A stretch of 64,000 nucleotides of DNA from a virus, in the IMG/VR virus record IMGVR_UViG_3300027896_000014, positions 1-64,000 of that record, one strand, 5' to 3'. Under the pieces are notes generated by a model. The model was not told where the DNA came from. It did no database searches and was given only the letters and a program-made list of their open reading frames with translations. A program made the translations under genes and the position numbers. Positions 1 to 64,000 of the stretch are shown piece by piece (the stretch's first letter is position 1; every line of letters starts with the position of its first letter).

Positions 1-39
1 TTTTGTTTCGTCTGAGTAAATTATACCAATCTTGACCAT
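1..39 (-). CDS. 5' end of an unidentified gene (partial)
   Basis: The first 13 codons of a leftward gene that runs off the window, reading MVKIGIIYSDETK. It starts seven bases after the stop of a poly-tryptophan minigene and has no good ribosome site of its own beyond GGTGG, so it may be translated by coupling to that minigene. Function cannot be judged. The second module copy has a different gene downstream of its MBL-fold gene. Confidence 0.4.
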   Translation of the reverse strand, partial: MVKIGIIYSDETK

Positions 40-45
40 ATTAAA

Positions 46-75
46 CTACCACCACCACCACCACCAATCATCCAT
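46..75 (-). CDS. nine-residue minigene MDDWWWWWW
   Basis: ATG, two GAT codons, six consecutive TGG codons and TAG, preceded by AAAAAGGAG five to six bases upstream of the ATG. It lies between the MBL-fold gene and the next leftward gene, with six bases before that gene's ATG. A run of rare codons after a good ribosome site is what a leader or attenuator peptide looks like, as with TrpL, so it could sense charged tRNA-Trp or couple translation to the next gene. It could equally be a chance GGT repeat. Confidence 0.4.
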   Translation of the reverse strand: MDDWWWWWW

Positions 76-99
76 AGATTACTCCTTTTTATTAATTTG

Positions 100-846
100 T
101 CAAGATTTTTTAAACTGACCCACTACCCGTTCCTGCGCAGCGTAGACCGGAATCCCTGTGGCTGCTTGTACCTCCTGTATCATGCATCGTTCGTCGGAAT
201 TGCCGTCTGATAGATGAAGCAAAAAAATTGACCGGCATTTTGAAAGGTCGTTGACCTTTAAAAAGGAGATTACGTTCTCTAAACTAAGATGAGAACGCCT
301 AACTCGGTGCCCAGCGACCGGTGGTAAAGCCCCACTAAGGACATTGTTCGTTAGAATATCAGCCTGGAAGTTGCACTCGATTGCAACTATCGTAATCCCC
401 TCGAATCTATTTTCGACGTAGGCGGTATCGGGTACGAATAGGAGGCGGTCATCCTTTTGGGCGATAAAAAATCCCAGGGGCTCCTCAGCGTCGTGTTCGA
501 GAGGGAAGGTTCTAATTACCCACCCAGACAGATCATATTTATGTTCCCACCCATCAATAATGTGATTACGATGGTGGAGGAGCACATCCAGCCGGTTTGC
601 AGTGCCTTGGCTCATCCAACAATCCACTCCCGCCTTGAGCAGATCCTTAACGGCCTTCGAATGGTCCCCATGCTCGTGAGAGACAAGACAGCCCCCGAGA
701 TCCGACAGGCTTATTCCGTACTCTCTCAATTTATCCCTCAATCGATTGATCGGAAGGCCAGCTTCGAGAAGGAGAGGAGCGGCGCCTTCGGATTGAAGGA
801 GATAGGCATTACCCCTTGAGGATGAGGCAAATGAAGTGAAGTTCAT
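100..846 (-). CDS. MBL-fold nuclease-like hydrolase (YycJ/WalJ-like), copy 1
   Basis: 248 residues of metallo-beta-lactamase fold. The metal motif HEHGDH (HxHxDH) is near residues 56-61, followed by further typical elements: EHDAEEPLGF, PDTAYVENRF, a conserved Glu/Cys stretch IECNFQ, and a C-terminal LLHLSDGNSDE. The family includes WalJ/YycJ-type proteins, some with 5'-3' exonuclease activity. Its place in one operon with RecT and a Rad50-like ATPase suggests it processes DNA ends for recombination, but this is inference. Its start overlaps the methyltransferase stop. A diverged second copy lies at 61241-61963. Confidence 0.85.
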   Translation of the reverse strand: MNFTSFASSSRGNAYLLQSEGAAPLLLEAGLPINRLRDKLREYGISLSDLGGCLVSHEHGDHSKAVKDLLKAGVDCWMSQGTANRLDVLLHHRNHIIDGWEHKYDLSGWVIRTFPLEHDAEEPLGFFIAQKDDRLLFVPDTAYVENRFEGITIVAIECNFQADILTNNVLSGALPPVAGHRVRRSHLSLENVISFLKVNDLSKCRSIFLLHLSDGNSDERCMIQEVQAATGIPVYAAQERVVGQFKKS

Positions 847-1523
847 AATAAATTCTCAAATAAAATTCCTTGCCTATGCCTTTGGATTCCGGTCTCATAC
901 ATATTTGGATCGATCTCACATGAATCCCATTTAAGATTTAGCTCTCGGGCCGCTCGGCCGGTGGTGTCCGAACCGGCGAAGGGGTCAATGACGTATTCAT
1001 TTTTGAAAAACCAGTTTGATAAAATACCTTTCACTACTTTGGCCGGCCTGGCGCATGGATGTTGAGTATCCGGGTGACTATTAGTGGGCTTTATCCAAAT
1101 CTGCCTTTTGTTGAAGCCGTCAACCTTTCGATCCGGCCATGGGCTGCCGAACGGAGCGAAATAAATAATTGGGTCAAGAGAAGATTCAACTGTTGCGAGA
1201 TATCGGGGTGGCACATATTTACAAAAGATTATCCATCGGTATTCAAGGGCTTCAATAACTTTAATTGCGGGGCCGACGTGGCGCATTCCTAACCAAATTA
1301 AACATCGGCCATTTTGTTTCAATACTCTGGCAGCTTCATCCGTCATTCCTTTTAGTAGCTCGAGCCAATTTGACTGACCCTGAATGTGGATATCGGGTCT
1401 TCGATGGCCGGTCGAAGATTTAGAAATGCGGAGACCCCAGGGCGGATCTGTAAAAATCCCATCAACCGATTTATCGGGAAGAGATTTCAAAAACTCAATT
1501 CCGTCCATAAGCCGATAAGTCAT
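843..1523 (-). CDS. DNA adenine/cytosine-N4 methyltransferase
   Basis: 226 residues. The catalytic motif IV DPPW is at about residues 26-29 and the AdoMet motif FAGSDTTG comes near the C-terminus (about 182-189), the order seen in beta-class amino-methyltransferases. It probably methylates phage DNA at N6-adenine or N4-cytosine to evade restriction. No restriction endonuclease partner is adjacent, so an orphan enzyme is likely. GAGGA lies upstream of the ATG. In the other module copy this place is held by an unrelated DUF6166-like gene, so it is a swapped cargo gene. Confidence 0.85.
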   Translation of the reverse strand: MTYRLMDGIEFLKSLPDKSVDGIFTDPPWGLRISKSSTGHRRPDIHIQGQSNWLELLKGMTDEAARVLKQNGRCLIWLGMRHVGPAIKVIEALEYRWIIFCKYVPPRYLATVESSLDPIIYFAPFGSPWPDRKVDGFNKRQIWIKPTNSHPDTQHPCARPAKVVKGILSNWFFKNEYVIDPFAGSDTTGRAARELNLKWDSCEIDPNMYETGIQRHRQGILFENLL

Positions 1524-1533
1524 TAGATATTCC

Positions 1534-2523
1534 TCAGAATCCTGGCGCCCTTTTTTCTCCCAAAACCATCCCTTTTTTCAGGAGAGCCGCCTGCTCTTCC
1601 TCTGGAGAAGGTAAATCATTGTTTGGCACGACTTCCGGCTTCTTCGTCTCTTCTGGTTCTCCCTGTGCCACCTTCCCCGATTCCTCCGGTATCATGATCA
1701 CTGATCCCTTGTTTGCCTTATCCTCGATCTCCATCTGAACCGCAGCCTCATCGGCCAATTCTTCTGCTCGGTTGATTCTCTCCAAGAGCAGGGCATTGTC
1801 ACTGCTGGCATTGATGATGAACTTTGCTACCTTGTTGATAACCGTTCTCAAGGCCATGTCCCGGGCAAACTTCCCGTGAGTGCTGGATGCCTTAAGTTCC
1901 CCTTTATCATCAAATGGGGTCGCCGAAGACATCTTCCAGGCCTGATGAATTTCTTCAATGGTCATGATTTCGGTCTTGATCGGGTCTCCCTTCTCGTCGA
2001 GCGCCATAACGTAGGCTGCTATAATTTTTAGCTTGTCAATGTTCTCAAGGCTCTGAACGTGCTCGATCACGGATTTCTTGCCGTTATGAATCCCGAAGGA
2101 GAATTTATCCCCCTCGTAAACCACATCGTAACCCCAATCCTTAATTGCGGGATTCACCATTTCAGCCACGGCCATGGATCCGAAATAGGAGCGACGACAA
2201 GTGAGGATTTTTCCATACACGATAAAGTAGCATTGCTTCTTGCCGGGGTTGAGTCCCTGGACTACCATGTCAAGGACGGCATTGGCAATGCTGGCCTTCG
2301 TACAAACTCCCGTCAGCTTGCCATCGGTCATAACTGGATTCTTATCTTTATCCTGGACGGTATTCAGGGTAAGATATGCTGACTTCAAGGCATTATCCAA
2401 GCTGTAGTTCCTTGGTAGATCAAGTTGTCCAGATTTCAGGAATTCGTTAACCTTCTCGCTCACAATATCCACGACGGATTTTTCTGGCACTGCGGTAACC
2501 TTCTTTTCTGCTGCTGTTGTCAT
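1534..2523 (-). CDS. recT: RecT single-strand annealing protein, copy 1
   Basis: 329 residues. The RecT-family core spans about residues 30-240, with recognisable stretches such as ALKSAYLTLNTVQ, IANAVLDMVVQGLNPGKKQC and GWKM-like segments, followed by an acidic, Pro/Glu-rich tail. RecT proteins coat single-stranded DNA and anneal complementary strands. No RecE-type exonuclease is next to it; the MBL-fold protein and the Rad50-like ATPase are the nearest candidates for end processing. A good AAGGAG site precedes the ATG. The second copy at 62266-63252 differs at many positions but has the same architecture. Confidence 0.93.
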   Translation of the reverse strand: MTTAAEKKVTAVPEKSVVDIVSEKVNEFLKSGQLDLPRNYSLDNALKSAYLTLNTVQDKDKNPVMTDGKLTGVCTKASIANAVLDMVVQGLNPGKKQCYFIVYGKILTCRRSYFGSMAVAEMVNPAIKDWGYDVVYEGDKFSFGIHNGKKSVIEHVQSLENIDKLKIIAAYVMALDEKGDPIKTEIMTIEEIHQAWKMSSATPFDDKGELKASSTHGKFARDMALRTVINKVAKFIINASSDNALLLERINRAEELADEAAVQMEIEDKANKGSVIMIPEESGKVAQGEPEETKKPEVVPNNDLPSPEEEQAALLKKGMVLGEKRAPGF

Positions 2524-2528
2524 AATTG

Positions 2529-3092
2529 TTATCTCCTTTCGTTAAATAGGTTTAATTGTTCCAATTCCTTAATTCTTGCCTGTAATTGTTGGATCTGTTT
2601 TAGTCTGCCGTCATGTAGTCCCTTTGTGTAGCCAGCCCTATAGCCTTTCCCATGTTCATGAATATGATAACCAATTTCGGTGAGTTCAAGATTTTCAATT
2701 CTGTTGTCATCCCTTATTCCGTTCTTATGATGAACAATCTCTTTTGGTTTTAAGCAGCGACCAATATATTTAGCCATAACCAAGCGATGTTCAAGGACGT
2801 AACCTCTGACAGCCATTGGATAATAGAAATCGCCTGAATAAACTTTCGTTTTTATGTAGCCATCCAGTTCTTTAAGACGACCGCCTTTCCAATTTGGGTG
2901 CGCTATCCCAACAGGATTTTTATATTTTTTGTTCTTCCCAGCGCAACTACAACATAAAGTTTTGTTTGGTTTCTGTCTTATTAAATTAACCCATCTTTCT
3001 TTTCCGCAATCTTCGCAGGCGTGCCAGATATAACCATTTCCGTAATTTCGCCCTATCTCTCGACCTCTTTTTATCTCACCGAGTATTGGCAT
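2529..3092 (-). CDS. HNH homing-type endonuclease, copy 1
   Basis: About 187 residues. The N-terminal part carries cysteine pairs (CEDCGK and CCSCAGK) that look zinc-binding; the HNH region contains LEHRLVMAK, EIVHHKNG and DDNRIENLEL, as in HNH_3 enzymes. The ATG at 3092 is preferred over an upstream TTG because GGAGG sits nine bases before it. The start overlaps the end of the SbcC-like gene. It sits between RecT and SbcC, as an inserted selfish nuclease would. The module copies change from diverged to identical inside this gene. Confidence 0.85.
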   Translation of the reverse strand: MPILGEIKRGREIGRNYGNGYIWHACEDCGKERWVNLIRQKPNKTLCCSCAGKNKKYKNPVGIAHPNWKGGRLKELDGYIKTKVYSGDFYYPMAVRGYVLEHRLVMAKYIGRCLKPKEIVHHKNGIRDDNRIENLELTEIGYHIHEHGKGYRAGYTKGLHDGRLKQIQQLQARIKELEQLNLFNERR

Positions 3093-3267
3093 GCTTACCA
3101 ACCTCCGTTTCGACTCTAAGGGTGGTGTCCTTTGGGGACACGTAGAGAGAAATCACCTGCCCTGGCATTTCGGGAATTTCAGTACAACTTTCCCGATTAT
3201 CAATGAAAATCGGAGCACGTAATCCATAAAATTGTTGTAGAGTCTTTATAATATCCATTCCAGATTG
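2769..3267. repeat. left copy of a ~499-bp identical direct repeat
   Basis: By eye this stretch is identical to 63500-63998 (offset 60731), covering the N-terminal half of the HNH gene and the C-terminal end of the SbcC-like gene. The flanking mismatches are at 2768 and 3268. Outside it, towards RecT, the two copies differ at many positions. Confidence 0.85.
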
Positions 3268-5061
3268 TGTTCTGGCCGCCGAATTTAAACCCGAGTTGTA
3301 GCCTACTCCTCCAACAGTAATTTCACAGCAGTCAGAAATTCCGCCATTTACTTGGACGTCAAATAATTTGAATTTTGTAAACTCGAACTTTCCGTTAATC
3401 CGATCAGTGAGCATGGAGACCTTTGCTTTTATGAATTGGTCCATAAGGTATAACTCGCTTTCCAGTTTTTCAAATTCGGCTGAGAGCTTTTTCTCTTCGG
3501 TCTTCAATTCCTCAATCCGCTTCTCTCCCTGTTCTCTTCCAAGAAACCTGTCAATTTTGGCCTTTTCAAATCCGTAGTGGGCCTGATGCTCCCTGATCTC
3601 TCCCTGAATCTTCTCAATATCCTGCGCCTTGCCTTCCCTTTCGGCCTTGATTTCATCATTAAGGGATTCTATCTCGTCCAAGAGATCGGCGTGGTGGAGA
3701 ATCCCAGAGAAGTCTTCGGATGATTGTTTGAGGGCGTTTCGTTCCTCGGTGACAGATTTCAGCTTGGTCTCGGCCTCGGAAATCGACGAGGAGATGATTT
3801 CACGCTCTTTTTTAAGGGCGTCTATTTCCTCTGCAAGGCGATCCCTCTGTTCTTTCAGGTCATGGCCCCTCCGGTTGATCTCACCTAACCCCTCGGCTTT
3901 GTCTTCATTGAAGGCAGATAGAGCCTTTTCCCTTGCACTCTGAACCCGGTCCGCTGGGAGTGCCTGACCGCAAGATGGGCAGGTGCCTGAAGTCGTGTCT
4001 TTGAATACCCTTGCGTCCATGGCCATCCACTGGTTGCGTATTCGGGTAAGCTCGGCATCCGTGCGTTGAATCTGTGCCTCTTTTTGTTTCAAATCTTCGT
4101 CTATGGCCTGCACTCTCCTATGCGAACCATTCGCCTTGGCCTCTACTTCAGAAATCTGTTGATTAAGACGATTCAGGGTGGAGAGCGATCCGGACCTGTG
4201 GGTATCTTCCATCTTTCGGAGGTCCGCATTGAGACCGGAAAGCTTGGTTGTCAGGGTCCCGACATTACCCCCCGTATTGACCCCCTGTAGCCTCAATTTC
4301 GCATCGTTCAGGGCAGTTTCAAGCCTCTGAGCCTCCGTTTCTGATGCCTTTCTGTCTATGCCAGTAACATCTGGAATTCCACGGCGTACCTCATCGATCC
4401 TTACCGGAATCCTCTCCATTTCCTTGTTAATCTCTGATCGGCGAGCCGTCACTATCTTTCGGTGATCATCGAGGGTGTGTTTTCCGAGAATGACAATGAG
4501 AGGAGATAGTTTCTCATCTGATGCAATTACATCGGCATCTGAGATATCACCACAGACTTCAAGTAAAAGGGCTCGCTGTTTCTGCCAATGGAGTGCCGGG
4601 AAGACTGAAGGTGAAGTAAGAAGGCGAAATCTTTCTTCTGCTCCAGTCATTTCATCAATGAAGGCTTTGTATTCTTTTTCGGTTTTTGGGATTGAATTGA
4701 TAAAGTGCTGTGTGGAATGACCGCTAAACTCTGCCTGTGCATGCCCCCTGGTCTTAATCCATTTTTCTCTAAATATCTTTTTTAGACCTATCTCTTCTCC
4801 CTCTATAAGCAGAATTGCTTCGACCGAATGATCAATACCTCTTTCAGCCACATTGCCATCAGCATCCAGATTTTTAATAGAAAAATCCGCACGGCCAAGA
4901 GCGTCTTTTCCAAAAAGTAACCAAGTGAATCCGCTTAACAATCTGGTCTTACCGGAAGTGTTCATACCATGGATGAATGTATCCTTACCCTCTGCGTTCA
5001 ATTCAAAAGTTCCTCCCTGAAAATCTTTGAGCTTCAATTTAAGGAGTTGTATGTTTTTCAA
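3076..5061 (-). CDS. Rad50/SbcC-like AAA ATPase
   Basis: 661 residues with the SMC/Rad50 plan: Walker A in HGMNTSGKTR near residue 33, a long coiled coil broken by a zinc-hook CPSCGQ near residue 357, then a second coiled coil, an ABC-signature-like segment LNSAARTQSGMD and a Walker B segment PIFIDNRES. Such proteins tether and process DNA ends, normally with an Mre11/SbcD nuclease, which is not seen in this operon. The start is TTG, chosen for AAGGAGG five bases upstream. The Walker B Asp is followed by Asn-Arg-Glu instead of Glu, a variant that also occurs in phage relatives. The last part is repeated at the right end of the window. Confidence 0.9.
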   Translation of the reverse strand: MKNIQLLKLKLKDFQGGTFELNAEGKDTFIHGMNTSGKTRLLSGFTWLLFGKDALGRADFSIKNLDADGNVAERGIDHSVEAILLIEGEEIGLKKIFREKWIKTRGHAQAEFSGHSTQHFINSIPKTEKEYKAFIDEMTGAEERFRLLTSPSVFPALHWQKQRALLLEVCGDISDADVIASDEKLSPLIVILGKHTLDDHRKIVTARRSEINKEMERIPVRIDEVRRGIPDVTGIDRKASETEAQRLETALNDAKLRLQGVNTGGNVGTLTTKLSGLNADLRKMEDTHRSGSLSTLNRLNQQISEVEAKANGSHRRVQAIDEDLKQKEAQIQRTDAELTRIRNQWMAMDARVFKDTTSGTCPSCGQALPADRVQSAREKALSAFNEDKAEGLGEINRRGHDLKEQRDRLAEEIDALKKEREIISSSISEAETKLKSVTEERNALKQSSEDFSGILHHADLLDEIESLNDEIKAEREGKAQDIEKIQGEIREHQAHYGFEKAKIDRFLGREQGEKRIEELKTEEKKLSAEFEKLESELYLMDQFIKAKVSMLTDRINGKFEFTKFKLFDVQVNGGISDCCEITVGGVGYNSGLNSAARTQSGMDIIKTLQQFYGLRAPIFIDNRESCTEIPEMPGQVISLYVSPKDTTLRVETEVGKHANTR

Positions 5062-5707
5062 TTGATCCTCCTTTGTGAATATCGCTTGGTAAAAGAGTCA
5101 GCGAGTCCTTAATGGACCAACCGATTTTCAAGCGATATCGTATAAGACTGGTGTCAATTCCCATTATTTCGCTCCATTCTACGAGTGTTTTGGTTTCACC
5201 ATTAAAAGTTATCATATGATTTGTTCGTTTATTCCTGGCCTGAACTGCTAACGGAATCCAAGTACAATTATCAGGAAAGTATCCTTCATTGTTATCCTTA
5301 CGCTCAATGGTCATCTCATCTGTGTATCCTTTACCATGTGCCCAACTTCGAAACGTAAGATAATTTACTCTCCATTTTTCATAGACCCTGATTCCTCTTC
5401 CCCCATATCGATCATAGTGTGAAGAATTAGGATCTGTGCATCGTTGAATCATTCCACGCCACAATCCATAAAGACGCTCTTTTTTGGAATATCCATGCTT
5501 CCAGTTTTTCTTTGCGACTAACTCTTTTCGTAAACACCCACAGCTCATAGTATTGCCATTTTTTAGGCTTCCGATTACTACGGTGACATGGTTCCCACAA
5601 TCGCAGACACATAACCATGTTGACTGTCTGTGGAATGTTAAACCAGCAAAAGAAATCACCACTAACCTTCCGAATCTCTGACTTGTCAAATCTGTGAATT
5701 TACCCAC
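5039..5707 (-). CDS. AP2/HNH-like putative homing DNA-binding protein
   Basis: 222 residues, likely GTG start with GGGGGA upstream. The N-terminus has FGRLVVIS and a Cys-rich CDCGN...SCGCL segment typical of phage AP2/HNH-associated proteins; then W..MIQRC, YGGRGIRV and a C-terminal helix-turn-helix-like segment. These proteins are usually mobile DNA-binding or homing endonuclease-like genes. The catalytic His/Asn/His set is not obvious, so it may only bind DNA. It overlaps the TTG start of the SbcC-like gene by 23 bases. Confidence 0.7.
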   Translation of the reverse strand: MGKFTDLTSQRFGRLVVISFAGLTFHRQSTWLCVCDCGNHVTVVIGSLKNGNTMSCGCLRKELVAKKNWKHGYSKKERLYGLWRGMIQRCTDPNSSHYDRYGGRGIRVYEKWRVNYLTFRSWAHGKGYTDEMTIERKDNNEGYFPDNCTWIPLAVQARNKRTNHMITFNGETKTLVEWSEIMGIDTSLIRYRLKIGWSIKDSLTLLPSDIHKGGSIEKHTTP

Positions 5708-5723
5708 GAGTTCCCCCTTTCCC

Positions 5724-5870
5724 TCATTCCTTCCTATATCCCAGCATCCACATGCCGAGCTTCACGAATCCCCAGGTGATTAGAAAGGCACCCATAAAGG
5801 CGCTCACATAGATTGACATTATGAAAGCACCTTCCATACCTGACTCTTGTAAAGCTGGATCAAGATACAT
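5724..5870 (-). CDS. small membrane protein (48 aa)
   Basis: 48 residues with one clear hydrophobic segment (about residues 12-43, including SAFMGAFLITWGFV) and a basic end YRKE. GGGAGG precedes the ATG. It fills the space between the AP2-like gene and the small-gene cluster in the same direction. Function unknown; a single-span inner-membrane protein is likely. Confidence 0.6.
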   Translation of the reverse strand: MYLDPALQESGMEGAFIMSIYVSAFMGAFLITWGFVKLGMWMLGYRKE

Positions 5871-5878
5871 GGCCTCCC

Positions 5879-6037
5879 TCACTTTTTCCTTGGCTTCTTT
5901 TTCCTTCCTGCCATAAATGCCAGATATAATCTATCTTCCAAATATATGATTGCAGTTGGAAGTTCCTTTGAGCATGACCGTCCTTCTTTACTTTCAATCC
6001 ATTTTTTCCAAGCGATTACATCGGGGGGTTTTTTCAT
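5879..6037 (-). CDS. hypothetical small basic protein
   Basis: 52 residues starting MKKPPDVIAWKKW, chosen because GAGGT lies just upstream. The frame stays open further upstream, but that part overlaps the preceding gene. The C-terminus is very basic (GRKKKPRKK), suggesting nucleic-acid contact. No family recognised. Confidence 0.55.
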   Translation of the reverse strand: MKKPPDVIAWKKWIESKEGRSCSKELPTAIIYLEDRLYLAFMAGRKKKPRKK

Positions 6038-6045
6038 GGCATACC

Positions 6046-6243
6046 TCACTTTTTCCATTTGTGAAGATTCATATCCCAATGCTTTAATTCTCGTTTAAGA
6101 TCATCAAGAACAGATTCGCTTAGACATAAATTCTTTACATTGTTCCTTGCAAATTGCTCAATGGCACTTCCCGCTACTCGCCTTCCCTGGTAAATTATTT
6201 CTGCTCCTTGTTTCATCCCTTCAATTATTTCATCGTACGTCAT
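6046..6243 (-). CDS. hypothetical protein (65 aa)
   Basis: 65 residues, MTYDEIIEGMKQGAEI and onwards, mostly helical with a charged C-terminus. GGAGGT lies upstream and the start overlaps the 57-residue gene upstream by 14 bases. It is part of the leftward run of small early genes. Function unknown. Confidence 0.6.
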   Translation of the reverse strand: MTYDEIIEGMKQGAEIIYQGRRVAGSAIEQFARNNVKNLCLSESVLDDLKRELKHWDMNLHKWKK

Positions 6244-6403
6244 GGCCTACCTCCTCAAACTCCTCCCAGGCCTCCTTATGAATCTTCCAAGATTCCTCAG
6301 CCTCCTTCGCTGATTTCTCTAAGGCGACAATGCGAATCCACTCGCAGCAAGAACAGAACAGTAGTAATTCACCGTTGAACATCGTTGCTCGAAGTGCGTG
6401 CAT
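6230..6403 (-). CDS. hypothetical protein with CSCC motif (57 aa)
   Basis: 57 residues. The N-terminal half has a hydrophobic stretch ending in FCSCCEW, the C-terminal half is a Glu-rich amphipathic helix. AAGGAGGGG directly precedes the ATG, and the start shares bases with the stop of the 33-residue gene upstream. Function unknown. Confidence 0.6.
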   Translation of the reverse strand: MHALRATMFNGELLLFCSCCEWIRIVALEKSAKEAEESWKIHKEAWEEFEEVGHDVR

Positions 6404-6504
6404 TACCCCTCCTTGGGTTCTGCCTCTTCTTCTTTGACAGCTTCAAGATATTCTTTCCAAGTTAGATATCCTTTTTCTAATTGCCTTTTTTCCCAAAGTT
6501 TCAT
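6403..6504 (-). CDS. very small charged protein (33 aa)
   Basis: 33 residues, MKLWEKRQLEKGYLTW then an acidic tail. GGAGGA lies upstream. It is coupled at both ends to neighbouring small genes (TAATG junction with the next one), which supports it being translated. Function unknown. Confidence 0.5.
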   Translation of the reverse strand: MKLWEKRQLEKGYLTWKEYLEAVKEEEAEPKEG

Positions 6505-6505
6505 C

Positions 6506-6652
6506 TCATTCCTCCGTGGGTTCTGCCTTGGAGATGGCTTGACAAATATCTTCATAAATATTTCCCAATGGCAATAACTCTGGGCTTAAACTTAGACCTA
6601 AAATGTAAGCCCTTGCTTCTTTCCACGGCCCTGGTGTATGTTTCATTTTCAT
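6506..6652 (-). CDS. hypothetical protein (48 aa)
   Basis: 48 residues, MKMKHTPGPWKEARAYI and onwards, with GGGAGGAGGGAG just before the start. MKHTPGPW-like N-termini recur in small phage proteins of unknown role. It lies in the leftward early operon with tight spacing to its neighbour. Confidence 0.6.
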   Translation of the reverse strand: MKMKHTPGPWKEARAYILGLSLSPELLPLGNIYEDICQAISKAEPTEE

Positions 6653-6823
6653 TCTCCCTCCTCCCATAAAGGATGCCGAAGAATTCTGTCAGATTTGCGT
6701 CTAACTTGGGCTCACATCTTGTCTTGCGACACGTCGGAAAGTTTCCTCAAGAGCTATTCGCCAATGAGGGTCAAGTGCCGGGACTGCCCTATCCCGGAGT
6801 GCCCTTCCGATCAGATGCTCTTT
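6653..6823. other. no convincing gene
   Basis: Leftward frames are interrupted here. A rightward frame ends in a Cys-rich segment (CRDCPIPECPSD), but it opposes the operon and lacks a ribosome site. I see no clear gene; it may be a decayed small zinc-binding gene. Confidence 0.4.
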
Positions 6824-7006
6824 TCAGCTTGAACCCGCTCGAGGCGGGGTGGCTGAAACCATCTCTCGTTCAAAATGTCGGCGCTTATCATATAAGATTC
6901 CTCGGCATCCTTTATCATATCCCTCGTTTATAATATCGGCACTTATCATAAGAGCCAAACATAACGCCAGCAGGATAACGTAAGCGATTGCGATTAGACA
7001 GAGCAT
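6824..7006 (-). CDS. small membrane protein (60 aa)
   Basis: 60 residues with an N-terminal membrane segment (LIAIAYVILLALCLALMI) followed by a soluble basic tail. The start follows the upstream gene's TAA directly (TAAATG), so translation is probably coupled. Function unknown. Confidence 0.6.
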   Translation of the reverse strand: MLCLIAIAYVILLALCLALMISADIINEGYDKGCRGILYDKRRHFEREMVSATPPRAGSS

Positions 7007-7471
7007 TTAGTCCACCCGATCCTTCCTTTCCTTCATGTAGCCCTTTGCGTCAGCATCGGGAAGGTCTTCTTCCTTCATGTAGCTTGTCGGATCTGGAAGA
7101 ACACTCGCCAGATCAATGGGAGCCTTCTTATCGAATAAGCTCTCCTGCCTCTCTTCTGAAGTCATCGCCCGCTCTCGAACCAATTCAAACGTATCTAAGC
7201 GAACCGTTCGAATGGTGTTGGTTTGGAAGTCTTTATCGATCCGGCACTCGATATTTCGCATCTCGAAACCGGACTGATATTTGGTCACCGCAGAAGTCAG
7301 TTCTGCATCAACCTTGGCAATATCTGATTCGAGTTGCTTCTTAATGGATTTGAGGTCTCCCTCCAATTCAGCCCTTTTAGATAAACAGTAGGCCATTTTC
7401 TCGGCCTCTTTTCTCATTTCCCCTTCTGTCAATGGATATTTCAGATATTCTTTAATGATTTCTTCTGGCAT
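7007..7471 (-). CDS. hypothetical coiled-coil protein (154 aa)
   Basis: 154 residues. Residues 15-65 are a strongly charged helical or coiled-coil region; the middle has a beta-like segment (YQSGFEMRNIECRIDKD). GGGAGG lies upstream of the ATG. Similar small helical proteins of unknown role occur in early operons of RecT phages. No enzyme motif is visible. Confidence 0.7.
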   Translation of the reverse strand: MPEEIIKEYLKYPLTEGEMRKEAEKMAYCLSKRAELEGDLKSIKKQLESDIAKVDAELTSAVTKYQSGFEMRNIECRIDKDFQTNTIRTVRLDTFELVRERAMTSEERQESLFDKKAPIDLASVLPDPTSYMKEEDLPDADAKGYMKERKDRVD

Positions 7472-7524
7472 GAAATTTCCTCCCTTTCAGTAATATACTT
7501 CTGGTAATATACTTGAAGGTTGAT

Positions 7525-7719
7525 TTAGACTTCCGCTTCTCCTGTTGTCGGCGGCACTGGACTCTTGGCCTTCCTCGTCCTGATCGGCTTGGGCGCTGAT
7601 GGGAAAACTACGTCGCCTATGACTATGTGAGTTTTCAATAAATCAATGGCGTCCTTGATCTGTTTCATTCCCCCCTTCAATTTTTTGTTCACATCTTTGT
7701 AAGGAATCGTCTTTGTCAT
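7525..7719 (-). CDS. hypothetical protein (64 aa)
   Basis: 64 residues: a Lys-rich N-terminal helix, a beta-like central segment (IVIGDVVFP) and a basic Pro-rich tail (PKPIRTRKAKSPVPP). GGAGGTG precedes the ATG. Unknown function; the tail could contact nucleic acid. Confidence 0.65.
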   Translation of the reverse strand: MTKTIPYKDVNKKLKGGMKQIKDAIDLLKTHIVIGDVVFPSAPKPIRTRKAKSPVPPTTGEAEV

Positions 7720-7735
7720 TATGGATTCACCTCCT

Positions 7736-7990
7736 TTACACTTTTATTTGTAATAGTTCCTTCATCCCAGCAATCATCTTCCTCGTCTTAAGCAGCTCCC
7801 TCACTGCGAGATCAAGCTCCTGTTTCTGCCGAGCATTGATTGTCCTCTCCCTTCTAAGATCCGCATCTCGAAAGAACTCTCTCTCATCCATGGACTTCTG
7901 GATATCGACCCTGAATCGATCAATGGCCTGTTCAATCGCATCCTCCCGTTTGAATGCCGTCTGTAATACTTCTTTTGCAGTTTCCATCAT
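7736..7990 (-). CDS. hypothetical coiled-coil protein (84 aa)
   Basis: 84 residues starting MMETAKEVLQ, almost entirely charged amphipathic helix. The start is chosen because AAAGGAGGT sits just upstream; the frame is open for another 22 codons. Unknown function. Confidence 0.65.
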   Translation of the reverse strand: MMETAKEVLQTAFKREDAIEQAIDRFRVDIQKSMDEREFFRDADLRRERTINARQKQELDLAVRELLKTRKMIAGMKELLQIKV

Positions 7991-8057
7991 GGGCACCTCC
8001 TTTCTTTTGAGTTCAATAAATTCGATCATGGCGCTGTCAAGTCCTGGGAGATTCATT

Positions 8058-8165
8058 TTATCCCCAATAGGGGCATAGACCCTTGTTTTTATGGTCCACG
8101 CTTGTCAGGTTGCCCTGTGGCGAGTTTTTATCTGCTGGTGCGGGAGAATGGGTTAGTGTTTTCAT
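8058..8165 (-). CDS. possible small protein (35 aa)
   Basis: 35 residues, MKTLTHSPAPADKNSPQ to GLCPYWG. It fills the gap between two genes in the operon direction, but the ribosome site is poor. Kept as a tentative call. Confidence 0.35.
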   Translation of the reverse strand: MKTLTHSPAPADKNSPQGNLTSVDHKNKGLCPYWG

Positions 8166-8167
8166 TA

Positions 8168-8557
8168 TTAAAATCCTATACTAAGTCTTTCTTGAACTTC
8201 TTCCATTTCAGTTTTGAAGAATCCCATAGCCTTTAATTCTTTTAGGGTGTGTCCGTATAATTTTTTGTATTTTGAGGTATGAGGCTTTGCGAATTTCAAA
8301 TTGCAACTGTGGCAGCAAGCAGTAAGATTTTCTCTTGAATGATTGTGTTTAGATAGGTCTTTATGGTGGATTTGTTTTGTGTACTTTCCGCAATAATGGC
8401 AAGTGTAATTTTCTTCTTTTAAAACTCGTTTACGCATTAGCTTCATTTCGTAATGATTTGGATATTCGGCAATCCCGCCCTTCCAATTTACGTTTCGTTC
8501 TCCGGCGCAACCACCACGGGGACCAAGAGGTCTTCTATCTGTGGTTTTGATTTCCAT
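8168..8557 (-). CDS. HNH endonuclease
   Basis: 129 residues of classic HNH nuclease: CHYCGKYTKQIHHKD (first Cys pair and the catalytic His), HNHSRENLTACCHSCN (the Asn/His part and second Cys pair). It probably cuts or nicks DNA as a homing-type enzyme. It starts six bases after the -10 box of a consensus leftward promoter, so its mRNA should be leaderless or nearly so. It is the first gene of the leftward early operon after the repressor. Confidence 0.85.
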   Translation of the reverse strand: MEIKTTDRRPLGPRGGCAGERNVNWKGGIAEYPNHYEMKLMRKRVLKEENYTCHYCGKYTKQIHHKDLSKHNHSRENLTACCHSCNLKFAKPHTSKYKKLYGHTLKELKAMGFFKTEMEEVQERLSIGF

Positions 8558-8563
8558 GATGCT

Positions 8564-8591
8564 ATTATACGAAAAATTAGTATTTTGTCAA
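8564..8591 (-). promoter_or_regulatory. consensus sigma70 promoter for the leftward early operon
   Basis: On the minus strand TTGACA (8591-8586), a 16-bp spacer and TATAAT (8569-8564), both perfect consensus. Six bases separate the -10 box from the HNH gene's ATG, so the expected transcription start is at or next to the start codon. The box overlaps the 11-bp motif shared with the repressor/Cro intergenic region. Confidence 0.8.
8567..8577. promoter_or_regulatory. putative repressor operator, site 1
   Basis: ATACGAAAAAT, an exact 11-mer that also occurs at 8907-8917. Here it overlaps the -10 box and spacer of the leftward promoter. Being present in both early promoters suggests binding by the repressor or the Cro-like protein. 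Inference from repeat and position only. Confidence 0.5.
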
Positions 8592-8641
8592 TAGGGTAAT
8601 AAAAAATAAATAAAAATAATTGGAATAGAAATTGCAGTGGA

Positions 8642-8890
8642 TTAGGATTTTTTAGGTGGGTCTTGTCCTAAAAGAAGCCATTCGATACGGTAATCAAAAC
8701 GGTCACAAATTTCCTGAAGAAAATCTAAGTCGTGGGTTTTATTACGGTTCTTTTCGTAATCTCTCCATGTATTATAGGGTATTTGCAGAACCTTTTCTGC
8801 AAATCTTTTCTGCGATCCTCGGCTACTTCCAGAAACTTCTTTTCTAATTTTTATGAGTCTGATGGCAATTTTTTCTTTCGGAAATCCCAT
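8642..8890 (-). CDS. XRE-type repressor (CI-like)
   Basis: 82 residues starting MGFPKEKIAIRLIKIRK with AGAGGGG upstream. The helix-turn-helix region runs through SQKRFAEKVLQIPYNTWRDYEKNR; the C-terminus is FDYRIEWLLLGQDPP, the WLLxG ending common in XRE repressors. It lacks a C-terminal peptidase or oligomerisation domain, so it would not be cleaved like lambda CI. It lies opposite a Cro-like gene across a 46-bp region with overlapping promoters, which marks the lysis/lysogeny switch. Confidence 0.8.
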   Translation of the reverse strand: MGFPKEKIAIRLIKIRKEVSGSSRGSQKRFAEKVLQIPYNTWRDYEKNRNKTHDLDFLQEICDRFDYRIEWLLLGQDPPKKS

Positions 8891-8898
8891 TTCCCCTC

Positions 8899-8926
8899 TT
8901 GACAGGATACGAAAAATGTGTATAAT
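8899..8926 (+). promoter_or_regulatory. consensus rightward promoter (PR-like)
   Basis: TTGACA at 8899-8904, 16-bp spacer, TATAAT at 8921-8926. Both boxes match consensus. The expected transcript start near 8933 gives a leader of only a few bases before the ATG at 8937. The spacer contains the 11-bp ATACGAAAAAT motif. Confidence 0.8.
8907..8917. promoter_or_regulatory. putative repressor operator, site 2
   Basis: Second exact copy of ATACGAAAAAT, lying between the -35 and -10 boxes of the rightward promoter, where bound protein would block RNA polymerase. Confidence 0.5.
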
Positions 8927-8946
8927 GAAACCTATTATGATTTCAA
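8919..8946 (-). promoter_or_regulatory. leftward promoter for the repressor
   Basis: On the minus strand TTGAAA (8946-8941), a 16-bp spacer and TATACA (8924-8919). It is weaker than the rightward promoter and overlaps its -10 box, so the two should exclude each other. The transcript would carry a short leader with AGAGGGG before the repressor ATG. Confidence 0.6.
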
Positions 8947-9197
8947 AAATTCCATGTTCAAAAAGAAAAGCAGAGAAATTGAAAGCTGTGATAATCGAAA
9001 GAAAGATAATCCAATATCGGATGGCGGATGACATTGGCATGGCACCCCAAGCACTTTCAGACATTCTTTCCGGTCGTTTGAAGGGTTGGAAATATAGACA
9101 CCGGATCTCCCAATATCTCGGCGTCCCCGAAGAAACTTTGTTCCCTGACGATGTGGAGCAGTCATCGTGCCAAGCTCATAGCGAACAAAGCCAATAA
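8937..9197 (+). CDS. XRE-type regulator (Cro-like)
   Basis: 86 residues from the ATG at 8937. A helix-turn-helix runs through YRMADDIGMAPQALSDILSG, followed by ISQYLGVPEETLFP, as in XRE proteins. No Shine-Dalgarno is present because the start lies only about ten bases after the -10 box, so near-leaderless translation is expected. Position and orientation suggest a Cro or CII-like role. An ATG at 8925 is in frame but lies inside the promoter. Confidence 0.75.
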   Translation: MISKIPCSKRKAEKLKAVIIERKIIQYRMADDIGMAPQALSDILSGRLKGWKYRHRISQYLGVPEETLFPDDVEQSSCQAHSEQSQ

Positions 9198-9259
9198 CGC
9201 TTTTGTAAGGTGAAGTAAAAAGGCAGTATGAAAATATATCAAAAATCCCACAATTTGTG

Positions 9260-9481
9260 TCACTTCCCAAACTCTTCAAATACTGAAACTCCTGAAACTC
9301 GTACTCGGTATTCTCGTCTGCCTTCGAGCCGAGTTATTTCACTGGTTAAATGGTCCAATTTGTAACAGTACCCGAATTCACTGTTTGTTGGAATTATTGA
9401 GTAGCGGAAAAAGAATAAAATTATTAGAAGGCTTAGAAAATAAATAATGGTTAAGTACGCTAAAAGTATAGGTTTTTTCAT
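9260..9481 (-). CDS. small membrane protein (73 aa)
   Basis: 73 residues: a strong N-terminal membrane segment (ILLAYLTIIYFLSLLIILFFF) then a soluble basic domain. It opposes the surrounding rightward genes, as moron or superinfection-exclusion genes often do. The ribosome site is modest (AAAGAGA). A rightward 45-codon frame overlaps it and looks less protein-like. Confidence 0.5.
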   Translation of the reverse strand: MKKPILLAYLTIIYFLSLLIILFFFRYSIIPTNSEFGYCYKLDHLTSEITRLEGRREYRVRVSGVSVFEEFGK

Positions 9482-9639
9482 AGAAATTTCTCTTTTCTAA
9501 AAACAAGGGCGGGGTAAGACACCGCCTGCGGACGGGTCGGGGAGTTGCACCTTAGCGGGTTGTTCTCCCTGGCCCGTGCTTTTAGAAATGTTACCAAAAT
9601 CAATTTGATCTGTCTACATTTTTTTGAGGAGGGCTCAGA

Positions 9640-9837
9640 ATGGATAAGCGTGGTGATCCCCTTCACATCAGATTCCCTCACCGAGAAGAACATCTCCTTC
9701 GAGAATATGCCAAAAAACGTGGTCTCAGGTTGAATGATGCAGCCGTGCATCTTATCGCAAAAGGTCTTTCGATCGAAAAGTGGCAGGAAGATTTTCATAT
9801 TGAAGATTTTACAGAAAATTTTTTTAATAGTGAATGA
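9640..9837 (+). CDS. small DNA-binding-like protein (65 aa)
   Basis: 65 residues with GAGGAGGG upstream. The start MDKRGDPLHIRFPHREEH followed by LREYAKKRGLRLNDAAVHLIAKGL resembles a ribbon-helix-helix fold (a beta strand then two helices), as in CopG/Arc-type regulators. It precedes the adenine methyltransferase. Function inferred from pattern only. Confidence 0.6.
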   Translation: MDKRGDPLHIRFPHREEHLLREYAKKRGLRLNDAAVHLIAKGLSIEKWQEDFHIEDFTENFFNSE

Positions 9838-9889
9838 GAGAATTGTTCTATTTGAGAACAAAACTCTACAACAAGTAAAAACGCACTAA

Positions 9890-10753
9890 ATGAACGTATT
9901 AGAAAAATTAAGCCAAGCTGAAAAGTGGCTTTCCGAAGCAAAGGACTTAGATGATCTAAGAAAAATCCATGACGTTGCTTTAGCAGCCGAAGCCTATGCA
10001 AAAGCTCACCGCCTCGGAATTGATGCTGAGAACCATGCCTGTGAAGTCAAATTCCTTGCAGCCCGTAGGATTGGGGAATTGAAGCCTGCGGAGGATTTAT
10101 CTCAAGCCGGAGCAAAGGGGGGAAGAGGCAAAAAGCCTTCCGAATCTCGGAACCCTTTTCCAATTCCTCCTCAGCGCCTTTCCGAGTTCCGAAAGTTAGC
10201 AGAGATCCCCATCAAAAAATTTAAGGAACGTATCGAAGTAGCTAAGGCCAAAGAAGAGAAAATTACCTATAACAAAATCCTTCGTGGTGATTGGTATCAA
10301 ATGAGTGAAACTCCCGAATGGGAAACTCCTCAATGGCTATTCGACGTTCTCAATAAAGAATTTCATTTCGATTTGGATGTCTGTGCATCAGAACAAAACC
10401 ATAAATGCAAAAGGTATTTTTCAAAGCAAGACGATGGACTAAAACAGAAATGGGAAGGAATCTGCTGGATGAACCCGCCCTATGGGAGAGAATTACCAAA
10501 ATGGATTTCGAAGGCCAAAACCGAATCCCAATCTGGGACACTAATCGTTTGTTTAGTCCCTGCCAGAACCGATACCGAATGGTGGTGGAATAATTGTATT
10601 CAGGGCGAAATTAGATTCATCAGGGGCCGGTTGCAATTTTCGGGTCGAGGCGGGGCTCCTATGCCAAGCGTGGTTGTGATACTTAAACAAAAAAATATAC
10701 CAAAAGTTATTTGGTGGGATGAATTTAACAAGCCGACAAGGCAAGAAAAATAA
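9890..10753 (+). CDS. phage N6-adenine DNA methyltransferase (Dam-like)
   Basis: 287 residues. The N-terminal 110 residues are a helical domain seen in phage and plasmid proteins (KLSQAEKWLSEAKDLDDL onward). The C-terminal domain has WETPQWLFDVLN, the LDVCAS segment and the catalytic MNPPYG, as in the phage Dam family (PF05869-like). It methylates adenine, probably for anti-restriction or timing of packaging and transcription. It starts 52 bases after the small regulator gene. Confidence 0.88.
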   Translation: MNVLEKLSQAEKWLSEAKDLDDLRKIHDVALAAEAYAKAHRLGIDAENHACEVKFLAARRIGELKPAEDLSQAGAKGGRGKKPSESRNPFPIPPQRLSEFRKLAEIPIKKFKERIEVAKAKEEKITYNKILRGDWYQMSETPEWETPQWLFDVLNKEFHFDLDVCASEQNHKCKRYFSKQDDGLKQKWEGICWMNPPYGRELPKWISKAKTESQSGTLIVCLVPARTDTEWWWNNCIQGEIRFIRGRLQFSGRGGAPMPSVVVILKQKNIPKVIWWDEFNKPTRQEK

Positions 10754-11009
10754 TAATCCTTTGGATAGAATTATTATCCAGATTTGCCCAAAATGCGGGA
10801 GAGAAGAAGCTTTACTTCTTAGGGATTGGTTGAACTGGGGCAGAATGAAGGGACAGATTGAAGATTTACATTATCCATTAGAAAAAGGGTTTAGAGGAAG
10901 ATATAAACTGAGTGATTTTTTGATTGATGGACTTAAAAAAATTAATGGCAATTATGCTTATACAGTTGAGGAAGTTTGTAGGATTCATAAAATCCCAGAA
11001 AGAGAATAA
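10719..11009 (+). CDS. zinc-ribbon small protein (96 aa)
   Basis: 96 residues with ICPKCGREE near the N-terminus, the only Cys pair, so a full zinc site would need other ligands. The start overlaps the methyltransferase end; it is uncertain because no good ribosome site is visible. Function unknown. Confidence 0.55.
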   Translation: MNLTSRQGKKNNNPLDRIIIQICPKCGREEALLLRDWLNWGRMKGQIEDLHYPLEKGFRGRYKLSDFLIDGLKKINGNYAYTVEEVCRIHKIPERE

Positions 11010-11013
11010 AACA

Positions 11014-11244
11014 ATGACTCGAATCAACCTTCCAACCTGCCAAAAGATAGCGATTGAGTGTCTGGCTGTGAGTTCTAAGCCAACTCAATTCTATTGGATT
11101 GGCAGAGATAGAAAACTTAAATGTGAATGGATGGACCCCGAGAATGGAATTTTCAGGATACTTGGGGTCTCTGGATTCATCGATATGAGACATTTAACAT
11201 TTTTAAAAAATGAATTTACTCAGTGCGAAATTATAAATGAATAG
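11014..11244 (+). CDS. hypothetical protein (76 aa)
   Basis: 76 residues from MTRINLPTCQKIAIECL. A mixed alpha/beta fold is likely (FYWIGRDRKLKCEW, FRILGVSGFI). It lies just upstream of the integrase. An excisionase role could be considered from position but nothing in the sequence shows a winged helix. Confidence 0.55.
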   Translation: MTRINLPTCQKIAIECLAVSSKPTQFYWIGRDRKLKCEWMDPENGIFRILGVSGFIDMRHLTFLKNEFTQCEIINE

Positions 11245-11311
11245 AACAACTTTAGACTATCTAAAGCATCCTTTCTCTGGTATCCTTCTCCATTTGGAGG
11301 AGGACGATACC

Positions 11312-12421
11312 ATGAGAGGAGCATACAATGAATACAGAGAAGGAAAGTGGAGGATCAGGATTTATTGGAAAGGACAAAGGCTACAGATTTACCGGAACAA
11401 AAGGGGAGAGGTCTTAGAGGGACCTGGGCAGGCACAGAAGGCATGGATTCAGTTAAACCAGGAGATTGAGGATAAAATCTTTGACTTATCGGAATGGACC
11501 AAAGAAAAGCCTTTCCTTCTAAAAAATGCCTTCGAAGTATTCCAAAAGGCCAAACAGTGTGAACAAGAATGGAGATATGCGCGGGGCAGGGCGTACCGCA
11601 ATTACATAGGACCCCAGCTTGGGGACATGGATATACGGGAGATCACTACAACTCACGTCAATCAATTTCATGGCTATCTTTTAGGCCTAAAATTGAACCA
11701 AAAGACTATCAAAAACATCTTTGGCATCCTCCATAGCATCCTCGCTTTTAACCGCATGGGCGATAAAATTAAGTGGCCTACGATTGAAATTCAGGCTGAA
11801 CCCATCAAGTGGATCACCGCGGAGCAACAAGAAGGGGTGATCAACTATCTTGATCCAAAGGACCAACCTATTTTCAGATTTCTTCAAATCACCGGATGCA
11901 GGCCGTCAGAGGCCTGTGCATTACAAAGGGAGGATGTCGATTGGGAAAAAGGAGTGGTGATCATAAGAAGAAGCATGGGGCTAAGAAGAAGGGTCATCCC
12001 CTACACAAAAAACAGAAGGATCAAGATTATCCCGGTGTCTGTGTTTTCTGCCATGTCTCACATTCTCCATCCCCGGGAAGTAACATCCTTTATATTTACC
12101 CGAGACGGGCGGCGTTACCACAAACAAAGGCTACAGAGGGCTTGGAGAAGGGCTAATCTAACTGCGAACCGTGAGCTCGGGATTCCAATTATTCATGTCA
12201 AAAATGCCTTCCGTCATTCTATGGCCTCTCAACTTATTAACGCTGGAGTTCCGATCGAAGCCATAAGCAAAATGTTGGGTCATTCGAGCATCAAAATGAC
12301 AGAGAAAGTCTATGCCAATATTCTGCCCGAGACGGCTTGGGGATACAGGAAGGTTGTAACCATTGGTGTCGTAGACGGGTTGCAGAAAAAAGACCCGGCC
12401 GCGGAGGCCTTAAATGAGTAG
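11312..12421 (+). CDS. int: tyrosine-recombinase integrase
   Basis: 369 residues. The start at 11312 is chosen for GGAGGAGG ten bases upstream; the frame is open 25 codons further. The N-terminal part (about 1-60) is an arm-binding-like domain, then a SAM-like core-binding domain with an ITTTHVNQFHGYL segment. The catalytic domain shows Arg in TGCRPSEACAL, a middle Lys region, HVKNAFRHSMASQL (His and Arg), GHSSIKMTEKVYAN (His and the nucleophile Tyr). It catalyses phage integration and excision. A likely attP core lies just after its stop. Confidence 0.95.
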   Translation: MRGAYNEYREGKWRIRIYWKGQRLQIYRNKRGEVLEGPGQAQKAWIQLNQEIEDKIFDLSEWTKEKPFLLKNAFEVFQKAKQCEQEWRYARGRAYRNYIGPQLGDMDIREITTTHVNQFHGYLLGLKLNQKTIKNIFGILHSILAFNRMGDKIKWPTIEIQAEPIKWITAEQQEGVINYLDPKDQPIFRFLQITGCRPSEACALQREDVDWEKGVVIIRRSMGLRRRVIPYTKNRRIKIIPVSVFSAMSHILHPREVTSFIFTRDGRRYHKQRLQRAWRRANLTANRELGIPIIHVKNAFRHSMASQLINAGVPIEAISKMLGHSSIKMTEKVYANILPETAWGYRKVVTIGVVDGLQKKDPAAEALNE

Positions 12422-12442
12422 GGTTGCTGGGCGTGAAGCTAT

Positions 12443-12463
12443 GTTCGACTCCTCGTCCCCCAG
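12443..12463 (+). promoter_or_regulatory. putative attP core (tRNA-Gln 3' end)
   Basis: GTTCGACTCCTCGTCCCCCA followed by G reads as a T-loop (TTCGACT), the 3' strand of a T-stem (CCTCG), an acceptor 3' strand TCCCCCA and a G73 discriminator. U1-A72 with G73 is typical of tRNA-Gln. The upstream T-stem half does not pair (GCTAT), so no tRNA gene is here, only its 3' end. It begins 21 bases after the integrase stop, the usual place for an attP in a tRNA-targeting phage. Confidence 0.55.
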
Positions 12464-12604
12464 TTCACTTTCCTTTGTAATTTCCTGTATTAATCCTCAC
12501 TTTTTAACCACCAAACCAAATTCCTTAATCATCTTAAACAACTACAAACCTGACATCAATGTTTATGCAGGGTTGCAAATGGGTTGCAAACTGGAGGTAA
12601 AACC

Positions 12605-12799
12605 GTGGAGCCGTTCGCACGTTTAGGAAAGAGACCACGACTTAGGCCGAGTCCGGGAAGTGGCGATTCTCACTCCCGCAAGAAGCGTGAGGCATCTCCA
12701 AAAGATCGGCTAATAATGTTTTCGATTCTCAAAACACTTGCCAATTTCGGCCAATCCTTGCAGAGGCTTCCCTTCTACCGCGGGCGAGGTCAGCGATGA
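12605..12799 (+). CDS. small basic protein (64 aa)
   Basis: 64 residues from a GTG with GGAGGT six bases upstream. Very basic (LGKRPRLRPSPGSGDSHSRK) then a helix. Its stop overlaps the next gene's ATG (ATGA), which supports translation. Just upstream the DNA has a direct repeat GGGTTGCAAA, possibly an integrase arm site. Function unknown. Confidence 0.45.
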   Translation: MEPFARLGKRPRLRPSPGSGDSHSRKKREASPKDRLIMFSILKTLANFGQSLQRLPFYRGRGQR

Positions 12800-12975
12800 T
12801 AAAGGCGACTCTTTATTTGCCCAATGGGAAATATGTTTCGGTCTTCATCAAAAGAAGGCAATACAAATCCCTTGGCGGAGGACCCAAGGAAATGTCGCTT
12901 TGGTGGAAAATCCAATCTTTTTTTAAAAAGCCATGGAAGAAATTCCATCAACGAGGTCAACGAGGAAGAAAATAG
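12796..12975 (+). CDS. small cationic protein (59 aa)
   Basis: 59 residues, MIKATLYLPNGKYVSVFIKR then a Trp/Lys-rich C-terminus (SLWWKIQSFFKKPWKKF). GAGGT upstream and ATGA overlap with the preceding gene. It ends ten bases before the exported barrel-like protein. A membrane-active or RNA-binding peptide is possible; unknown. Confidence 0.5.
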   Translation: MIKATLYLPNGKYVSVFIKRRQYKSLGGGPKEMSLWWKIQSFFKKPWKKFHQRGQRGRK

Positions 12976-12985
12976 GAGGGGCAAC

Positions 12986-13600
12986 ATGAAAACTTTATTT
13001 ATTTTCATCTTTATCGTTTTACTCGTAATTCCTACCGTGTCGTTAGCAAAGGATATTGACATTTCGGTTACTGGAGCTATCGGCTATGGTCATGCCAAAT
13101 GGGGGAGTGGGGAGGCAGTTCAACCTGGGGGGACTCTCGAGAAGTCAGCCGTAATCTACAATCCGGCCATTCAAATAAAATATAACAAGTGGGCGTTTCA
13201 ACCAACTCTCGAGCTCAATTATCGCTGGACAAAATACGATTTCTCGACATGGCAAGCTCTGGTTCAAAAGATGGAACCGAGAGCATGGTCCTTTCTCTTA
13301 GGTTTAACAAAAGACTTTAATTTCCTCTACGCCTATGCCCTGGTAGGAATGACCTTCTATGATGCTAATCCGAGTTTATTAGAAAGGCATCCTCCACTCT
13401 ATCACGGAACCAATATAGGGATTGAATCAACTCTTTTTACCTATAAAGTCGGAGCGTATAAACTCTGGAAGGTAGGCCCACTCGAAGTTGGACCCGAGGT
13501 ATCCCTTCAAGGCTGGGGGATTAAACCTGGCTTTTCAAGGTGTAGGGAAGGTAAAGAAAATATTATCCAACCCAATATTGGGATAAGGGTTCAGTGGTAA
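12986..13600 (+). CDS. exported outer-membrane beta-barrel-like protein
   Basis: 204 residues from the ATG with AGGAGGGG upstream. Signal peptide: MKTLFIFIFIVLLVIPTVSL with an AKD-type cleavage region. The mature part alternates polar and hydrophobic residues with many aromatics (YNPAIQIKYNKWAFQPTLEL) and ends IQPNIGIRVQW, a terminal aromatic as in outer-membrane barrels. Sitting beside the integrase outside the virion operon, it may be a lysogenic-conversion gene that alters the cell surface. Function not shown directly. Confidence 0.7.
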   Translation: MKTLFIFIFIVLLVIPTVSLAKDIDISVTGAIGYGHAKWGSGEAVQPGGTLEKSAVIYNPAIQIKYNKWAFQPTLELNYRWTKYDFSTWQALVQKMEPRAWSFLLGLTKDFNFLYAYALVGMTFYDANPSLLERHPPLYHGTNIGIESTLFTYKVGAYKLWKVGPLEVGPEVSLQGWGIKPGFSRCREGKENIIQPNIGIRVQW

Positions 13601-13706
13601 GGGTGGTGGCGAAAGCACTGGTCTACTCATCATCTTCCAGTTAGGGACCCTCCCCTACCCACCCGTTTTTTGAGACTTAAATCTAACGAAAGGAAAGGAG
13701 GACACA

Positions 13707-13961
13707 ATGGCTAATGAAAAGATTTTAGATGTCGAAATGGTGGATGTTGGGTTCGAGAGTTCAAATGAGCCTTGGCTTCCCTATAACTTGGCCGATGGAA
13801 ATATCATCGAGCTTCGGATGATGCTTACCAGTGTGAAGAAACTCATCTCAAGAGACCCGACTAAAGACGACCCTAATAACCCTGTCTATCAATTCCAAAT
13901 GGGCGGGGTAATGAGAGTTAGGAAGGCTGGTAAACTCGGTCCGGAGAAGGTCATGCAATGA
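13707..13961 (+). CDS. hypothetical protein (84 aa)
   Basis: 84 residues with AAAGGAGG upstream. A beta-rich segment (NIIELRMMLTSVKKLI, YQFQMGGVMRVRKAG). Its stop overlaps the start of the nuclease gene (ATGA). Unrecognised family. Confidence 0.7.
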   Translation: MANEKILDVEMVDVGFESSNEPWLPYNLADGNIIELRMMLTSVKKLISRDPTKDDPNNPVYQFQMGGVMRVRKAGKLGPEKVMQ

Positions 13962-14863
13962 GCCAATTAGGAAGAGGGCATAAAAAAGCGACAGATGAAC
14001 AGCTAATACAGGCTTATCAAGACCTTGGTAACGTGTGGGAGGTCGGTAAATTTCTGGGGATGTGTGGTCAATCTGTCCATGAAAGACTGAAAAAACTGAA
14101 CGTTGAGTTAAAATATCCCCGTTATAAAGAGGAACACATACGTAGACTTTTGGACGATTATGAAAAGTATGCAAACGAAGGAAAACTCGATATTCTCGCC
14201 TCTGAGATGGGCAGAAAGAAAAGCGATCTATGCGCTAAAGCAAGAACTCTTGGGTTGACAAATCAGAAAAGAGAGAGACCTTATCATAGAAAATGGAGTG
14301 CCATTTCAATAGAAGAAGCGGTAAGGATTTGGGATAAATTCAAATCTTCAAGCCTGAATAAGAAGAGGTTTTGCCAAAAACATAATTATCCTCTTTCTGG
14401 GTTTGATTTGGCGATGAGAAAATATTTCTCAGATGAGTGGGATCACGTCATTGAGCTTAAAACCCCTAAAACAACCATGTATAAATTGGGAAGATACTTT
14501 GAATATCGAGTGAGAGATTTTCTAAAAGCACAAGGATTCTATGTTATTCGCTCACCTCAATCAAGGTCTCCTTTTGACCTAATAGCTATAAAACCAAATC
14601 TTATATTAGCGATTCAATGTAAGAAATTTGGTTATTTTGCACCCAAAGAATGGAATGAATTTTATGGTCTCTGTCTTTCTATCGGTGCATCTCCGATCGT
14701 AGCTTACATGGAAAACGTAAAATTGATGAAGTTTAAAAGAATTATGGGTTTAAAAACGGGTAATAGGAAGGATATTCAACCTTGGGAAGACTTTGTAATT
14801 AGTCTTGCTGAAGAGCCAAAAACGATTATTCGAGTCGAGAGGCTGGGAGGGACAGAGCGATGA
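13958..14863 (+). CDS. HTH plus Hjc-like PD-(D/E)XK nuclease
   Basis: 301 residues. The first ~180 contain repeated helix-turn-helix-like segments (NVWEVGKFLGMCGQSVHERL and others). The last ~120 have a resolvase-like nuclease core: KLGRYFEYRVRDFLKAQGF, SPFDLIAIK and AIQCKKFG, matching E...D...(E/Q)xK of Hjc-type Holliday junction resolvases. It would resolve recombination or replication junctions before packaging. ATGA overlaps on both sides place it in a tight operon. Gln in the usual Glu place of motif III is accepted in the superfamily. Confidence 0.75.
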   Translation: MSQLGRGHKKATDEQLIQAYQDLGNVWEVGKFLGMCGQSVHERLKKLNVELKYPRYKEEHIRRLLDDYEKYANEGKLDILASEMGRKKSDLCAKARTLGLTNQKRERPYHRKWSAISIEEAVRIWDKFKSSSLNKKRFCQKHNYPLSGFDLAMRKYFSDEWDHVIELKTPKTTMYKLGRYFEYRVRDFLKAQGFYVIRSPQSRSPFDLIAIKPNLILAIQCKKFGYFAPKEWNEFYGLCLSIGASPIVAYMENVKLMKFKRIMGLKTGNRKDIQPWEDFVISLAEEPKTIIRVERLGGTER

Positions 14864-15075
14864 AGGATCTCGAACTTTTACAGAGTACCATCAATTATTA
14901 CCGGTCCAGAGTCATGGAGGAACTATCAAGGCATGGGTCTTTTTTCCGCTCAGATTACTTTAGAAAACCTTCCAAATTCCAAACTTTTAAGCGCAGAGTC
15001 GTAAACGCCTTTTCCAGAATCCATGACGCTTACTTAGTCTTAATCGGTCGTGCTGAAATTGAGGAGGATGACTAA
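14860..15075 (+). CDS. hypothetical protein (71 aa)
   Basis: 71 residues, helical and basic, with an acidic end (AEIEEDD). It starts inside the nuclease stop (ATGA) and is clearly coupled. Unknown function. Confidence 0.65.
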   Translation: MKDLELLQSTINYYRSRVMEELSRHGSFFRSDYFRKPSKFQTFKRRVVNAFSRIHDAYLVLIGRAEIEEDD

Positions 15076-15118
15076 TGATACGAGAAGGATATCCAACGAG
15101 GTGAATAGGGGGTGACGA

Positions 15119-15901
15119 ATGGCTGAACGAAGATCACTTTGGGGGAGTATTTCGATGTCCGAAAAGGTCAATAAATTGTCTCTTCCAGCTGCTTTATTTT
15201 ACACATGGACAATTCCACATGAAGACGATTTCGGGTACATCGAAGGAGATTTGAAGCATTTGAAAGCAGTTATCGTGCCCTACCGTGAAGAAAAATGCTT
15301 CTCTACCCATGGAAATTCTAAGGAATTTGAAAAATTGGTAAACGAGATCGCAAACGTCCACCGAATTGTCGGAAGTTCTAAGCCGCTGTGGACACTCTAC
15401 ACTGTAAATGGCAAGCGCTATATAAAAGATGAGTATTTTGAAGAACGACAATCATTTAAGGCAGTTCACCGCAAACCTTCCAAGATAAAAGCTATCCTCG
15501 ATAGCACCCTTTCTGCACCCTCGTTGCACCCTTCCAGCACCCAAGAGGTGCAATCAAGTGCTAAAGAGGTGCCTAAGTTAAGTAGAAGTGAAGAGAAGAG
15601 AAGTAGAAGTACCCCTAATGTGGATAACTCTGTGGAAATCTCAACCCAGAAGTCTAAACCAAAAGGCGACGACGGGAACCCCTTTTTTCTCTCAACTGAC
15701 ACAAGAACCGAAGAGGAATTCAACCAGTCTCTCCGAGATACCTACCCATCAATTTACGAGAAGACCATGGGGGAAATTAATGAGTGGTTCGATAATAACC
15801 CCGACACTTTCAAGGACCCCAGTAAAAAAAGAAAGTTCATCCTAACCCGATTCATACAGGCCCATGCCCAGGCCAAACAACTCGGAGTCGAAAAGCCATG
15901 A
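15119..15901 (+). CDS. replication-organiser-like protein
   Basis: 260 residues. The N-terminal ~115 residues (MAERRSLWGSISMSEKVNKL, then FYTWTIPHEDDFGYIEGD) resemble the winged-helix domain of phage replisome-organiser and DnaD-like proteins. A low-complexity Ser/Lys linker follows, then a helical C-terminus. It probably binds the origin and recruits host replication proteins, as no phage polymerase or helicase is seen. Its stop overlaps the next gene (ATGA). Confidence 0.6.
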   Translation: MAERRSLWGSISMSEKVNKLSLPAALFYTWTIPHEDDFGYIEGDLKHLKAVIVPYREEKCFSTHGNSKEFEKLVNEIANVHRIVGSSKPLWTLYTVNGKRYIKDEYFEERQSFKAVHRKPSKIKAILDSTLSAPSLHPSSTQEVQSSAKEVPKLSRSEEKRSRSTPNVDNSVEISTQKSKPKGDDGNPFFLSTDTRTEEEFNQSLRDTYPSIYEKTMGEINEWFDNNPDTFKDPSKKRKFILTRFIQAHAQAKQLGVEKP

Positions 15902-16056
15902 CAAATAAAGAGGTCAAAGAACTGATCGCTATCCTCGAATTAATTGAGAACAAGGAAAATATGTTGCGTGAAATAGTCGTTTGGCTCAGATCTAAGGGAC
16001 TATGGGAAGAGTGCCAGAAGGATTTAATAACCAAAATTGCCAAGGAGCCTAAATGA
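15898..16056 (+). CDS. small helical protein (52 aa)
   Basis: 52 residues, MTNKEVKELIAILELIENKE and onward, one or two amphipathic helices. ATGA overlaps with both the replication protein before it and the small terminase after it. Unknown function. Confidence 0.65.
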   Translation: MTNKEVKELIAILELIENKENMLREIVVWLRSKGLWEECQKDLITKIAKEPK

Positions 16057-16562
16057 CCAAGAAGAAAGAACCCGCCCTTAAACGAAAGGTGGGTAGACCA
16101 AGGAAATTTACCGACCTCGACCTCTTTCAAAAGAAGATTAATGAGTACTTCGAAGAATGTGATGAAAAAAAAGAACCCTACCTGATATATGGGTTGTCAA
16201 TCCACCTGGGACTATCCAGAGAACACCTGCTAAAGTATGAAGATGAGAGACCAGGATTTAGTGAGGCCATTAAAAGAGCAAGAGAGAGGGTACAAAGGCA
16301 AATCGAGCAGATGATGGTTGAACGTGGCACCGGAAACGTGGCTGGACTCATTTTCTGGCTCAAGAACAATGCTGGTTGGCGGGATCTTATGGAACTTGAA
16401 CACGCTGGTCCAGGGGGAATTCCTCTCGAAATGAGTAGTATCGAAGTGGCCGCTCGAATCGCTACGATCCTTGAACTGGCTCGGAAGAAGAAGGAAGAGA
16501 TAGCCATCGAGACCGAAGAAACAAAGGCGATACCAGAGAAGATTAATGTCAGCAAGAATTGA
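16053..16562 (+). CDS. terS: terminase small subunit
   Basis: 169 residues. N-terminal basic GRPRKF, a helix-turn-helix region (YGLSIHLGLSREHLLKYE), then a long helix and NVAGLIFWLKNNAGWRD, the hallmark of gp3/terS-like packaging proteins. It recognises phage DNA at pac and hands it to the large subunit. The large subunit lies about 1.1 kb downstream, separated by several small genes. Confidence 0.85.
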   Translation: MTKKKEPALKRKVGRPRKFTDLDLFQKKINEYFEECDEKKEPYLIYGLSIHLGLSREHLLKYEDERPGFSEAIKRARERVQRQIEQMMVERGTGNVAGLIFWLKNNAGWRDLMELEHAGPGGIPLEMSSIEVAARIATILELARKKKEEIAIETEETKAIPEKINVSKN

Positions 16563-16610
16563 CACCACAAGATATTGGGGTAGGAAGAGAGGTAAAAATT
16601 ATCAGGTCAT

Positions 16611-16650
16611 TTGTGAGCTTGTGAAAAGTTAATAATCTTCACAACTTGTG
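16611..16650. repeat. clustered TTGTGA motifs and hairpin after terS
   Basis: TTGTGAG, TTGTGAA and another TTGTGAG occur within 40 bases. TTGTGAA (16619-16625) and TTCACAA (16638-16644) form a 7-bp stem, and CACAACTTGTG (16640-16650) is a small palindrome. A further TTTCACAAAG lies at about 16720. A packaging-initiation or operator site is possible next to terS. Confidence 0.4.
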
Positions 16651-16747
16651 AGTTTTTTGTGGCAAAGGTTAACATAATACTACTTATAGGACAGAGCAAA
16701 AAAATGATTTCTGAAAGGTCATTTCACAAAGTCTGGAGGAGGGGGCC

Positions 16748-16903
16748 ATGGAAAATTATCAGTCGTCCCAAACCGACAAACCCCAGAAGCCGAACCAACG
16801 CCGATCCTCAAGATGGAACTTCATCTTCAAGAGAATTTGCTTCCGTCGGTGGTTCAAGCCCAAGTCTGAGCGGTGGTGGTGGGCGGGCTGGAGGCTGAGG
16901 TAG
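16748..16903 (+). CDS. small Trp/Arg-rich protein (51 aa)
   Basis: 51 residues with GGAGGAGGGGG upstream. The C-terminal half is extremely rich in Arg, Trp and Phe (FKRICFRRWFKPKSER followed by three Trp). No family recognised; it may bind nucleic acid or membrane. It sits between the two terminase genes. Confidence 0.5.
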   Translation: MENYQSSQTDKPQKPNQRRSSRWNFIFKRICFRRWFKPKSERWWWAGWRLR

Positions 16904-17011
16904 GAGGTAAAGAATTCTTTTGGCCATGGCCCGAAAGGAGGTATACCCCCGGAACCAATTCCAGAATTTGATTTACTCTCAGTCTTTACGAAACTGGTAA
17001 AAGGGTTTTTT

Positions 17012-17200
17012 ATGAAGAGTCCATGCTTGAAATGTGAAATCAAAAAAAGAGATAAATGTTTTGAATTTTGTAGGCTTCTTAAATCTTATCAGGATTTTCT
17101 TGACTCAAATAGAGTTGAGTGGCCGGAATATCCGTTGGGTGATGGTAACCCAGGCCGAAAAAAAAGAATACCGCCATTTATTTTAGACATGGATTATTGA
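17012..17200 (+). CDS. Cys-rich small protein (62 aa)
   Basis: 62 residues, beginning MKSPCLKCEIKKRDKCFEFC, a four-Cys pattern that may bind zinc. The frame is open upstream to 16905 without a standard start, so the N-terminus is not certain. Unknown function. Confidence 0.55.
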   Translation: MKSPCLKCEIKKRDKCFEFCRLLKSYQDFLDSNRVEWPEYPLGDGNPGRKKRIPPFILDMDY

Positions 17201-17257
17201 GGAAGCGTCGGGAGAGCGAGCAGTAAAAAATAAAAAAAAACAAAAAGGAGGTAAGAC

Positions 17258-17443
17258 ATGAAAGCTGAATCAGGTTTACGGAAAATGGCTATTGAGTTTG
17301 CGGTTAGGACTTATTGTCTCGGCACTTCGACAAACGATGTAGTTGAGCGTGCGGAGGCCTTCCTGAAGTTTTTGAAGGGTGACATTGCAGGGGCAATTCG
17401 ATCAGGTGCAGGAGTGAGAACAAAAAAAATTCAGAAAAAATAA
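17258..17443 (+). CDS. hypothetical protein (61 aa)
   Basis: 61 residues with AAAGGAGGT upstream. A helical N-terminal part (MAIEFAVRTYCLG, VVERAEAFLKFL) and a basic tail. Similar small proteins are often adjacent to phage terminase genes; role unknown. Confidence 0.65.
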   Translation: MKAESGLRKMAIEFAVRTYCLGTSTNDVVERAEAFLKFLKGDIAGAIRSGAGVRTKKIQKK

Positions 17444-17478
17444 AAAAGGGTGAATTTCTTTAACGAAAGGAGGTAGGT

Positions 17479-17709
17479 ATGTTGTGTTATGAGTGTATGA
17501 TTAAACGGAACCAGTTATATGATTTAGATGTGCCTGATTTATTGTGGCCCTGGATTCATTGTCACCACGAAGAAAAGAAACCGCAAGAAGAGAAGTGTCC
17601 GGTGTGCCACAATTTTTCAGATGCAACGGAAATACAACGTCAGGTTTTCACGGCATTCTTCCGGTTGCCTTGTAATTTCTGCTATAAGTGCGGCCGTGAA
17701 CTGAAATGA
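17479..17709 (+). CDS. zinc-finger small protein (76 aa)
   Basis: 76 residues with three Cys pairs: CYEC near the start, CPVC in the middle and CYKCGREL at the end, plus HCHH. Zinc-ribbon or double-finger fold. GAAAGGAGGT upstream, and the stop overlaps the terminase ATG (ATGA). It may assist the terminase or host RNA polymerase; unknown. Confidence 0.65.
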   Translation: MLCYECMIKRNQLYDLDVPDLLWPWIHCHHEEKKPQEEKCPVCHNFSDATEIQRQVFTAFFRLPCNFCYKCGRELK

Positions 17710-19253
17710 GCCTTACCGAGATAACCGAGCTTACAGAGATGATTGATGTGCTTCCCCCCGAGGAGCAGGCGGAACTCCGCAAGTTAGTGACAAAGGGCTT
17801 CCCGCTGTGGCTTCCCGTCAAGGGGCCTCAGCTTCAGGCCTGGAATTCACAGGCGGATATTTTGTTATTTGGAGGTTCTGGTGGAGGAGGGAAGAGCGAT
17901 ATACTTTTAGGTCTTGCGCTTACGGTGCATAAAAAATCTCTCGTCTTCCGGCGTGAGGCGACACAGGCCGAAGGGCTCATTGATAGGGTCGCAGAGATTC
18001 TTCATACGAGGGATGGGTTCAACGCTCAGAAATTGATTTGGCACATTGGGGCACAACGGAAGTTAGAATTCGGTTCCTGCAAGGATCCGGGGGACGAAAT
18101 TAAATGGATGGGGAGGCCTCATGATTTTTTAGCCTTCGATCAACTGGAGCATTTCCTTGAAAAGCAGTTCCGGTTTCTTCTCGGGTGGAACAGGACGACG
18201 AAGAAAAATATCAGATGCCGTGTCGTTGCAACGGCTAACCCGCCGACAACCGAAGAGGGCAGATGGATTATTGGTTATTGGGGACCCTGGCTCGATAACA
18301 AACATCCTCATCCGGCCAAACCCGGAGAGTTGCGCTGGTACACCACGATCGAAGGCAAAGATACGGAGATGCCGGACGGCAAGCCCTTCAAGGACAAACT
18401 GGGTCACCCGATCACCCCGAGGTCTCGGACATTCATTCCTTCCTCGGTTTACGACAACCCCTTCTTGATGGCTACAGGTTACGATTCTATCTTGGCCTCT
18501 ATGCCCGAACCCCTGCGCTCGCAGATGCTCGAGGGGGATTTTACCGCTGGTATGGAGGATCCAAGATGGCAACTTATTCCCACAGCCCACGTTGAAGCAG
18601 CTCAGGCGAGATGGAAAGAGTACGGGATGCAGGGTGAGATGACCTCTATGGGAGTCGATGTAGCCAGAGGCGGAAGAGACAAGACAATTATCTCAACCCG
18701 TTACGGAAACTGGTATGCTCCCCTGGTTTCGCTTCCGGGTGTCCAAACTCCTGACGGCTGGTCGGTAGGCAGCGAGGTCTTTAAAGTTCGGAGAGATCAC
18801 GCTCCTATTCATGTTGATGTGATCGGAGTAGGAGGCTCCGTAGTAGACCACTTAAGAAAAAATCTTAATTGGAACGAGGTCGTCGCCATAAATGGCGCCG
18901 AGCAAGCAACCATCGGTGCAACCGACAAGATGTCGGGGAAACTAAATTTCCGAAACAAGAGAGCGGAGCTTTGGTGGAGATTCAGGGAAGCCCTTGACCC
19001 AAAGACTGGCGTGAGCCCGCCGATTGCACTGCCTCCCGATCCCGAGCTAAAGGCCGACCTCTGCGCTCCGATATGGAAGCTCACGACTTCCATAGAGATC
19101 CAGATTGAATCGAAAGAAGAAATCGAGAAGCGCATAGGCAGGTCCCCAGATAAGGGTGATGCCGTCGTTTACTGTTCGGTGCAGACTACGAAAAGTGGTG
19201 GCTTTGGTGGAAAATCGGAAATAAGGAGGAGAGGAACTTGGCGATCAATGTAA
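17706..19253 (+). CDS. terL: terminase large subunit
   Basis: 515 residues. The ATPase domain has Walker A in GGSGGGGKSD (about residues 57-66), a Walker B-like LAFDQLEH and a coupling motif ATANPP. The RNase H-like nuclease domain has VDVARGGRDK, HVDVIGVGGSV and KGDAVVYC, supplying the catalytic acidic residues. It powers DNA packaging and cuts genomes from concatemers. Walker B ends in Asp-Gln rather than Asp-Glu. Confidence 0.95.
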   Translation: MSLTEITELTEMIDVLPPEEQAELRKLVTKGFPLWLPVKGPQLQAWNSQADILLFGGSGGGGKSDILLGLALTVHKKSLVFRREATQAEGLIDRVAEILHTRDGFNAQKLIWHIGAQRKLEFGSCKDPGDEIKWMGRPHDFLAFDQLEHFLEKQFRFLLGWNRTTKKNIRCRVVATANPPTTEEGRWIIGYWGPWLDNKHPHPAKPGELRWYTTIEGKDTEMPDGKPFKDKLGHPITPRSRTFIPSSVYDNPFLMATGYDSILASMPEPLRSQMLEGDFTAGMEDPRWQLIPTAHVEAAQARWKEYGMQGEMTSMGVDVARGGRDKTIISTRYGNWYAPLVSLPGVQTPDGWSVGSEVFKVRRDHAPIHVDVIGVGGSVVDHLRKNLNWNEVVAINGAEQATIGATDKMSGKLNFRNKRAELWWRFREALDPKTGVSPPIALPPDPELKADLCAPIWKLTTSIEIQIESKEEIEKRIGRSPDKGDAVVYCSVQTTKSGGFGGKSEIRRRGTWRSM

Positions 19254-19399
19254 AGCGTTTCAAACTTAAAATCGGAAAAATAGTAAAAGAATTTCCACCT
19301 GGAAGAGTTGAAAAAATTACAATGAATTTTCCGCTGAAGTTTCCCCAGGAAGGCTTTGGCGAGATTACTTTCAGGGTGATTGAGAGGCCAAAACCATGA
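19238..19399 (+). CDS. hypothetical protein (53 aa), TTG start
   Basis: 53 residues from TTG with AAGGAGGA eight bases upstream, overlapping the terminase end by 16 bases. Beta-rich and basic (INVKRFKLKIGKIVKEFPPG, ITMNFPLKFP). Its stop overlaps the next ATG. Unknown function. Confidence 0.6.
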   Translation: MAINVKRFKLKIGKIVKEFPPGRVEKITMNFPLKFPQEGFGEITFRVIERPKP

Positions 19400-19527
19400 G
19401 TGAAGCCCTCTTTCTTTTGGCCAATATTTTCTTTATTCAGGCGTTGCCAACGAGACTTATCGTTCTGCTTATAATTTCGGATTGTGTCGTTCTGGGCGTG
19501 AAATTAATAATGGACTACATACCATGA
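19396..19527 (+). CDS. small hydrophobic protein (43 aa)
   Basis: 43 residues, nearly all hydrophobic with a membrane segment (LIVLLIISDCVVLGVKLI). ATGA overlaps on both sides place it firmly in the operon. Likely inner-membrane; function unknown. Confidence 0.6.
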   Translation: MSEALFLLANIFFIQALPTRLIVLLIISDCVVLGVKLIMDYIP

Positions 19528-19670
19528 ATAAGGCTTATCATCTACAGCAGATCAAGGCAGAATTAAAAAAAATGGAGGAAGAAGTTCAATCCAAACGCAA
19601 AGTGTCAAGCAGTATCGTCTTGAGACTCATCGCTATCCTGTATGATCTTTGCTCTATGATAGAGGTTTGA
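19524..19670 (+). CDS. small helical protein (48 aa)
   Basis: 48 residues from MNKAYHLQQIKAELKKMEEE, a charged helix. The start at 19524 overlaps the previous stop (ATGA) and is preferred to an upstream in-frame start. Unknown function. Confidence 0.6.
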   Translation: MNKAYHLQQIKAELKKMEEEVQSKRKVSSSIVLRLIAILYDLCSMIEV

Positions 19671-19698
19671 AATGTTGGATTTGGAGTTATGAAATTTT

Positions 19699-20103
19699 AT
19701 GTTTAGAGGCCAAATTATAACACGATCCGATATTCAGAGAGTAACAAAGAAGCACACAGCTCCAACACCTTCATCAAGAATAGCGGGGCGTGGCGGAATT
19801 CTTGTTTCTTCAACCGATCACCCAAAAAAGTTACGCCGTCATCATGGTAAAAATAAGAAAGCCAAGAAGGCTTTGAAGATTATCTCTACCTGTGCAATTC
19901 ACTTATATCCGAAACATATGCTTCCAACTGAGGTATTGACACCATATGTAAATTCCACACCAAAGAGGGTAAAGTCAATGCCAAGAGTAGTGGCGAAGCC
20001 TACGTTCCCAGTTTCGATAGCAAAACCAATAAATCACCATTTTCATATTCCAATGAAATCAGTAATGGAGAAAATCAATGCTAAACTATCTGGGCGGCCT
20101 TAA
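19699..20103 (+). CDS. basic protein rich in His/Lys/Pro (134 aa)
   Basis: 134 residues, very basic, with GRGGILVSSTDHPKKLRRHH and several HxxP segments. No ribosome site is obvious. It overlaps the next gene by 26 bases. It may be a nucleic-acid-binding head-associated protein; unrecognised. Confidence 0.5.
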   Translation: MFRGQIITRSDIQRVTKKHTAPTPSSRIAGRGGILVSSTDHPKKLRRHHGKNKKAKKALKIISTCAIHLYPKHMLPTEVLTPYVNSTPKRVKSMPRVVAKPTFPVSIAKPINHHFHIPMKSVMEKINAKLSGRP

Positions 20104-20677
20104 AAAGCGTTTCGACCATATTAAGACATCTTCTGATGAGAGCGATTCCTATGAACCTGCTATCGTCATTGTTCACCATGGGAAACCAGGAAAGTCGTTT
20201 ATTATTCTACAATCGGCCTATTGGAAATATATCGACCCGAAGGATAACCTCGATGCCGAACCATCGGATGCGAAGGAATTTCAGGAACTCGTTAATAAAA
20301 ATCTTCGTATCATCCAGCTTACAAAACATTTCTATGATTCCCCGAGCAGAAAAGAAGCCCTCCTCAATATCGCCCACACCAGGATAGCGGGGGCACTCAG
20401 ATTGAGCACCGGCATTATGCTCTGTGTTTGCTATAATTTGATTAAGTGCCTCACTATGTTCGACATAGAGGTAAGCCCCCAAAGTGCTGCACAACTTCTC
20501 ATGTTCATCCAAGATGGTTTAGACGACTTGAAGAATATGCCGGAAATTGCCAAAGAAGAAAAGCTCGTGGCCGGCGAAGTGACTTTATTTGAGGGATCGA
20601 GAAAAATCGCAACTAAGGACCTAACCGTTAGCGAGACCGATTTAATCATCGAAGGCGGAGGGGAGGGAGAGGCATGA
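20078..20677 (+). CDS. hypothetical protein (199 aa)
   Basis: 199 residues. N-terminal alpha/beta part (EPAIVIVHHGKPGKSFIILQ), a helical middle and an acidic C-terminus with GEVTLFEGSRKIATKD. Located between terminase and portal in an ATGA-linked cluster. No motif identified. Confidence 0.65.
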   Translation: MLNYLGGLKKRFDHIKTSSDESDSYEPAIVIVHHGKPGKSFIILQSAYWKYIDPKDNLDAEPSDAKEFQELVNKNLRIIQLTKHFYDSPSRKEALLNIAHTRIAGALRLSTGIMLCVCYNLIKCLTMFDIEVSPQSAAQLLMFIQDGLDDLKNMPEIAKEEKLVAGEVTLFEGSRKIATKDLTVSETDLIIEGGGEGEA

Positions 20678-20937
20678 GCTTCGGACTTAGAATTTCTTTT
20701 GGTAGATTATGCCGACTTGAAAAGTTAAGAGAGCAATGGCGTATAGCTCAAGAAGAAGATGCTAAACTTTCTTGCGGCTGGAAACCTCATCAATACCGTC
20801 GTCGTTGTTGGCCTCTAAGAACCGAGGATGTTTTTGAATCCAAGAATGAGTACGACATATTTATGAAGTTTATGGCTGAAGAGTTTGACAGAATTATTTT
20901 TGAACACCTATCGAAGGATACTGAAGACAACTCATGA
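20674..20937 (+). CDS. hypothetical protein (87 aa)
   Basis: 87 residues, helical with many Cys/Trp/Arg (CGWKPHQYRRRCWPLRTEDV). ATGA overlap at both ends. Unknown function. Confidence 0.6.
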   Translation: MSFGLRISFGRLCRLEKLREQWRIAQEEDAKLSCGWKPHQYRRRCWPLRTEDVFESKNEYDIFMKFMAEEFDRIIFEHLSKDTEDNS

Positions 20938-21155
20938 CACCCATCTTCAAGAAGAAAAAACTCATCGAACTCTCTCCCGATTTTGAGTCAACGCCTGAAT
21001 TTCCGGTAGAGAATTTAACCATAGAGATTTATACAAAAAAGAAAAAAATATCTTATGTGGAGTCGGAAAATTTTACCGGCACACTCCACCTAAATTTTAA
21101 TAAGGGAGGACTCAGTGGGGTACTTGAGGAAGCTGTAGAAAAAAAATCCCCTTGA
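20934..21155 (+). CDS. hypothetical protein (73 aa)
   Basis: 73 residues, beta-rich (NLTIEIYTKKKKISYVES, GTLHLNFNKGGL) with an acidic end. ATGA overlap with the preceding gene. Last gene before a promoter and terminator region. Unknown function. Confidence 0.6.
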   Translation: MTPIFKKKKLIELSPDFESTPEFPVENLTIEIYTKKKKISYVESENFTGTLHLNFNKGGLSGVLEEAVEKKSP

Positions 21156-21180
21156 CAACCCCTGTGCAATGTGATAAAGA
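21152..21180 (+). promoter_or_regulatory. promoter upstream of the head operon
   Basis: TTGACA (21152-21157), 17-bp spacer and TAAAGA (21175-21180). The -35 box is perfect, the -10 box partial. A terminator lies about 60-105 bases downstream, so a short RNA or an attenuated leader is expected. Confidence 0.5.
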
Positions 21181-21243
21181 AATTTAACAATTAATTTTAG
21201 ACCAGGTTGGTCCGTAAGTTTTAACCTCGGTTAACAACTGCAA

Positions 21244-21294
21244 CCCCTGGATAAACGCAACAAAAGCGTTGCGAGTTATTCGGGGGTTTTTTTT
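21244..21294 (+). terminator. Rho-independent terminator before portal
   Basis: An imperfect stem (CCCC...ATAA pairing with TTAT..GGGG, and AACGC pairing with GCGTT around AACAAAA) followed by eight T. Upstream are two small hairpins (GACCA/TGGTC and TTAAC/GTTAA). The portal frame starts in or just after the T run, so read-through or antitermination must occur. Confidence 0.7.
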
Positions 21295-23560
21295 GGACTC
21301 ACAAACTAAAGGACAAATCCTCCAGACATCCCGCCCGCAAGTCTACAAAAAAGAAACCAGAGACGGCCAAGAAATCCCCAGAACACGCCTCGGCGTAAGT
21401 GATAGCAAGCATCCACTGGACGGCCCTGAGTGGACAGAGCGATTGCGAAAGCTTATGCAGTGGAGGCGGCAAGCCCGCGTGTATCAAGCGGATAATCGAA
21501 TGGAGCAAGCCATTGATGAGGATTTCTACGATTCCATCCAGTACGAACCTGAAGATCTCCATGTCCTCGAAGAACGCCGCCAGCCTCCCCTCGTCTACAA
21601 CGTCAGCAAAAACGTCTTGAACTGGATTTTCGGTGTAGAGCTTAAAACGAGGATGGATCACCGTATCCTTCCACGAAAGAAGAACGATTCGGCCAATGCC
21701 AAGACCAAAACGAAACTCTTCAAGTATGTGGCCGATGTTTCTAAAGCGGCCTTTCACAGATCGCAGGCGTTTCAGGAGTGCATCAAGTCGGGACTCGGCT
21801 GGATCGAAACCGGAGTAAGAAAAAATGGCGATGAGCCCATCTTCATCCGCTCAGAGAGATGGCGCAATATGTGGTTTGACCATCTGGGTTTGGAGCTTGA
21901 TTGCTCGGACTGGCGCTATATCGTCCGTGAAAAATGGGTAGACCTCGACATCATCCAGGCCATGTTCCCGGAGAGAAAAGATGCCTTGAAGGTTATTTCT
22001 GAAGGCGTAAACTCCCTCTATCCCTATTTGCCCGACGATACGGTAATCACCGATTACGCTTCCGAATTCGACCTTGAATCCGACCTTGATTCTCTTTTTG
22101 GCGGACCCTTTGATGGAGCCAGAGAACGGGTAAAGGCCGTTGAGATGTGGTATCGGATGCCAGACCATGTAAAACTTTTGCATGTCCGGGATGAGGACAC
22201 GCCCTTTGGGGCGCTCGATGGTTCAATCTACAGGCCGCAAAACGCCGATCATAAATACCTTGTCGACGGCGGCTATTTTTCCACGATAGACGCCTACATG
22301 CTTACTGTCCGCTGTGCGATGTGGGCAGGCGCTACCTATCTTCAGGATATTCTAAGCCCTTACCACCATAACCGCTTCCCCTTCATACCTCTTTGGTGCT
22401 ACCGCAGAAAACGTGACAACCTACCCTATGGAGTCATGCGGGACATTCGGGACCCACAGAGCGACTTAAACAAACGTCGTTCCCGCTCCCTCTTCCTCCT
22501 ATCGGCAAACCAGGTAATTCACGAAAAGGGCGCCTTTGATGACCCAAATAAATTCAGAGACGAAATGAACAGAGCCGATGGAGACATGGAGGTAAACGAG
22601 GGTGTCCTTGTGGGCAAAAAACTTGAAATCGTCAAGCACAATGTCGATGCCGAAGCTCACGTCAAAATGGCTCAGGACGACGAGAGATTCATCCAGAGAA
22701 TTGCAGGCGTTGAGGATCCGAACCTTGGAAAAACCGAAAAGGAATTAAGCGGTAAGGCGCTTGCCCAACTCTCCATTCAGGGACAAACGACCTCCGGTAT
22801 TTTCTTCGACAACACTTATTATGCTTTTCAACACGAAGGCGAAATTGTTCTATCTCTCATTGAGCAGTTCTGCGACCAAAAGAAAGAATTTTTAATCAGC
22901 GGGGATCAGAGCAGAGACGAATTTATAACCATCAATGAGCTTACCGATCAGGGAATTCAAAATAATATCACGCTATCGAAAGCGAGATTTATTGTCTCGA
23001 AACAGGATTACCGGGAGAGCCAAAGACTCTCCATGCTCGATATGTTAAGCCAGCTCGTTCAGAGTCTTGCGAAGTCCATGCCTCAAGTCGCCCTTGCCCT
23101 GCTTGATGAAGTTATCGATTTCATGGATGACCTTCCGAATAAAGATGAGATGGTCTCAAGAATTCGTAAGATTAACAAACAACATGCACCCGAAGATGAG
23201 ATGACTCCAGAGGAGAAGGAACAGTTTAAACAGGCGCAGGCCCAAGTGCAGCAAGAACAAAATGCCATTAAACAGATTCAACTCGCCATGTCGAAGGCCG
23301 AACTTGCAATCAAACAGGGAGAGGCTGCGGATAAAGAGAATAAGGCAATGAGAAACCATGTCGATGCGCAGATGAAGAAGCTCGAAGGATTTATTAAAGC
23401 TTTGGAAGCGGCTCAAATAATCAGAGCGGCACCCCAGTTGGTTGGGGCTGCCGATAGGCTGATTATAGAGGCGGAGCAGGCCGGGGAGAAAAAGCCTGGA
23501 AATGGCGGAGCGCAGAGGCGCTTACTGCAACCAAGTGGAGGAACGGGATTGCCGAGTTAA
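21293..23560 (+). CDS. portal protein (P22-like)
   Basis: About 755 residues. Contains RQARVYQADNRMEQAIDEDF, EERRQPPLVYNVSKN and PFIPLWCYRRKRDNLPYG, then GVEDPNLGKTEKELSGKAL, and a long helical Gln/Glu-rich barrel region near the C-terminus, as in P22 gp1-type portals (725 aa). It forms the dodecameric DNA gate at the head vertex. The start is uncertain: TTG at 21293 is chosen, an upstream TTG at 21269 is possible, and the first ATG is 63 codons into the open frame. This places the start inside a terminator. Confidence 0.88.
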   Translation: MDSQTKGQILQTSRPQVYKKETRDGQEIPRTRLGVSDSKHPLDGPEWTERLRKLMQWRRQARVYQADNRMEQAIDEDFYDSIQYEPEDLHVLEERRQPPLVYNVSKNVLNWIFGVELKTRMDHRILPRKKNDSANAKTKTKLFKYVADVSKAAFHRSQAFQECIKSGLGWIETGVRKNGDEPIFIRSERWRNMWFDHLGLELDCSDWRYIVREKWVDLDIIQAMFPERKDALKVISEGVNSLYPYLPDDTVITDYASEFDLESDLDSLFGGPFDGARERVKAVEMWYRMPDHVKLLHVRDEDTPFGALDGSIYRPQNADHKYLVDGGYFSTIDAYMLTVRCAMWAGATYLQDILSPYHHNRFPFIPLWCYRRKRDNLPYGVMRDIRDPQSDLNKRRSRSLFLLSANQVIHEKGAFDDPNKFRDEMNRADGDMEVNEGVLVGKKLEIVKHNVDAEAHVKMAQDDERFIQRIAGVEDPNLGKTEKELSGKALAQLSIQGQTTSGIFFDNTYYAFQHEGEIVLSLIEQFCDQKKEFLISGDQSRDEFITINELTDQGIQNNITLSKARFIVSKQDYRESQRLSMLDMLSQLVQSLAKSMPQVALALLDEVIDFMDDLPNKDEMVSRIRKINKQHAPEDEMTPEEKEQFKQAQAQVQQEQNAIKQIQLAMSKAELAIKQGEAADKENKAMRNHVDAQMKKLEGFIKALEAAQIIRAAPQLVGAADRLIIEAEQAGEKKPGNGGAQRRLLQPSGGTGLPS

Positions 23561-23633
23561 ACAAAACCCAAATAAGTAGGGAGAGCTAAAAATTAGGCCA
23601 AAAATTAACCCAGAAAATAAGGAGGATAAAAAA

Positions 23634-24062
23634 ATGTTTAAAAAAACAAAACTTTTAGTATTGGTATTGGCCATATGCTTACTGTTACCCCTTGCCTCAC
23701 TTGCGGCCCCTACAGAAACAACTAATTGGGTGGTGGACCCTTATGGGATCAGCGAGCAATATGGATTAGCCATGATGCTCAATAGAATGGGCACCAGAGT
23801 TTTATTCCAGATTGGGAGTTGGGTTATTCCTTATAATGGCCCGACTTATGATTATTGTGCTACATTTCAAGATCAAGTCGTTGGAGGGGGGATTCGTGCC
23901 CAACTTTTCACTGGCAACTTTGATATTTGGGTAACACCAGCCAGTGTGACTGTAGGGCCATTTGGGAGTTTATTGCTTGCGGATATAATTATCACCCCAG
24001 GCACAAATTACAGACTATGGTATTCAGTGAGGACCACTCCTTGGCCTCCAAGGAATCAGTAA
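23634..24062 (+). CDS. secreted small beta-rich protein (142 aa)
   Basis: 142 residues with AAGGAGGA upstream. Signal peptide MFKKTKLLVLVLAICLLLPL then a cleavage-like SLAAPT. The mature part is beta-rich and aromatic (NWVVDPYGISEQYGLAMMLN, WVIPYNGPTYDY). It lies among head genes, where a Sec signal is unexpected. No family recognised. Confidence 0.7.
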   Translation: MFKKTKLLVLVLAICLLLPLASLAAPTETTNWVVDPYGISEQYGLAMMLNRMGTRVLFQIGSWVIPYNGPTYDYCATFQDQVVGGGIRAQLFTGNFDIWVTPASVTVGPFGSLLLADIIITPGTNYRLWYSVRTTPWPPRNQ

Positions 24063-24106
24063 AATATTTAGATTGGCTCTCCCTTAATTTTTAGAAGGAG
24101 AAATAG

Positions 24107-24457
24107 ATGGCAAAGAAAATTATTATTTTACAGAAGCAGGATTTCACGAATTATTTTGAAGTGTCATTTGTTTTTTGGCTTGCTGTTCCTGTATCTCAGC
24201 AACCCTTTAGGGTTAATTCTTTAGCTACAAGTGTTTATAGCGGAGCCACAACTGCTGAAATTCAAGCTATTCAGGCAGGACAAATATATGAATACGTAGG
24301 AAGAGCATCATATCCCGTCGGTACTGTGAATACTACAATAGCTGCCGATTTAGTGGGAAAGTATAATAATGCTCAAACAGACTTAAGTAATCAAACCCTG
24401 TTCCAATTTTACGGAACATATTGGGATGGGACAGCCTGGACAATACAGGGAGGATAA
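24107..24457 (+). CDS. virion-associated protein (116 aa)
   Basis: 116 residues. AEIQAIQAGQIYEYVGRASY and IAADLVGKYNNAQTDLSNQ are familiar from small phage structural genes upstream of fibre-like genes. AGAAGGAG precedes the ATG. Likely a minor virion or neck-associated protein; role inferred from context. Confidence 0.65.
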   Translation: MAKKIIILQKQDFTNYFEVSFVFWLAVPVSQQPFRVNSLATSVYSGATTAEIQAIQAGQIYEYVGRASYPVGTVNTTIAADLVGKYNNAQTDLSNQTLFQFYGTYWDGTAWTIQGG

Positions 24458-24460
24458 TAG

Positions 24461-24961
24461 ATGGCAACCGCATCAAGGAATATTGGTAGTCATGTCGCAA
24501 TGACAATAACCAATTTAAACAGTTTAGCAAATTCCCAAACTGCGGGTTGGCAATCTGCAAAAGTAGACGATACCTCAACCAAGGCACTCGATTATGAAAT
24601 CGCTGTTAAATTGACGATGGCCAATACCGCACCCGCAAATGATAAGGCCGTTTACGTTTATGCTGTACCTTGGTATTACGATGGTTCAAGTTGGTATCCT
24701 GCGGATTGCGGTACGGGTACATTACCCACTGGGACAGAAGGAACCATTACCATTGCAAGTCCGAATGACATGAGGTTGCTTGGGGTACTAAATTATACAA
24801 CTCAGCAAATGGTTCTGGAAGGGGTATTTTCCTTGCTTAATGCCTTCGGTCAATACCTTCCCGATGGATGGAGTTTGGTCATAATTGATTATTCAGGTGC
24901 TGCCATTGCTGCATCTGCCAATATGGTGGCATACAAACCAATCAAGGTGGACATAGCATAA
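24461..24961 (+). CDS. structural protein (166 aa)
   Basis: 166 residues with TITNLNSLANSQTAGWQSAK, YEIAVKLTMANTAPANDKAV and SPNDMRLLGVLNYTTQQ, a beta-sandwich-like pattern common in phage virion proteins adjacent to LamG fibres. Starts three bases after the previous stop, with GGAGG just upstream. Precise role unknown. Confidence 0.65.
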   Translation: MATASRNIGSHVAMTITNLNSLANSQTAGWQSAKVDDTSTKALDYEIAVKLTMANTAPANDKAVYVYAVPWYYDGSSWYPADCGTGTLPTGTEGTITIASPNDMRLLGVLNYTTQQMVLEGVFSLLNAFGQYLPDGWSLVIIDYSGAAIAASANMVAYKPIKVDIA

Positions 24962-24962
24962 A

Positions 24963-25742
24963 ATGGGCTGGAATCCGAGACCTTTTCTTGGAAGTCAAAT
25001 AAATAGGGCACATCCTCTTTTGAGGGGTTTGAAGTTATGTAGTCCCCTCAATGAAAGTGGAGGACTTTATCTTCAAGACGTGGCCTCGAATCTTAGACAG
25101 GGAACTATTACTGGGGGGATCTGGAAACCTATGGCAGATGATGGGGTTTACCTGAATGGGAGTGGGCAGTATATCGGTTATCCCCAGATTAGCTCTGATT
25201 TAACAAATACTCAGGAAATGACGGTTTCTATGTGCTGCAATATCCTTAATCCTGTTGCTAATGACAGGTATTTTGAAACTAAAGCGGTTTACAGTGATCT
25301 CAATGGTTGGACAATACAAGACTCTGGAGTAGTCAACTTCCAATTCTTTTGTAATGTGGCACAGGTAATTGCTTTACAAGGTTATACCACAGGTGTCTGG
25401 GCTGAGCAGACTATTAGCTATAAGAATCCAGGCAACTGTAATGGATATATTAATGGAGTTTTAAAGGCCCAAGTTGCTACCACTTATGGTATGTCATCTA
25501 ATTCCAATCCTTTCTATATCGCACGTTATGGGTCAGGAGGCAATAATGCCACGATAATGGTTAAGCATATTTTCTTCTGGAACAGGCAATTATCAGATCA
25601 AGAAGTCATGGATTTTTACAACAGGCCCTATGCCATGTTTGAGCAACCCCAGAGGGCGAAGTGGTTTATGTTACCGGTGGCAGGGGTGGCACAGCAGGCA
25701 TATCAACCCTGGGCGCAGATGGGGCCAATTTTGGCGCAATAA
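24963..25742 (+). CDS. LamG/concanavalin-like virion protein
   Basis: 259 residues. NESGGLYLQDVASNLRQG, NDRYFETKAVYSDLNGW, KNPGNCNGYINGVLKAQ, and KHIFFWNRQLSDQEVMDFYN match the laminin-G-like jelly roll used in carbohydrate- or adhesin-binding phage fibres. The C-terminus MFEQPQRAKWFML is typical of these proteins. Likely surface-exposed and host-receptor related. Confidence 0.8.
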   Translation: MGWNPRPFLGSQINRAHPLLRGLKLCSPLNESGGLYLQDVASNLRQGTITGGIWKPMADDGVYLNGSGQYIGYPQISSDLTNTQEMTVSMCCNILNPVANDRYFETKAVYSDLNGWTIQDSGVVNFQFFCNVAQVIALQGYTTGVWAEQTISYKNPGNCNGYINGVLKAQVATTYGMSSNSNPFYIARYGSGGNNATIMVKHIFFWNRQLSDQEVMDFYNRPYAMFEQPQRAKWFMLPVAGVAQQAYQPWAQMGPILAQ

Positions 25743-25762
25743 CGACTAAAGAAAGGAAAACG

Positions 25763-25990
25763 ATGATGTTGGAAAGAACGAAGACTCAAGGAGAGCTTTT
25801 GGCAGAAGCCCAAATCGCAGACGACAAACGGTGTGATGACTGTATGAAAGAGGTTCAGACCGTACTCAGAAAATACAATTGTCTTATGTCCCCCGTTTTT
25901 CACATAACGACCAAGGGCATCCAGGGTAATGTGACGATAGAAGCACTTCCAATAATTCCAGGCAGAGATAATGGAGGGAAATTGAGGTAA
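25763..25990 (+). CDS. hypothetical protein (75 aa)
   Basis: 75 residues from MMLERTKTQGELLAEAQ, chosen for GAAAGGA upstream. The middle has DDCMKEVQTVLRKYNC and a beta-rich end (GNVTIEALPIIPG). Unknown; followed by a hairpin and terminator. Confidence 0.6.
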   Translation: MMLERTKTQGELLAEAQIADDKRCDDCMKEVQTVLRKYNCLMSPVFHITTKGIQGNVTIEALPIIPGRDNGGKLR

Positions 25991-26020
25991 CTAATTTTAT
26001 TTTAACATAGGGAAAACAAA

Positions 26021-26042
26021 ATTCCCGTTTGGCCACGGGAAT
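26021..26042. other. perfect 8-bp hairpin
   Basis: ATTCCCGT, loop TTGGCC, ACGGGAAT. It lies 14 bases upstream of the terminator stem, so the two form a tandem structured RNA. Confidence 0.6.
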
Positions 26043-26056
26043 CCCAAGCATAAGAA

Positions 26057-26094
26057 AGCCCAACTGTACGTACAGGCAGTTGGGCTTTTTTTTT
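26057..26094 (+). terminator. Rho-independent terminator
   Basis: AGCCCAACTG, ten-base loop TACGTACAGG, CAGTTGGGCT and a run of T (26086-26094). A perfect 10-bp stem. The next gene starts 30 bases later, so this ends the upstream transcript or attenuates it. Confidence 0.85.
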
Positions 26095-26123
26095 GGGACA
26101 CAGGCTAAAAGGAGGAAAGAACC

Positions 26124-26606
26124 ATGAGAGAGTACACAGTTACCGGACAAAACATCACAGTATCAGGCGGTCCAACCCTTGTCCTTATCAACCCGGTGGC
26201 AGGAACGGCAATCGAAATTTTGCGTTGCTGGTGTTCTCAGATGGCCAACGCCACGAGCGCCCAACAGGGAATACAAATGGGCACTAAAGCATCGGCCTTC
26301 GGGACTTACGTTTCCGCTACACCTGGCAAGACGAAATCAGGCGACCCTGTATCTGGAATTGCTGGTGGCACGACTGGCGCCGCAGGCACATGCGGAATCA
26401 ATGCCTCCGCCGAGGGAGCGGGAACTGCACTCGCAATCTATCCTGATGCGTTCAACGTGCTTAACGGTTGGCTCTGGGTGCCGACACCACGAGAGACGTT
26501 CATCATCCGGGCAGCCGATTCATTGGCCTTTCAACTAAAGTTCAGTACAACCCCAGGGACTTTGACGGGGTGGAACTTTGGCGTAACCTATTCCGAACTT
26601 GGATGA
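26124..26606 (+). CDS. virion-associated protein (160 aa)
   Basis: 160 residues, beta-rich with TVTGQNITVSGGPTLVLIN, GTAIEILRCWCSQ and TPRETFIIRAADSLAFQLK, a pattern found in small phage capsid-decorating or tail proteins. AAAGGAGGA upstream. Predicted to be a decoration-type protein; inference. Confidence 0.6.
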   Translation: MREYTVTGQNITVSGGPTLVLINPVAGTAIEILRCWCSQMANATSAQQGIQMGTKASAFGTYVSATPGKTKSGDPVSGIAGGTTGAAGTCGINASAEGAGTALAIYPDAFNVLNGWLWVPTPRETFIIRAADSLAFQLKFSTTPGTLTGWNFGVTYSELG

Positions 26607-26618
26607 CAAATCCAATGA

Positions 26619-27179
26619 TTACGGTGAGTTACAGATTATACGGCTGATATGTGTTTGGCTAAATCCATACATCAAAGCCAACATGGATTGGGAAATTCCA
26701 CCCGCTGCATAGCGGGTACGAATTTCTTGAATTTCTTCCGCCGTAATCCGTTTAATTGGAAAACGATTCTTTTTAAGCATGTCTTGTGTGTTGTCTTTCA
26801 AAGTACCGAGGAACAGATGATTTGGATTAACGCAGGGAGGATTATCACATTTATGACAAACAGCCATTCCCTCTGGAATTGGACCATGATGAAGTTCCCA
26901 GGATACACGATGGGCTTGCAATCCAGATTTGTCGTTGCCATTGCCAAGTCTTCCATATCCGAATTCAGATTTAGCCCCGATCCAAATCCAACAGGTATCG
27001 ATTTTTTTAACCTTTTCCCAAAACTTTTCGGAGATGGGACGCACTTTAGAAAGGTGATAGCAACGTGGGCTACAGCAATGACCAGCATCCCGTTTTATCT
27101 CACTCGGCCAAACAAAATGTATGCGTTGACAAATAGGACAGATTCGTTCGACTTGTCCAGGATAGGTACGGTTTAACAT
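26619..27179 (-). CDS. HNH homing-type endonuclease, antisense in the virion operon
   Basis: 186 residues. Cys-rich N-terminus (CPICQRI, CCSPRC), then CWIWIGAKSEFGYGRL, AHRVSWELHHGPIPEG, VCHKCDNPPCVNPNHLFLGT, the HNH_3 signature. A helix-turn-helix follows (SQSMLALMYGFSQTHISRI). AAAGGAGGT precedes the ATG. It opposes all neighbours and sits between two virion genes, as an inserted selfish nuclease would. No intron is evident. Confidence 0.88.
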   Translation of the reverse strand: MLNRTYPGQVERICPICQRIHFVWPSEIKRDAGHCCSPRCYHLSKVRPISEKFWEKVKKIDTCWIWIGAKSEFGYGRLGNGNDKSGLQAHRVSWELHHGPIPEGMAVCHKCDNPPCVNPNHLFLGTLKDNTQDMLKKNRFPIKRITAEEIQEIRTRYAAGGISQSMLALMYGFSQTHISRIICNSP

Positions 27180-27253
27180 GGTTAACCTCCTTTATTTGGT
27201 GTTGTGTATGACAGTATATCACTTGGTTAGACAAAATACAAGGAGAATTTAAT

Positions 27254-28381
27254 TTGGGACTCTATTATAACCCTCCCCAGCCCCCAGCGATGGCACCGAG
27301 TATTGTACCGGAGGTATACCCGGTAGCGACGGACAATCCTCCGTTCGTTCATCCTGGGAGACCTGGGCCTGAGTTCTTTCGTCTACTGGCGGCATGGGTA
27401 AATCCTGACACTCCAGACCCACTTCCTTATCGGAGACAGATTACTTCTGCGCTCGCAGGATGGAGTGTGGACAATCCGCCAACAAGACGTGACCCATCTC
27501 TACCCCTAATCACAATGCAGTGGCAGCCACCGGACCCACTTCCTTACCGACGGCAGATTACCTCTGCGGTTCCTGGCTGGAGTGTCGATACGCCACCATT
27601 AGGAATTTCAAATCTTCCAACTATCCTAATTACATGGCGGCCTCCGGACCCGCAGCCATATCAAGCGGTTCGTTCAATGGTGCCGACGGTTTACCCGGTA
27701 ATTTTTAACGATCCGCCATTCGGCCAAGCAAGAAACAGTCAATCTCTTTCAACCGTTATTTCGTGGTGGCTTCCAGATCCGCTGCCACAGGGAAGCAGGA
27801 TTTCGTGGATACCGATATATCAACCAATCGTTGTTGCGAACCCTCCATTTATTCTGCCGTTGGTTCTTTACAACATTCTGGACTCTTGGATACCCCCAGA
27901 CCCGCAACCGAGGCAGATACCTCCGAGTATATTACCAACGGTATATCCAGTTCAGGTAAGCAATCCACCGTTTGGGATACCGAGTCCAAACCTTCCGACT
28001 ATTCTGGCGACGTGGAGACCCCCAGACCCGCAACCACAGCGGATTATTCCGACCTCATCTTTTCCTGGGTATAGCGTGGACAACCCACCAGTAGGGATCC
28101 CGAATCCGAACCTTCCTTCCATTTTGGTTACATGGCGCCCTCCCGATCCTCAACCGCAGCGATGGATACCAAGCATTATTCCTTCTCAATATCCAGTCGT
28201 TGTTTATAATCCGCCCTTTGACAAGGCAAGAAGTAGTCAAACTTTCTATGAGATTTTAAATTCCTGGGTGCCTCCTGAGCCAATCAGGATGGCGAGTCGT
28301 GCAGTGATTCAACCAGGGATCACCGTCACAGTGAAATTCAGGGCATTTGCTGATGATGATGTCATCACGTTTTCGTTTTAG
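27254..28381 (+). CDS. proline-rich tandem-repeat protein
   Basis: 375 residues from a TTG with AAGGAGA upstream. About eight repeats of roughly 41 residues, each with a PPDPQP-type turn, then S...P.YPV or GWSVDNPP, an NPPFG-type segment, and L.TIL.TW(R). Last 35 residues are a short unrelated beta-rich end (GITVTVKFRAFADDD). No family recognised. Extended proline-rich repeats suit a rigid spacer or fibre; located between virion proteins. Confidence 0.75.
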   Translation: MGLYYNPPQPPAMAPSIVPEVYPVATDNPPFVHPGRPGPEFFRLLAAWVNPDTPDPLPYRRQITSALAGWSVDNPPTRRDPSLPLITMQWQPPDPLPYRRQITSAVPGWSVDTPPLGISNLPTILITWRPPDPQPYQAVRSMVPTVYPVIFNDPPFGQARNSQSLSTVISWWLPDPLPQGSRISWIPIYQPIVVANPPFILPLVLYNILDSWIPPDPQPRQIPPSILPTVYPVQVSNPPFGIPSPNLPTILATWRPPDPQPQRIIPTSSFPGYSVDNPPVGIPNPNLPSILVTWRPPDPQPQRWIPSIIPSQYPVVVYNPPFDKARSSQTFYEILNSWVPPEPIRMASRAVIQPGITVTVKFRAFADDDVITFSF

Positions 28382-28392
28382 AGGTTTTTGGT

Positions 28393-28872
28393 ATGGTACG
28401 TCCATTTGAAATTCATTCAAAGAGCGTTTTGCTTTTTTCCTATGACCCGTCGACCGGAGAATTTATCCCGGTTGTGGCGAACCCTTCGGGAGAGCTCAAG
28501 ATGGCGGGCAATCTAAACCTCGCTGCCGATATCGAGATAGACGGTACGCCAGTTTTGAATAGACGCTTTTTGGTAAATGCTTCGGGAGACAATACGCTGG
28601 TTACGATCGCATCCGGCCAGTACATGAAACTCTACAAGGCCATTCTATCAGTGAGTGCCGATATTTCGGGAGAGGTAACGTTAAAGCTCGGTGGGAACTT
28701 CTTAGCAGGGGTACAAAATCCGAAATCAGGTGGTCAGTACATGCTGGTTTCTTCATTCCCGGACTTTGAACAGGGGATTTCCACCGGAGATGCACTCATT
28801 TTGAATCTTCCAAGTGGCACTACGGTAACTTTGAATTGTTCCTATGAAATCAGGAGTGCAGGGGTTCTATGA
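28393..28872 (+). CDS. virion-associated beta-rich protein (159 aa)
   Basis: 159 residues: VRPFEIHSKSVLLFSYDP then a beta-sandwich-like domain (NLNLAADIEIDGTPVLNR, GEVTLKLGGNFLAG). The GQYMKLYKAILSVSADISG segment recurs in phage capsid-stabilising or receptor-like proteins. Overlaps the next start (ATGA). Role inferred from context. Confidence 0.6.
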   Translation: MVRPFEIHSKSVLLFSYDPSTGEFIPVVANPSGELKMAGNLNLAADIEIDGTPVLNRRFLVNASGDNTLVTIASGQYMKLYKAILSVSADISGEVTLKLGGNFLAGVQNPKSGGQYMLVSSFPDFEQGISTGDALILNLPSGTTVTLNCSYEIRSAGVL

Positions 28873-29060
28873 AAGCAAGGGTCAAAATACTTTCAACGAC
28901 GATAGACCCAGAAAACATCTGGATGGCAGATATTGGGAAATTACTGTCAGTTATTTCTGAGATCAAGGAACAAAACGAAAGGATATTGGCCATTCTCAAC
29001 CGACCATCATTGTTAAACAGGCTGAAACTGTGGGTAAAAAAATTATTTAGGAGGAATTAG
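28869..29060 (+). CDS. small helical protein (63 aa)
   Basis: 63 residues; a helix with SEIKEQNERILAILNRPSLL and a basic C-terminal tail. Coupled by ATGA to the preceding gene. Unknown function. Confidence 0.55.
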   Translation: MKARVKILSTTIDPENIWMADIGKLLSVISEIKEQNERILAILNRPSLLNRLKLWVKKLFRRN

Positions 29061-29062
29061 CT

Positions 29063-29410
29063 ATGGCAGCTTTCTTTGAAAAAAGGACCAAAAGACAGAA
29101 CAGACATCCCAAAACAGGCTATATGCCTGACCGATACGAAACCGAAGAGGATCTCAAGGCCTTGGCAAGAAAGAAAAAGATCGAGAAAGACCTTGAGCGA
29201 CACAACAGAGTTAAGCAATTCGCCAGGGAAAAGCTCAAGGAAAGGCAGGCCAGGGGCAGAGAACAATCTGAGGCTCAGGTCAAGGGAGTAGACATGACAG
29301 TTTTCGATAAACCGGAAACCACCGAACATCATCAGGACGACAGGTATCTTCAGCCGAAGCCAAAGGATAAAAAACATTTTCAGAAACCGAGAACTATAAC
29401 TCACGGTTAA
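29063..29410 (+). CDS. hypothetical protein, paralogue 1 (115 aa)
   Basis: 115 residues, basic and charged, with TGYMPDRYETEEDLKALARK, then a long charged helix. The next gene has a matching YSPEKYEIEEDLRALGRA segment, so the two are tandem paralogues. GGAGGA upstream. Unknown role, perhaps scaffold-associated. Confidence 0.6.
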   Translation: MAAFFEKRTKRQNRHPKTGYMPDRYETEEDLKALARKKKIEKDLERHNRVKQFAREKLKERQARGREQSEAQVKGVDMTVFDKPETTEHHQDDRYLQPKPKDKKHFQKPRTITHG

Positions 29411-29426
29411 AGGGAGGAGGTAAGCC

Positions 29427-29675
29427 ATGGCAAAGAAGAAGAAATCAACCGGCATCGTGGATCAACCATATTCACCCGAAAAGTATGAGATTGAGGAGGA
29501 TTTGAGAGCGCTCGGTCGTGCTCATGCAGTAAGAAAAGATCCAGAGAGAATGAAAAAGGCCAAGACCTTGGCAAAAGAAAAGCTTGATGAGAACCAGAAG
29601 AAGAAGGAAGAGGCCGAACATCTCATCGATTTGGGGCAAGGGGAAAAAGAAGAAGGCGAAAAAGAAAAAGAATAA
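29427..29675 (+). CDS. hypothetical protein, paralogue 2 (82 aa)
   Basis: 82 residues. Its YSPEKYEIEEDLRALGRA then RMKKAKTLAKEKLDENQ parallels the previous protein's segment, indicating gene duplication. Highly charged throughout. GGGAGGAGG upstream. Unknown role. Confidence 0.6.
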   Translation: MAKKKKSTGIVDQPYSPEKYEIEEDLRALGRAHAVRKDPERMKKAKTLAKEKLDENQKKKEEAEHLIDLGQGEKEEGEKEKE

Positions 29676-29703
29676 AAATCAAACAAAAAAGGAGGGATGA
29701 AAC

Positions 29704-29946
29704 ATGCCTGCTGGAACAATAACACTTTTAAAGAGTTTGGCTCAAAAGGTGAACGCTATCGTAACTGATAATACTAACCTGTTTTTTGGGTGCAACGAAG
29801 GGACGATTTATAAGTATGTCATCTCCGGTGGTGCAACAACCATTGTGGCGAAGCTAAACGGAGAGATTGTCGACATGACGTATTACAGCAACGTCCTCTA
29901 TGTGGGACTTGCAGATGGAACCCAGTACTCTGTGACAACCGCATAA
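29704..29946 (+). CDS. small beta-rich protein (80 aa)
   Basis: 80 residues: GCNEGTIYKYVISGGATTIV and NVLYVGLADGTQYSV resemble single blades of beta-propeller repeats. AAAGGAGG upstream. It sits just before the scaffold gene; perhaps a head decoration protein. Confidence 0.6.
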   Translation: MPAGTITLLKSLAQKVNAIVTDNTNLFFGCNEGTIYKYVISGGATTIVAKLNGEIVDMTYYSNVLYVGLADGTQYSVTTA

Positions 29947-29970
29947 GATCGAACGAAAGGAGAAATCGAG

Positions 29971-31026
29971 ATGGCAAAAGAAAAGGAAAAAGTTGACGAG
30001 GTGAAGTTACCCGTAGAGGAAGAAGGCGAGAAGCCCCCCGAGGGATATACCGCAGAGGAATGGAACGACCTCTCGGACACAGAAAAAGAAGGTGTCCTTA
30101 TTGGCATTAAGGAACCCGACGAAGAAGAACCAGAAGAAATAGACGATGACACCCTGAAGGCGATCGCTGGCGAAGAAGAAAAGCCACCGGAGGAGAAACC
30201 ACCGAAGGAGAAGCTGGCAGAAGAAAAGAAACCCGTAGAGGGAAAACCCCCAGAGGAGAAGCCGCCTGAAGAGAAACCACCGGAGGAAAAGCCACCGGAG
30301 GAGAAACCTCCGGAAGAGAAGGTGGAGGCTCCCGTACGGACATCCGATGAAGAGCTATTGGGTTTCAGGGCATTTGTTGCGGATAGCGAAGTTACCGTGA
30401 ACGAATCGGTTTCCGACGAGGTTCAAAAGAAACTCGATGACCTCACAACTAAATTTGATGCTGGCGACATTGAACGTGCTCAATATGAGAGGGAAAGAGA
30501 CGCACTCAATCGACAGATTATGTACGACACCGAAAGAGATCGGGAACGGGCCAAGGGTGACAAGGTTTGGGAAAAGGAGACCAGGCACTTTTTGGATAAC
30601 CGACCCGAATACCTTGGAGACCTTGGGGAAGATGGCAAGTTTCATACCAATGCGAGGAGTAGAAGTCTTTATGGTGCTCTGGCAGAAACGATAAAAGCAA
30701 TTGGAGCCGATCCCAAGTATGCCAGCGGCACGGGGATGCAACTCCTTATCGCTGCGGATAAGGAGGTTAGACAAGCCTTCGGTATTGTCGAAAAACCCAA
30801 AGAAAAGGGAAAGGAAGTTGTCAAGGAAAAGGTGAAGGAAGAGGGAAAACCGCCTGCACCGCTCCCAGACCATCAGACGCTTAGTGATGTTCCAAATGCT
30901 GCACCCAATACTACGGAAGGTGCATGGGGTCAGTTGGACAAACTTCGTGGCGAAGACTATGAGGAAGCCCTTGAGAGACTGACTCCAAAACAACGAGAAG
31001 CCTATCTTGATAATCTGAGGCGATGA
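29971..31026 (+). CDS. head scaffolding protein-like (351 aa)
   Basis: 351 residues, acidic and Lys/Glu/Pro-rich. Residues about 70-110 are a run of KPPEEK-type hexapeptide repeats. The second half is helical with EERAQYERERDALNRQI-like charged segments and a basic end YLDNLRR. Position immediately before the coat protein and the low-complexity helical character indicate a scaffold or protease-associated assembly protein. The repeat is a likely site of replication slippage. Confidence 0.75.
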   Translation: MAKEKEKVDEVKLPVEEEGEKPPEGYTAEEWNDLSDTEKEGVLIGIKEPDEEEPEEIDDDTLKAIAGEEEKPPEEKPPKEKLAEEKKPVEGKPPEEKPPEEKPPEEKPPEEKPPEEKVEAPVRTSDEELLGFRAFVADSEVTVNESVSDEVQKKLDDLTTKFDAGDIERAQYERERDALNRQIMYDTERDRERAKGDKVWEKETRHFLDNRPEYLGDLGEDGKFHTNARSRSLYGALAETIKAIGADPKYASGTGMQLLIAADKEVRQAFGIVEKPKEKGKEVVKEKVKEEGKPPAPLPDHQTLSDVPNAAPNTTEGAWGQLDKLRGEDYEEALERLTPKQREAYLDNLRR

Positions 31027-31027
31027 T

Positions 31028-31258
31028 ATGTCACAGGGACTGATAAAACTTTGTAACCAAAACGATGAGATTGTCTTCGACCTTCGAGGTAAGGCACCAA
31101 ATGCTAACGAAATCTCTGTGACCCCTATTGAGAAGGCGGGAAGACAGTGGGTCTTAAAAATCTGGTGTGATCCCTCTATTAAAATCAGACAGTTCAGGAA
31201 TGTGTCTCTTGGAGGGACAGAAAGGAGAGAGTTAACACCTAAAAGTAAAATTCCATAA
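31028..31258 (+). CDS. hypothetical protein (76 aa)
   Basis: 76 residues, starting one base after the scaffold stop. Beta-rich (NDEIVFDLRGKAPNANEIS, WVLKIWCDPSIKI). Located between scaffold and coat protein; perhaps a head decoration or assembly factor. Confidence 0.6.
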   Translation: MSQGLIKLCNQNDEIVFDLRGKAPNANEISVTPIEKAGRQWVLKIWCDPSIKIRQFRNVSLGGTERRELTPKSKIP

Positions 31259-31318
31259 ACGATCTTAACAACGATCGGCTTACGACGGCCAAAAAAATTC
31301 TAAAGAAGGAGGTACATC

Positions 31319-32446
31319 ATGGGACAGACAATCATTGGTCTGAATGATGCCAAGGCCGTCAAAAGGTACAGCGGGAACCTGGCGGTCGACGTTGGCAGAA
31401 AGGGTTACTGGACCCGCAAATTCATGGGCAAGGGAGAAGTTCCCACACGTCCGCTCTGGCAGTTGACAGATTTAGAGGCAGATGCAGGTGAGCAGATCAC
31501 CTACGATCTTTCCATGCAACTTAACATGCAGCCCGTGGAAGGCGACACAGAACTCCACGGCAAAGAGGAAGCTCTCCAGTTTTACACCGACAATGTTTAT
31601 ATCGACCAGATGCGCGGTGGTGTGGATGCTGGGGGCAGGATGACCCGCAAACGTACTCTTCATGACCTTCGGAAGATTGCGAAGGCCAGGGAGACCGATT
31701 GGTGGGCCAGGGTATTTGACGAGATTATTTTTATGTACCTCTCGGGTGTTCGTGGGACAAACACCGAGTTTGTCTTTCCGACGAGTTACAGTGGCTTCGC
31801 CAATAACTCACTTACGACACCCGACATCAACCACATCGTAGGCGGCGGGCTTTGCACGGCATCACAGGCGATGGCAGCAACCGATACGATGACCACATTA
31901 CCCATTGATAGAGCGGTGGCCTATGCGGAGATGATGGGTGGTGGTGGACCGGCCTATTCGGAAGTGCCGCAGATTCAGAAATGCGAGGTTGATGGGGAGG
32001 AAATGTTCCTGCTGGTGATGGACCCCAACCAGGCCTTTAACCTTCGCCGCAACACGACATCGATGGATTGGGCGGATATTCAGAAGGCAATCGCCACAGC
32101 AGTAGGCAGAGATACCCCATTTCTCAAGGGTGGCCTTGGGATGTGGAATGGTGTGGTCCTTCACAAGCACCAGAACTGCATCCGATTTACCGCTTATAAC
32201 ACCCTCGGTAGCCCAACGGGAGGCGCTATCGCCGCAACAAGGGCAATCTTTTGCGGACTTCAGGCAGGAGCCATGGCCTTCGGGTCGCCAGGACAGGATC
32301 TTCGGTTCGGATGGAACGAAGAAGGAAGGGACAACAATAACCGGGTAGTCATTTCATCGCATACCATTTGGGGGTTCAAGAAAGTGACCTTCAATGGAAA
32401 CGACTTCGGTGTGATAGCTATCGACACTGCGGCAGTTAAGCCATAA
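31319..32446 (+). CDS. major capsid protein (N4-gp56-like)
   Basis: 375 residues. The N-terminus (RKGYWTRKFMGKG...RPLWQLTDLEADAGEQITYDL) and TRKRTLHDLRKIAKARET are characteristic of the N4-gp56/Phage_capsid_3 coat family, followed by FDEIIFMYLSGVRGTN and QDLRFGWNEEGRDNNNR. It forms the icosahedral head. GAAGGAGGT upstream. Confidence 0.92.
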   Translation: MGQTIIGLNDAKAVKRYSGNLAVDVGRKGYWTRKFMGKGEVPTRPLWQLTDLEADAGEQITYDLSMQLNMQPVEGDTELHGKEEALQFYTDNVYIDQMRGGVDAGGRMTRKRTLHDLRKIAKARETDWWARVFDEIIFMYLSGVRGTNTEFVFPTSYSGFANNSLTTPDINHIVGGGLCTASQAMAATDTMTTLPIDRAVAYAEMMGGGGPAYSEVPQIQKCEVDGEEMFLLVMDPNQAFNLRRNTTSMDWADIQKAIATAVGRDTPFLKGGLGMWNGVVLHKHQNCIRFTAYNTLGSPTGGAIAATRAIFCGLQAGAMAFGSPGQDLRFGWNEEGRDNNNRVVISSHTIWGFKKVTFNGNDFGVIAIDTAAVKP

Positions 32447-32475
32447 GAAACTAAAAAGAAAGGAGGTAAAGCAAA

Positions 32476-33030
32476 ATGGCAAAAACACTTCAAATAGCAC
32501 CTGACCTTTATTCCAGACCACCTAAGACTGCGATTCCGGGGGCTCGGTGGGATTTTCGATCAATTGCCGTGACAGCGGCGCAGGTTGTAGTGACTGTTGC
32601 CAACAACGCTATCATTGCTTTAGGGATCCTCCCTATCGGACATAGACTGTCAAGTTTTTTCGTAGAAACGGACGCTCTCGATAGTGGGACCCCAACCATC
32701 GTTTTTGATATTGGGATTGTCAACAGTTATTACGGCCAGCCTGCGGCAAGTGCAACAACTCCTGGATTTGATACTGGAACGGCTCCGGCGTTGGTTTCCA
32801 GTAGTGTTGTATTACCCGACAGAACCATCGTATACGGGAATATCCTCACTGGGGCGGTTATTGCCAAAACGGGGGGAAGGGTAGACACCCTTGCATTGGC
32901 GGCTTCCATGAATAAAGTAAACGTGGATAACTACCACGACAGGATTATCGCCATCAATATTACAACCGTAGCTTCAGCGGGCGCCCAAGCCGGAAATATG
33001 GGGATCGGGTACGGCATCGACATCGATTGA
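32476..33030 (+). CDS. capsid-associated protein (184 aa)
   Basis: 184 residues, beta-rich: ARWDFRSIAVTAAQVVVTV, GHRLSSFFVETDALDSG, PTIVFDIGIVNSYYGQ, HDRIIAINITTVASAGAQAG. This type lies next to N4-like coat genes and is probably a head decoration or stabilising protein. AAAGGAGGT upstream. Confidence 0.65.
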   Translation: MAKTLQIAPDLYSRPPKTAIPGARWDFRSIAVTAAQVVVTVANNAIIALGILPIGHRLSSFFVETDALDSGTPTIVFDIGIVNSYYGQPAASATTPGFDTGTAPALVSSSVVLPDRTIVYGNILTGAVIAKTGGRVDTLALAASMNKVNVDNYHDRIIAINITTVASAGAQAGNMGIGYGIDID

Positions 33031-33051
33031 TGCTTTTAGAAAACGACTGAA

Positions 33052-33078
33052 TGGGACTACCACAGAAAGGTAGTCCCA
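33052..33078. other. 9-bp hairpin without T run
   Basis: TGGGACTAC, nine-base loop and GTAGTCCCA. It lies after the capsid-associated gene and has no U-tract, so it may be an mRNA-stability or processing element rather than a terminator. Confidence 0.6.
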
Positions 33079-33104
33079 TAACTTCACGATAAAGGAGAAA
33101 TACG

Positions 33105-33611
33105 ATGATTATCGAATGCCTCACGAAAAGAGTAGGTATTACTATGGTTGAAATAGGCAAGGTAAAGTATCTCTTTCAGCCCCCCCAAGGAGCCAAAAAG
33201 GGAGAGTTTACCACGTCCATCGCCGAGGTAACGGCAGAGGAGCACGTGAACTACCTTCTCAACCACACGAGAGGAAACTTTAGGGAATACGACCCAGAGC
33301 GGACACTGAATGAAATGACAGAGGCGAGGAAACAAATGAATATTTTCCTTGGTTTCAGCATACCCAAGTACAAGCATGGTGGAACGGAAGGTTATGTTGT
33401 GATGGATTTTAGAAAGCCGAATAAACCTCGCTATGCTGGCATGGACGGAAACTGGGTTGAAAAATGGGAAGGGATGACCCCGTTTCTCCATGAAATAGAG
33501 GCTTGGGAATGGTTGAAGGAAGAGGCACCGCTACTGGCTATGGAGGAGCGGGAAAGTCCTCCAAAACCACCCGATATCCCTGTTCAGCGGGTTCTGAAAG
33601 AACCGAAATAG
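33105..33611 (+). CDS. hypothetical structural-operon protein (168 aa)
   Basis: 168 residues with AAAGGAGA upstream. MVEIGKVKYLFQPPQ then alpha/beta, and a Pro-rich end (PPKPPDIPVQRV). The middle GGTEGYVVMDFRKPNKPRY is not a known motif. Located at the head-to-tail boundary. Confidence 0.65.
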   Translation: MIIECLTKRVGITMVEIGKVKYLFQPPQGAKKGEFTTSIAEVTAEEHVNYLLNHTRGNFREYDPERTLNEMTEARKQMNIFLGFSIPKYKHGGTEGYVVMDFRKPNKPRYAGMDGNWVEKWEGMTPFLHEIEAWEWLKEEAPLLAMEERESPPKPPDIPVQRVLKEPK

Positions 33612-33624
33612 GAAGAGTTCGTAA

Positions 33625-34602
33625 ATGACCGATTCTCCATACACCATGATGGGTCTGGTTAATGATGTGATCCCAAGGGTTGGAAACTTACCAAAAAGCC
33701 AAGGGATCACCATCTTTGGTGCGGCCAATTCCATCCAGTCGCTTCTTTTTAAGAAACTTCTTGATCGAAAATCAGACCTTGTTGCATCGGGAAACCTTGC
33801 CCTTAATATCGCAGCGATGGGTTATACGGCCACACTTCCCTTGGATTTCTATTCTCTCGCAGAAAAGCCACGCTCGCAGGATCTTCTAACCGATTGGATG
33901 GCCGGGACAGTCGTTTCCTATAACAATGTGACGGGAGCCCTTGTGGTCAACGTAACTCAGGCCAGCGGTTCAGATACCCTTAGTTCATGGAATATCGCAT
34001 TGGCAGCGACACCCGGGAACCCCTCTCAAGTCGTCGGCAGTTCTTCTCAGTCCTTAACTGTGGCTATAGGTCAGATATCTTTCGTTGCTTCGCCAAACAT
34101 GGGGCTTACGGTCGGCCAGTATATCTACATTCTCCCGACAAGTTTGCCCGCCATAAATGTCGATCTGTCACCGCTTACTCACCTCCTGGAGCCTTCTTAT
34201 CTTGATGATGACAACGAACCCTATCACGACGCAACTTGGTGGGAATGGTACGGCATTTATGGAAACACTGTGGAGCCACCCTGTATCCGGCCAAGAAGAT
34301 ATAAAATCATTGGAACCACAATGTACGTCCGTCCCATAGTCATCGTAAATGTTCTTATTACGGGAAAGTATTTTCAGAAGGTCTCAACCCTTGCCCAGCC
34401 TACGGACGTTATTCCATGGAACGGTTTCTTTGATGAGATTTTCCGGGAAGGCGTGGTCAGAATCATACAGAAGGGGATAGCGATCCCCTCGGCAGATACG
34501 GACTTTATGATTTTTTTGTACAGGGAATTTGATAGCGTCCAAAACAGTAGGGTTCATCTTATTCCAAGGGAAGGTCGCATGAAGCGGTCCACGTGGATGT
34601 AG
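33625..34602 (+). CDS. head-to-tail adaptor-like protein (325 aa)
   Basis: 325 residues. MTDSPYTMMGLVNDVIPRVG then SLLFKKLLDRKSDLVASG with a bipartite beta-rich middle and a C-terminal helix (FREGVVRIIQKG). Size and location between coat and tail fit a head completion or neck adaptor. Family not certain. Confidence 0.6.
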   Translation: MTDSPYTMMGLVNDVIPRVGNLPKSQGITIFGAANSIQSLLFKKLLDRKSDLVASGNLALNIAAMGYTATLPLDFYSLAEKPRSQDLLTDWMAGTVVSYNNVTGALVVNVTQASGSDTLSSWNIALAATPGNPSQVVGSSSQSLTVAIGQISFVASPNMGLTVGQYIYILPTSLPAINVDLSPLTHLLEPSYLDDDNEPYHDATWWEWYGIYGNTVEPPCIRPRRYKIIGTTMYVRPIVIVNVLITGKYFQKVSTLAQPTDVIPWNGFFDEIFREGVVRIIQKGIAIPSADTDFMIFLYREFDSVQNSRVHLIPREGRMKRSTWM

Positions 34603-34635
34603 GTTTGGATAAGATGACAGCTAAAGAGGAACATT

Positions 34636-35475
34636 ATGTCTTGGCAACAGACTCGTTCAGGGGCAGTTTACAATTCTATAATACAGATTTCATGGTTGCC
34701 TGCTCCCGCACCACAACAGAAGGGGCAGTTACCTCCTTCTTTGGTCGTATCGCCGGTTAGCCCTCCGGCATGGGTAATAATCGACGGAGGAACCGCCGCT
34801 GGCTTGCCACCGCAACCGGCTGTCTCTACAGTCACGTCAGACATAGTCACCTTGGCTTGGTATCAGCTACAGGATATCACAGGCATTAGATGGGACTATA
34901 TAAAACTCCTGCGTTACCTCAATCTTGGAATTCTTGAAATACTAAATCTAAAGCCAGAGGCTTACCCATCAACGGTGAATATCGTCTTGGTTCCTGGACC
35001 AGCTCAATTTTTACCCTCTGGGGCTATTGCGCTAATTGATGCGGGTTACAATCTTCTTTCAGGCGGAATCATAGGGAATGCGATTACAACCATAAAAAAA
35101 GAGATACTTGACGATCTTCTGCCTGGATGGACAACGTTTCCAGTAAACATCACCGTGATGTATGTTGTTTACGATCTCAGAAATCCTAAAGTATTTTATG
35201 TCTTTCCACCGCAACCACCGTCTCCTCCGGGGCCTGCCTCAATAAGTGCAATTCTTACAATGCCACCAGCCAAGTTACAAAGCATGGGCGATGTTTTCCC
35301 GCTCGATGATTCATATAAACCGGCTTGCTTGGACTACCTGATATTCAGAGCTCTCGCCGAGGAAACGACAATACCTAATAGTCTCACCAAAGCAAATGCG
35401 TTTTTTCAGAAGTTCTTACAGGATTTAGGATTAAAGTCAAATGTGGAGAAGTCGACGGAGGCCGAAGGAAGATAA
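34636..35475 (+). CDS. head-to-tail adaptor (P22 gp4-like, 279 aa)
   Basis: 279 residues. The core is helical: VTLAWYQLQDITGIRWDYIK, LLRYLNLGILEILNLKP, and SYKPACLDYLIFRALAEET, which match the phage adaptor family related to P22 gp4. The N-terminal 70 residues are Pro/Ser-rich. It binds the portal to close the head and receive the tail. Confidence 0.75.
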   Translation: MSWQQTRSGAVYNSIIQISWLPAPAPQQKGQLPPSLVVSPVSPPAWVIIDGGTAAGLPPQPAVSTVTSDIVTLAWYQLQDITGIRWDYIKLLRYLNLGILEILNLKPEAYPSTVNIVLVPGPAQFLPSGAIALIDAGYNLLSGGIIGNAITTIKKEILDDLLPGWTTFPVNITVMYVVYDLRNPKVFYVFPPQPPSPPGPASISAILTMPPAKLQSMGDVFPLDDSYKPACLDYLIFRALAEETTIPNSLTKANAFFQKFLQDLGLKSNVEKSTEAEGR

Positions 35476-37026
35476 ATGCTTTTAGAGATTTCAAAGTTTG
35501 GGGGTGTTGCTCCGAAGGTGCTTGATCCAGTCGCCTTGGCAGTGGGCAAATCACAGGCAGCCCAAAATTGTAGGTTCGACGAGGGCGGGATAGTGCCCTA
35601 CCAAACCGACTCATTCATCGAAACGCCTCCTGGTCGAAGTCCATCAATTTTATCCCTTTATACCTACTGGATTGGAAATAGAATGTACTTTCTGACTTGG
35701 GCAAGTGATGTGGATGCCGTGGAAGCTCCACTACCAAACGATATGTATAATAGGGTTTTTTATACGGAAAGCGGAATACTAAAAGTTACCGATCAAAACA
35801 TTTTCATGCAGGGTGGAACGAATTACCCTATGGCCTGGGTAAACCCATCTCCTCCCGCTCCAGTCAACACACCGATAATTTCCGCAGTGATAGCGGGAAC
35901 CAACCCAGCCCTGATGCAGACAAGAGGTTATGTCTATACCTTAGTCAATGCCTACGGAGAGGAAGGTCCACCCTCTCCCGTTTCGAACCTTTTTAATATT
36001 TATGACGGGAATCCTGCCACTTTAAGCGGCATGGATACCTCGGTTGATAGTTCCTACAACATCCAAACAAAAAGGATTTATCGTATCAACCAGACGGCGG
36101 GCAGCGGTGCTCAATACCAATTTCTGACAGAGATCCCGCTTTCTCGGTCTACGTTTTTCGATGTCATCTTAAACTCTGCATTAGGGGAGGTGCTCCCAAG
36201 CGCTGAATGGGATGGGGCACCGTCTGGAATAAAAGGACTTATTGTGCTCCCCAATGGAATGTTGGCCGGTTTTGTCAATACTCCAGCCAATCTTGTTTGT
36301 CTTTCCGTCCCCTATTATCCTCACGCGTGGCCAGCCCGTTACCAGAAGGCGATAGACAGCCCAATTATTGGCCTGGGGTCTTTTGGAACGACAATCGCCG
36401 TTCTTACCGAGGGTCAACCCTACGTCATCGTCGGCAATGATCCAGAGAACTTAGTCATGGAAAAAATGGATACGGGCCTTTCCTGTTTATCAAAAAGAGG
36501 GGTGGCCCATCTTCCCGACGTTATTTACCCCTCCCCCGAAGGGCTTGTGCAGATAGGTCCGCAGGGATGGAATAATTTAACGGAAGACCTAATGAATAAG
36601 GATCAATGGCAATCCAGATATAACCCCGCATCCATAACAGCTTTTGACTATGACGGGAAATATGTAGCATTCTATCAAACCGCTACGAAGCAAGCTGGTT
36701 TTATCTTTGACCCCAAGACCAAAGACCTTGTTGACCTTGATTTTTACGCCACGGCAGGTTTTCGAGACCCCGTTGATGGGACATTGTATCTTGTCGTGGG
36801 TGGCAATATCGTCGCTTTTGCTCGAGGGGGTGGTTTTAATGTAGGAGGTTTTGTTGCAGGTGGAGAAGTTGAAGCAGTAGGCTATTTAAGTATGACAAAC
36901 CTCGGAGTGTTGTCCGCCGATCCCGATACAACTGGTTGGGGATCGGCCCAAGAAGGATGGTGCTGGTATAACGCTACTGATCATCATTACAAATACTGGG
37001 ACGGAACTAAACCCGTTTTGATGTGA
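35476..37026 (+). CDS. tail hub or DNA-stabilisation protein (P22 gp10-like, 516 aa)
   Basis: 516 residues: LLEISKFGGVAPKVLDPVAL, CRFDEGGIVPYQTDS, YVYTLVNAYGEEGPPSP, EGQPYVIVGNDPENLVMEK, and YDGKYVAFYQTATK, with beta-propeller-like strands. Matches phage packaged-DNA-stabilisation/tail-hub proteins in context. It starts directly after the adaptor stop. Confidence 0.7.
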   Translation: MLLEISKFGGVAPKVLDPVALAVGKSQAAQNCRFDEGGIVPYQTDSFIETPPGRSPSILSLYTYWIGNRMYFLTWASDVDAVEAPLPNDMYNRVFYTESGILKVTDQNIFMQGGTNYPMAWVNPSPPAPVNTPIISAVIAGTNPALMQTRGYVYTLVNAYGEEGPPSPVSNLFNIYDGNPATLSGMDTSVDSSYNIQTKRIYRINQTAGSGAQYQFLTEIPLSRSTFFDVILNSALGEVLPSAEWDGAPSGIKGLIVLPNGMLAGFVNTPANLVCLSVPYYPHAWPARYQKAIDSPIIGLGSFGTTIAVLTEGQPYVIVGNDPENLVMEKMDTGLSCLSKRGVAHLPDVIYPSPEGLVQIGPQGWNNLTEDLMNKDQWQSRYNPASITAFDYDGKYVAFYQTATKQAGFIFDPKTKDLVDLDFYATAGFRDPVDGTLYLVVGGNIVAFARGGGFNVGGFVAGGEVEAVGYLSMTNLGVLSADPDTTGWGSAQEGWCWYNATDHHYKYWDGTKPVLM

Positions 37027-37031
37027 GATTT

Positions 37032-40000
37032 ATGAAATTAAAAAATTTAATCATCATTGGATTGATTCTTTTATTCCCCGTATTTTGCCACGCTGCGGCA
37101 ACTGATTATTGGGTCGATAACAATGGTGTTGTTCATTCTTATAGCCTGATTACCAAAGGTTTTCAATTGGGCACCTCAGCCACCGCTGGCTATGTCTTAA
37201 CCACTAATACTTCCGGTGTGGGAACCTGGCAGGCAGGAGGAGGAAGCATTGCTTGGGGTTCAATTACAGGAACTTTATCTAATCAGACTGATCTTCAAAA
37301 TGCTCTTAATGCCAAGGAATCGGCCTTGACTTTTCAATATTCTGTATATCGAAGTGGGAACACAATTAACCTTCTTAACGATTCGGCATCCCCACCTGCC
37401 TCTTACTACTATGGAACGGATTCAGGAGGAACGAGGGGATTCTTTATCCTGCCCTCCACCTCTGGCATGATCTATCCTGGTCCAGGCATAGCTGTGAGCA
37501 CAGGATCAATGTGGGGAACTTCCATTACTGACAACTCAGACCATTGGAACACTGCTTATGGTTGGGGTTATTGGGCACACACTACCCTTGCGGGATATGG
37601 GATCACCGATGCAGCTCCGCTTGCTCACAAGACGACAGAGGACGCCATAAATGGCTTAGTCTTTGTCAATGGAGCGGGAACCTACTCTGCTAAGGTCATA
37701 GGCACCGATGTTCAAGCATATAATTCCTCCTTAGCCGCCATTGCCGGAGGGACTTGGATTGGTGCAAATTCGATTACCACATTGGGGACAATTGGCACAG
37801 GGGTTTGGCAAGGGACGGCAATAGGAGATACCTACATCTCTTCGGCAAACAACTGGACTACAGCCTATACAGGGAGGGTAACCACATGGAATTCTCCTTT
37901 ACAATTCTCCTCGAATACCGCCTCGATTTTACAGGCCAGCACTACGGTATCTGGCTACCTTTTATCAACTGATTGGAATACCTTCAATACTAAGGAACCT
38001 GCCATATCTGCCGGAGCAACTTCCCAATATTGGAGAGGGGACAAATCTTGGCAGACTCTAAATCAAGCTGCTGTGGCTGGGCTAACTACTTCAGACAGTC
38101 CTACATTCACAGGATTAACTCTTTCTGGAGTAACTTCAACCGGAGCCTCAATTAAACTACAGGAAGGCCCAACTTCTGGAAACACATTCATAGCTCACAA
38201 GGCTCCCAATACCATTACAACCAGTGTGACATACACATGGCCTGAACTGGGAACGACGGGTTACTTTCTAAAACTTAATGATTCAGGTGGGACTCTGGTT
38301 TGGGCTGCTGCTTCTGGTGGTGGTATGACCGATCCCATGACTACTATTGGGGATATGATTTACCGGAATTCTTCCAATATCACTGATCGACGAGCTATTG
38401 GCACTACGGGTCAAATATTAACGGTTTCTGGCGGATTACCCGTTTGGGCTACCCCCGCTACTGGTTTAACCGTTGGAGGTTCTGATAAGGATGTCCAGGT
38501 TAATGCAAGCGGCACCTTTGGAGCAGATACAGGAGTTTTTACTTATGATTATACAAATCATATGCTAAGTGTCTTGGGTTCCTATGCAGGAAGCAAGTTA
38601 TCATTAACTCTACGGAATACATCCACTGGGACAACTTCATATAATCAAATGAGTTTAGGTAATGACATAGCATCAGATAGGTTTTATATAAGACTGCTCT
38701 CCTCATATTTCTCTGGTTTAAGTGAATATTCCTATATTATTAGTAAGGCCAGTGCTCCGATGATTCTTGGAGTGAATGGTTCTGAGGTGATGAGACTTAC
38801 AGGGACTTACGTAAATATAGCTGGTTTAACTGCATCTCAAGTGGTAATGACCGATGCCTCAAAAGATTTAGTATCACAAGCTCCAGCCGCTTTAACTAAA
38901 ACGGATGACACGAATATGACCTTAACGTTGGGGGGAACTCCTGCCACCGCATTACTTCAGGCCGTTTCATTAACTTTGGCTTGGACTGGAACTTTGGCAG
39001 ACGGGAAAATAGCCTCAGCAACCAATTGGAACGCCGCCTATAGCCATAAAACGACTGAGGACGCCCTAAGTGGCCTTGTATTCGTCAGTGGAGGTTCTTA
39101 TTCATCTAAAGTAATCGGGTCAGACGTGCAAGCGTTTAATGCTAACCTTGCCACGATTGCAGGATTGACGCCGGTTCAGAATAAAATTATGGTTGGGAGC
39201 GGCACCCCTGCTTGGTCAGTCTCTTCATTTACGGTTCCAGCTACACCAACGGCAAATAAAGCTCTTATTGGGGATGGCACAAACTTTATTTTAAGTACCC
39301 CTACCGTCCCATTTGCTTCATCTCCCGCAGCGGGAAAAGTAATGATCGGGGATGGAACGAATTGGGTTGCCTCCACCCCGACCTATCCCAACACTTCACC
39401 TGCATCGGGCAAGATTCTGATCGGAGACGGCACAAATTTTATTGCTTCTACTCCTACTTATCCAAACGCATCTTCACCAACGGTAAGGAAAATACTGGTT
39501 TCTGATGGGACGAATTGGGTAGCTTCGACTGAGACCTATGCGGTCCCTGGAACATCTGGGAATGTTATGACATCCAATGGCACAAATTGGATCTCATCAA
39601 CTCCCAGTAGTATGGTCTATCCTGGAGCAGGCATAGCGTTAAGCACGGGGTCTGCATGGGGAACTTCTATCACCGACAACTCAGCCAATTGGAACACAGC
39701 GTATACCAATCGGGTGAGTTCCTGGACTTCTCCCCTCCAATTCTCTTCTAACACTGCTTCAATCCTACAGGCCAGCACCTCGGCAAGTGGATATCTTTCA
39801 TCGACGGACTGGAATACATTTAACAATAAGGAATTTGCCTTAACCTTTCAGTATTCTCTCTACCGAGCAGGGAACACGATAAACCTTTATAACGATTCGG
39901 CATCCCCAGGCAACTCTCAGTATTATGGGACGGATTCGGGAGGAGCGAGAGGGTTTCATACTTTGCCCTCTGGTACTGTCCCAACGGGTACACAAGGAGA

Positions 40001-42188
40001 TATGGTCTACAAGGGGGCGTCTGCCTGGCTTTCTGGAAAGATGTTTACTAACGTAACTGCCTATGCGACTATTGCAGCGGCCGTGGCTTCGGGCAATAAA
40101 TTACTTTTCATTCCTGAAGGAACTTACACGGAAGCTATATCTCTTTCAAGCTTATCTGACATCTTCATAATGGGGGCTGGAAATGGCACCAAAATTAGGC
40201 CCTCAAGCGGAAGTGCTCTTACTGTGTCAAACTGTTCCCACTGTACAGTTTCAAATTTAATGTTAGATGGGTCTGGCGGAGCTTCTTCAGGTATAACCAT
40301 AAATGTAGCTCCTTATGATCGTTTTCAAAACCTATATATCTCAGGCTTTTCAAGCTATGGCATAAATATAAATGGTGATGGTTCAACGGAAACCTATTTT
40401 AGAGACATTTATATTGACGCCATTAATGACACCTGTTTTAATTACACGAGGGGAACAACCACAGATACGGGTGGGATTTATCTTGATAGAGTCAATCTTA
40501 TGCACGAAGGTGGAAGTGGTACAAAAGCACTAAATATCAGTTGTGCTTCCTATACTAACGTCTTCTGGGAAATAAATAATCTTGTTGTTGATGCTTATGC
40601 TTCCTCCTGCCCAATAACTATTACCAATGCTGGCGATGTTAGGGCCATGAATGTCTGGGTGTCTAATAATGTAGCCAACGATGGTTCTATAAAAATTAGT
40701 GGGGGTGGTCAACAAAGCTATGTTCAAATGAGACTCAATAATGGAAATGCCAATGCTTATGGAATAAATTTTATTAATGGAGCAAATCATATATCTTTTG
40801 AGGCGGTTGAGTTTCCCGAAGCAAGTACTAATGGTTACTGTATTTACTTTGATGGTAGTTCCTATACTGACATCAACTTAGGTAGATACCGCACCGAAGG
40901 GCTAACGCCAGTTTTATCAAATCATCCCTCATACATAACTGTTACGAGTACGGGAGGTGCAGGAGGCGGTATAACCTCTTTAAATGGATTAACCGTATCA
41001 TCTCAAACTTTTGTCAATGACACGAATGTAACAATCACCTCTACGGGTTCAACGCACACTTTGGGATGGCAAAGCACGTTGGCGGATGGAAGAATTTACT
41101 CAGCCTCAAATTGGAACACAGCGTATACCAATCGGGTGAGTTCCTGGACTTCTCCCCTCCAATTCTCTTCTAACACTGCTTCAATCCTACAGGCCAGCAC
41201 CTCGGCAAGTGGATATTTATCTTCGACAGACTGGAATACATTCAACAATAAGCAGAATACCTTGACTAACCCCGTAACGGGGACGGGGACTATGTACTAT
41301 CTTGCTGCTTGGTCCTCTACAAACAGTATTCAGCCCCTTGCATCCCTTGGCACTTCCGGCTACGTGCTCACATCTACCGGTGGTTCGTCTCTTCCCACAT
41401 GGCAGGCTGCGACAGGGGGAGGCAACGTATCCACTAATGGTACGCCTGCCCTTCATCAGTGGGGCGTATGGTATGATTCAAGTCATATTAAAGGTGTAGC
41501 GGTCACAGCTTCGAAGGTAGCGTGTACTGACTCCAACGGCGAGCCGATAGCCTGCACAAACCTTACGGATACCACTGTATCAGCTTTTGATCCCACGGTA
41601 AACTCAGTATTTTATGAAGATTTTAATGCCCTATATGAAAATTCGTGGGAGTTGTTCGGTACTGTCGCTGCCTCTGCCCAGGACAGGAATGGAGTCATAG
41701 TAATTTCTGGCGATGATGCTTCTATTATTCCATTAGGGAGACCTGCTCAAAGCAACATTTCTACCCCATATGTCCAGTCAAAGAATCCTACGGTGATAGT
41801 TAGAGAAGCTCAATTTGGAGCTACTCAAACAACCACACGGTATTTTGGTTTAGCAAGCGGTGATTTAACCGCAGTCCCATATAACGGGATTTATTTTAGA
41901 CATGCTAAAAACAGTAATTATTTTGGAGTATGCCGCAAAGCGGGTTCAGAATCAACAATCGATACAGGTGTCACAGCAGCCAACGGGACTTTTCATACTT
42001 TGAAATTCGTGGTAACTGGAACAACTTCGGTTCAATTTTTTGTGGACGGGAGTTCAAAGGGTTCAATTACCAATGCTACCTATATTCCAACAGTAAATAT
42101 GTATTTTAGTCTGGGAGATGATGATGCTACTTTTAAAAGTACAGAAGGTTTATATATAGATTATGTTTATATAAGCCAGAATCGTTGA
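37032..42188 (+). CDS. long tail-fibre-like protein with a signal peptide
   Basis: 1718 residues. N-terminus MKLKNLIIIGLILLFPVFCH then AAATDYW is a classical Sec signal. Then a fibre body with repeats of SSWTSPLQFSSNTASILQAS, 4 units of GDGTN(F/W)xxSTPT-type, a beta-helix-like region near residues 1020-1300 (CSHCTVSNLMLDGSGG), and a C-terminal jelly roll (VFYEDFNALYENSWEL). Probably the receptor-binding fibre, but a cytoplasmically assembled phage fibre should not carry a Sec signal. ATG at 37032 is preferred over GTG at 37023. Confidence 0.8.
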   Translation: MKLKNLIIIGLILLFPVFCHAAATDYWVDNNGVVHSYSLITKGFQLGTSATAGYVLTTNTSGVGTWQAGGGSIAWGSITGTLSNQTDLQNALNAKESALTFQYSVYRSGNTINLLNDSASPPASYYYGTDSGGTRGFFILPSTSGMIYPGPGIAVSTGSMWGTSITDNSDHWNTAYGWGYWAHTTLAGYGITDAAPLAHKTTEDAINGLVFVNGAGTYSAKVIGTDVQAYNSSLAAIAGGTWIGANSITTLGTIGTGVWQGTAIGDTYISSANNWTTAYTGRVTTWNSPLQFSSNTASILQASTTVSGYLLSTDWNTFNTKEPAISAGATSQYWRGDKSWQTLNQAAVAGLTTSDSPTFTGLTLSGVTSTGASIKLQEGPTSGNTFIAHKAPNTITTSVTYTWPELGTTGYFLKLNDSGGTLVWAAASGGGMTDPMTTIGDMIYRNSSNITDRRAIGTTGQILTVSGGLPVWATPATGLTVGGSDKDVQVNASGTFGADTGVFTYDYTNHMLSVLGSYAGSKLSLTLRNTSTGTTSYNQMSLGNDIASDRFYIRLLSSYFSGLSEYSYIISKASAPMILGVNGSEVMRLTGTYVNIAGLTASQVVMTDASKDLVSQAPAALTKTDDTNMTLTLGGTPATALLQAVSLTLAWTGTLADGKIASATNWNAAYSHKTTEDALSGLVFVSGGSYSSKVIGSDVQAFNANLATIAGLTPVQNKIMVGSGTPAWSVSSFTVPATPTANKALIGDGTNFILSTPTVPFASSPAAGKVMIGDGTNWVASTPTYPNTSPASGKILIGDGTNFIASTPTYPNASSPTVRKILVSDGTNWVASTETYAVPGTSGNVMTSNGTNWISSTPSSMVYPGAGIALSTGSAWGTSITDNSANWNTAYTNRVSSWTSPLQFSSNTASILQASTSASGYLSSTDWNTFNNKEFALTFQYSLYRAGNTINLYNDSASPGNSQYYGTDSGGARGFHTLPSGTVPTGTQGDMVYKGASAWLSGKMFTNVTAYATIAAAVASGNKLLFIPEGTYTEAISLSSLSDIFIMGAGNGTKIRPSSGSALTVSNCSHCTVSNLMLDGSGGASSGITINVAPYDRFQNLYISGFSSYGININGDGSTETYFRDIYIDAINDTCFNYTRGTTTDTGGIYLDRVNLMHEGGSGTKALNISCASYTNVFWEINNLVVDAYASSCPITITNAGDVRAMNVWVSNNVANDGSIKISGGGQQSYVQMRLNNGNANAYGINFINGANHISFEAVEFPEASTNGYCIYFDGSSYTDINLGRYRTEGLTPVLSNHPSYITVTSTGGAGGGITSLNGLTVSSQTFVNDTNVTITSTGSTHTLGWQSTLADGRIYSASNWNTAYTNRVSSWTSPLQFSSNTASILQASTSASGYLSSTDWNTFNNKQNTLTNPVTGTGTMYYLAAWSSTNSIQPLASLGTSGYVLTSTGGSSLPTWQAATGGGNVSTNGTPALHQWGVWYDSSHIKGVAVTASKVACTDSNGEPIACTNLTDTTVSAFDPTVNSVFYEDFNALYENSWELFGTVAASAQDRNGVIVISGDDASIIPLGRPAQSNISTPYVQSKNPTVIVREAQFGATQTTTRYFGLASGDLTAVPYNGIYFRHAKNSNYFGVCRKAGSESTIDTGVTAANGTFHTLKFVVTGTTSVQFFVDGSSKGSITNATYIPTVNMYFSLGDDDATFKSTEGLYIDYVYISQNR
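39687..39794 (+). repeat. 108-bp direct repeat, left copy
   Basis: Identical at DNA level to 41109-41216, inside the fibre gene; encodes NWNTAYTNRVSSWTSPLQFS and the following residues. A near copy occurs earlier at about 37850-37985. The perfect identity against diverged surroundings suggests recent copying. Confidence 0.85.
41109..41216 (+). repeat. 108-bp direct repeat, right copy
   Basis: Second copy of the 39687-39794 repeat, 1422 bases downstream, in frame with the first. Recombination between the copies would delete the beta-helix region and keep the frame. Confidence 0.85.
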
Positions 42189-42200
42189 AAAGGAGGGTCT

Positions 42201-42458
42201 ATGAAAAAGTTCTATTGTTTAGGAATTGTTTTGGTAATCCTGATGGTGATTGGGATTGCAATGGCAGGTGAGAAGGAAGAACTTCAACTCCAAAGAGCCG
42301 TGTTACAGGAGAAATTAGGCCGTCTTATGGCTGAATTTGAACTCGCTAAACGTGATATGCAGGCCATAGAAATCCGGTTAAACGACATAATGAAGGTCGA
42401 GCAAGAGAAGCAGGAAGAGGGGAAGAAAAATACACCAAAACAAGGGGAAAAGAAATGA
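42201..42458 (+). CDS. secreted coiled-coil protein (85 aa)
   Basis: 85 residues: signal peptide MKKFYCLGIVLVILMVIGIA with a MAGEKE cleavage region, then a charged coiled coil (residues 25-75). AAAAGGAGG upstream. It follows the fibre gene and may be a fibre-associated or chaperone protein in the periplasm. Unknown. Confidence 0.65.
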   Translation: MKKFYCLGIVLVILMVIGIAMAGEKEELQLQRAVLQEKLGRLMAEFELAKRDMQAIEIRLNDIMKVEQEKQEEGKKNTPKQGEKK

Positions 42459-42727
42459 CGACGGTTTATAGAACCATCGACTATCGTACAAAAAGATATA
42501 GATTCCCCTTAACTTCTTTTGGGGTTTTGAAGGTAATCGCTCCCGTTTACCCTGTAAACATCGATGTGGTCTATCCAAAACTACCATATACGCTTGTTTG
42601 CACGGTCAATTCAGACGAACCGGTAAGACTCCCATCGCTTCTTGTCGATGCCTGTGAAGTGAGGATTTACGGCCCAGCGGTAACAGCCGTCTATTTAGCG
42701 AGTACCATGCAGGAGTTACCAGCATGA
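42455..42727 (+). CDS. hypothetical protein (90 aa)
   Basis: 90 residues, beta-rich (YRFPLTSFGVLKVIAPVYP, YTLVCTVNSDEPVRLPSLLV, CEVRIYGPAVTAVYLAS). ATGA overlap with the previous gene. Unknown function. Confidence 0.6.
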   Translation: MTTVYRTIDYRTKRYRFPLTSFGVLKVIAPVYPVNIDVVYPKLPYTLVCTVNSDEPVRLPSLLVDACEVRIYGPAVTAVYLASTMQELPA

Positions 42728-42981
42728 AACCAGTCATACCACAGATACGAACCTTCGCCCACGTGCAAAGTGCTCTGAATAATCTCAGGCAATACTATAA
42801 GGGGATTCCCGAAGGACCCGTAATTCCGACCATCAAGACCTTTGGGGATGCGAAGACCGGATTGAATAACATTAGAAGTTATTACTCAAAAATCAAAGGC
42901 TCCCCTGTCATTCCGACCGTAAAAACATTCAGGGATGCACAGAGTGCCTTAAATAACGTAAGGAGTGGGACGAATGTATGA
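42724..42981 (+). CDS. three-repeat small protein (85 aa)
   Basis: 85 residues made of three ~28-residue repeats beginning PVIPQI/PVIPTI/PVIPTV, each with TF..(V/A)(Q/K)(S/T)(A/G)LNN(L/I/V)R. No family recognised. ATGA overlap at both ends. Confidence 0.6.
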   Translation: MKPVIPQIRTFAHVQSALNNLRQYYKGIPEGPVIPTIKTFGDAKTGLNNIRSYYSKIKGSPVIPTVKTFRDAQSALNNVRSGTNV

Positions 42982-43190
42982 ATAGAGAAAGCGTTGATTC
43001 ATCGAATGTTAAGTCCGTGGGTTATGACCTTCAAACCCAAACTCTTGAGGCGGAGTTTAGTTCAGGAGCGGTCTATCAATATGAGGGGGTATCTCCAGAA
43101 CTTCATCAATCCTTGATGGATGCCGATTCGATCGGGGGCTTTCTCCGAACCAACATCATAAAGGGTGCTTTCAAGACCAAGAAATTATGA
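42978..43190 (+). CDS. KTSC-domain protein
   Basis: 70 residues: SSNVKSVGYDLQTQTLEAEF, then a YQYEGVSPELHQSL segment and a GGFLRTNIIKG end. This matches the small KTSC domain, which is common in phages and conjugative elements but has no settled function. ATGA overlap at both ends. Confidence 0.8.
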   Translation: MNRESVDSSNVKSVGYDLQTQTLEAEFSSGAVYQYEGVSPELHQSLMDADSIGGFLRTNIIKGAFKTKKL

Positions 43191-43615
43191 AAGTGCTTCC
43201 TATGACAAAAGAGAATGTGGAGTACGTAATCGATAATCTTGATGAGTTGTGTCAAAAGGAAATCGATGTGTTTGGAGAGAACGTTCAACAAACTAAAGAA
43301 AGGTTTATCTCTATGATCGGGAAGCCCTTTACTGGGGCCTTCTATAACCACGATGGTAATTGCTGTGCCGTGGGGTATTTGGAATCAATCGGGTTTAACA
43401 GATGGAGAAGCCACTTCGTAGCGAGACAAGGAGGACTTAAACGGATCGCAAGGGGTTTAACAGACTTCTTTTCAAGATTTTCAGACGGGATCGTTAAGGC
43501 GAAAGGATATGTCGAAATATTATCCGGTTCCGATGATGCCTGGAAGTGGTTTTTTCTTATGGGGTTCACCTGTGAAGGAACCGACGGAGTAATCCAAAAG
43601 TATGTAAAGAGGTAG
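43187..43615 (+). CDS. acyltransferase-like protein (142 aa)
   Basis: 142 residues resembling the small acetyltransferase-like proteins found in podovirus virion operons (for example around internal virion genes of T7-like phages): GNCCAVGYLESIGFNRW, KAKGYVEILSGSDDAWKWFF, MGFTCEG. Glycine-rich CoA-loop is not obvious, so activity is doubtful. ATGA overlap with the KTSC gene. Confidence 0.6.
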   Translation: MKVLPMTKENVEYVIDNLDELCQKEIDVFGENVQQTKERFISMIGKPFTGAFYNHDGNCCAVGYLESIGFNRWRSHFVARQGGLKRIARGLTDFFSRFSDGIVKAKGYVEILSGSDDAWKWFFLMGFTCEGTDGVIQKYVKR

Positions 43616-43640
43616 AAAATACCAAAAAGTGAGGTAGCTT

Positions 43641-44126
43641 ATGTGTGGTCCTGGTGCTGAAATAAAGGAAACTCCCCAAGAAAGAATATCTGCTCAAAAA
43701 GACGTAGAGCTTTGGAATTATTATCAGCAATACTATAAACCTCTTATGGATAAGTATATTGCCCAGACGACAGATCCAACGGCACAGGCAGAAGAGAAGG
43801 CGCAGGTTGCAGGTCAAATCAACGCAGAGGTTATGAAAAATGTCGATCCTTCAAAGGTCTCAGCAAATCCCGTTGAGAACACAAGAAGGCTTGCTGGTTT
43901 GGCAACGCAGGGTGCTGGAGCCCAGGTCGGAGGGCAGTCCGCAGTTAAATTCCGTCAACTCGGAGCACTTGAAGATATTATTAACGTTGGCAAGGGTGAA
44001 GAAGCATCGGCTCAAAAAGGTCTGGAGGTATCGGCAGAGCAATCGGTACAGAGGGCGATAGCCAAGAAACAATTACAGGCCCAAAAGATGCAGGGGATTT
44101 CGAGCGGTATCGGCTCTATCATTTAA
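43641..44126 (+). CDS. internal virion-like protein (161 aa)
   Basis: 161 residues, Gln/Ala-rich helical (KDVELWNYYQQYYKPLMDK, AQAEEKAQVAGQINAEVMKN). It resembles small helical proteins that accompany podovirus internal virion proteins. GTGAGGTAGCTT upstream. Role by context. Confidence 0.6.
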   Translation: MCGPGAEIKETPQERISAQKDVELWNYYQQYYKPLMDKYIAQTTDPTAQAEEKAQVAGQINAEVMKNVDPSKVSANPVENTRRLAGLATQGAGAQVGGQSAVKFRQLGALEDIINVGKGEEASAQKGLEVSAEQSVQRAIAKKQLQAQKMQGISSGIGSII

Positions 44127-44138
44127 GGAGATAAAGTC

Positions 44139-44558
44139 ATGGCAGATCAAAGTATTGATCCTGGTTATGCGGCAGCATACCCGAGGCAGACGGGCTTCCT
44201 TCTAAGTCTGGCCCAGTTTCAGGACTGGCAATCTACATTTCAGCCGATAGAGCTTCAGGCGATGCAACAAATATCGCTTAACGATCCTGCTGTATTGGAT
44301 AAGGCAGTAAATGAGGCCGAATCAGCTACGAGAGAAAGTTTCGGAACTTTGGAGGGTGTAGGAGAAAGACAGAATCGAGCACTCGGAGTGAATCCCACTC
44401 CGGAACAGCAAACAGTAAGCCGTAGACTCATGGATTTAAGCGAAGCGTCAAGCATGGCTGGAGCGGCAAATACCGCAAGAGCCAATGTTCGTAAGCAGGA
44501 TCGCTATTTACTCTTCGGAGGTGCAGGAAATCCGAACGTTGCCTCTCCGACGGGATAG
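44139..44558 (+). CDS. internal virion-like protein (139 aa)
   Basis: 139 residues, helical: SIDPGYAAAYPRQTGFLLSL, FQPIELQAMQQISLND, ESATRESFGTLEGVGERQN. Similar composition to its neighbour at 43641. TAAGGAGA upstream. Virion-ejected protein is plausible. Confidence 0.6.
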   Translation: MADQSIDPGYAAAYPRQTGFLLSLAQFQDWQSTFQPIELQAMQQISLNDPAVLDKAVNEAESATRESFGTLEGVGERQNRALGVNPTPEQQTVSRRLMDLSEASSMAGAANTARANVRKQDRYLLFGGAGNPNVASPTG

Positions 44559-44570
44559 GAGGATAAAATC

Positions 44571-44903
44571 ATGGCAGGTTTAATACAAACGGGAGCGACA
44601 TATAGAGATCGAGCGCTATCTGGCATCGTTGCGGAATCTGGACTTGCACAAAAAAGGGAATTGGCGAGTAAAGAATTTGAGGCAAAGAAAATTGAGGGGG
44701 TCGGAAGCTCAATCGAAACGGGGATTAAGGACATTGCAAAAATCGTGTCCGCTGCTTTCGGCGGCATGGGGATGATACCGGGCGGAGACAAAAAACCCAC
44801 CTTTGAGGGTGGGGTTGCTGGAGATATCACAGCGGCAGAAATGGGAGAAGCTGCCACGGCAGGTGCACCAATGGCGGAAGGACGATTCGGACCAATGCAA
44901 TAG
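44571..44903 (+). CDS. internal virion-like protein (110 aa)
   Basis: 110 residues: AGLIQTGATYRDRALSGIVA and a glycine-rich centre (FGGMGMIPGGDKK). The stretch AGGAGGATAAAATCATGGCA at its start recurs at the next gene. Function unknown; probably virion-associated. Confidence 0.55.
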   Translation: MAGLIQTGATYRDRALSGIVAESGLAQKRELASKEFEAKKIEGVGSSIETGIKDIAKIVSAAFGGMGMIPGGDKKPTFEGGVAGDITAAEMGEAATAGAPMAEGRFGPMQ

Positions 44904-44915
44904 GAGGATAAAATC

Positions 44916-46469
44916 ATGGCAGGAGAAATTACTGGTTTAATTACGAGTATCATGGAGCGTCCTGTCCGTCAGAGGTTGTTACAGGAGCAATTGGAAACGA
45001 GCCAAGAGCGAAGACGGTACATGCGGGGCCAAGAAGAGCAAAGAACTGTTCAAACTGAAAGAGAAAAGCAGGCCCTTGAAAAATCAAAATACGAATTTGA
45101 TATGACCAAAGACACCGATTTAGATACAACCCTTCAACACAAAATAGTTGGCGCTGCGTATAAAATGAGCAATAACCTTCCCCTTGATTCCGACGAACAA
45201 ACCGCCTTCGTGACGGGCATGTATAGAGAAAATCGTTATTTTAAGGGAAAGAATTTTGCTCAACTGGATGAACTAAAAAAGAACCTGGAGACAATTAACA
45301 GCGAGTTTAATCGTCTTACTCCTGTCATTACTGAGCAGGCCAAACAAGGACGGGAGCGTATGGTTATAGACAAAGACCAGGCCCCAGAACTCTTCTCCGC
45401 ACTCCAAGGTACGCATGGAGATATTTTTAACTTGGGCACCGATCGAACAGGCAAGAAGGCGCAATCGAAGATATTGAGTAAACTCTATATTGACACAAAG
45501 AATGGAACGATCACGCCACACTTCGATATCGTCGATTCAGAGGGGAAACCCTACAGTTCGCCAGCCACAGAAGGAAGAACGGCAGATCCTAACGGTCAAG
45601 TATTGAGGATACCCATCGGTGTGTTCATTGACCAATTCAAGGGTTTGAGCCGTATGTCGGACCATATCACGGCACTCCGGTTGAAATTGGGCGATAAGGG
45701 GATGCTTGAAGAGTTTAAGAAATCGGAAGCCGTCCATAAAGAATCTCTTGCATTTAATAAAGCGGACGATGCTGTAGAGGAATTAAAAAGAAAGAACCCC
45801 AATGCAACTGTAGAGGAAAAGAGGAAAGTTTATGCCCGAGCCGCAGGAGAAGCGGGAATGGATGATGATAAGATTAAAAAGAACTTAGATTATCTTTTCC
45901 CGAAGCCGACGGCAGAGACTCAATATCAGAAAGAAACCATCGAAGAAAAACGCAAGTCCAGAGAACTTAAAGGAAGAGAGGTAGACATCAAAGAAAAAGA
46001 ATTGGGTGAAAAGCGTACCGAGAGGAAAGAAAAAGAAGAGGAGAAAAAAAAGAAGGAGGCTGAGAAACCTCTATCCGTGAGCGAGCAAAAAGAGCTTAAC
46101 GATGAGATATTTTCAAGATATTCCCGTCTGATTGATGAAGATGTGGAAGACAGAGAAGGAATTATAAAAAGGAAAAAACCAGATGAACTAATAGGAAATC
46201 TTCCTGATGAACACCAAAATCTTGTAAGAAATATAAGGGATCGAGCGACGGAGTTGAAACAAGAGGACCGCAAAATGACATGGAATCAGGCTATTAATAA
46301 GGCCGAACAAGAAATGGGGAAGCCAGAGAAGATTTTAAAACCTATCCCTAAAAAAGTGATTGAATCAATAACAAAGAAGTTCAAGGATATGCCCAAGGGA
46401 CCCAATAAACAAAAAAAGATGGAAGAAGAGGCCAAGAAGCAAGGGTATGATCCTCAGAAACAGGAATAA
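44916..46469 (+). CDS. large helical virion-operon protein (517 aa)
   Basis: 517 residues, mostly charged coiled coil: a first helical part (VRQRLLQEQLETSQERRRYM), a small domain with DLGTDRTGKKAQSK-like turns and KLYIDTKNGTITPHFDIVD, then a long Lys/Glu-rich coiled coil (residues 320-400) and a basic tail. Position immediately before the giant 2139-residue protein suggests an internal virion partner. Unrecognised family. Confidence 0.65.
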   Translation: MAGEITGLITSIMERPVRQRLLQEQLETSQERRRYMRGQEEQRTVQTEREKQALEKSKYEFDMTKDTDLDTTLQHKIVGAAYKMSNNLPLDSDEQTAFVTGMYRENRYFKGKNFAQLDELKKNLETINSEFNRLTPVITEQAKQGRERMVIDKDQAPELFSALQGTHGDIFNLGTDRTGKKAQSKILSKLYIDTKNGTITPHFDIVDSEGKPYSSPATEGRTADPNGQVLRIPIGVFIDQFKGLSRMSDHITALRLKLGDKGMLEEFKKSEAVHKESLAFNKADDAVEELKRKNPNATVEEKRKVYARAAGEAGMDDDKIKKNLDYLFPKPTAETQYQKETIEEKRKSRELKGREVDIKEKELGEKRTERKEKEEEKKKKEAEKPLSVSEQKELNDEIFSRYSRLIDEDVEDREGIIKRKKPDELIGNLPDEHQNLVRNIRDRATELKQEDRKMTWNQAINKAEQEMGKPEKILKPIPKKVIESITKKFKDMPKGPNKQKKMEEEAKKQGYDPQKQE

Positions 46470-46472
46470 ACC

Positions 46473-49400
46473 ATGGGTGTGTTTGACGAGTTTGGGACAG
46501 CAACCGAAAAAGAAGTAAAGCACGAAGAGAAAGTTCCCGGAAGTGTGTTCGCCGAATACGGGAAACCCGAAGGTCCTTCTCTTTTCCAAAGAGGCAAGGA
46601 AGCCGTCCGACAGCTTACCCAACCAATTCCACCGGAAGCATGGGGAGGAGAGGAAAAACCCGCTCATCCAGAATGGGGTACGAGGGCAGATGGGACTCCG
46701 AAGGGACCTGGATTCTTAGGAACATTAAAGAGGCCAGATGGAAAGATTTCAACTGAATTGTCTATCGGGGTAGAAATGGATGGGAAAGAAACCGAGATTC
46801 CCTCCCTTGTTCCTACGTTGACCAAAGATGAAATAGATCACCTTCTGAGTGGGGAAAAACCTACAAAACAAATTATTGATAAAGCCACTGAACATGCGAG
46901 AAAAAGAATCTCAGAGGGTAAGAGTCCATTTGCTCAAGAAGGTGAGCAACCTAAAAAAGAACCCCCTCTTCAACAACCCGAATTTGCCACTGGTCCAGCC
47001 GTACCCGCTCCAAGGGCTTTAGCTCCACTGCCAGAACCAGAGCCCAAGGGTCCCCTTGGAAGGGCTGCCAGAGAACTTAGACCAGCGATCCAGACCGTTG
47101 AAGACATTGCCTCTGTTTACGCACCCCTTGAGGCCGCTGCGAACCTTTTCTCCCAGACCTATGGTCTTGCTGCCACTGGAATAGCTCAACTCGTGGGGCT
47201 TCCTTTTGGTAAATCAAGAGAACTCGGAGAAGCCGTTTCTAAGGCAACCATTTATGAACCGAAAACTGAAGCCGGTAAAAGACTCACTAAGACAGCAGAA
47301 TACCCCTTTGAACTTCTTGATGTCGCCGGAGAAAAGGCGGCTGATATTACCAGAGAAATTACAGGAAGCCCCGCACTTGCTACCGGAGTTGGTACAGCAA
47401 TAAAGGCTGCCCCCCTTGCTCTTGGAGTGAGAAAAACTGCACTATCCGCTCTCAAATCGGTGACCGACTCAACCTGGTATAGAAGCCTTGCCATACCAGA
47501 GAGGAGCCTCGTTGTTCAATCTTTGGATGACATGATTTCTAAGGGGTTGAGCGAGGGCGAGATTCTGCGACGTTGGAATAACCCTTCTTGGAGAGAAGAG
47601 GCTTTAGCGAGGAGGATGAAGGGAGAAGCTCCTCCAGAAGCTCCCGCCGAGGCCGCACCGAAGCCAGAAGTCGCCGTCAAGCCCAAACCATCCCCTAAAG
47701 TAGAAGAGCCAGCTAAAATTAAGCCTTCAGAGACCATCAAAGAACGTGTCCCAATAGAGGAGCCAACCAAAGAAGAAGTTGCAAGAGAGCCTATGGCTGT
47801 GAAGCCAGGAGAGGCAGAAAAACCTGCACCCGAGGCCGAACATCTTCGACCAGCCATTATTCACAACGGTAAAGTTAGTGAAGGCGAAGTCGGTGGTACT
47901 CATCCAGACATTCTCGAAGCCCAAGACATAAGCCCAGAGGAACCGCATGAAAGGGGATTCATTTCTCCTGAAGGAAAGTTTCTTAGCCGGACCGAGGCAA
48001 AGGATTGGGTGAGAGAGAATCAGCCCAAGGTAGCCGAAGAATTGCAGAGACAGACCGGAACGGGTGAAGAACTCTACAGTGAACATTACAGGGAAGCCGC
48101 AGGGATTGAACCGGCAAAGGAAGAAGCAAAACCACTCGAACCCCCTAAAGGATGGACAACTGTAGTTCAGCCTACATGGAGAAAAACTCCAGGTTGGCAA
48201 GCCGAATTAGATTGGAAAGATAAGAGAATAGTTTTTGAGACTGAGGCCGATGCAAAGAATCCCGACATAATTAACCACGAAATTGGGCATATCCAACTTG
48301 AGGATAAATTAGGAGACGTTCAAAAACTTTCCGACAGTTCGCTTCTTGAAGAATATGCGAAGGTGAGAAATGAACCGAAAGATATGCACGTTAATTTTAT
48401 CAGAGAACACCTTGCCATGGATTATGGACAGTATTTAACAAACCCTGATGAGGTTAAGCCAGAATTAAAAACCTTATTTGATAAATATTTTCCAAAGGAG
48501 GTGCCAGATGCCGTTAAAGAAAGGGTCGAGCCAACGCACGATATCGGAGAATATCAGCGAGTTAGTAAGGGCGGGATACCCGGACGGCCACGGGCAGGCA
48601 GGGGCGATCGCATTCTCGAAGGCGGGGAAGTCCCGAAAGAAGAAGAAAAAAAAGTAAAAGAACCTTGGGAGATAACTCAAAGTGAGTATCTTGATGATCT
48701 ATTTGAAGGAATACAAAAGCCAAAAGAACTTGGAGTCGAGAAAAGAAGGCATAAGATAGCAGTAAATAAAGCCCTCTCCGAAGGTAAGCCCGTTCCACCC
48801 GAAGTTTTAGCCGATTATCCAGACCTTCATAAGCCTGCCCTTTCCCCCACCGCCAAAGATCAATATGCTCTCACAAAAGAATCCACCCGAGAAAGTCCTG
48901 CCGAGGTAAAACCTGGCGATTGGTCTAAAGGCGAATCCCGTCCCTTTGCCTTCGATCCGAACTCTACCGAGAATGAAGGTCGATTCAGACTCTACCCGCC
49001 TGAAGATATTAAACCAAACACTTACATAAGCCAAAAGGCAGTTAGGTCCAGAGGGATTGAACCCACTGAAGGTGTTCGATTTCTCTTGGCGGATGCTAAG
49101 GCAGGTGGTCGAGTTATTCAGGCCATTCGCTTTGATAAGTCCATTATGCCAGAAGAGAAGGCGAAAGATTGGTGGGAAGAAAATAAAGGGAAGTTTGAGT
49201 TTGGGGGAATTAAAAAAGAACAGGAAGTTAAACAACCAAGTTTTTTGAGTATTAAAAAAGAAGAAATAACAGGCAAGGAGGCCAAAGATGTTACTACATC
49301 GAACAGCAAAGAATGGAGTGACCTTTTTCTTCGAAAGCTCAGCACTGGAAGATCCGAAGTTCAGGGAATCCTTAAAGATCGCCTTGGAAAAGGATTCAAC

Positions 49401-52400
49401 CCCGAAGATGTCAGGGTCCCAACAGAACTTACAGGACAGCAAAGAGAAACAATAGATAAGGGAGAGCGTTTTGGATACAATGTCGTTTTTTTTGATGGAA
49501 TCAATACGGCATCGAAGTATCACGGCATTTTTAATCCTGACCGTCTCGGAAGAATTTACATCAATACGAATGCTCCAAATGCCGACGTGGCGTTTCGCCA
49601 TGAAGTTATCCACAGCCAGTCTTTATTATACCCTGATGAGTATGCCGACCTTCGTGCTAAACTCAAAAACGAATTCAAGAACTTTGACCAATTTAGAAAA
49701 TCACTAAATGACCTGTATAGAGAGTCTGGTCTTTCGTTACCTAACCAGATTGAAATCGAAAATGAACTTATATCCCATTTAGCGATGGGAGAGAATTATG
49801 AGTATGTCAAAGATGCCGAAAAAATAAAAACCATAATAGATGAATTTCTTAACAAAACGAACATTTCAAGGGCAATCCTTGATTCAGAAAAGGGTGCAAT
49901 TGACCTTTCAGAACTTCGGCAAGCTATCGACAAGGCAATAACTTTCAAAAAAAATATCCATGAGGCCATGCCTCACATCGAAGAGTTGGGTCGCCATATC
50001 TACAATTCAGGTATGACAAAGTTTGAGCCCTGGCAAATCGCTATGAAACAGAAATTGGGAGACTTATGGGATTCAATAAAAGGATACGCAAAGGACATTT
50101 GGGAAAATATCGCAAGCCCTATAAAAGATGAGCGTGGTTCTTTCTCGTTCAAAAAACTTAAACCAGAGGAGGAAGTCGCAGAAGGGAAAAAGACCGGGAA
50201 TGAATTAGAAAAGGCTTACGAAAAATACAAGGATGTCTGGATCGGAAACAAAGATGTTCGTATTTTAAAGGCGAGAGTAGAATCCTCAAACCTTCAAAAA
50301 GACATCATGGAGGTGCTTGGAAAGAAAAAGTATGACCGAGAAGCCCAAGATATTGACAAGGCAATTCAGATTCACATTGATACAAAGAGAAACCCTGAAG
50401 ATGTCAAAAAATATTGGGACAAGTTAACGCCAGAGCAGAAAAGAATCATCACTCTCTCACAGAATCTTCCAAAAGAAGTTATGCCTATTGTCGAAGCAAT
50501 TGAGGGAGACTACAAAAAAATTGGATTGGAGGCTTTGGAAGAAGAAGTAATCAGAAATGTTCTTGATAACTACGCTGCCCGGACATGGGATTTTGGAGAA
50601 GGAAAGAAGGGAGCGGAAAATCTAAGAAAGTTCGGAACCAGAACCAGTCACGCACTACAAAGGAAATTTGCTACCATAATCGAAGGATGGGGGGAAGGGT
50701 TCAACCTTAAATATGAAGGAGCTACAACGAATCTTCGGATATTAAAAGAAGAGGTAGGAAAGACAATCGTTGATAAGAATTTTCTCGATGCCTCCAGCAA
50801 AATAAAGGATGCTGACGGCAGACCGCTTCTCTCTACTATTCATTTTGACGGATATGATCGTGTTGAACATCCTAATTTTAAGAAGTGGAAATGGGCAGGA
50901 AACATCGAAGAAGAGACTACCGAAAGAACAACTGAATCCAGAAAGATATTAAGAGAAACGATCAAGGAAGTAACAAAAAAAGAAGGGGAACCAACAACGG
51001 CTATCTCAAAAGTAGAAGAGAAGGCAAGAGAGGCATTGAGAGCAAGGGGATGGTCTGAAGGCGAGGCCGAACAGATATTAAATCGCATCAAACAGGCTCC
51101 ACCCGGGGATGTCAAAGAAAAGATTATTGAGAGGGAAATCGAAAAGACGATTCAGAAGGAAATTCTCTCAGAACTTAAAATAAGACAACAAGGTAAAAAT
51201 TTCTTCATAGATAAGAACGGTAATATTTTTGAGAGACGGGAAATTTATGCACCGCATGAGCAGGCTAAAAACCTGAACAATATACTTGGAGTTTCAAAAT
51301 TATACGGTATCCCAGGATTGGCAACCATTACTAAATACAATGCAATTTTTAAATCCTGGATATTGTTATCCAGCTTTTTTCATAATTTAGCCTTTAGTAG
51401 AAACTACTTTCTGGGAACGCCAGGGACATGGAAACATCCAAATATCAGAAATGCTTACCAAGATGGGAATAAGGCAATTCAGGCATTGGACCCCGATATT
51501 GTAAGAGGTGTAAAAAACGGATTAACCCTCGGTATCAAGCAGGATTGGGAAGAAGATTTGGTGCGACAAAGAACATTTATTGATAACGTCCTTGACAAAA
51601 CAAAACCCACGGCTACAGTCAGAAATTTCATAAAAGACTTGAGAGAACGACAAACAGATTTTCTTTTTGAAGTCATGGGGGCTGGTTTAAAGACAAAATC
51701 TTATCTTGATTCATATAGGAATATTTTGAGAAGAAATCCGAACATGGACCCGAATGAAGCGGCTAAGATAGCTGCCAAATTACAAAACGACAATTATGGC
51801 GGTTTACACTTACAAAGAAAGGGAAGAAATCCAACGCTTCAACATCTTTTTCGTTTATTTGCTCTGGCACCAGATTGGACCGAATCAAATATTGATCTTG
51901 TTGCCGGTGCGTTCAAAAAAGGTGGGGAAGGAACCCAAGGTCGAAAGGCTTATCAAAGGCTTGTTGGTGGATGGTATCTGAAAGCGTTAGGAGTTACGGC
52001 TCTTGCGAATTATCTTTTGGCCGGTGGTGACATTGACGAAATGATGAAAAATTACAAAATCGCTTGGTATCAAAATAATCTCAGATGGTTAAACATTGAT
52101 GTCACCCCGATTTATAAAGCTTTGGGAGGAAAAGGAGAACAACATAAGTATTTTCCGTTAATAGGCCACATGCTTGACCCCATCAGATTATTAGCTCATC
52201 CCGTTAAATTTGCTCAGAATAAAGGTAGTGTCATTTATCGAATTGCTCACGAAGCCTTAACGGGAACGGACTGGACCCATAGAGAGTTTACGAACTATGA
52301 AGAATTATTAACAACTGGAAAAACTGTTAAATTCGGCAAGGGACATCCTATTGAATGGAATCAATTTCCATCATTTGTTCTATCTCAGACGATAGGAACT

Positions 52401-52892
52401 GAACCAGTCCAAGTTCAAGAATTTATAAGATGGATGAATGGCGAAATAGAAGCCTTTGATGCCATAGGTCAATCCGTAGGAGCAGGCATTATTTCAACTT
52501 ATAGGATTCCTCAAAGTCGTTTTGAGAGATATGCCGCTGATATTCCTCATTTTGGAAAGGAACCAACTGAGAGAACAGAACTTAAAAGAAAACTCGGAGA
52601 ACAATTAAGACTTGAAGAACCGGAAGCCAAAGAAAGGATAAAAGAAGCCTATAGAGAGGAAAAGATTAGTGAACGGGACAAGGAAGATATGGAACGCCAT
52701 GCAAAGATGAGTTCTACGGCCAGGGCCGCCGAGCATATGACTGTCGATGAACTCGCAAAAGGGATTTCTAAAGGGCTAACAGAGGAAGAAAAACGAATCC
52801 TTAAACCCGTATTTAAAAAGCGTATAGACAATGCTAAAAACCTTGACAAAGAAACGAAACGAAGATATCGGGCAATGCAAAAAGAAATGTGA
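46473..52892 (+). CDS. giant polyvalent/internal virion protein
   Basis: 2139 residues. The N-terminus has a phage-common module [19 protein letters not shown]...[20 protein letters not shown] first zinc-peptidase-like motif HEIGH lies near residue 601, and a second HEVIH near residue 1043. Much of the rest is helical; late regions ([20 protein letters not shown] and following) resemble large polyvalent protein C-terminal domains. It is probably ejected with the DNA and may open the host envelope or carry enzymes. Whether both HExxH sites are catalytic cannot be seen here. Confidence 0.8.
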
Positions 52893-52903
52893 AGGAGGAG
52901 ACT

Positions 52904-53161
52904 ATGAGCCGAGAGGAAGATTTGCACGAGGGTTATAAAATCTTTTTAGCAATCACCCAAGAGGATAGGGGGTTTGAAACGGCAGCCAAAGAATTACAGC
53001 GGAAAATTAATGAGGCTGAGAAAGAGTACGACATTGAATTTTTGAGTGGTCCCCATTTTCGGGACGATCCCGGAAGAAGTGGAGGCGGAGTTTCTTTCGC
53101 TGGTCAGGCTGGTGTACTGAAAAAGAAGGCTTTCTTTGGCACTAAACGCCCAGGTAAATAA
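52904..53161 (+). CDS. hypothetical protein (85 aa)
   Basis: 85 residues from MSREEDLHEGYKIFLAITQ, chosen for AAGGAGGAG upstream. Charged helix, then GPHFRDDPGRSGGGVSFAGQ and a basic end. Unknown function. Confidence 0.6.
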   Translation: MSREEDLHEGYKIFLAITQEDRGFETAAKELQRKINEAEKEYDIEFLSGPHFRDDPGRSGGGVSFAGQAGVLKKKAFFGTKRPGK

Positions 53162-53162
53162 T

Positions 53163-54422
53163 ATGGTAGACCTCTCAAAACTTAACGCTCTTGTGATCGG
53201 ATACGGAGTGTTCGAAGTCTTCATGGCTCAAAAACTGGCCGAAGAGTTCAAGACGGTCAGGCTTTATACGCCTTGCGAAGAGTCTTTCCCTCTTCTGGAA
53301 AAGCAAACTATTGGGGAAGGTGTGCCGGGTGTTACCAGGGTCGATAACTACGAAGACTACAAGGAAGATACCGACCTTTTTTGCTTTTTCGATTACGGTT
53401 TTGCCAGCAAGCAGGAAGAGCTTAGAAAGGCGGGGAAGCGTGTCTTCGGTGCAGGGAACAGCGAAATACTTGAGATGGATCGGATACTGTTTGCCAAGAC
53501 ATTAGCCAACGTTGGACTTCCCGTCTTCAAATATCGCGTCGTAAAAGGTGTGGATGCCCTGACGGATGTGCTGAAAAAGGAAAAAGATTTGTGGGTGAAA
53601 CTGCCAAACAAGGCAAGGGGAATCCGGGAAACCTTTCATCATTCGGAATGGAAAAACTCGATAACAAAGGTTGACGAACTTGCCCATAAGCTCGGTGGGT
53701 ATCGGGACAGCCTTCAGTTCATGGTAGTAGACCCGATACCGGGGATCGAAGCGGGATGTGAGAAGTTTCTCTCAAATGGAGATTACCCTGAGATAGCACT
53801 CTGGGGACCAGAACTCAAGGGAGCCGGATACATTGGAAAAGTAATGGCCATGGCTGACATGCCGAAGGCTCTCAAAAAAGTAGATGACGAAATGGCGAAA
53901 ATTTGGAAGAAGTATAAGGTCTGCGGCCACATTTCTTCTGAAGTCAGGGTAGGCAAAGACAGGAAACCTTATTTTACGGACCCCTGCCAGCGCTTCCCTT
54001 CGCCTCCTGGAGAAGCCGTCTGCGAGGCGTACAAGAACATCTCTCAACTCATCTGGCAAGTGGCAGGGGGAGAGCCTATAAAACCCGAACCCGCTGCTAA
54101 GTATGTAGCTGAGGTCTGTATCTACAGCCCGATAGGAAAAACAGAGTGGGTGCCTGTGAACTTCCCAGAGAAGGAATTTAAAAGGCTGAAATTCCGCCGA
54201 TTGTGTCGCATCGAAGGACAGTATTATTGCCTACCAGACAAGGATGCAGGCGATCGCATCGCTGCCTCCGTAGGTCTTGGCGAAACGAAAGAGGAAGCGG
54301 AGTTCGAGGCAATGGAAGGTTGTGAACAACTAAGGTCAGAGTCCAAAGATTACGACAAGGCAGTTTTTAAAGAGATCGATGAGGTAATGGAGGAGGCGGA
54401 ATCTTACGGGGTGACGTTCTGA
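53163..54422 (+). CDS. PurD-like ATP-grasp enzyme
   Basis: 419 residues. The N-terminal Rossmann-like part (LNALVIGYGVFEVFMAQKL) parallels PurD's KVLVIGxGxREHAL. The ATP-grasp part has EILEMDRILFAKTLANVGLP, FKYRVV, KDLWVKLPNKARGIRE and a Mg-loop-like DPCQRFPSPPG; the C-terminus EAEFEAMEGCEQLRSESKDY parallels PurD's end. It is related in plan to GAR synthetase, which forms an amide bond with ATP. Substrate unknown. ATG chosen over an in-frame upstream start. Confidence 0.75.
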   Translation: MVDLSKLNALVIGYGVFEVFMAQKLAEEFKTVRLYTPCEESFPLLEKQTIGEGVPGVTRVDNYEDYKEDTDLFCFFDYGFASKQEELRKAGKRVFGAGNSEILEMDRILFAKTLANVGLPVFKYRVVKGVDALTDVLKKEKDLWVKLPNKARGIRETFHHSEWKNSITKVDELAHKLGGYRDSLQFMVVDPIPGIEAGCEKFLSNGDYPEIALWGPELKGAGYIGKVMAMADMPKALKKVDDEMAKIWKKYKVCGHISSEVRVGKDRKPYFTDPCQRFPSPPGEAVCEAYKNISQLIWQVAGGEPIKPEPAAKYVAEVCIYSPIGKTEWVPVNFPEKEFKRLKFRRLCRIEGQYYCLPDKDAGDRIAASVGLGETKEEAEFEAMEGCEQLRSESKDYDKAVFKEIDEVMEEAESYGVTF

Positions 54423-54565
54423 TGGCACAAACAACCATTCCGAGAAATGATCCAAAAGCGGTGAAGAAGTGGGCCGGCGATAGGGAACTTTCCTACGATG
54501 TGCTACGGCAAGCTCAAGAACATCCGCCCAAGAGAAAGAAATTTAAAAGGAGAAGAAAACCATGA
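54422..54565 (+). CDS. small basic protein (47 aa)
   Basis: 47 residues, MAQTTIPRNDPKAVKKWAGD then a very basic tail FKRRRKP. It starts at the ATP-grasp stop (TGATG) and overlaps the next gene's ATGA. Unknown function; short basic proteins of this type accompany podovirus fibre genes. Confidence 0.55.
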   Translation: MAQTTIPRNDPKAVKKWAGDRELSYDVLRQAQEHPPKRKKFKRRRKP

Positions 54566-55812
54566 AAAAGTTTTTGATTGCTCTATTGCTTATCTTGATT
54601 CTCGGTGCTGTTCAATATTCTCAAAGTCAAACTACGTATTATCAATCGATTCAGTTTAGGCGGGACACTGCTCAAAATTGGACGAACACAAATCCCGTAC
54701 CTCTTCAAGGGGAGCCTTGTTTTGAATGGGATTCAGGTCGCCTCAAGATTGGCGACGGTCTTTCTCACTGGACGGCACTCCCTTATCAGCCGCCCCCCGC
54801 CGCCTATCCGCCTATTTCATGGGGGCAAATCACGGGGTCAGTATCCAATCAAACAGATCTCTACAATAACTATCTTTCCACCTATGTTCCGATGAACAAT
54901 CCAACATTTACGGGGAAAGTTACGACGCAACCTTCTTCAACGTATAGTGCAGGTATAAGTATTCCCCAGGGGACCGCTCCTACTACTCCTTCAAATGGCG
55001 ATGTATGGACCACAGCGAATGGTCTATACGTTCAAATTAATGGAGTTACAATGGGTCCTTTTGCCATTGGACAACCGGTTAGCAATCCGTCCTGGTTTAA
55101 AAATTTGGTTATTAAAACACCAGCGACCACTCAGTTAACAGTCACCGCCGATGCCGTTGGTTTGCTCAATCCATCTAACAATGCCGCTACCACGATATTG
55201 GGCATCGCTGTAAGTATAACCATTACAAATGTTGGGCCGAACGGACTTGACACAGGAACTCTTTCGGCTTCATCGTGGTATAGTGTGTGGGTAATTTATA
55301 ATCCAACAACCCAAACCGCCGCAGGCTTGATCTCTATTAACACCGGATCTCCAAACCTACCGATTGGGTATACTTATTGTGCAAGGCTTGGTTGGGTTAG
55401 AACCAGTGCAAGTAGCACTTTGGTTCCGACCACCCAATATGGCCGCAGAGTTCAATACGTCAATGGCGGGTCAGGTCTTCCCCTGATGGATAGCGGGCTT
55501 AAAGGAAGTATAACCACTCCTACGTGGGTAGCCGTAGCCACAGGAACTTTTGTCCCTCCCACCGCTTATCGGATTACTGTTTTACCTTACGAGTATGCTG
55601 GTTGGGGCATTGCCGTGTGTCCGAATAGTAGTTATGGTGCATATACCAGTACGACAAATCCACCTTTTGCCGTTATAGACTGGCCAAGCATTAGTGCTGT
55701 TAATGCCGCCGGAACGCCCATAGAAATGACTCTTGAAAGCTCGAATATTTATTGGGCAAGCGGAACGGCTACAAGTTACCTTTATTGTATCGGTTTTGAG
55801 GACAATCTTTAA
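54562..55812 (+). CDS. fibre-like protein with a signal peptide
   Basis: 416 residues. Signal peptide MKKFLIALLLILILGAVQYS then QSQTTYYQ. The next segment SIQFRRDTAQNWTNTNPVPL, GEPCFEWDSGRLKIGDGLSH matches the N-terminal tail-fibre domain of Mtd/hyaluronidase-like phage proteins. The C-terminal 250 residues are beta-rich. The fibre domain is normally at the very N-terminus, so the signal peptide is a clear addition. Overlaps the preceding gene by ATGA. Confidence 0.8.
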   Translation: MKKFLIALLLILILGAVQYSQSQTTYYQSIQFRRDTAQNWTNTNPVPLQGEPCFEWDSGRLKIGDGLSHWTALPYQPPPAAYPPISWGQITGSVSNQTDLYNNYLSTYVPMNNPTFTGKVTTQPSSTYSAGISIPQGTAPTTPSNGDVWTTANGLYVQINGVTMGPFAIGQPVSNPSWFKNLVIKTPATTQLTVTADAVGLLNPSNNAATTILGIAVSITITNVGPNGLDTGTLSASSWYSVWVIYNPTTQTAAGLISINTGSPNLPIGYTYCARLGWVRTSASSTLVPTTQYGRRVQYVNGGSGLPLMDSGLKGSITTPTWVAVATGTFVPPTAYRITVLPYEYAGWGIAVCPNSSYGAYTSTTNPPFAVIDWPSISAVNAAGTPIEMTLESSNIYWASGTATSYLYCIGFEDNL

Positions 55813-55824
55813 AAGGAGGAAATC

Positions 55825-56151
55825 ATGAAAAAATTCTTACTGGTCTTAATTTTGGTTTTGGGCTTTTCTCTTTCGGCTTTTGCGGCCAAGGAAAGTGTCA
55901 CCTGAGACAACACATCCGGCGGAGTTCCGCTGACAGTCACCACTTATGGAGCTGCGCAAACTGCCTTTATAAGCGTAGAACAGGCTGAGATAAGGTTCAC
56001 CCTCGATGGGAGTGATCCCTCTGTGAATGGGCATCTTCTTGAGCCTGGTATGTGGCTTTCTCTTACCAAGGCCGAACAGATTTGGGGTTTTAGGTGCAAC
56101 CGTACCGGAGGGGCGAGTGGCATCATTAAGTCAGAATATTTTAAAAACTAA
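55825..56151 (+). pseudogene. exported fibre-like small protein interrupted by TGA
   Basis: 108 codons plus a TAA stop. The first 26 residues form a signal peptide MKKFLLVLILVLGFSLSAFA then AKESVT; codon 27 (55903-55905) is TGA where the sense is likely Trp (VTWDNTSGG is a natural reading). The next 81 codons are open and read as a phage-type protein (EIRFTLDGSDPSVNGHLLEP, FRCNRTGG). The rest of the phage uses TGA as a stop, so this is a nonsense mutation or a readthrough signal. AAAGGAGGA upstream. Confidence 0.7.
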
Positions 56152-56175
56152 AACTTTTTAAAGGAGGGAATAGTT

Positions 56176-56931
56176 ATGAAAAAGAAATTGATTGCTGTTT
56201 TACTTGGAGCGCTTTTCCTTGGGGTCCTTGCTTCCCCATGCTTCTCTCAAAGCATCGGCGGATTTGGAATGGTGCCCGTCACGGGTAGATTGCTCAAAGT
56301 AACGGTTCTGACTTCTGGCACCAGCTTTGTCGCCCAGACCTGGACTACCCAACTCGTCGTTGAAGTTGTGGCTGCTGGCGGTGGTGGCGGTGGTGTTAGC
56401 GGGACTGCTTCAAACGCAGCATGCGGAGGCGGCGGCGGTTCCGGTGGGTATGCCCTTAAATATTTTACAGGAGTAAGCGGGGGCGCAACCTATACCTATG
56501 CAATTGGAGCTGGAGGTACGGCTGGGGCGAACACGGGAGGCACAGGGGGGACAGGAGGCAATACGACCTTCACGGGACCTGGTGCAGTTCTTATCACAGC
56601 CAATGGAGGGCTTGGCGGAGTTGGCATAGTCTACAATACTACGGCTGCGGTCGTCGCTGGTGGAGCAGGCGGAGCGGTAAGCACAAACGGAGACCTCAAT
56701 GCTGGTGGCACGGGCGGAGAATTCGCCAAGCGTGATTCTGGAACTTTGGCCGTCAGTGGCGGCGGAGCGGCAAGCATCTTCGGAGGCGGTGGAGTTGGGT
56801 TGACCGCACAGGGGAACGGAACTAATGCGACCGGATATGGAGCCGGTGCTGGTGGGGCTTTGTCCACTGCTGCTGCCTATACTGGTGGAGTCGGAGCTGG
56901 TGGCGTAATAATCGTCTGGGAATTTTCATAA
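56176..56931 (+). CDS. glycine-rich adhesin-like protein with a signal peptide
   Basis: 251 residues. Signal peptide MKKKLIAVLLGALFLGVLAS then PCFSQSIGG. The mature part is beta-rich with glycine-rich tracts (VEVVAAGGGGGGVSGTASNA, CGGGGGSGGYAL), as in glycine-rich phage adhesins (for example T4-type gp38) that form polyglycine-type helices and bind the host. AAGGAGGGA upstream. The signal again sets it apart from usual fibre tips. Confidence 0.75.
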   Translation: MKKKLIAVLLGALFLGVLASPCFSQSIGGFGMVPVTGRLLKVTVLTSGTSFVAQTWTTQLVVEVVAAGGGGGGVSGTASNAACGGGGGSGGYALKYFTGVSGGATYTYAIGAGGTAGANTGGTGGTGGNTTFTGPGAVLITANGGLGGVGIVYNTTAAVVAGGAGGAVSTNGDLNAGGTGGEFAKRDSGTLAVSGGGAASIFGGGGVGLTAQGNGTNATGYGAGAGGALSTAAAYTGGVGAGGVIIVWEFS

Positions 56932-56946
56932 TAGAGGAGAACTGTG

Positions 56947-57207
56947 ATGCCCTCAATGATTGATCAAAGAGATTTTGAGAAAATAAGTGACCCGAACACA
57001 AAGTTAAATATTCTTTTTGATTACACAGCTAATGTCTATACTCTTCTTTGTAAAAAAGATATTGACTGCGAGAATAGATTAATGAGTTGCAATGGAAGGT
57101 TTAAAACTCTGGAAAATAGAAAGAAGCTCGATATGACTGTGAGCGGGGTATTTGGATTAATCGGAGGTTTCATTTCGGGATTGGCAAAAACGGTATTTCG
57201 CTTTTAA
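56947..57207 (+). CDS. small membrane-anchored protein (86 aa)
   Basis: 86 residues: a soluble N-terminal helix and a C-terminal hydrophobic segment (SGVFGLIGGFISGLAKTV). GAGGAGA upstream. ATG at 56947 preferred over the GTG at 56944. Resembles XhlA-type holin-accessory proteins, but this is a weak match; lysis role inferred from context. Confidence 0.55.
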   Translation: MPSMIDQRDFEKISDPNTKLNILFDYTANVYTLLCKKDIDCENRLMSCNGRFKTLENRKKLDMTVSGVFGLIGGFISGLAKTVFRF

Positions 57208-57223
57208 AGATGGACAAGAAATA

Positions 57224-57616
57224 ATGGACCTTCAACTTGTAAGAAAACAAAAGACCGCTCAATCAACGATGGGTGATCTTGCCGTTAACACCCTTCATGA
57301 ATGCTTTACCTTTGAGCCTCCTAAACCCATCCCTGCTGGTATTTATTTGATAGAATTTTATATGTCCCCTGAACATGACTATTTAGTCCCTCTATTGAAG
57401 GACGTTCCAGGTCACACCTACATAGAGATTCATGTCGGGAATTTCCCGAAGGATACCAAAGACTGTATTCTTGTAGGTCAGAATCGCTCTCCCGATGAGG
57501 TAGGGAATTCCTTACAGGCTTTTATCCATCTTATGCTCAAGCACTTAATTCCCGCAGTTTGGTTTAGGAAAGAACTTTTGAGGATTATTATCACGGAGGA
57601 CTTTCAGGAGAATTAA
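57224..57616 (+). CDS. DUF5675 family protein
   Basis: 130 residues: QSTMGDLAVNTLHECFTFEP, PIPAGIYLIEFYMSPEHDYL, then YIEIHVGNFPKDTKDCILVG, a DUF5675 signature (IPAGxY and HxGNxxxDTxxCIxVG). DUF5675 proteins occur near phage lysis genes and may act on the cell wall; activity not established. It follows the small membrane protein. Confidence 0.8.
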   Translation: MDLQLVRKQKTAQSTMGDLAVNTLHECFTFEPPKPIPAGIYLIEFYMSPEHDYLVPLLKDVPGHTYIEIHVGNFPKDTKDCILVGQNRSPDEVGNSLQAFIHLMLKHLIPAVWFRKELLRIIITEDFQEN

Positions 57617-57686
57617 GATGATAATTTTTTTCTGGAGAAAACTATTTCAAATCTTAGAGGACATCCAAAGAAAGGAGGTGATTATA

Positions 57687-57914
57687 ATGGGTGCATTAGA
57701 AGATCTACAGGCAAAGGTACAGGCTCTCAAGGACTTGGTTGCGACTATTAACACTTCTGTTACAGGAGAGATCGCAAGGGTTGAGGCGATTATTCTTAAT
57801 CTCCAGACAGGAAGTGTTTCTGCCGCAGATGTAGAAAAGGCCGCCACCGATCTTCAGGGTGTGGTCGATAACCTGAAGACGGTTGGAACGACACTGGATG
57901 CGGAAAGACCCTAA
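57687..57914 (+). CDS. coiled-coil small protein (75 aa)
   Basis: 75 residues from MGALEDLQAKVQALKDLVAT, chosen because AAAGGAGGT lies upstream; the frame is open 23 codons further. Heptad-like coiled coil. Similar small coiled-coil proteins accompany holin genes. Confidence 0.65.
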   Translation: MGALEDLQAKVQALKDLVATINTSVTGEIARVEAIILNLQTGSVSAADVEKAATDLQGVVDNLKTVGTTLDAERP

Positions 57915-57929
57915 TAACCTTTTCCCCGA

Positions 57930-57953
57930 TTCCCCAGCGGGTAGTCTGGGGAA
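57930..57953. other. perfect 8-bp hairpin before the holin
   Basis: TTCCCCAG, loop CGGGTAGT, CTGGGGAA, followed by AAAC. It may separate or stabilise transcripts, or be a weak terminator; no T run on the plus strand. Confidence 0.6.
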
Positions 57954-57975
57954 AAACTTATAGGAGGTGAGTTAA

Positions 57976-58158
57976 ATGTTAGGAAAAAACTGGAAGACTT
58001 CTTTGTTTGGTTTGTTAGGCGCCGTTTGCATCGCCATCTATCCAATCCTTCAGTCGGGCAAGGTTGACCCTCACGCATTGATCATGGCGATAGCGGTTGC
58101 GGTAATAGGTTTTCTTGCAAAGGACTTCAATGTGACTGGAGGGACAATAAGGCAGTAA
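57976..58158 (+). CDS. holin-like small membrane protein (60 aa)
   Basis: 60 residues with two hydrophobic segments (LFGLLGAVCIAIYPILQ and LIMAIAVAVIGFLA) joined by a short turn, the plan of class II holins. TAGGAGGTG upstream. It lies in the lysis-like region. Confidence 0.7.
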   Translation: MLGKNWKTSLFGLLGAVCIAIYPILQSGKVDPHALIMAIAVAVIGFLAKDFNVTGGTIRQ

Positions 58159-58171
58159 AGAGAGGAGTAAA

Positions 58172-58270
58172 ATGTATTGTCCATGCGGAAAGGAACTTAC
58201 CTTAACATCATTGAATCCATGGGTGACTTTTACAACAGATAATTGGGGTAAAATCATATCTGGTACTTGA
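58172..58270 (+). CDS. very small protein (32 aa)
   Basis: 32 residues, MYCPCGKELTLTSLN and onward, with AGAGGAG upstream. One Cys pair. Tentative; too short to assign. Confidence 0.45.
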   Translation: MYCPCGKELTLTSLNPWVTFTTDNWGKIISGT

Positions 58271-58343
58271 ATCCACGGAAAATATTTCCCTCCAGTTAAG
58301 GAGGATAAACCATTTCAGGATTATTTTAAGGAGGTAAGATAAA

Positions 58344-58787
58344 ATGAAAAAGCTTATCATATTATCATTTCTTTTTCTGTTTCTAATGGGTTGCGCAACA
58401 TATCAGACCGCTATTACCAAGATCACGGTAATGGATCAGCAAAATGCTGCCACGACCCGAATTGCGGCCAAAGAGATTGCTTCGACATGGCCTCTCAATT
58501 CAAGCGCCCTCACTGTCGTGCTTAAAAAGTTCACTACATTGCTGCCCTGTGCTTGCAGTGATGATATCAAGACTTTGGACAGCATCGCAGCCAAATGCGT
58601 CAAAAAGGATGCGAATGGGCTTCCCACCTGTGAGGAGCTTACGGACCAGGACATGGGCCAAGTAGTTGTCCTGTGGGGATGGGTATGGGGTAGCATCGTA
58701 AAAAGCGGAGCCGATCAGATTATGCAGACCTTCTTCCCAGCGGTGTTAGCTAAGATCCTCCCTTACGTAACTGCGTTGGGTTTATAG
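58344..58787 (+). CDS. lipoprotein (possible o-spanin-like)
   Basis: 147 residues. Signal peptide with lipobox: MKKLIILSFLFLFLMGC, Cys at residue 17. Mature part has Cys-rich LLPCACSDDI and AAKCVKKD, then a hydrophobic C-terminus (WGWVWGSIV, PAVLAKILPYVTALG). TAAGGAGGT upstream. An outer-membrane lipoprotein in a lysis region could be a spanin, but the C-terminal hydrophobic segment is not typical. Confidence 0.65.
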   Translation: MKKLIILSFLFLFLMGCATYQTAITKITVMDQQNAATTRIAAKEIASTWPLNSSALTVVLKKFTTLLPCACSDDIKTLDSIAAKCVKKDANGLPTCEELTDQDMGQVVVLWGWVWGSIVKSGADQIMQTFFPAVLAKILPYVTALGL

Positions 58788-58876
58788 GCAGAACTACGTA
58801 ACTCATTGATTCATGGTGCATGGTTTGATATTGGCGGGAGTGAGAAGTCTTGTTGTAGAGCATCCTGAAGAGGTAT

Positions 58877-59578
58877 TTGACTTTGGAAATAGACGACAGA
58901 CTATTTGCTATCGAGGAGGAAATAATATGGGGCCTCCTCGATGGATTTTTGAAGAACGCCAAAAGAATCCCGTGGGGTCCAACGAGCAAGGCAGTGGTTT
59001 TCTCCGATCAGCACAGGGGGGATAAGAGTGTTGCGGACCAGTTCCTCAAGAATGAGGACTTACACAATCAGGTGCGTCAATCCTTCCGTCAGGATGGATA
59101 CCTTCTTATAGACAATGGCGACCTCGATGATTTATGGGAATTTGGAGACGCCCCGTACAAATACTACGGGAACTTGCACTCTGACATCAGGACACGTGGG
59201 AATCATGATAATAAACGGAGAGACCTTCCAGAGGTCGTGGTATTAGACTCTGACCCTCCTATCCTCATAACACATGGGCACAAGGGTGATCCGGTCGATG
59301 ACCAGCTTTCCTTTATAGGGGAGGCAGCGGTTCATATTTGGAGGTTAGTTGATAATCTGGGTATTCCGAATCCTTTTGGCGCGGGGTCCACAAGGCATGA
59401 GGACATAAAGGAAATAATGAAGAGATGGTCAAATGCGAGATCAGTTCCTTTGGTTACAGGCCATATCCACTATGCAGAGATTGACGGGATGTATAAGAAT
59501 TCGGGATTTTGGAAAGGAGTAGGCGGTCAGGCCATTATAATTGAAGGAAATGAATTTAAATTGGGGAGTTGGCAATGA
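58877..59578 (+). CDS. calcineurin-like metallophosphoesterase
   Basis: 233 residues, TTG start (a second TTG six bases later is possible). Metal motifs: FSDQHRGD, NGDLDDLWEF, RGNHDNKRRD, ILITHGHKGD and TGHIHYAEID, the full DxH...GD...GNHD...GH...GHxH set. It is a phosphodiesterase or phosphatase of the calcineurin fold. It overlaps the next start by ATGA. It is not close to SbcD in size, so it is not an evident partner for the SbcC-like ATPase. Confidence 0.9.
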   Translation: MTLEIDDRLFAIEEEIIWGLLDGFLKNAKRIPWGPTSKAVVFSDQHRGDKSVADQFLKNEDLHNQVRQSFRQDGYLLIDNGDLDDLWEFGDAPYKYYGNLHSDIRTRGNHDNKRRDLPEVVVLDSDPPILITHGHKGDPVDDQLSFIGEAAVHIWRLVDNLGIPNPFGAGSTRHEDIKEIMKRWSNARSVPLVTGHIHYAEIDGMYKNSGFWKGVGGQAIIIEGNEFKLGSWQ

Positions 59579-60360
59579 AAAGAAAATACTTATTAAGAAG
59601 GGACAGACCGGATGAAAGGGATTTTCATTCTATGCTATTTCCGCACGAGGAGGTAACAATTCCAACATTCGTGAACCTTCGGAAGTACACCCCTAAAGCA
59701 TTTGACCAGGGCCAGTGGGGAAGTTGCACAGCAAATGCAGGTGTCAGGGCAAGGATCGTTCTGTCCTTATCTGGAGGGAAGCTTGGCATCAGGATCATGC
59801 TCTCCAGAATGGGTCTCTACAAAGAAGAGAAGATCATCGAGGGGGCGCCATTGAGCGAGGACTCCGGTGCCGAGATGAGGGATATTGGAAAGGCCCTTAC
59901 TACGGTCGGAGTGGCCCCCGAATCAGATGACCCCTATACTGATGCCAACTTTGCTACACCGCTTACTTTCCAAGAGAAGACGGACGCTGCAAAATACAGG
60001 GCTAAGTTTTATCAGAGAGTGATCGGGATCACCCAGATCAAACAGTATATCGCTCTCCACCAACAGGGGGTATTGATCGGGATGGATGTCTATGAGAGCA
60101 TGGAAGGGGACCAAGTGGCCAAGGACGGGATACTCCCCATGCCAGGGAAAGGGGAATCTTTATTAGGTGGCCATGCGCTCTACGTAGAGGGTTATGACGA
60201 CAATATGATATATCCTCTATGGCAGAAACAGGGATTAAAGCCTGGGGGCCTGATTATTGCAAATTCCTGGGGAATTTCTTGGGCTGACAAGGGGTATTTC
60301 TTTATGAATTACAAATATGTAAATGATGGTTTGGCTTACGATTCTTGGATTATCCAATAA
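59575..60360 (+). CDS. papain-like cysteine peptidase
   Basis: 261 residues from MKRKYLLRRDRPDERDFHS, ATG preferred over an upstream TTG. C1-family catalytic set: FDQGQWGSCTANA (Cys), LLGGHALYVEGYDDN (His) and IANSWGISWADKGYFFM (Asn). It should cut peptide bonds; being at the end of the lysis-like cassette, it may act on the cell wall, the host surface or an intracellular target. No signal peptide is seen. Confidence 0.92.
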   Translation: MKRKYLLRRDRPDERDFHSMLFPHEEVTIPTFVNLRKYTPKAFDQGQWGSCTANAGVRARIVLSLSGGKLGIRIMLSRMGLYKEEKIIEGAPLSEDSGAEMRDIGKALTTVGVAPESDDPYTDANFATPLTFQEKTDAAKYRAKFYQRVIGITQIKQYIALHQQGVLIGMDVYESMEGDQVAKDGILPMPGKGESLLGGHALYVEGYDDNMIYPLWQKQGLKPGGLIIANSWGISWADKGYFFMNYKYVNDGLAYDSWIIQ

Positions 60361-60373
60361 AAACGGGTTGACC

Positions 60374-60505
60374 TCATTCCTTCTCCCTCAAAAACTTTCT
60401 AATGAATTTTACATAACCATTTCTATAATCACATTTTGCACAGTGAACAAGGTTGTTATCTGGATAATATTTCAATTTTCCTATTTTGCATTTAGGGCAT
60501 CTCAT
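60374..60505 (-). CDS. zinc-ribbon small protein (43 aa)
   Basis: 43 residues: MRCPKCKIGKLKYY then HCAKCDYRNGY, a classic two-CxxC zinc ribbon. AGGGGAAAG upstream. Overlaps the end of the upstream 88-residue gene. Function unknown. Confidence 0.6.
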   Translation of the reverse strand: MRCPKCKIGKLKYYPDNNLVHCAKCDYRNGYVKFIRKFLREKE

Positions 60506-60758
60506 CTTTCCCCTCTTTCTCCTTCATCCCAAATTCTTTCGGTGTTGCGGGAAGATAGTCTGCTTTAAATCCTAATGATTCTTGGGTGTTTGGAATAGTT
60601 TCAACATTCACCAGAAAATCCAATTTGCAATAGTTTGATTTAATCCTACAAACCTTCCTTTCTGGAAGTTCTTTCTTAAACTCTTGGAGTCCAAGATATA
60701 ATTCTTTTACTGTCTGTTCGGTTAATTCTAAAGTTCCATAAATAATATCAAATTTCAT
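60492..60758 (-). CDS. hypothetical protein (88 aa)
   Basis: 88 residues, MKFDIIYGTLELTEQTVKEL, alpha/beta, ending acidic (EKEGKDEMP). AGGGAGGG upstream. Part of the leftward early operon. Unknown function. Confidence 0.6.
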   Translation of the reverse strand: MKFDIIYGTLELTEQTVKELYLGLQEFKKELPERKVCRIKSNYCKLDFLVNVETIPNTQESLGFKADYLPATPKEFGMKEKEGKDEMP

Positions 60759-60768
60759 CTTTCCCTCC

Positions 60769-60891
60769 CTACTTATTAAATTCTACATACCCACATTTTA
60801 CACATAAGAAATAATAAGCCATAATCTCAAAATTGATTTCTTGGATAAGAACACTAAACCCACATTTAGGACAGGATTTGATAACCGACAC
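60769..60891 (-). CDS. zinc-ribbon small protein (40 aa), GTG start
   Basis: 40 residues: SCPKCGFSVLIQ then LCVKCGYVEF, a second zinc ribbon. GTG start with AAGGAGGGG upstream. The frame is open further to about 60990 without a standard start except a GTG 14 codons upstream, so the N-terminus may be longer. Confidence 0.5.
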   Translation of the reverse strand: MSVIKSCPKCGFSVLIQEINFEIMAYYFLCVKCGYVEFNK

Positions 60892-60906
60892 TTTCCCCTC
60901 CTTAGA

Positions 60907-60977
60907 CGGCCAATGAGCAGGGAATTTCACCCTAACCGTTTCCTGGTTATTTAAAACCAGTTCCCCCCCATTGGCCG
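60907..60977. repeat. nested inverted repeats in the leftward operon
   Basis: Outer arms CGGCCAATG (60907-60915) and CATTGGCCG (60969-60977); inside, CTGGTT (60943-60948) and AACCAG (60955-60960). They lie between small leftward genes and could form an RNA stem or bind a protein. Confidence 0.4.
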
Positions 60978-61028
60978 CCTCACTTCAATTTCCTAATAAA
61001 CACCAGCTCCCCATTCATATCTAAAAAT

Positions 61029-61244
61029 TTATCTTTTAGATAATCCATGAGCAAGACTATCGGCATAATCCGGTCCCATAAAAACCTTAAAGTGACATTC
61101 CCGATGAGGCCCGATATAGTGAGAACAGGTTACAATTTGAGACCATCTTTTCCAGTCCATACATCGCAATAACCCACTTGCCTTATAAAGTTTTCTTTGA
61201 CAGGTTTGGCAGGCTATTTTTTGAGGCAAGGTTCTGAGGATCAT
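61029..61244 (-). CDS. Cys-rich small protein (71 aa)
   Basis: 71 residues: LPQKIACQTCQRKLYKA, GLLRCMDWKRW, CSHYIGPHRECHFKVF, with Cys/His pairs that suit zinc binding. Overlaps the MBL-fold gene (ATGA). In copy 1 the gene downstream of the MBL-fold gene is different. Confidence 0.6.
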   Translation of the reverse strand: MILRTLPQKIACQTCQRKLYKASGLLRCMDWKRWSQIVTCSHYIGPHRECHFKVFMGPDYADSLAHGLSKR

Positions 61245-61963
61245 TTCTCCTCACAGATATAGACGGGAATACCTACAGCCTGTTGAATTTCTAATTTCAT
61301 CCTGACTTCATCACTATTGCCATCGCTCAAATGGGTCAAAAAGATTGCCCTACAACGACTAAGATTATTGGCTTTTAGCATAGAAATTAGATTTTCAAGA
61401 GACATGTGAGACCTGCGAACTCGCTTTCCGACTATCGCGGGAATGTGGCCCTCAAGGATATTCTTGCTAAGAAGCTCGGAGATGTTGTTGCACTCTACGG
61501 CGATCATTGTGATTCCTTGGAAGCGATTTTCAACGTAGGCTGTGTCTGGAATGAACAAGAGGCGATCATTGTCACGGGCTATGAAGAAACCTATTGGATC
61601 TGGAGCATCATGCTCAAGGGGGAATGCTGTAACGAATCCTCCAGGGATGGGCAGCGGTTCTAAATAATTGTCCCACATGTGACTTCGATGGTGTCTAACT
61701 ACCCCCAATGTCATAGCTGTTCCGTAACTCATCCAGCAGTCAACTCCCGTTTTCAATAAATCTTTCACCGCCTTTGAGTGGTCGCCATGACTATGACTAC
61801 AAAGACAGCCCCCGAGATCCGACAGGCTTATTCCGTGCTCTCTCAATTTATCCCTCAATCGATTGATCGGAAGACCGGCTTCGAGAAGAAGGGGGGCAGC
61901 TCCTTCGGATTGAAGGAGATATGCATTACCCCTTGAGGATGAGGCAAATGAAGTGAAGTTCAT
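61241..61963 (-). CDS. MBL-fold nuclease-like hydrolase (YycJ/WalJ-like), copy 2
   Basis: 240 residues. HSHGDH replaces HEHGDH but keeps HxHxDH; PDTAYVENRF, EHDAPDPIGF, VECNN and FLTHLSDGNSDE are conserved. The first ~45 residues are almost identical to copy 1 (100-846), later residues diverge and the C-terminus is shorter (ends ICEEK). The start overlaps the next gene (ATGA). Same inferred role as copy 1. Confidence 0.85.
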   Translation of the reverse strand: MNFTSFASSSRGNAYLLQSEGAAPLLLEAGLPINRLRDKLREHGISLSDLGGCLCSHSHGDHSKAVKDLLKTGVDCWMSYGTAMTLGVVRHHRSHMWDNYLEPLPIPGGFVTAFPLEHDAPDPIGFFIARDNDRLLFIPDTAYVENRFQGITMIAVECNNISELLSKNILEGHIPAIVGKRVRRSHMSLENLISMLKANNLSRCRAIFLTHLSDGNSDEVRMKLEIQQAVGIPVYICEEK

Positions 61964-62253
61964 AGGGATATCTCCGTGAGTGGCTTCGGTTCAAAACTTA
62001 CGTCTCTCTCAAAATCCCCTTTTGGCCATCTTGCAACCTCATCCCACTTGAATGTTTGATAGCAGTCTAAAGCTCTTTCTTTTGGATAGATCGTCAGCAT
62101 GATCGCCAGGGCAAGTTGAGCGGGCCCAGATCCGCCATATCCCCAATTAAAACCATCGGGAGAATGATTTCTCACTTTCTGACTCGCTTCTGGACGTAGG
62201 AGAACCCCATCAATCCAAATCTCTCCTGTACTCCACTTCCCCTTAACTTTCAT
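61960..62253 (-). CDS. DUF6166-like protein (97 aa)
   Basis: 97 residues. The core NHSPDGFNWGYGGSGPAQLA and LAIMLTIYPKERALDCYQTF matches the small phage/plasmid DUF6166 family, of unknown function. It occupies the place held by a DNA methyltransferase in the other module copy, so it is the alternative cargo at this position. Confidence 0.75.
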   Translation of the reverse strand: MKVKGKWSTGEIWIDGVLLRPEASQKVRNHSPDGFNWGYGGSGPAQLALAIMLTIYPKERALDCYQTFKWDEVARWPKGDFERDVSFEPKPLTEISL

Positions 62254-62265
62254 AATTGTCTCCCT

Positions 62266-63252
62266 TCAAAACCCGGGTGCCCTTTTTTCTCCCAAAACCA
62301 TCCCTTTTTTCAGGAGAGCCGTCTGCTCTTCCTCTGGAGAAGGCAAATCATTGTCTGGTGGGGCTTCCGGCTTCTTCGTCTCTTCTGGTTCTCCCTGTGC
62401 CACCTTCCCCGATTCCTCCGGTATCATGATTACTGATCCCTTGTTTGCCTTATCCTCGATCTCCATCTGAACCGCAGCCTCATCTGCCAATTCCTCCATC
62501 CGGTTGATTCTCTCCAAGAGCAGGGCATTATCACTACTTGCGTTGATAATGAATTTGGCGACCTTGTTGATGATGGTCCTCAGAGCCATGTCCCGGGCAA
62601 ACCTTCCATGCGTGCTTTCTGGCTTGAGCTCGCCCTTGTCGTCAAAAGGTTTCATCTTCGACATCTTCCAGGCCTGGTGAATCTCTTCAATGGTCATGAT
62701 CTCGGTCTTGATCGGGTCTCCATCCTTGTCTAATGCCATGGCGTAGGCTGCTATAATTTTCAGTTTATCCATGTTCTCAAGGCTCTGAACATGTTCGATG
62801 ACGGCTTTCTTGCCGTTGTGGATTCCAAACGAGAATTTATCTCCCTCGTAAACCACATCATAGCCCCAATCCTTAATGGTGGGGTTGACCATCTCTGCCA
62901 CGGCCATTGATCCAAAATAGGAGCGCTGGCAGGAAAGGGTCTTACCATATACGATAAAGTAACATTGTTTCTTGCCGGGGTTCAGCCCTTGGACGACCAT
63001 GTCAAGGACGGCGTTGGCAATGCTGGCCTTCGTACAAACCCCTGTGAGTTTCCCGTCCTCCATAACCTTCTTTTTCTCCTTATCCTCGACGGTGTTCAGG
63101 GTCAGGTAGGCAGATTTCAAGGCATTATCCACTGAATAATTCTTGGGAAGGTCGAGTTGCCCGGATTTCAGGAACTCGGAAACCTTCTCGCTCACAATGT
63201 CCACTACGGACTTCTCTACTGCTGGGGTATTCTTCTTTTCTACTGTTGCCAT
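62266..63252 (-). CDS. recT: RecT single-strand annealing protein, copy 2
   Basis: 328 residues. Same domain as copy 1 with many synonymous and some amino-acid changes (for example VEDKEKKKVMEDGKL against VQDKDKNPVMTDGKL); the acidic C-terminal tail is nearly identical. Separated from the HNH gene by 16 bases including a good AAGGAG site. The divergence shows it is not simply the same sequence read twice. Confidence 0.93.
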   Translation of the reverse strand: MATVEKKNTPAVEKSVVDIVSEKVSEFLKSGQLDLPKNYSVDNALKSAYLTLNTVEDKEKKKVMEDGKLTGVCTKASIANAVLDMVVQGLNPGKKQCYFIVYGKTLSCQRSYFGSMAVAEMVNPTIKDWGYDVVYEGDKFSFGIHNGKKAVIEHVQSLENMDKLKIIAAYAMALDKDGDPIKTEIMTIEEIHQAWKMSKMKPFDDKGELKPESTHGRFARDMALRTIINKVAKFIINASSDNALLLERINRMEELADEAAVQMEIEDKANKGSVIMIPEESGKVAQGEPEETKKPEAPPDNDLPSPEEEQTALLKKGMVLGEKRAPGF

Positions 63253-63268
63253 GATTGTTATCTCCTTT

Positions 63269-63823
63269 CTATTTGAATAGTTTTGATTGCTCTAATTCTT
63301 TAATTCTCTTTTGTAATTGCTGTATTTGTTTCAATCTACCATCGTGCAACCCCTTTGCATAACCAGCCCTATAGCCTTTCCCATGTTCAAGGCTATGAGA
63401 ACCAGCTTTGGTAAGTTCAAGGTTTTCAATTCTATTGTCGTCCTTAATGCCATTTTTGTGATGAACAATCTCTTTTGGTTTTAAGCAGCGACCAATATGT
63501 TTAGCCATAACCAAGCGATGTTCAAGGACGTAACCTCTGACAGCCATTGGATAATAGAAATCGCCTGAATAAACTTTCGTTTTTATGTAGCCATCCAGTT
63601 CTTTAAGACGACCGCCTTTCCAATTTGGGTGCGCTATCCCAACAGGATTTTTATATTTTTTGTTCTTCCCAGCGCAACTACAACATAAAGTTTTGTTTGG
63701 TTTCTGTCTTATTAAATTAACCCATCTTTCTTTTCCGCAATCTTCGCAGGCGTGCCAGATATAACCATTTCCGTAATTTCGCCCTATCTCTCGACCTCTT
63801 TTTATCTCACCGAGTATTGGCAT
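63269..63823 (-). CDS. HNH homing-type endonuclease, copy 2
   Basis: 184 residues from the ATG at 63823 (GGAGG nine bases upstream). The N-terminal half matches copy 1 exactly at the protein level; after about residue 110 it changes (AKHIGRC against AKYIGRC, then TKAGSHSLEHG against TEIGYHIHEHG) and it ends LEQSKLFK. Recombination between strains with a crossover in this gene is a simple explanation. Confidence 0.85.
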   Translation of the reverse strand: MPILGEIKRGREIGRNYGNGYIWHACEDCGKERWVNLIRQKPNKTLCCSCAGKNKKYKNPVGIAHPNWKGGRLKELDGYIKTKVYSGDFYYPMAVRGYVLEHRLVMAKHIGRCLKPKEIVHHKNGIKDDNRIENLELTKAGSHSLEHGKGYRAGYAKGLHDGRLKQIQQLQKRIKELEQSKLFK

Positions 63824-63998
63824 GCTTACCAACCTCCGTTTCGACTCTAAGGGTGGTGTCCTTTGGGGACACGTAGAGAGAAATCACCTGCCCTGGCATT
63901 TCGGGAATTTCAGTACAACTTTCCCGATTATCAATGAAAATCGGAGCACGTAATCCATAAAATTGTTGTAGAGTCTTTATAATATCCATTCCAGATTG
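63500..63998. repeat. right copy of the ~499-bp identical direct repeat
   Basis: By eye identical to 2769-3267. It is bounded by a mismatch at 63499 (A in the left copy, G here) and one at 63999 (T in the left copy, C here), the latter just before the window ends. Confidence 0.85.
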
Positions 63999-64000
63999 CG
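63807..64000 (-). CDS. C-terminal part of a Rad50/SbcC-like ATPase, copy 2 (partial)
   Basis: The last ~64 codons of a gene that runs off the window: SGMDIIKTLQQFYGLRAPIF then Walker B region FIDNRESC and YVSPKDTTLRVETEVG. Identical to copy 1 at protein level. Overlaps the HNH start as in copy 1. Confidence 0.85.
   Translation of the reverse strand, partial: QSGMDIIKTLQQFYGLRAPIFIDNRESCTEIPEMPGQVISLYVSPKDTTLRVETEVGKHANTR

Follow-up and report, generated by a model that had tools for sequence, protein, structure and literature searches.

The late region of a temperate podovirus encodes fibre-type proteins that begin with predicted Sec signal peptides. We studied a 64,000-nucleotide stretch of this virus (positions 1 to 64,000 of IMG/VR record IMGVR_UViG_3300027896_000014; the window hereafter), and the signals on its fibres are likely genuine and used for export by Sec, as judged from the sequence. 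Tail fibres are thought to be assembled in the cytoplasm, and export signals are normally absent from them. If phage fibres leave the cytoplasm first, then either their assembly includes a step that is new, or phages make secreted adhesins of their own. Signal-bearing, phage-like fibres are known from Bdellovibrio; here, the signal-bearing fibres are encoded in a phage late operon. In the titles and opening parts of abstracts of the open-licence PMC literature, no report of Sec signals on phage tail fibres was found.

The virus and its late genes

The window was assigned to a temperate podovirus that has BcepIL02, PEp14 and PBC5 among its relatives. It possesses a major capsid protein gene at 31319 (PF13252 in Pfam, E 2.1e-53), a P22-type portal gene at 21269, an integrase gene at 11237 and a RecT gene at 62266. 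The capsid protein is 44-46% identical to its counterparts in BcepIL02, PEp14, Itty13 and PBC5, and a contig of a Desulfosarcina metagenome genome encodes one with 54% identity. Over both stretches compared, the window is identical to a 60-kb contig from IMG/VR sample 3300003852.

The source virus record is 145 kb in full. Positions 1534-3267 and 62266-63998 of the window form a direct repeat of 88% identity with the RecT gene inside, and at 74-145 kb the record carries more long genes, of which six were scanned, including one for a 2409-aa protein with an LPD1 domain. Because of this repeat and this gene set, the record may comprise two adjacent phages. A papain-like cysteine protease gene (PF00112) was observed at 59569-60360, at the end of the late region.

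The features considered below are as follows.

23634..24062, + strand: 142-aa signal-bearing protein between the portal and capsid genes; no family
24963..25742, + strand: 259-aa lectin-like protein without signal (PF13385 Laminin_G_3, E 1.3e-9)
35476..37026, + strand: stabilisation / internal virion protein gene (phrog_511, E 1.6e-112)
37032..42188, + strand: 1718-aa fibre-type protein with Sec-type signal (from N-terminus and repeats; no Pfam or PHROG match)
42201..42458, + strand: 85-aa protein with signal or signal-anchor and coiled coil, Rz-like spanin candidate (phrog_739, E 4e-4)
42724..42981, + strand: 85-aa protein with three motif copies and no signal (from motif comparison with sister phages)
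54422..54565, + strand: 47-aa ORF with a capsid-N-terminus-like start (from sequence)
54562..55812, + strand: 416-aa fibre with signal, Mtd_N, linker and beta-rich tip (PF18454, phrog_17105, model)
55825..55905, + strand: signal peptide and first residues of an interrupted gene (from sequence)
56176..56931, + strand: 251-aa protein with signal and glycine-rich fibre-tip domain (PF21722, E 1.4e-9; phrog_863, E 3.4e-34)
58344..58787, + strand: 147-aa putative lipoprotein of the lysis region (lipobox LMGC)

The initial annotation had placed its several signal-bearing genes under the range 37032-42188. Only 37032 lies there; 54562, 55825 and 56176 form their own cluster ahead of the lysis genes, apart from 37032.

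Signal-type N-termini in the window

Signals were assigned by a home-made rule together with reading by eye and are thus predicted Sec/SPI signals. The N-termini of 23634, 37032, 54562, 55825 and 56176 show a basic tip (n-region), an uncharged hydrophobic core and a cleavage region with small residues at -3/-1. The predicted cleavage sites are ..LPLASLA↓A in 23634, ..FCHAAA↓T in 37032 and ..LSAFA↓A in 55825. For 54562, the site was read by eye as ..YSQS↓Q and placed earlier by the rule; for 56176, it was ..GVLA↓S by the rule and ..PCFS↓Q by eye.

Thus, the five signal-type N-termini named in the initial annotation were all confirmed. However, 55825 is not an intact fibre gene: its codon 27 is TGA (55903), and the frame runs on to a TAA at 56149. 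The same interruption is present in the identical contig of sample 3300003852, and the continuation after the TGA had no match in the phage collection. The gene 23634 is intact, but its product, with no Pfam family and a PHROG match only at E 0.093, is not recognisable as a fibre.

Of 45 late genes on the plus strand, the rule flagged five (23634, 42201, 54562, 56176 and 58344). When the N-termini of these 45 genes were shuffled, it flagged 132 of 9000 (1.5%; binomial P 5e-4). A strong Shine-Dalgarno sequence precedes four of the five named genes and six of the seven signal genes scored, the exception being 37032 in both counts. 37032 was not flagged by the rule because of its weak Shine-Dalgarno sequence, and 55825 because of its stop codon. 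Among the 55 other ORFs of the window, two were flagged, namely 12986 and one on the minus strand that overlaps virion genes; beyond the window, it was 7 of 135 ORFs in the remainder of the record.

As a control, the rule found four of five known E. coli signals (PhoA was missed) and flagged neither of two negatives. Among the ORFs of relatives, it flagged 21 of 956 real N-termini, 11 of 956 shuffled ones and 11 of 2660 internal Met segments. The ORFs after the capsid gene were read in 129 of 130 capsid-relative loci (80 viral loci and 49 of 50 genome contigs; L245 was omitted), a set that contains the window's own contig. Among ORFs of at least 100 aa, a second rule flagged 18 of 527 in the viral loci and 10 of 479 in the genome contigs, many of them false by eye.

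Further signal-bearing genes of the window are 42201, 58344 (with its lipobox) and 12986. The last (12986-13600, near the integrase gene) encodes a 204-aa protein that ends in ..GIRVQW and looks like an outer-membrane barrel by eye; no match was found in Pfam or PHROG. We dropped the reading that the window holds no signal-free adhesin, in view of 24963 with its Laminin_G_3 match. This lectin-like adhesin candidate may be a virion adhesin. Since it has no signal, exported proteins need not be receptor-binding proteins. Foldseek matches in the PDB (Cry proteins and similar) were discarded, as their TM to the query was <0.2.

Gene 37032 and the slot after the stabilisation gene

A possible GTG start at 37023 overlaps the 35476 stop codon and lies 9 bases ahead of the 37032 start; the signal is present whichever of the two starts is used. 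Since 37032 starts at the stop of 35476, it is probably translated with this virion gene and made together with the virion proteins. Its product carries the phage-fibre repeats DWNTFNNK and GDGTNWVAST and appears by eye to have a beta-helix-like part and a lectin-like C-terminus. The last 702 residues had no sequence match in the PDB. The model of residues 1014-1718 was poor (pLDDT 43); strands were seen in the first ~270 of these residues.

In podovirus MW202701, a distant relative, a 715-aa fibre with an ordinary N-terminus and no signal directly follows the stabilisation gene. The repeats that it has in common with 37032 are 55% identical over 69 residues (GTSGNVLTSNGTTWASTTP..VYPGAGVAVSTGTAW). 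Among the IMG/VR loci with 37032 repeats and a complete 5' end, signals were found in 4 of 73 (78 loci, the best of 483), namely L031, L037, L038 and L057. The first rule had scored eight of the 73 as positive; L013, L014, L046 and L069 were start-codon artefacts. In a second set, which excludes the window's own contig, the count was 0 of 72 with a complete 5' end (79 loci, the best of 381). The statement that fibres mostly lack Sec signals thus agrees with 69 of 73 and 72 of 72 loci in these two sets. A search with 37032, run without a positive control, gave no match in 297 genomes from the phylum to which the L196 genome belongs.

We also surveyed the slot after the stabilisation gene in 55 listed loci, one of which (L246) is the window's own. 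In only one of these 55, the sister phage L269, does a signal-bearing fibre-like protein directly follow the stabilisation gene. The L269 stabilisation protein is 60% identical to that of the window over 303 residues; the signal-bearing protein, which starts 10 bases after it, differs from that of the window and has a tail-fibre match (phrog_5073, E 7.9e-11). In L312, an 86-aa signal-bearing protein lies 107 bases after the stabilisation gene.

In the sister phages L254, L256, L274, L277 and L280, the slot protein opens with a motif like PxIPxIRTFxDVQxALxxIRxYF (by eye in L256, L277 and L280), and in L263-L265 this motif opens the second protein after the stabilisation gene. The product of 42724 consists of three copies of PVIPxIKTFxDAQxALNNxRxYY in a separate 85-aa protein, as also in L270. 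Because of its place at the start of slot proteins, the motif is a putative virion anchor.

A signal in front of Mtd_N in 54562

In 54562, the phage attachment domain Mtd_N occupies residues 30-66, directly after the signal (PF18454, E 3e-14; 53.1 bits against a curated cut-off of 26.3), and the beta-rich tip covers approximately residues 179-416 (phrog_17105, E 7.8e-37). Hence the protein does not open with Mtd_N, which begins behind the signal. In the structural model, blocks over residues 181-340 have a pLDDT of 81-97, and those beyond 58-91; a hydrophobic helix was predicted at residues 2-16. In fold, the tip was most similar to Mtd of Bordetella phage BPP-1 (model residues 173-297; Z 8.1, 100 residues) and to the tip of Bdellovibrio Bd2133 (Z 8.0, rmsd 3.3, 103 residues), values that are barely over the tool's warning level for common fold arrangements.

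Among the best 80 of at least 590 confirmed IMG/VR loci with Mtd_N, 78 have the domain at the very N-terminus and no signal. One of the other two has an unclear start, and the second, L340, has a signal followed by Mtd_N. A protein of cyanophage S-WAM1 opens with Mtd_N, and structures of phage hyaluronidases match Mtd_N of 54562 weakly (E 5.5e-4 to 0.053), at chain residues 3-78. Apart from the window, 20 IMG/VR loci (duplicates counted) carry the 54562 tip, and signals were found in two of them, L090 and L101. Both counts (78 among the best 80, and 18 of 20 tip relatives) again support the view that fibres mostly do without Sec signals.

If cleaved at the site read by eye, 54562 would keep 7 residues ahead of the Mtd_N motif, and the fibre of L334 would keep 6. 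In the unsignalled relatives, 4-7 residues precede the motif in 55 of 56 readable cases (48 have 4, and one has 12), counted over 79 relatives of which 23 were unreadable. Four of them have 7 residues, like cleaved 54562. Since the 7 residues fall within the range of the relatives, cleavage would give an ordinary fibre N-terminus.

The L334 fibre (genome G349) combines a signal, Mtd_N and a tail-collar domain (E 2.6e-25), and the L340 fibre is identical to it in length and start. Over their first 77 residues, 54562 and the L334 fibre share 51% identity. The gene lies after a giant late gene and before a cell-wall-hydrolase-like gene (by eye), an order that resembles the window, where 54562 likewise precedes the lysis region. 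When PF18454 was searched in 395 genomes of the phylum of the L196 genome, six had a match, and one more was found in G002. Four PF18454 neighbourhoods were read, and a real signal was present in one, G349. A signal flagged by the rule in L337 was rejected by eye, and none was found in L333 (minus strand) or in the G121 protein of L329 (read in L336); the minus-strand loci L326, L330 and L332 were not taken into the comparison. No second case was found in 155 genomes of the class of G349. In the sister phage L277, an Mtd_N-like fibre (by eye) near the stabilisation gene has no signal.

The 47-aa ORF at 54422-54565, whose stop overlaps the 54562 start, begins with MAQTTIPRNDPKAVKKWAG, resembling the capsid N-terminus, and has a basic tail at its end.

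Signal-bearing fibres in other phages

In the cultured relatives, the flagged CDS numbered 0 of 26 in PEp14, 1 of 55 in Itty13 (no fibre), 3 of 54 in BcepIL02 and 1 of 15 in PBC5. One of the three in BcepIL02, a fibre flagged by the first rule, was rejected by eye, and the PBC5 slot by the phrog_511-type gene, tried as a fibre, holds a hydrolase-like protein instead.

In L101, a siphovirus-like contig that entered the comparison through tip similarity and not through a signal, a tail-tip-like gene is followed by a run of three fibre genes of signal type. The first and third were flagged by the rule, and the middle one was assigned by eye. The second has a Gly_rich_2 domain, as in 56176, and BLAST found no direct match between the two. 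The third fibre protein and the 54562 tip share 36% identity over 259 columns.

In ppBdUSDA122-1 (OP596612), signal-type N-termini were found on WAX24263 and WAX24264, beside an annotated tail protein. Apart from an acyltransferase, these are the sole proteins of this phage of >200 aa with <14% charged residues. The WAX24264 signal is less typical, as further hydrophobic residues follow it. In total, 6 of 60 CDS were flagged, and two of the other four are doubtful by eye. In PMC10127595, it is listed as a siphophage whose tail measures 125 nm, and the host is described as releasing particles of this kind.

Additional signal-type late proteins occur in the capsid relatives L196, L271 and L276. 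L196 has a signal-type beta-helix protein (PF13229) and a fibre-like one assigned by eye that has no Pfam or PHROG match; one such protein of L276 has a hydrolase PHROG match. L271 (11750-12193) and L276 (9131-9559) encode signal-bearing proteins of 143-148 aa, 38% identical, ~650 bases past the capsid gene.

In L268, L269, L270, L272, L275, L280, L284 and L285, inserts of ~0.8-0.9 kb interrupt the major capsid gene between codons 66 and 92. L284 and L285 have three inserts. In the four inspected (L268, L270, L275 and L280), the inserts contain ORFs that are HNH-endonuclease-like by eye. They are possibly introns; no Rfam family was found in them above threshold.

Interpretation of the signals

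We regard the signals as most likely real because of their excess over shuffles, their recurrence, the order of signal and Mtd_N, and the comparison with unsignalled relatives. The earlier argument that recurrence in several genes speaks against chance is strengthened by the repetition of the pattern in L340/L334, L101 and ppBdUSDA122-1. Since tagged fibres recur in a few unrelated viruses, they probably work or mature outside the cytoplasm.

We infer the export, cleavage, place and role of the window fibres from sequence, as follows. The fibres would be made late, together with the virion proteins, but would be exported and not assembled inside the cell. Signal peptidase would trim the tag, leaving a normal fibre N-terminus. 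The trimmed fibres would then act outside the cytoplasm, on the envelope of the dying cell, in released debris, or on virions after lysis. This working mode would be MAT-like (mosaic adhesive trimeric proteins, see below), with the genes in a phage late operon. We lean towards this adhesin role of the exported fibres, which would parallel that of the MAT fibres. However, the fibres of most relatives have no signal, and a periplasmic adhesin needs a further step to reach the surface, for which no candidate was identified.

Alternatively, the exported fibres might mature in the periplasm and join virions after lysis, by Mtd_N or by anchor peptides of the 42724 type. We consider this doubtful, though it has several points in its favor: cleavage of 54562 would leave the same number of residues before Mtd_N as in four unsignalled relatives, the slot-opening anchor motif of sister phages is a separate three-copy peptide in the window, and ppBdUSDA122-1 makes particles though both of its fibre-like proteins bear signals. 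In contrast, the signal-free 24963 could be the virion adhesin, and this reading gives no reason for the triplication of the motif in 42724. A second assembly route of tailed phages, in which receptor-binding fibres undergo Sec export, periplasmic folding, trimming to the usual virion N-terminus, and fitting after lysis, the anchor now being the separate peptide 42724, is a rather unlikely proposal.

About equally unlikely is that the exported tips bind host receptors and so shield the progeny from debris, or a lysogen from superinfection. T5 Llp masks host receptors and offers an analogue for such protection of lysogen or progeny. The tip-bearing proteins are signal-bearing, and the putative lipoprotein 58344 lies in the same region, as this explanation would have it. 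However, promoter-like sites in 52500-60500 were not in excess (12, as against 11.2 in shuffles), and 37032 overlaps a virion gene. The initial annotation had suggested decoration of the lysogen surface; this fits 37032 poorly, because 37032 should be made with the virion proteins.

The initial annotation had left a choice between export and an N-terminal anchor. Export before lysis is the better option. An uncleaved N-terminus that anchors the fibres, in the cytoplasm or on the virion, to a membrane or tail would agree with the hydrophobic helix predicted in 54562, but we think it quite improbable because the cores are short, small-residue cleavage sites follow them, and the residues left before the Mtd_N motif fit the relatives; in both 54562 and L334, the tag precedes a complete attachment domain. 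Functionless hydrophobic N-termini arising by chance, wrong starts or decaying cargo are very unlikely: 55825 is broken and signals are rare among relatives, but the excess over shuffles, the recurrence in unrelated phages and the strong Shine-Dalgarno sequences at all scored signal genes except 37032 speak against them.

Comparison with known systems

Among the closest known counterparts of the window fibres are the MAT fibres of Bdellovibrio bacteriovorus. In PMC10769870, MATs are described as bacterial proteins that bear signal peptides, some of them located in the vesicle or bdelloplast, and all 21 have a common domain of ~130 aa after the signal. The window fibres are like them in the signal peptide, the long fibres and the phage-adhesin-like parts, and part of the 54562 tip matches Bd2133 by fold, barely above the level of common arrangements. 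Unlike the MAT genes, the window genes sit among phage virion and lysis-region genes. In 54562, an Mtd_N match directly follows the signal. We liken the window fibres to MATs by their signal and do not claim MAT membership for them.

With its Mtd_N match above the Pfam cut-off, 54562 is also like Mtd of BPP-1 and the phage hyaluronidase fibres. Whereas Mtd_N fibres mostly open with this domain, 54562 has a signal ahead of it. PBC5, a related podovirus, has a signal-bearing protein (orf16) beside the phrog_511-type gene; unlike the window fibre, orf16 has an end that is SGNH-hydrolase-like by eye.

Bradyrhizobium phage ppBdUSDA122-1 shares with the window the signals on both of its fibre-like proteins. 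Unlike the window podovirus, it is a siphovirus with a different N-terminal domain on these fibres, and the term "tail fiber" is absent from the main text of PMC10127595. This phage allows the export of fibres to be tested in culture. Exported phage fibres would, moreover, be a possible source of the signal-bearing, phage-like MAT fibres of predatory bacteria.
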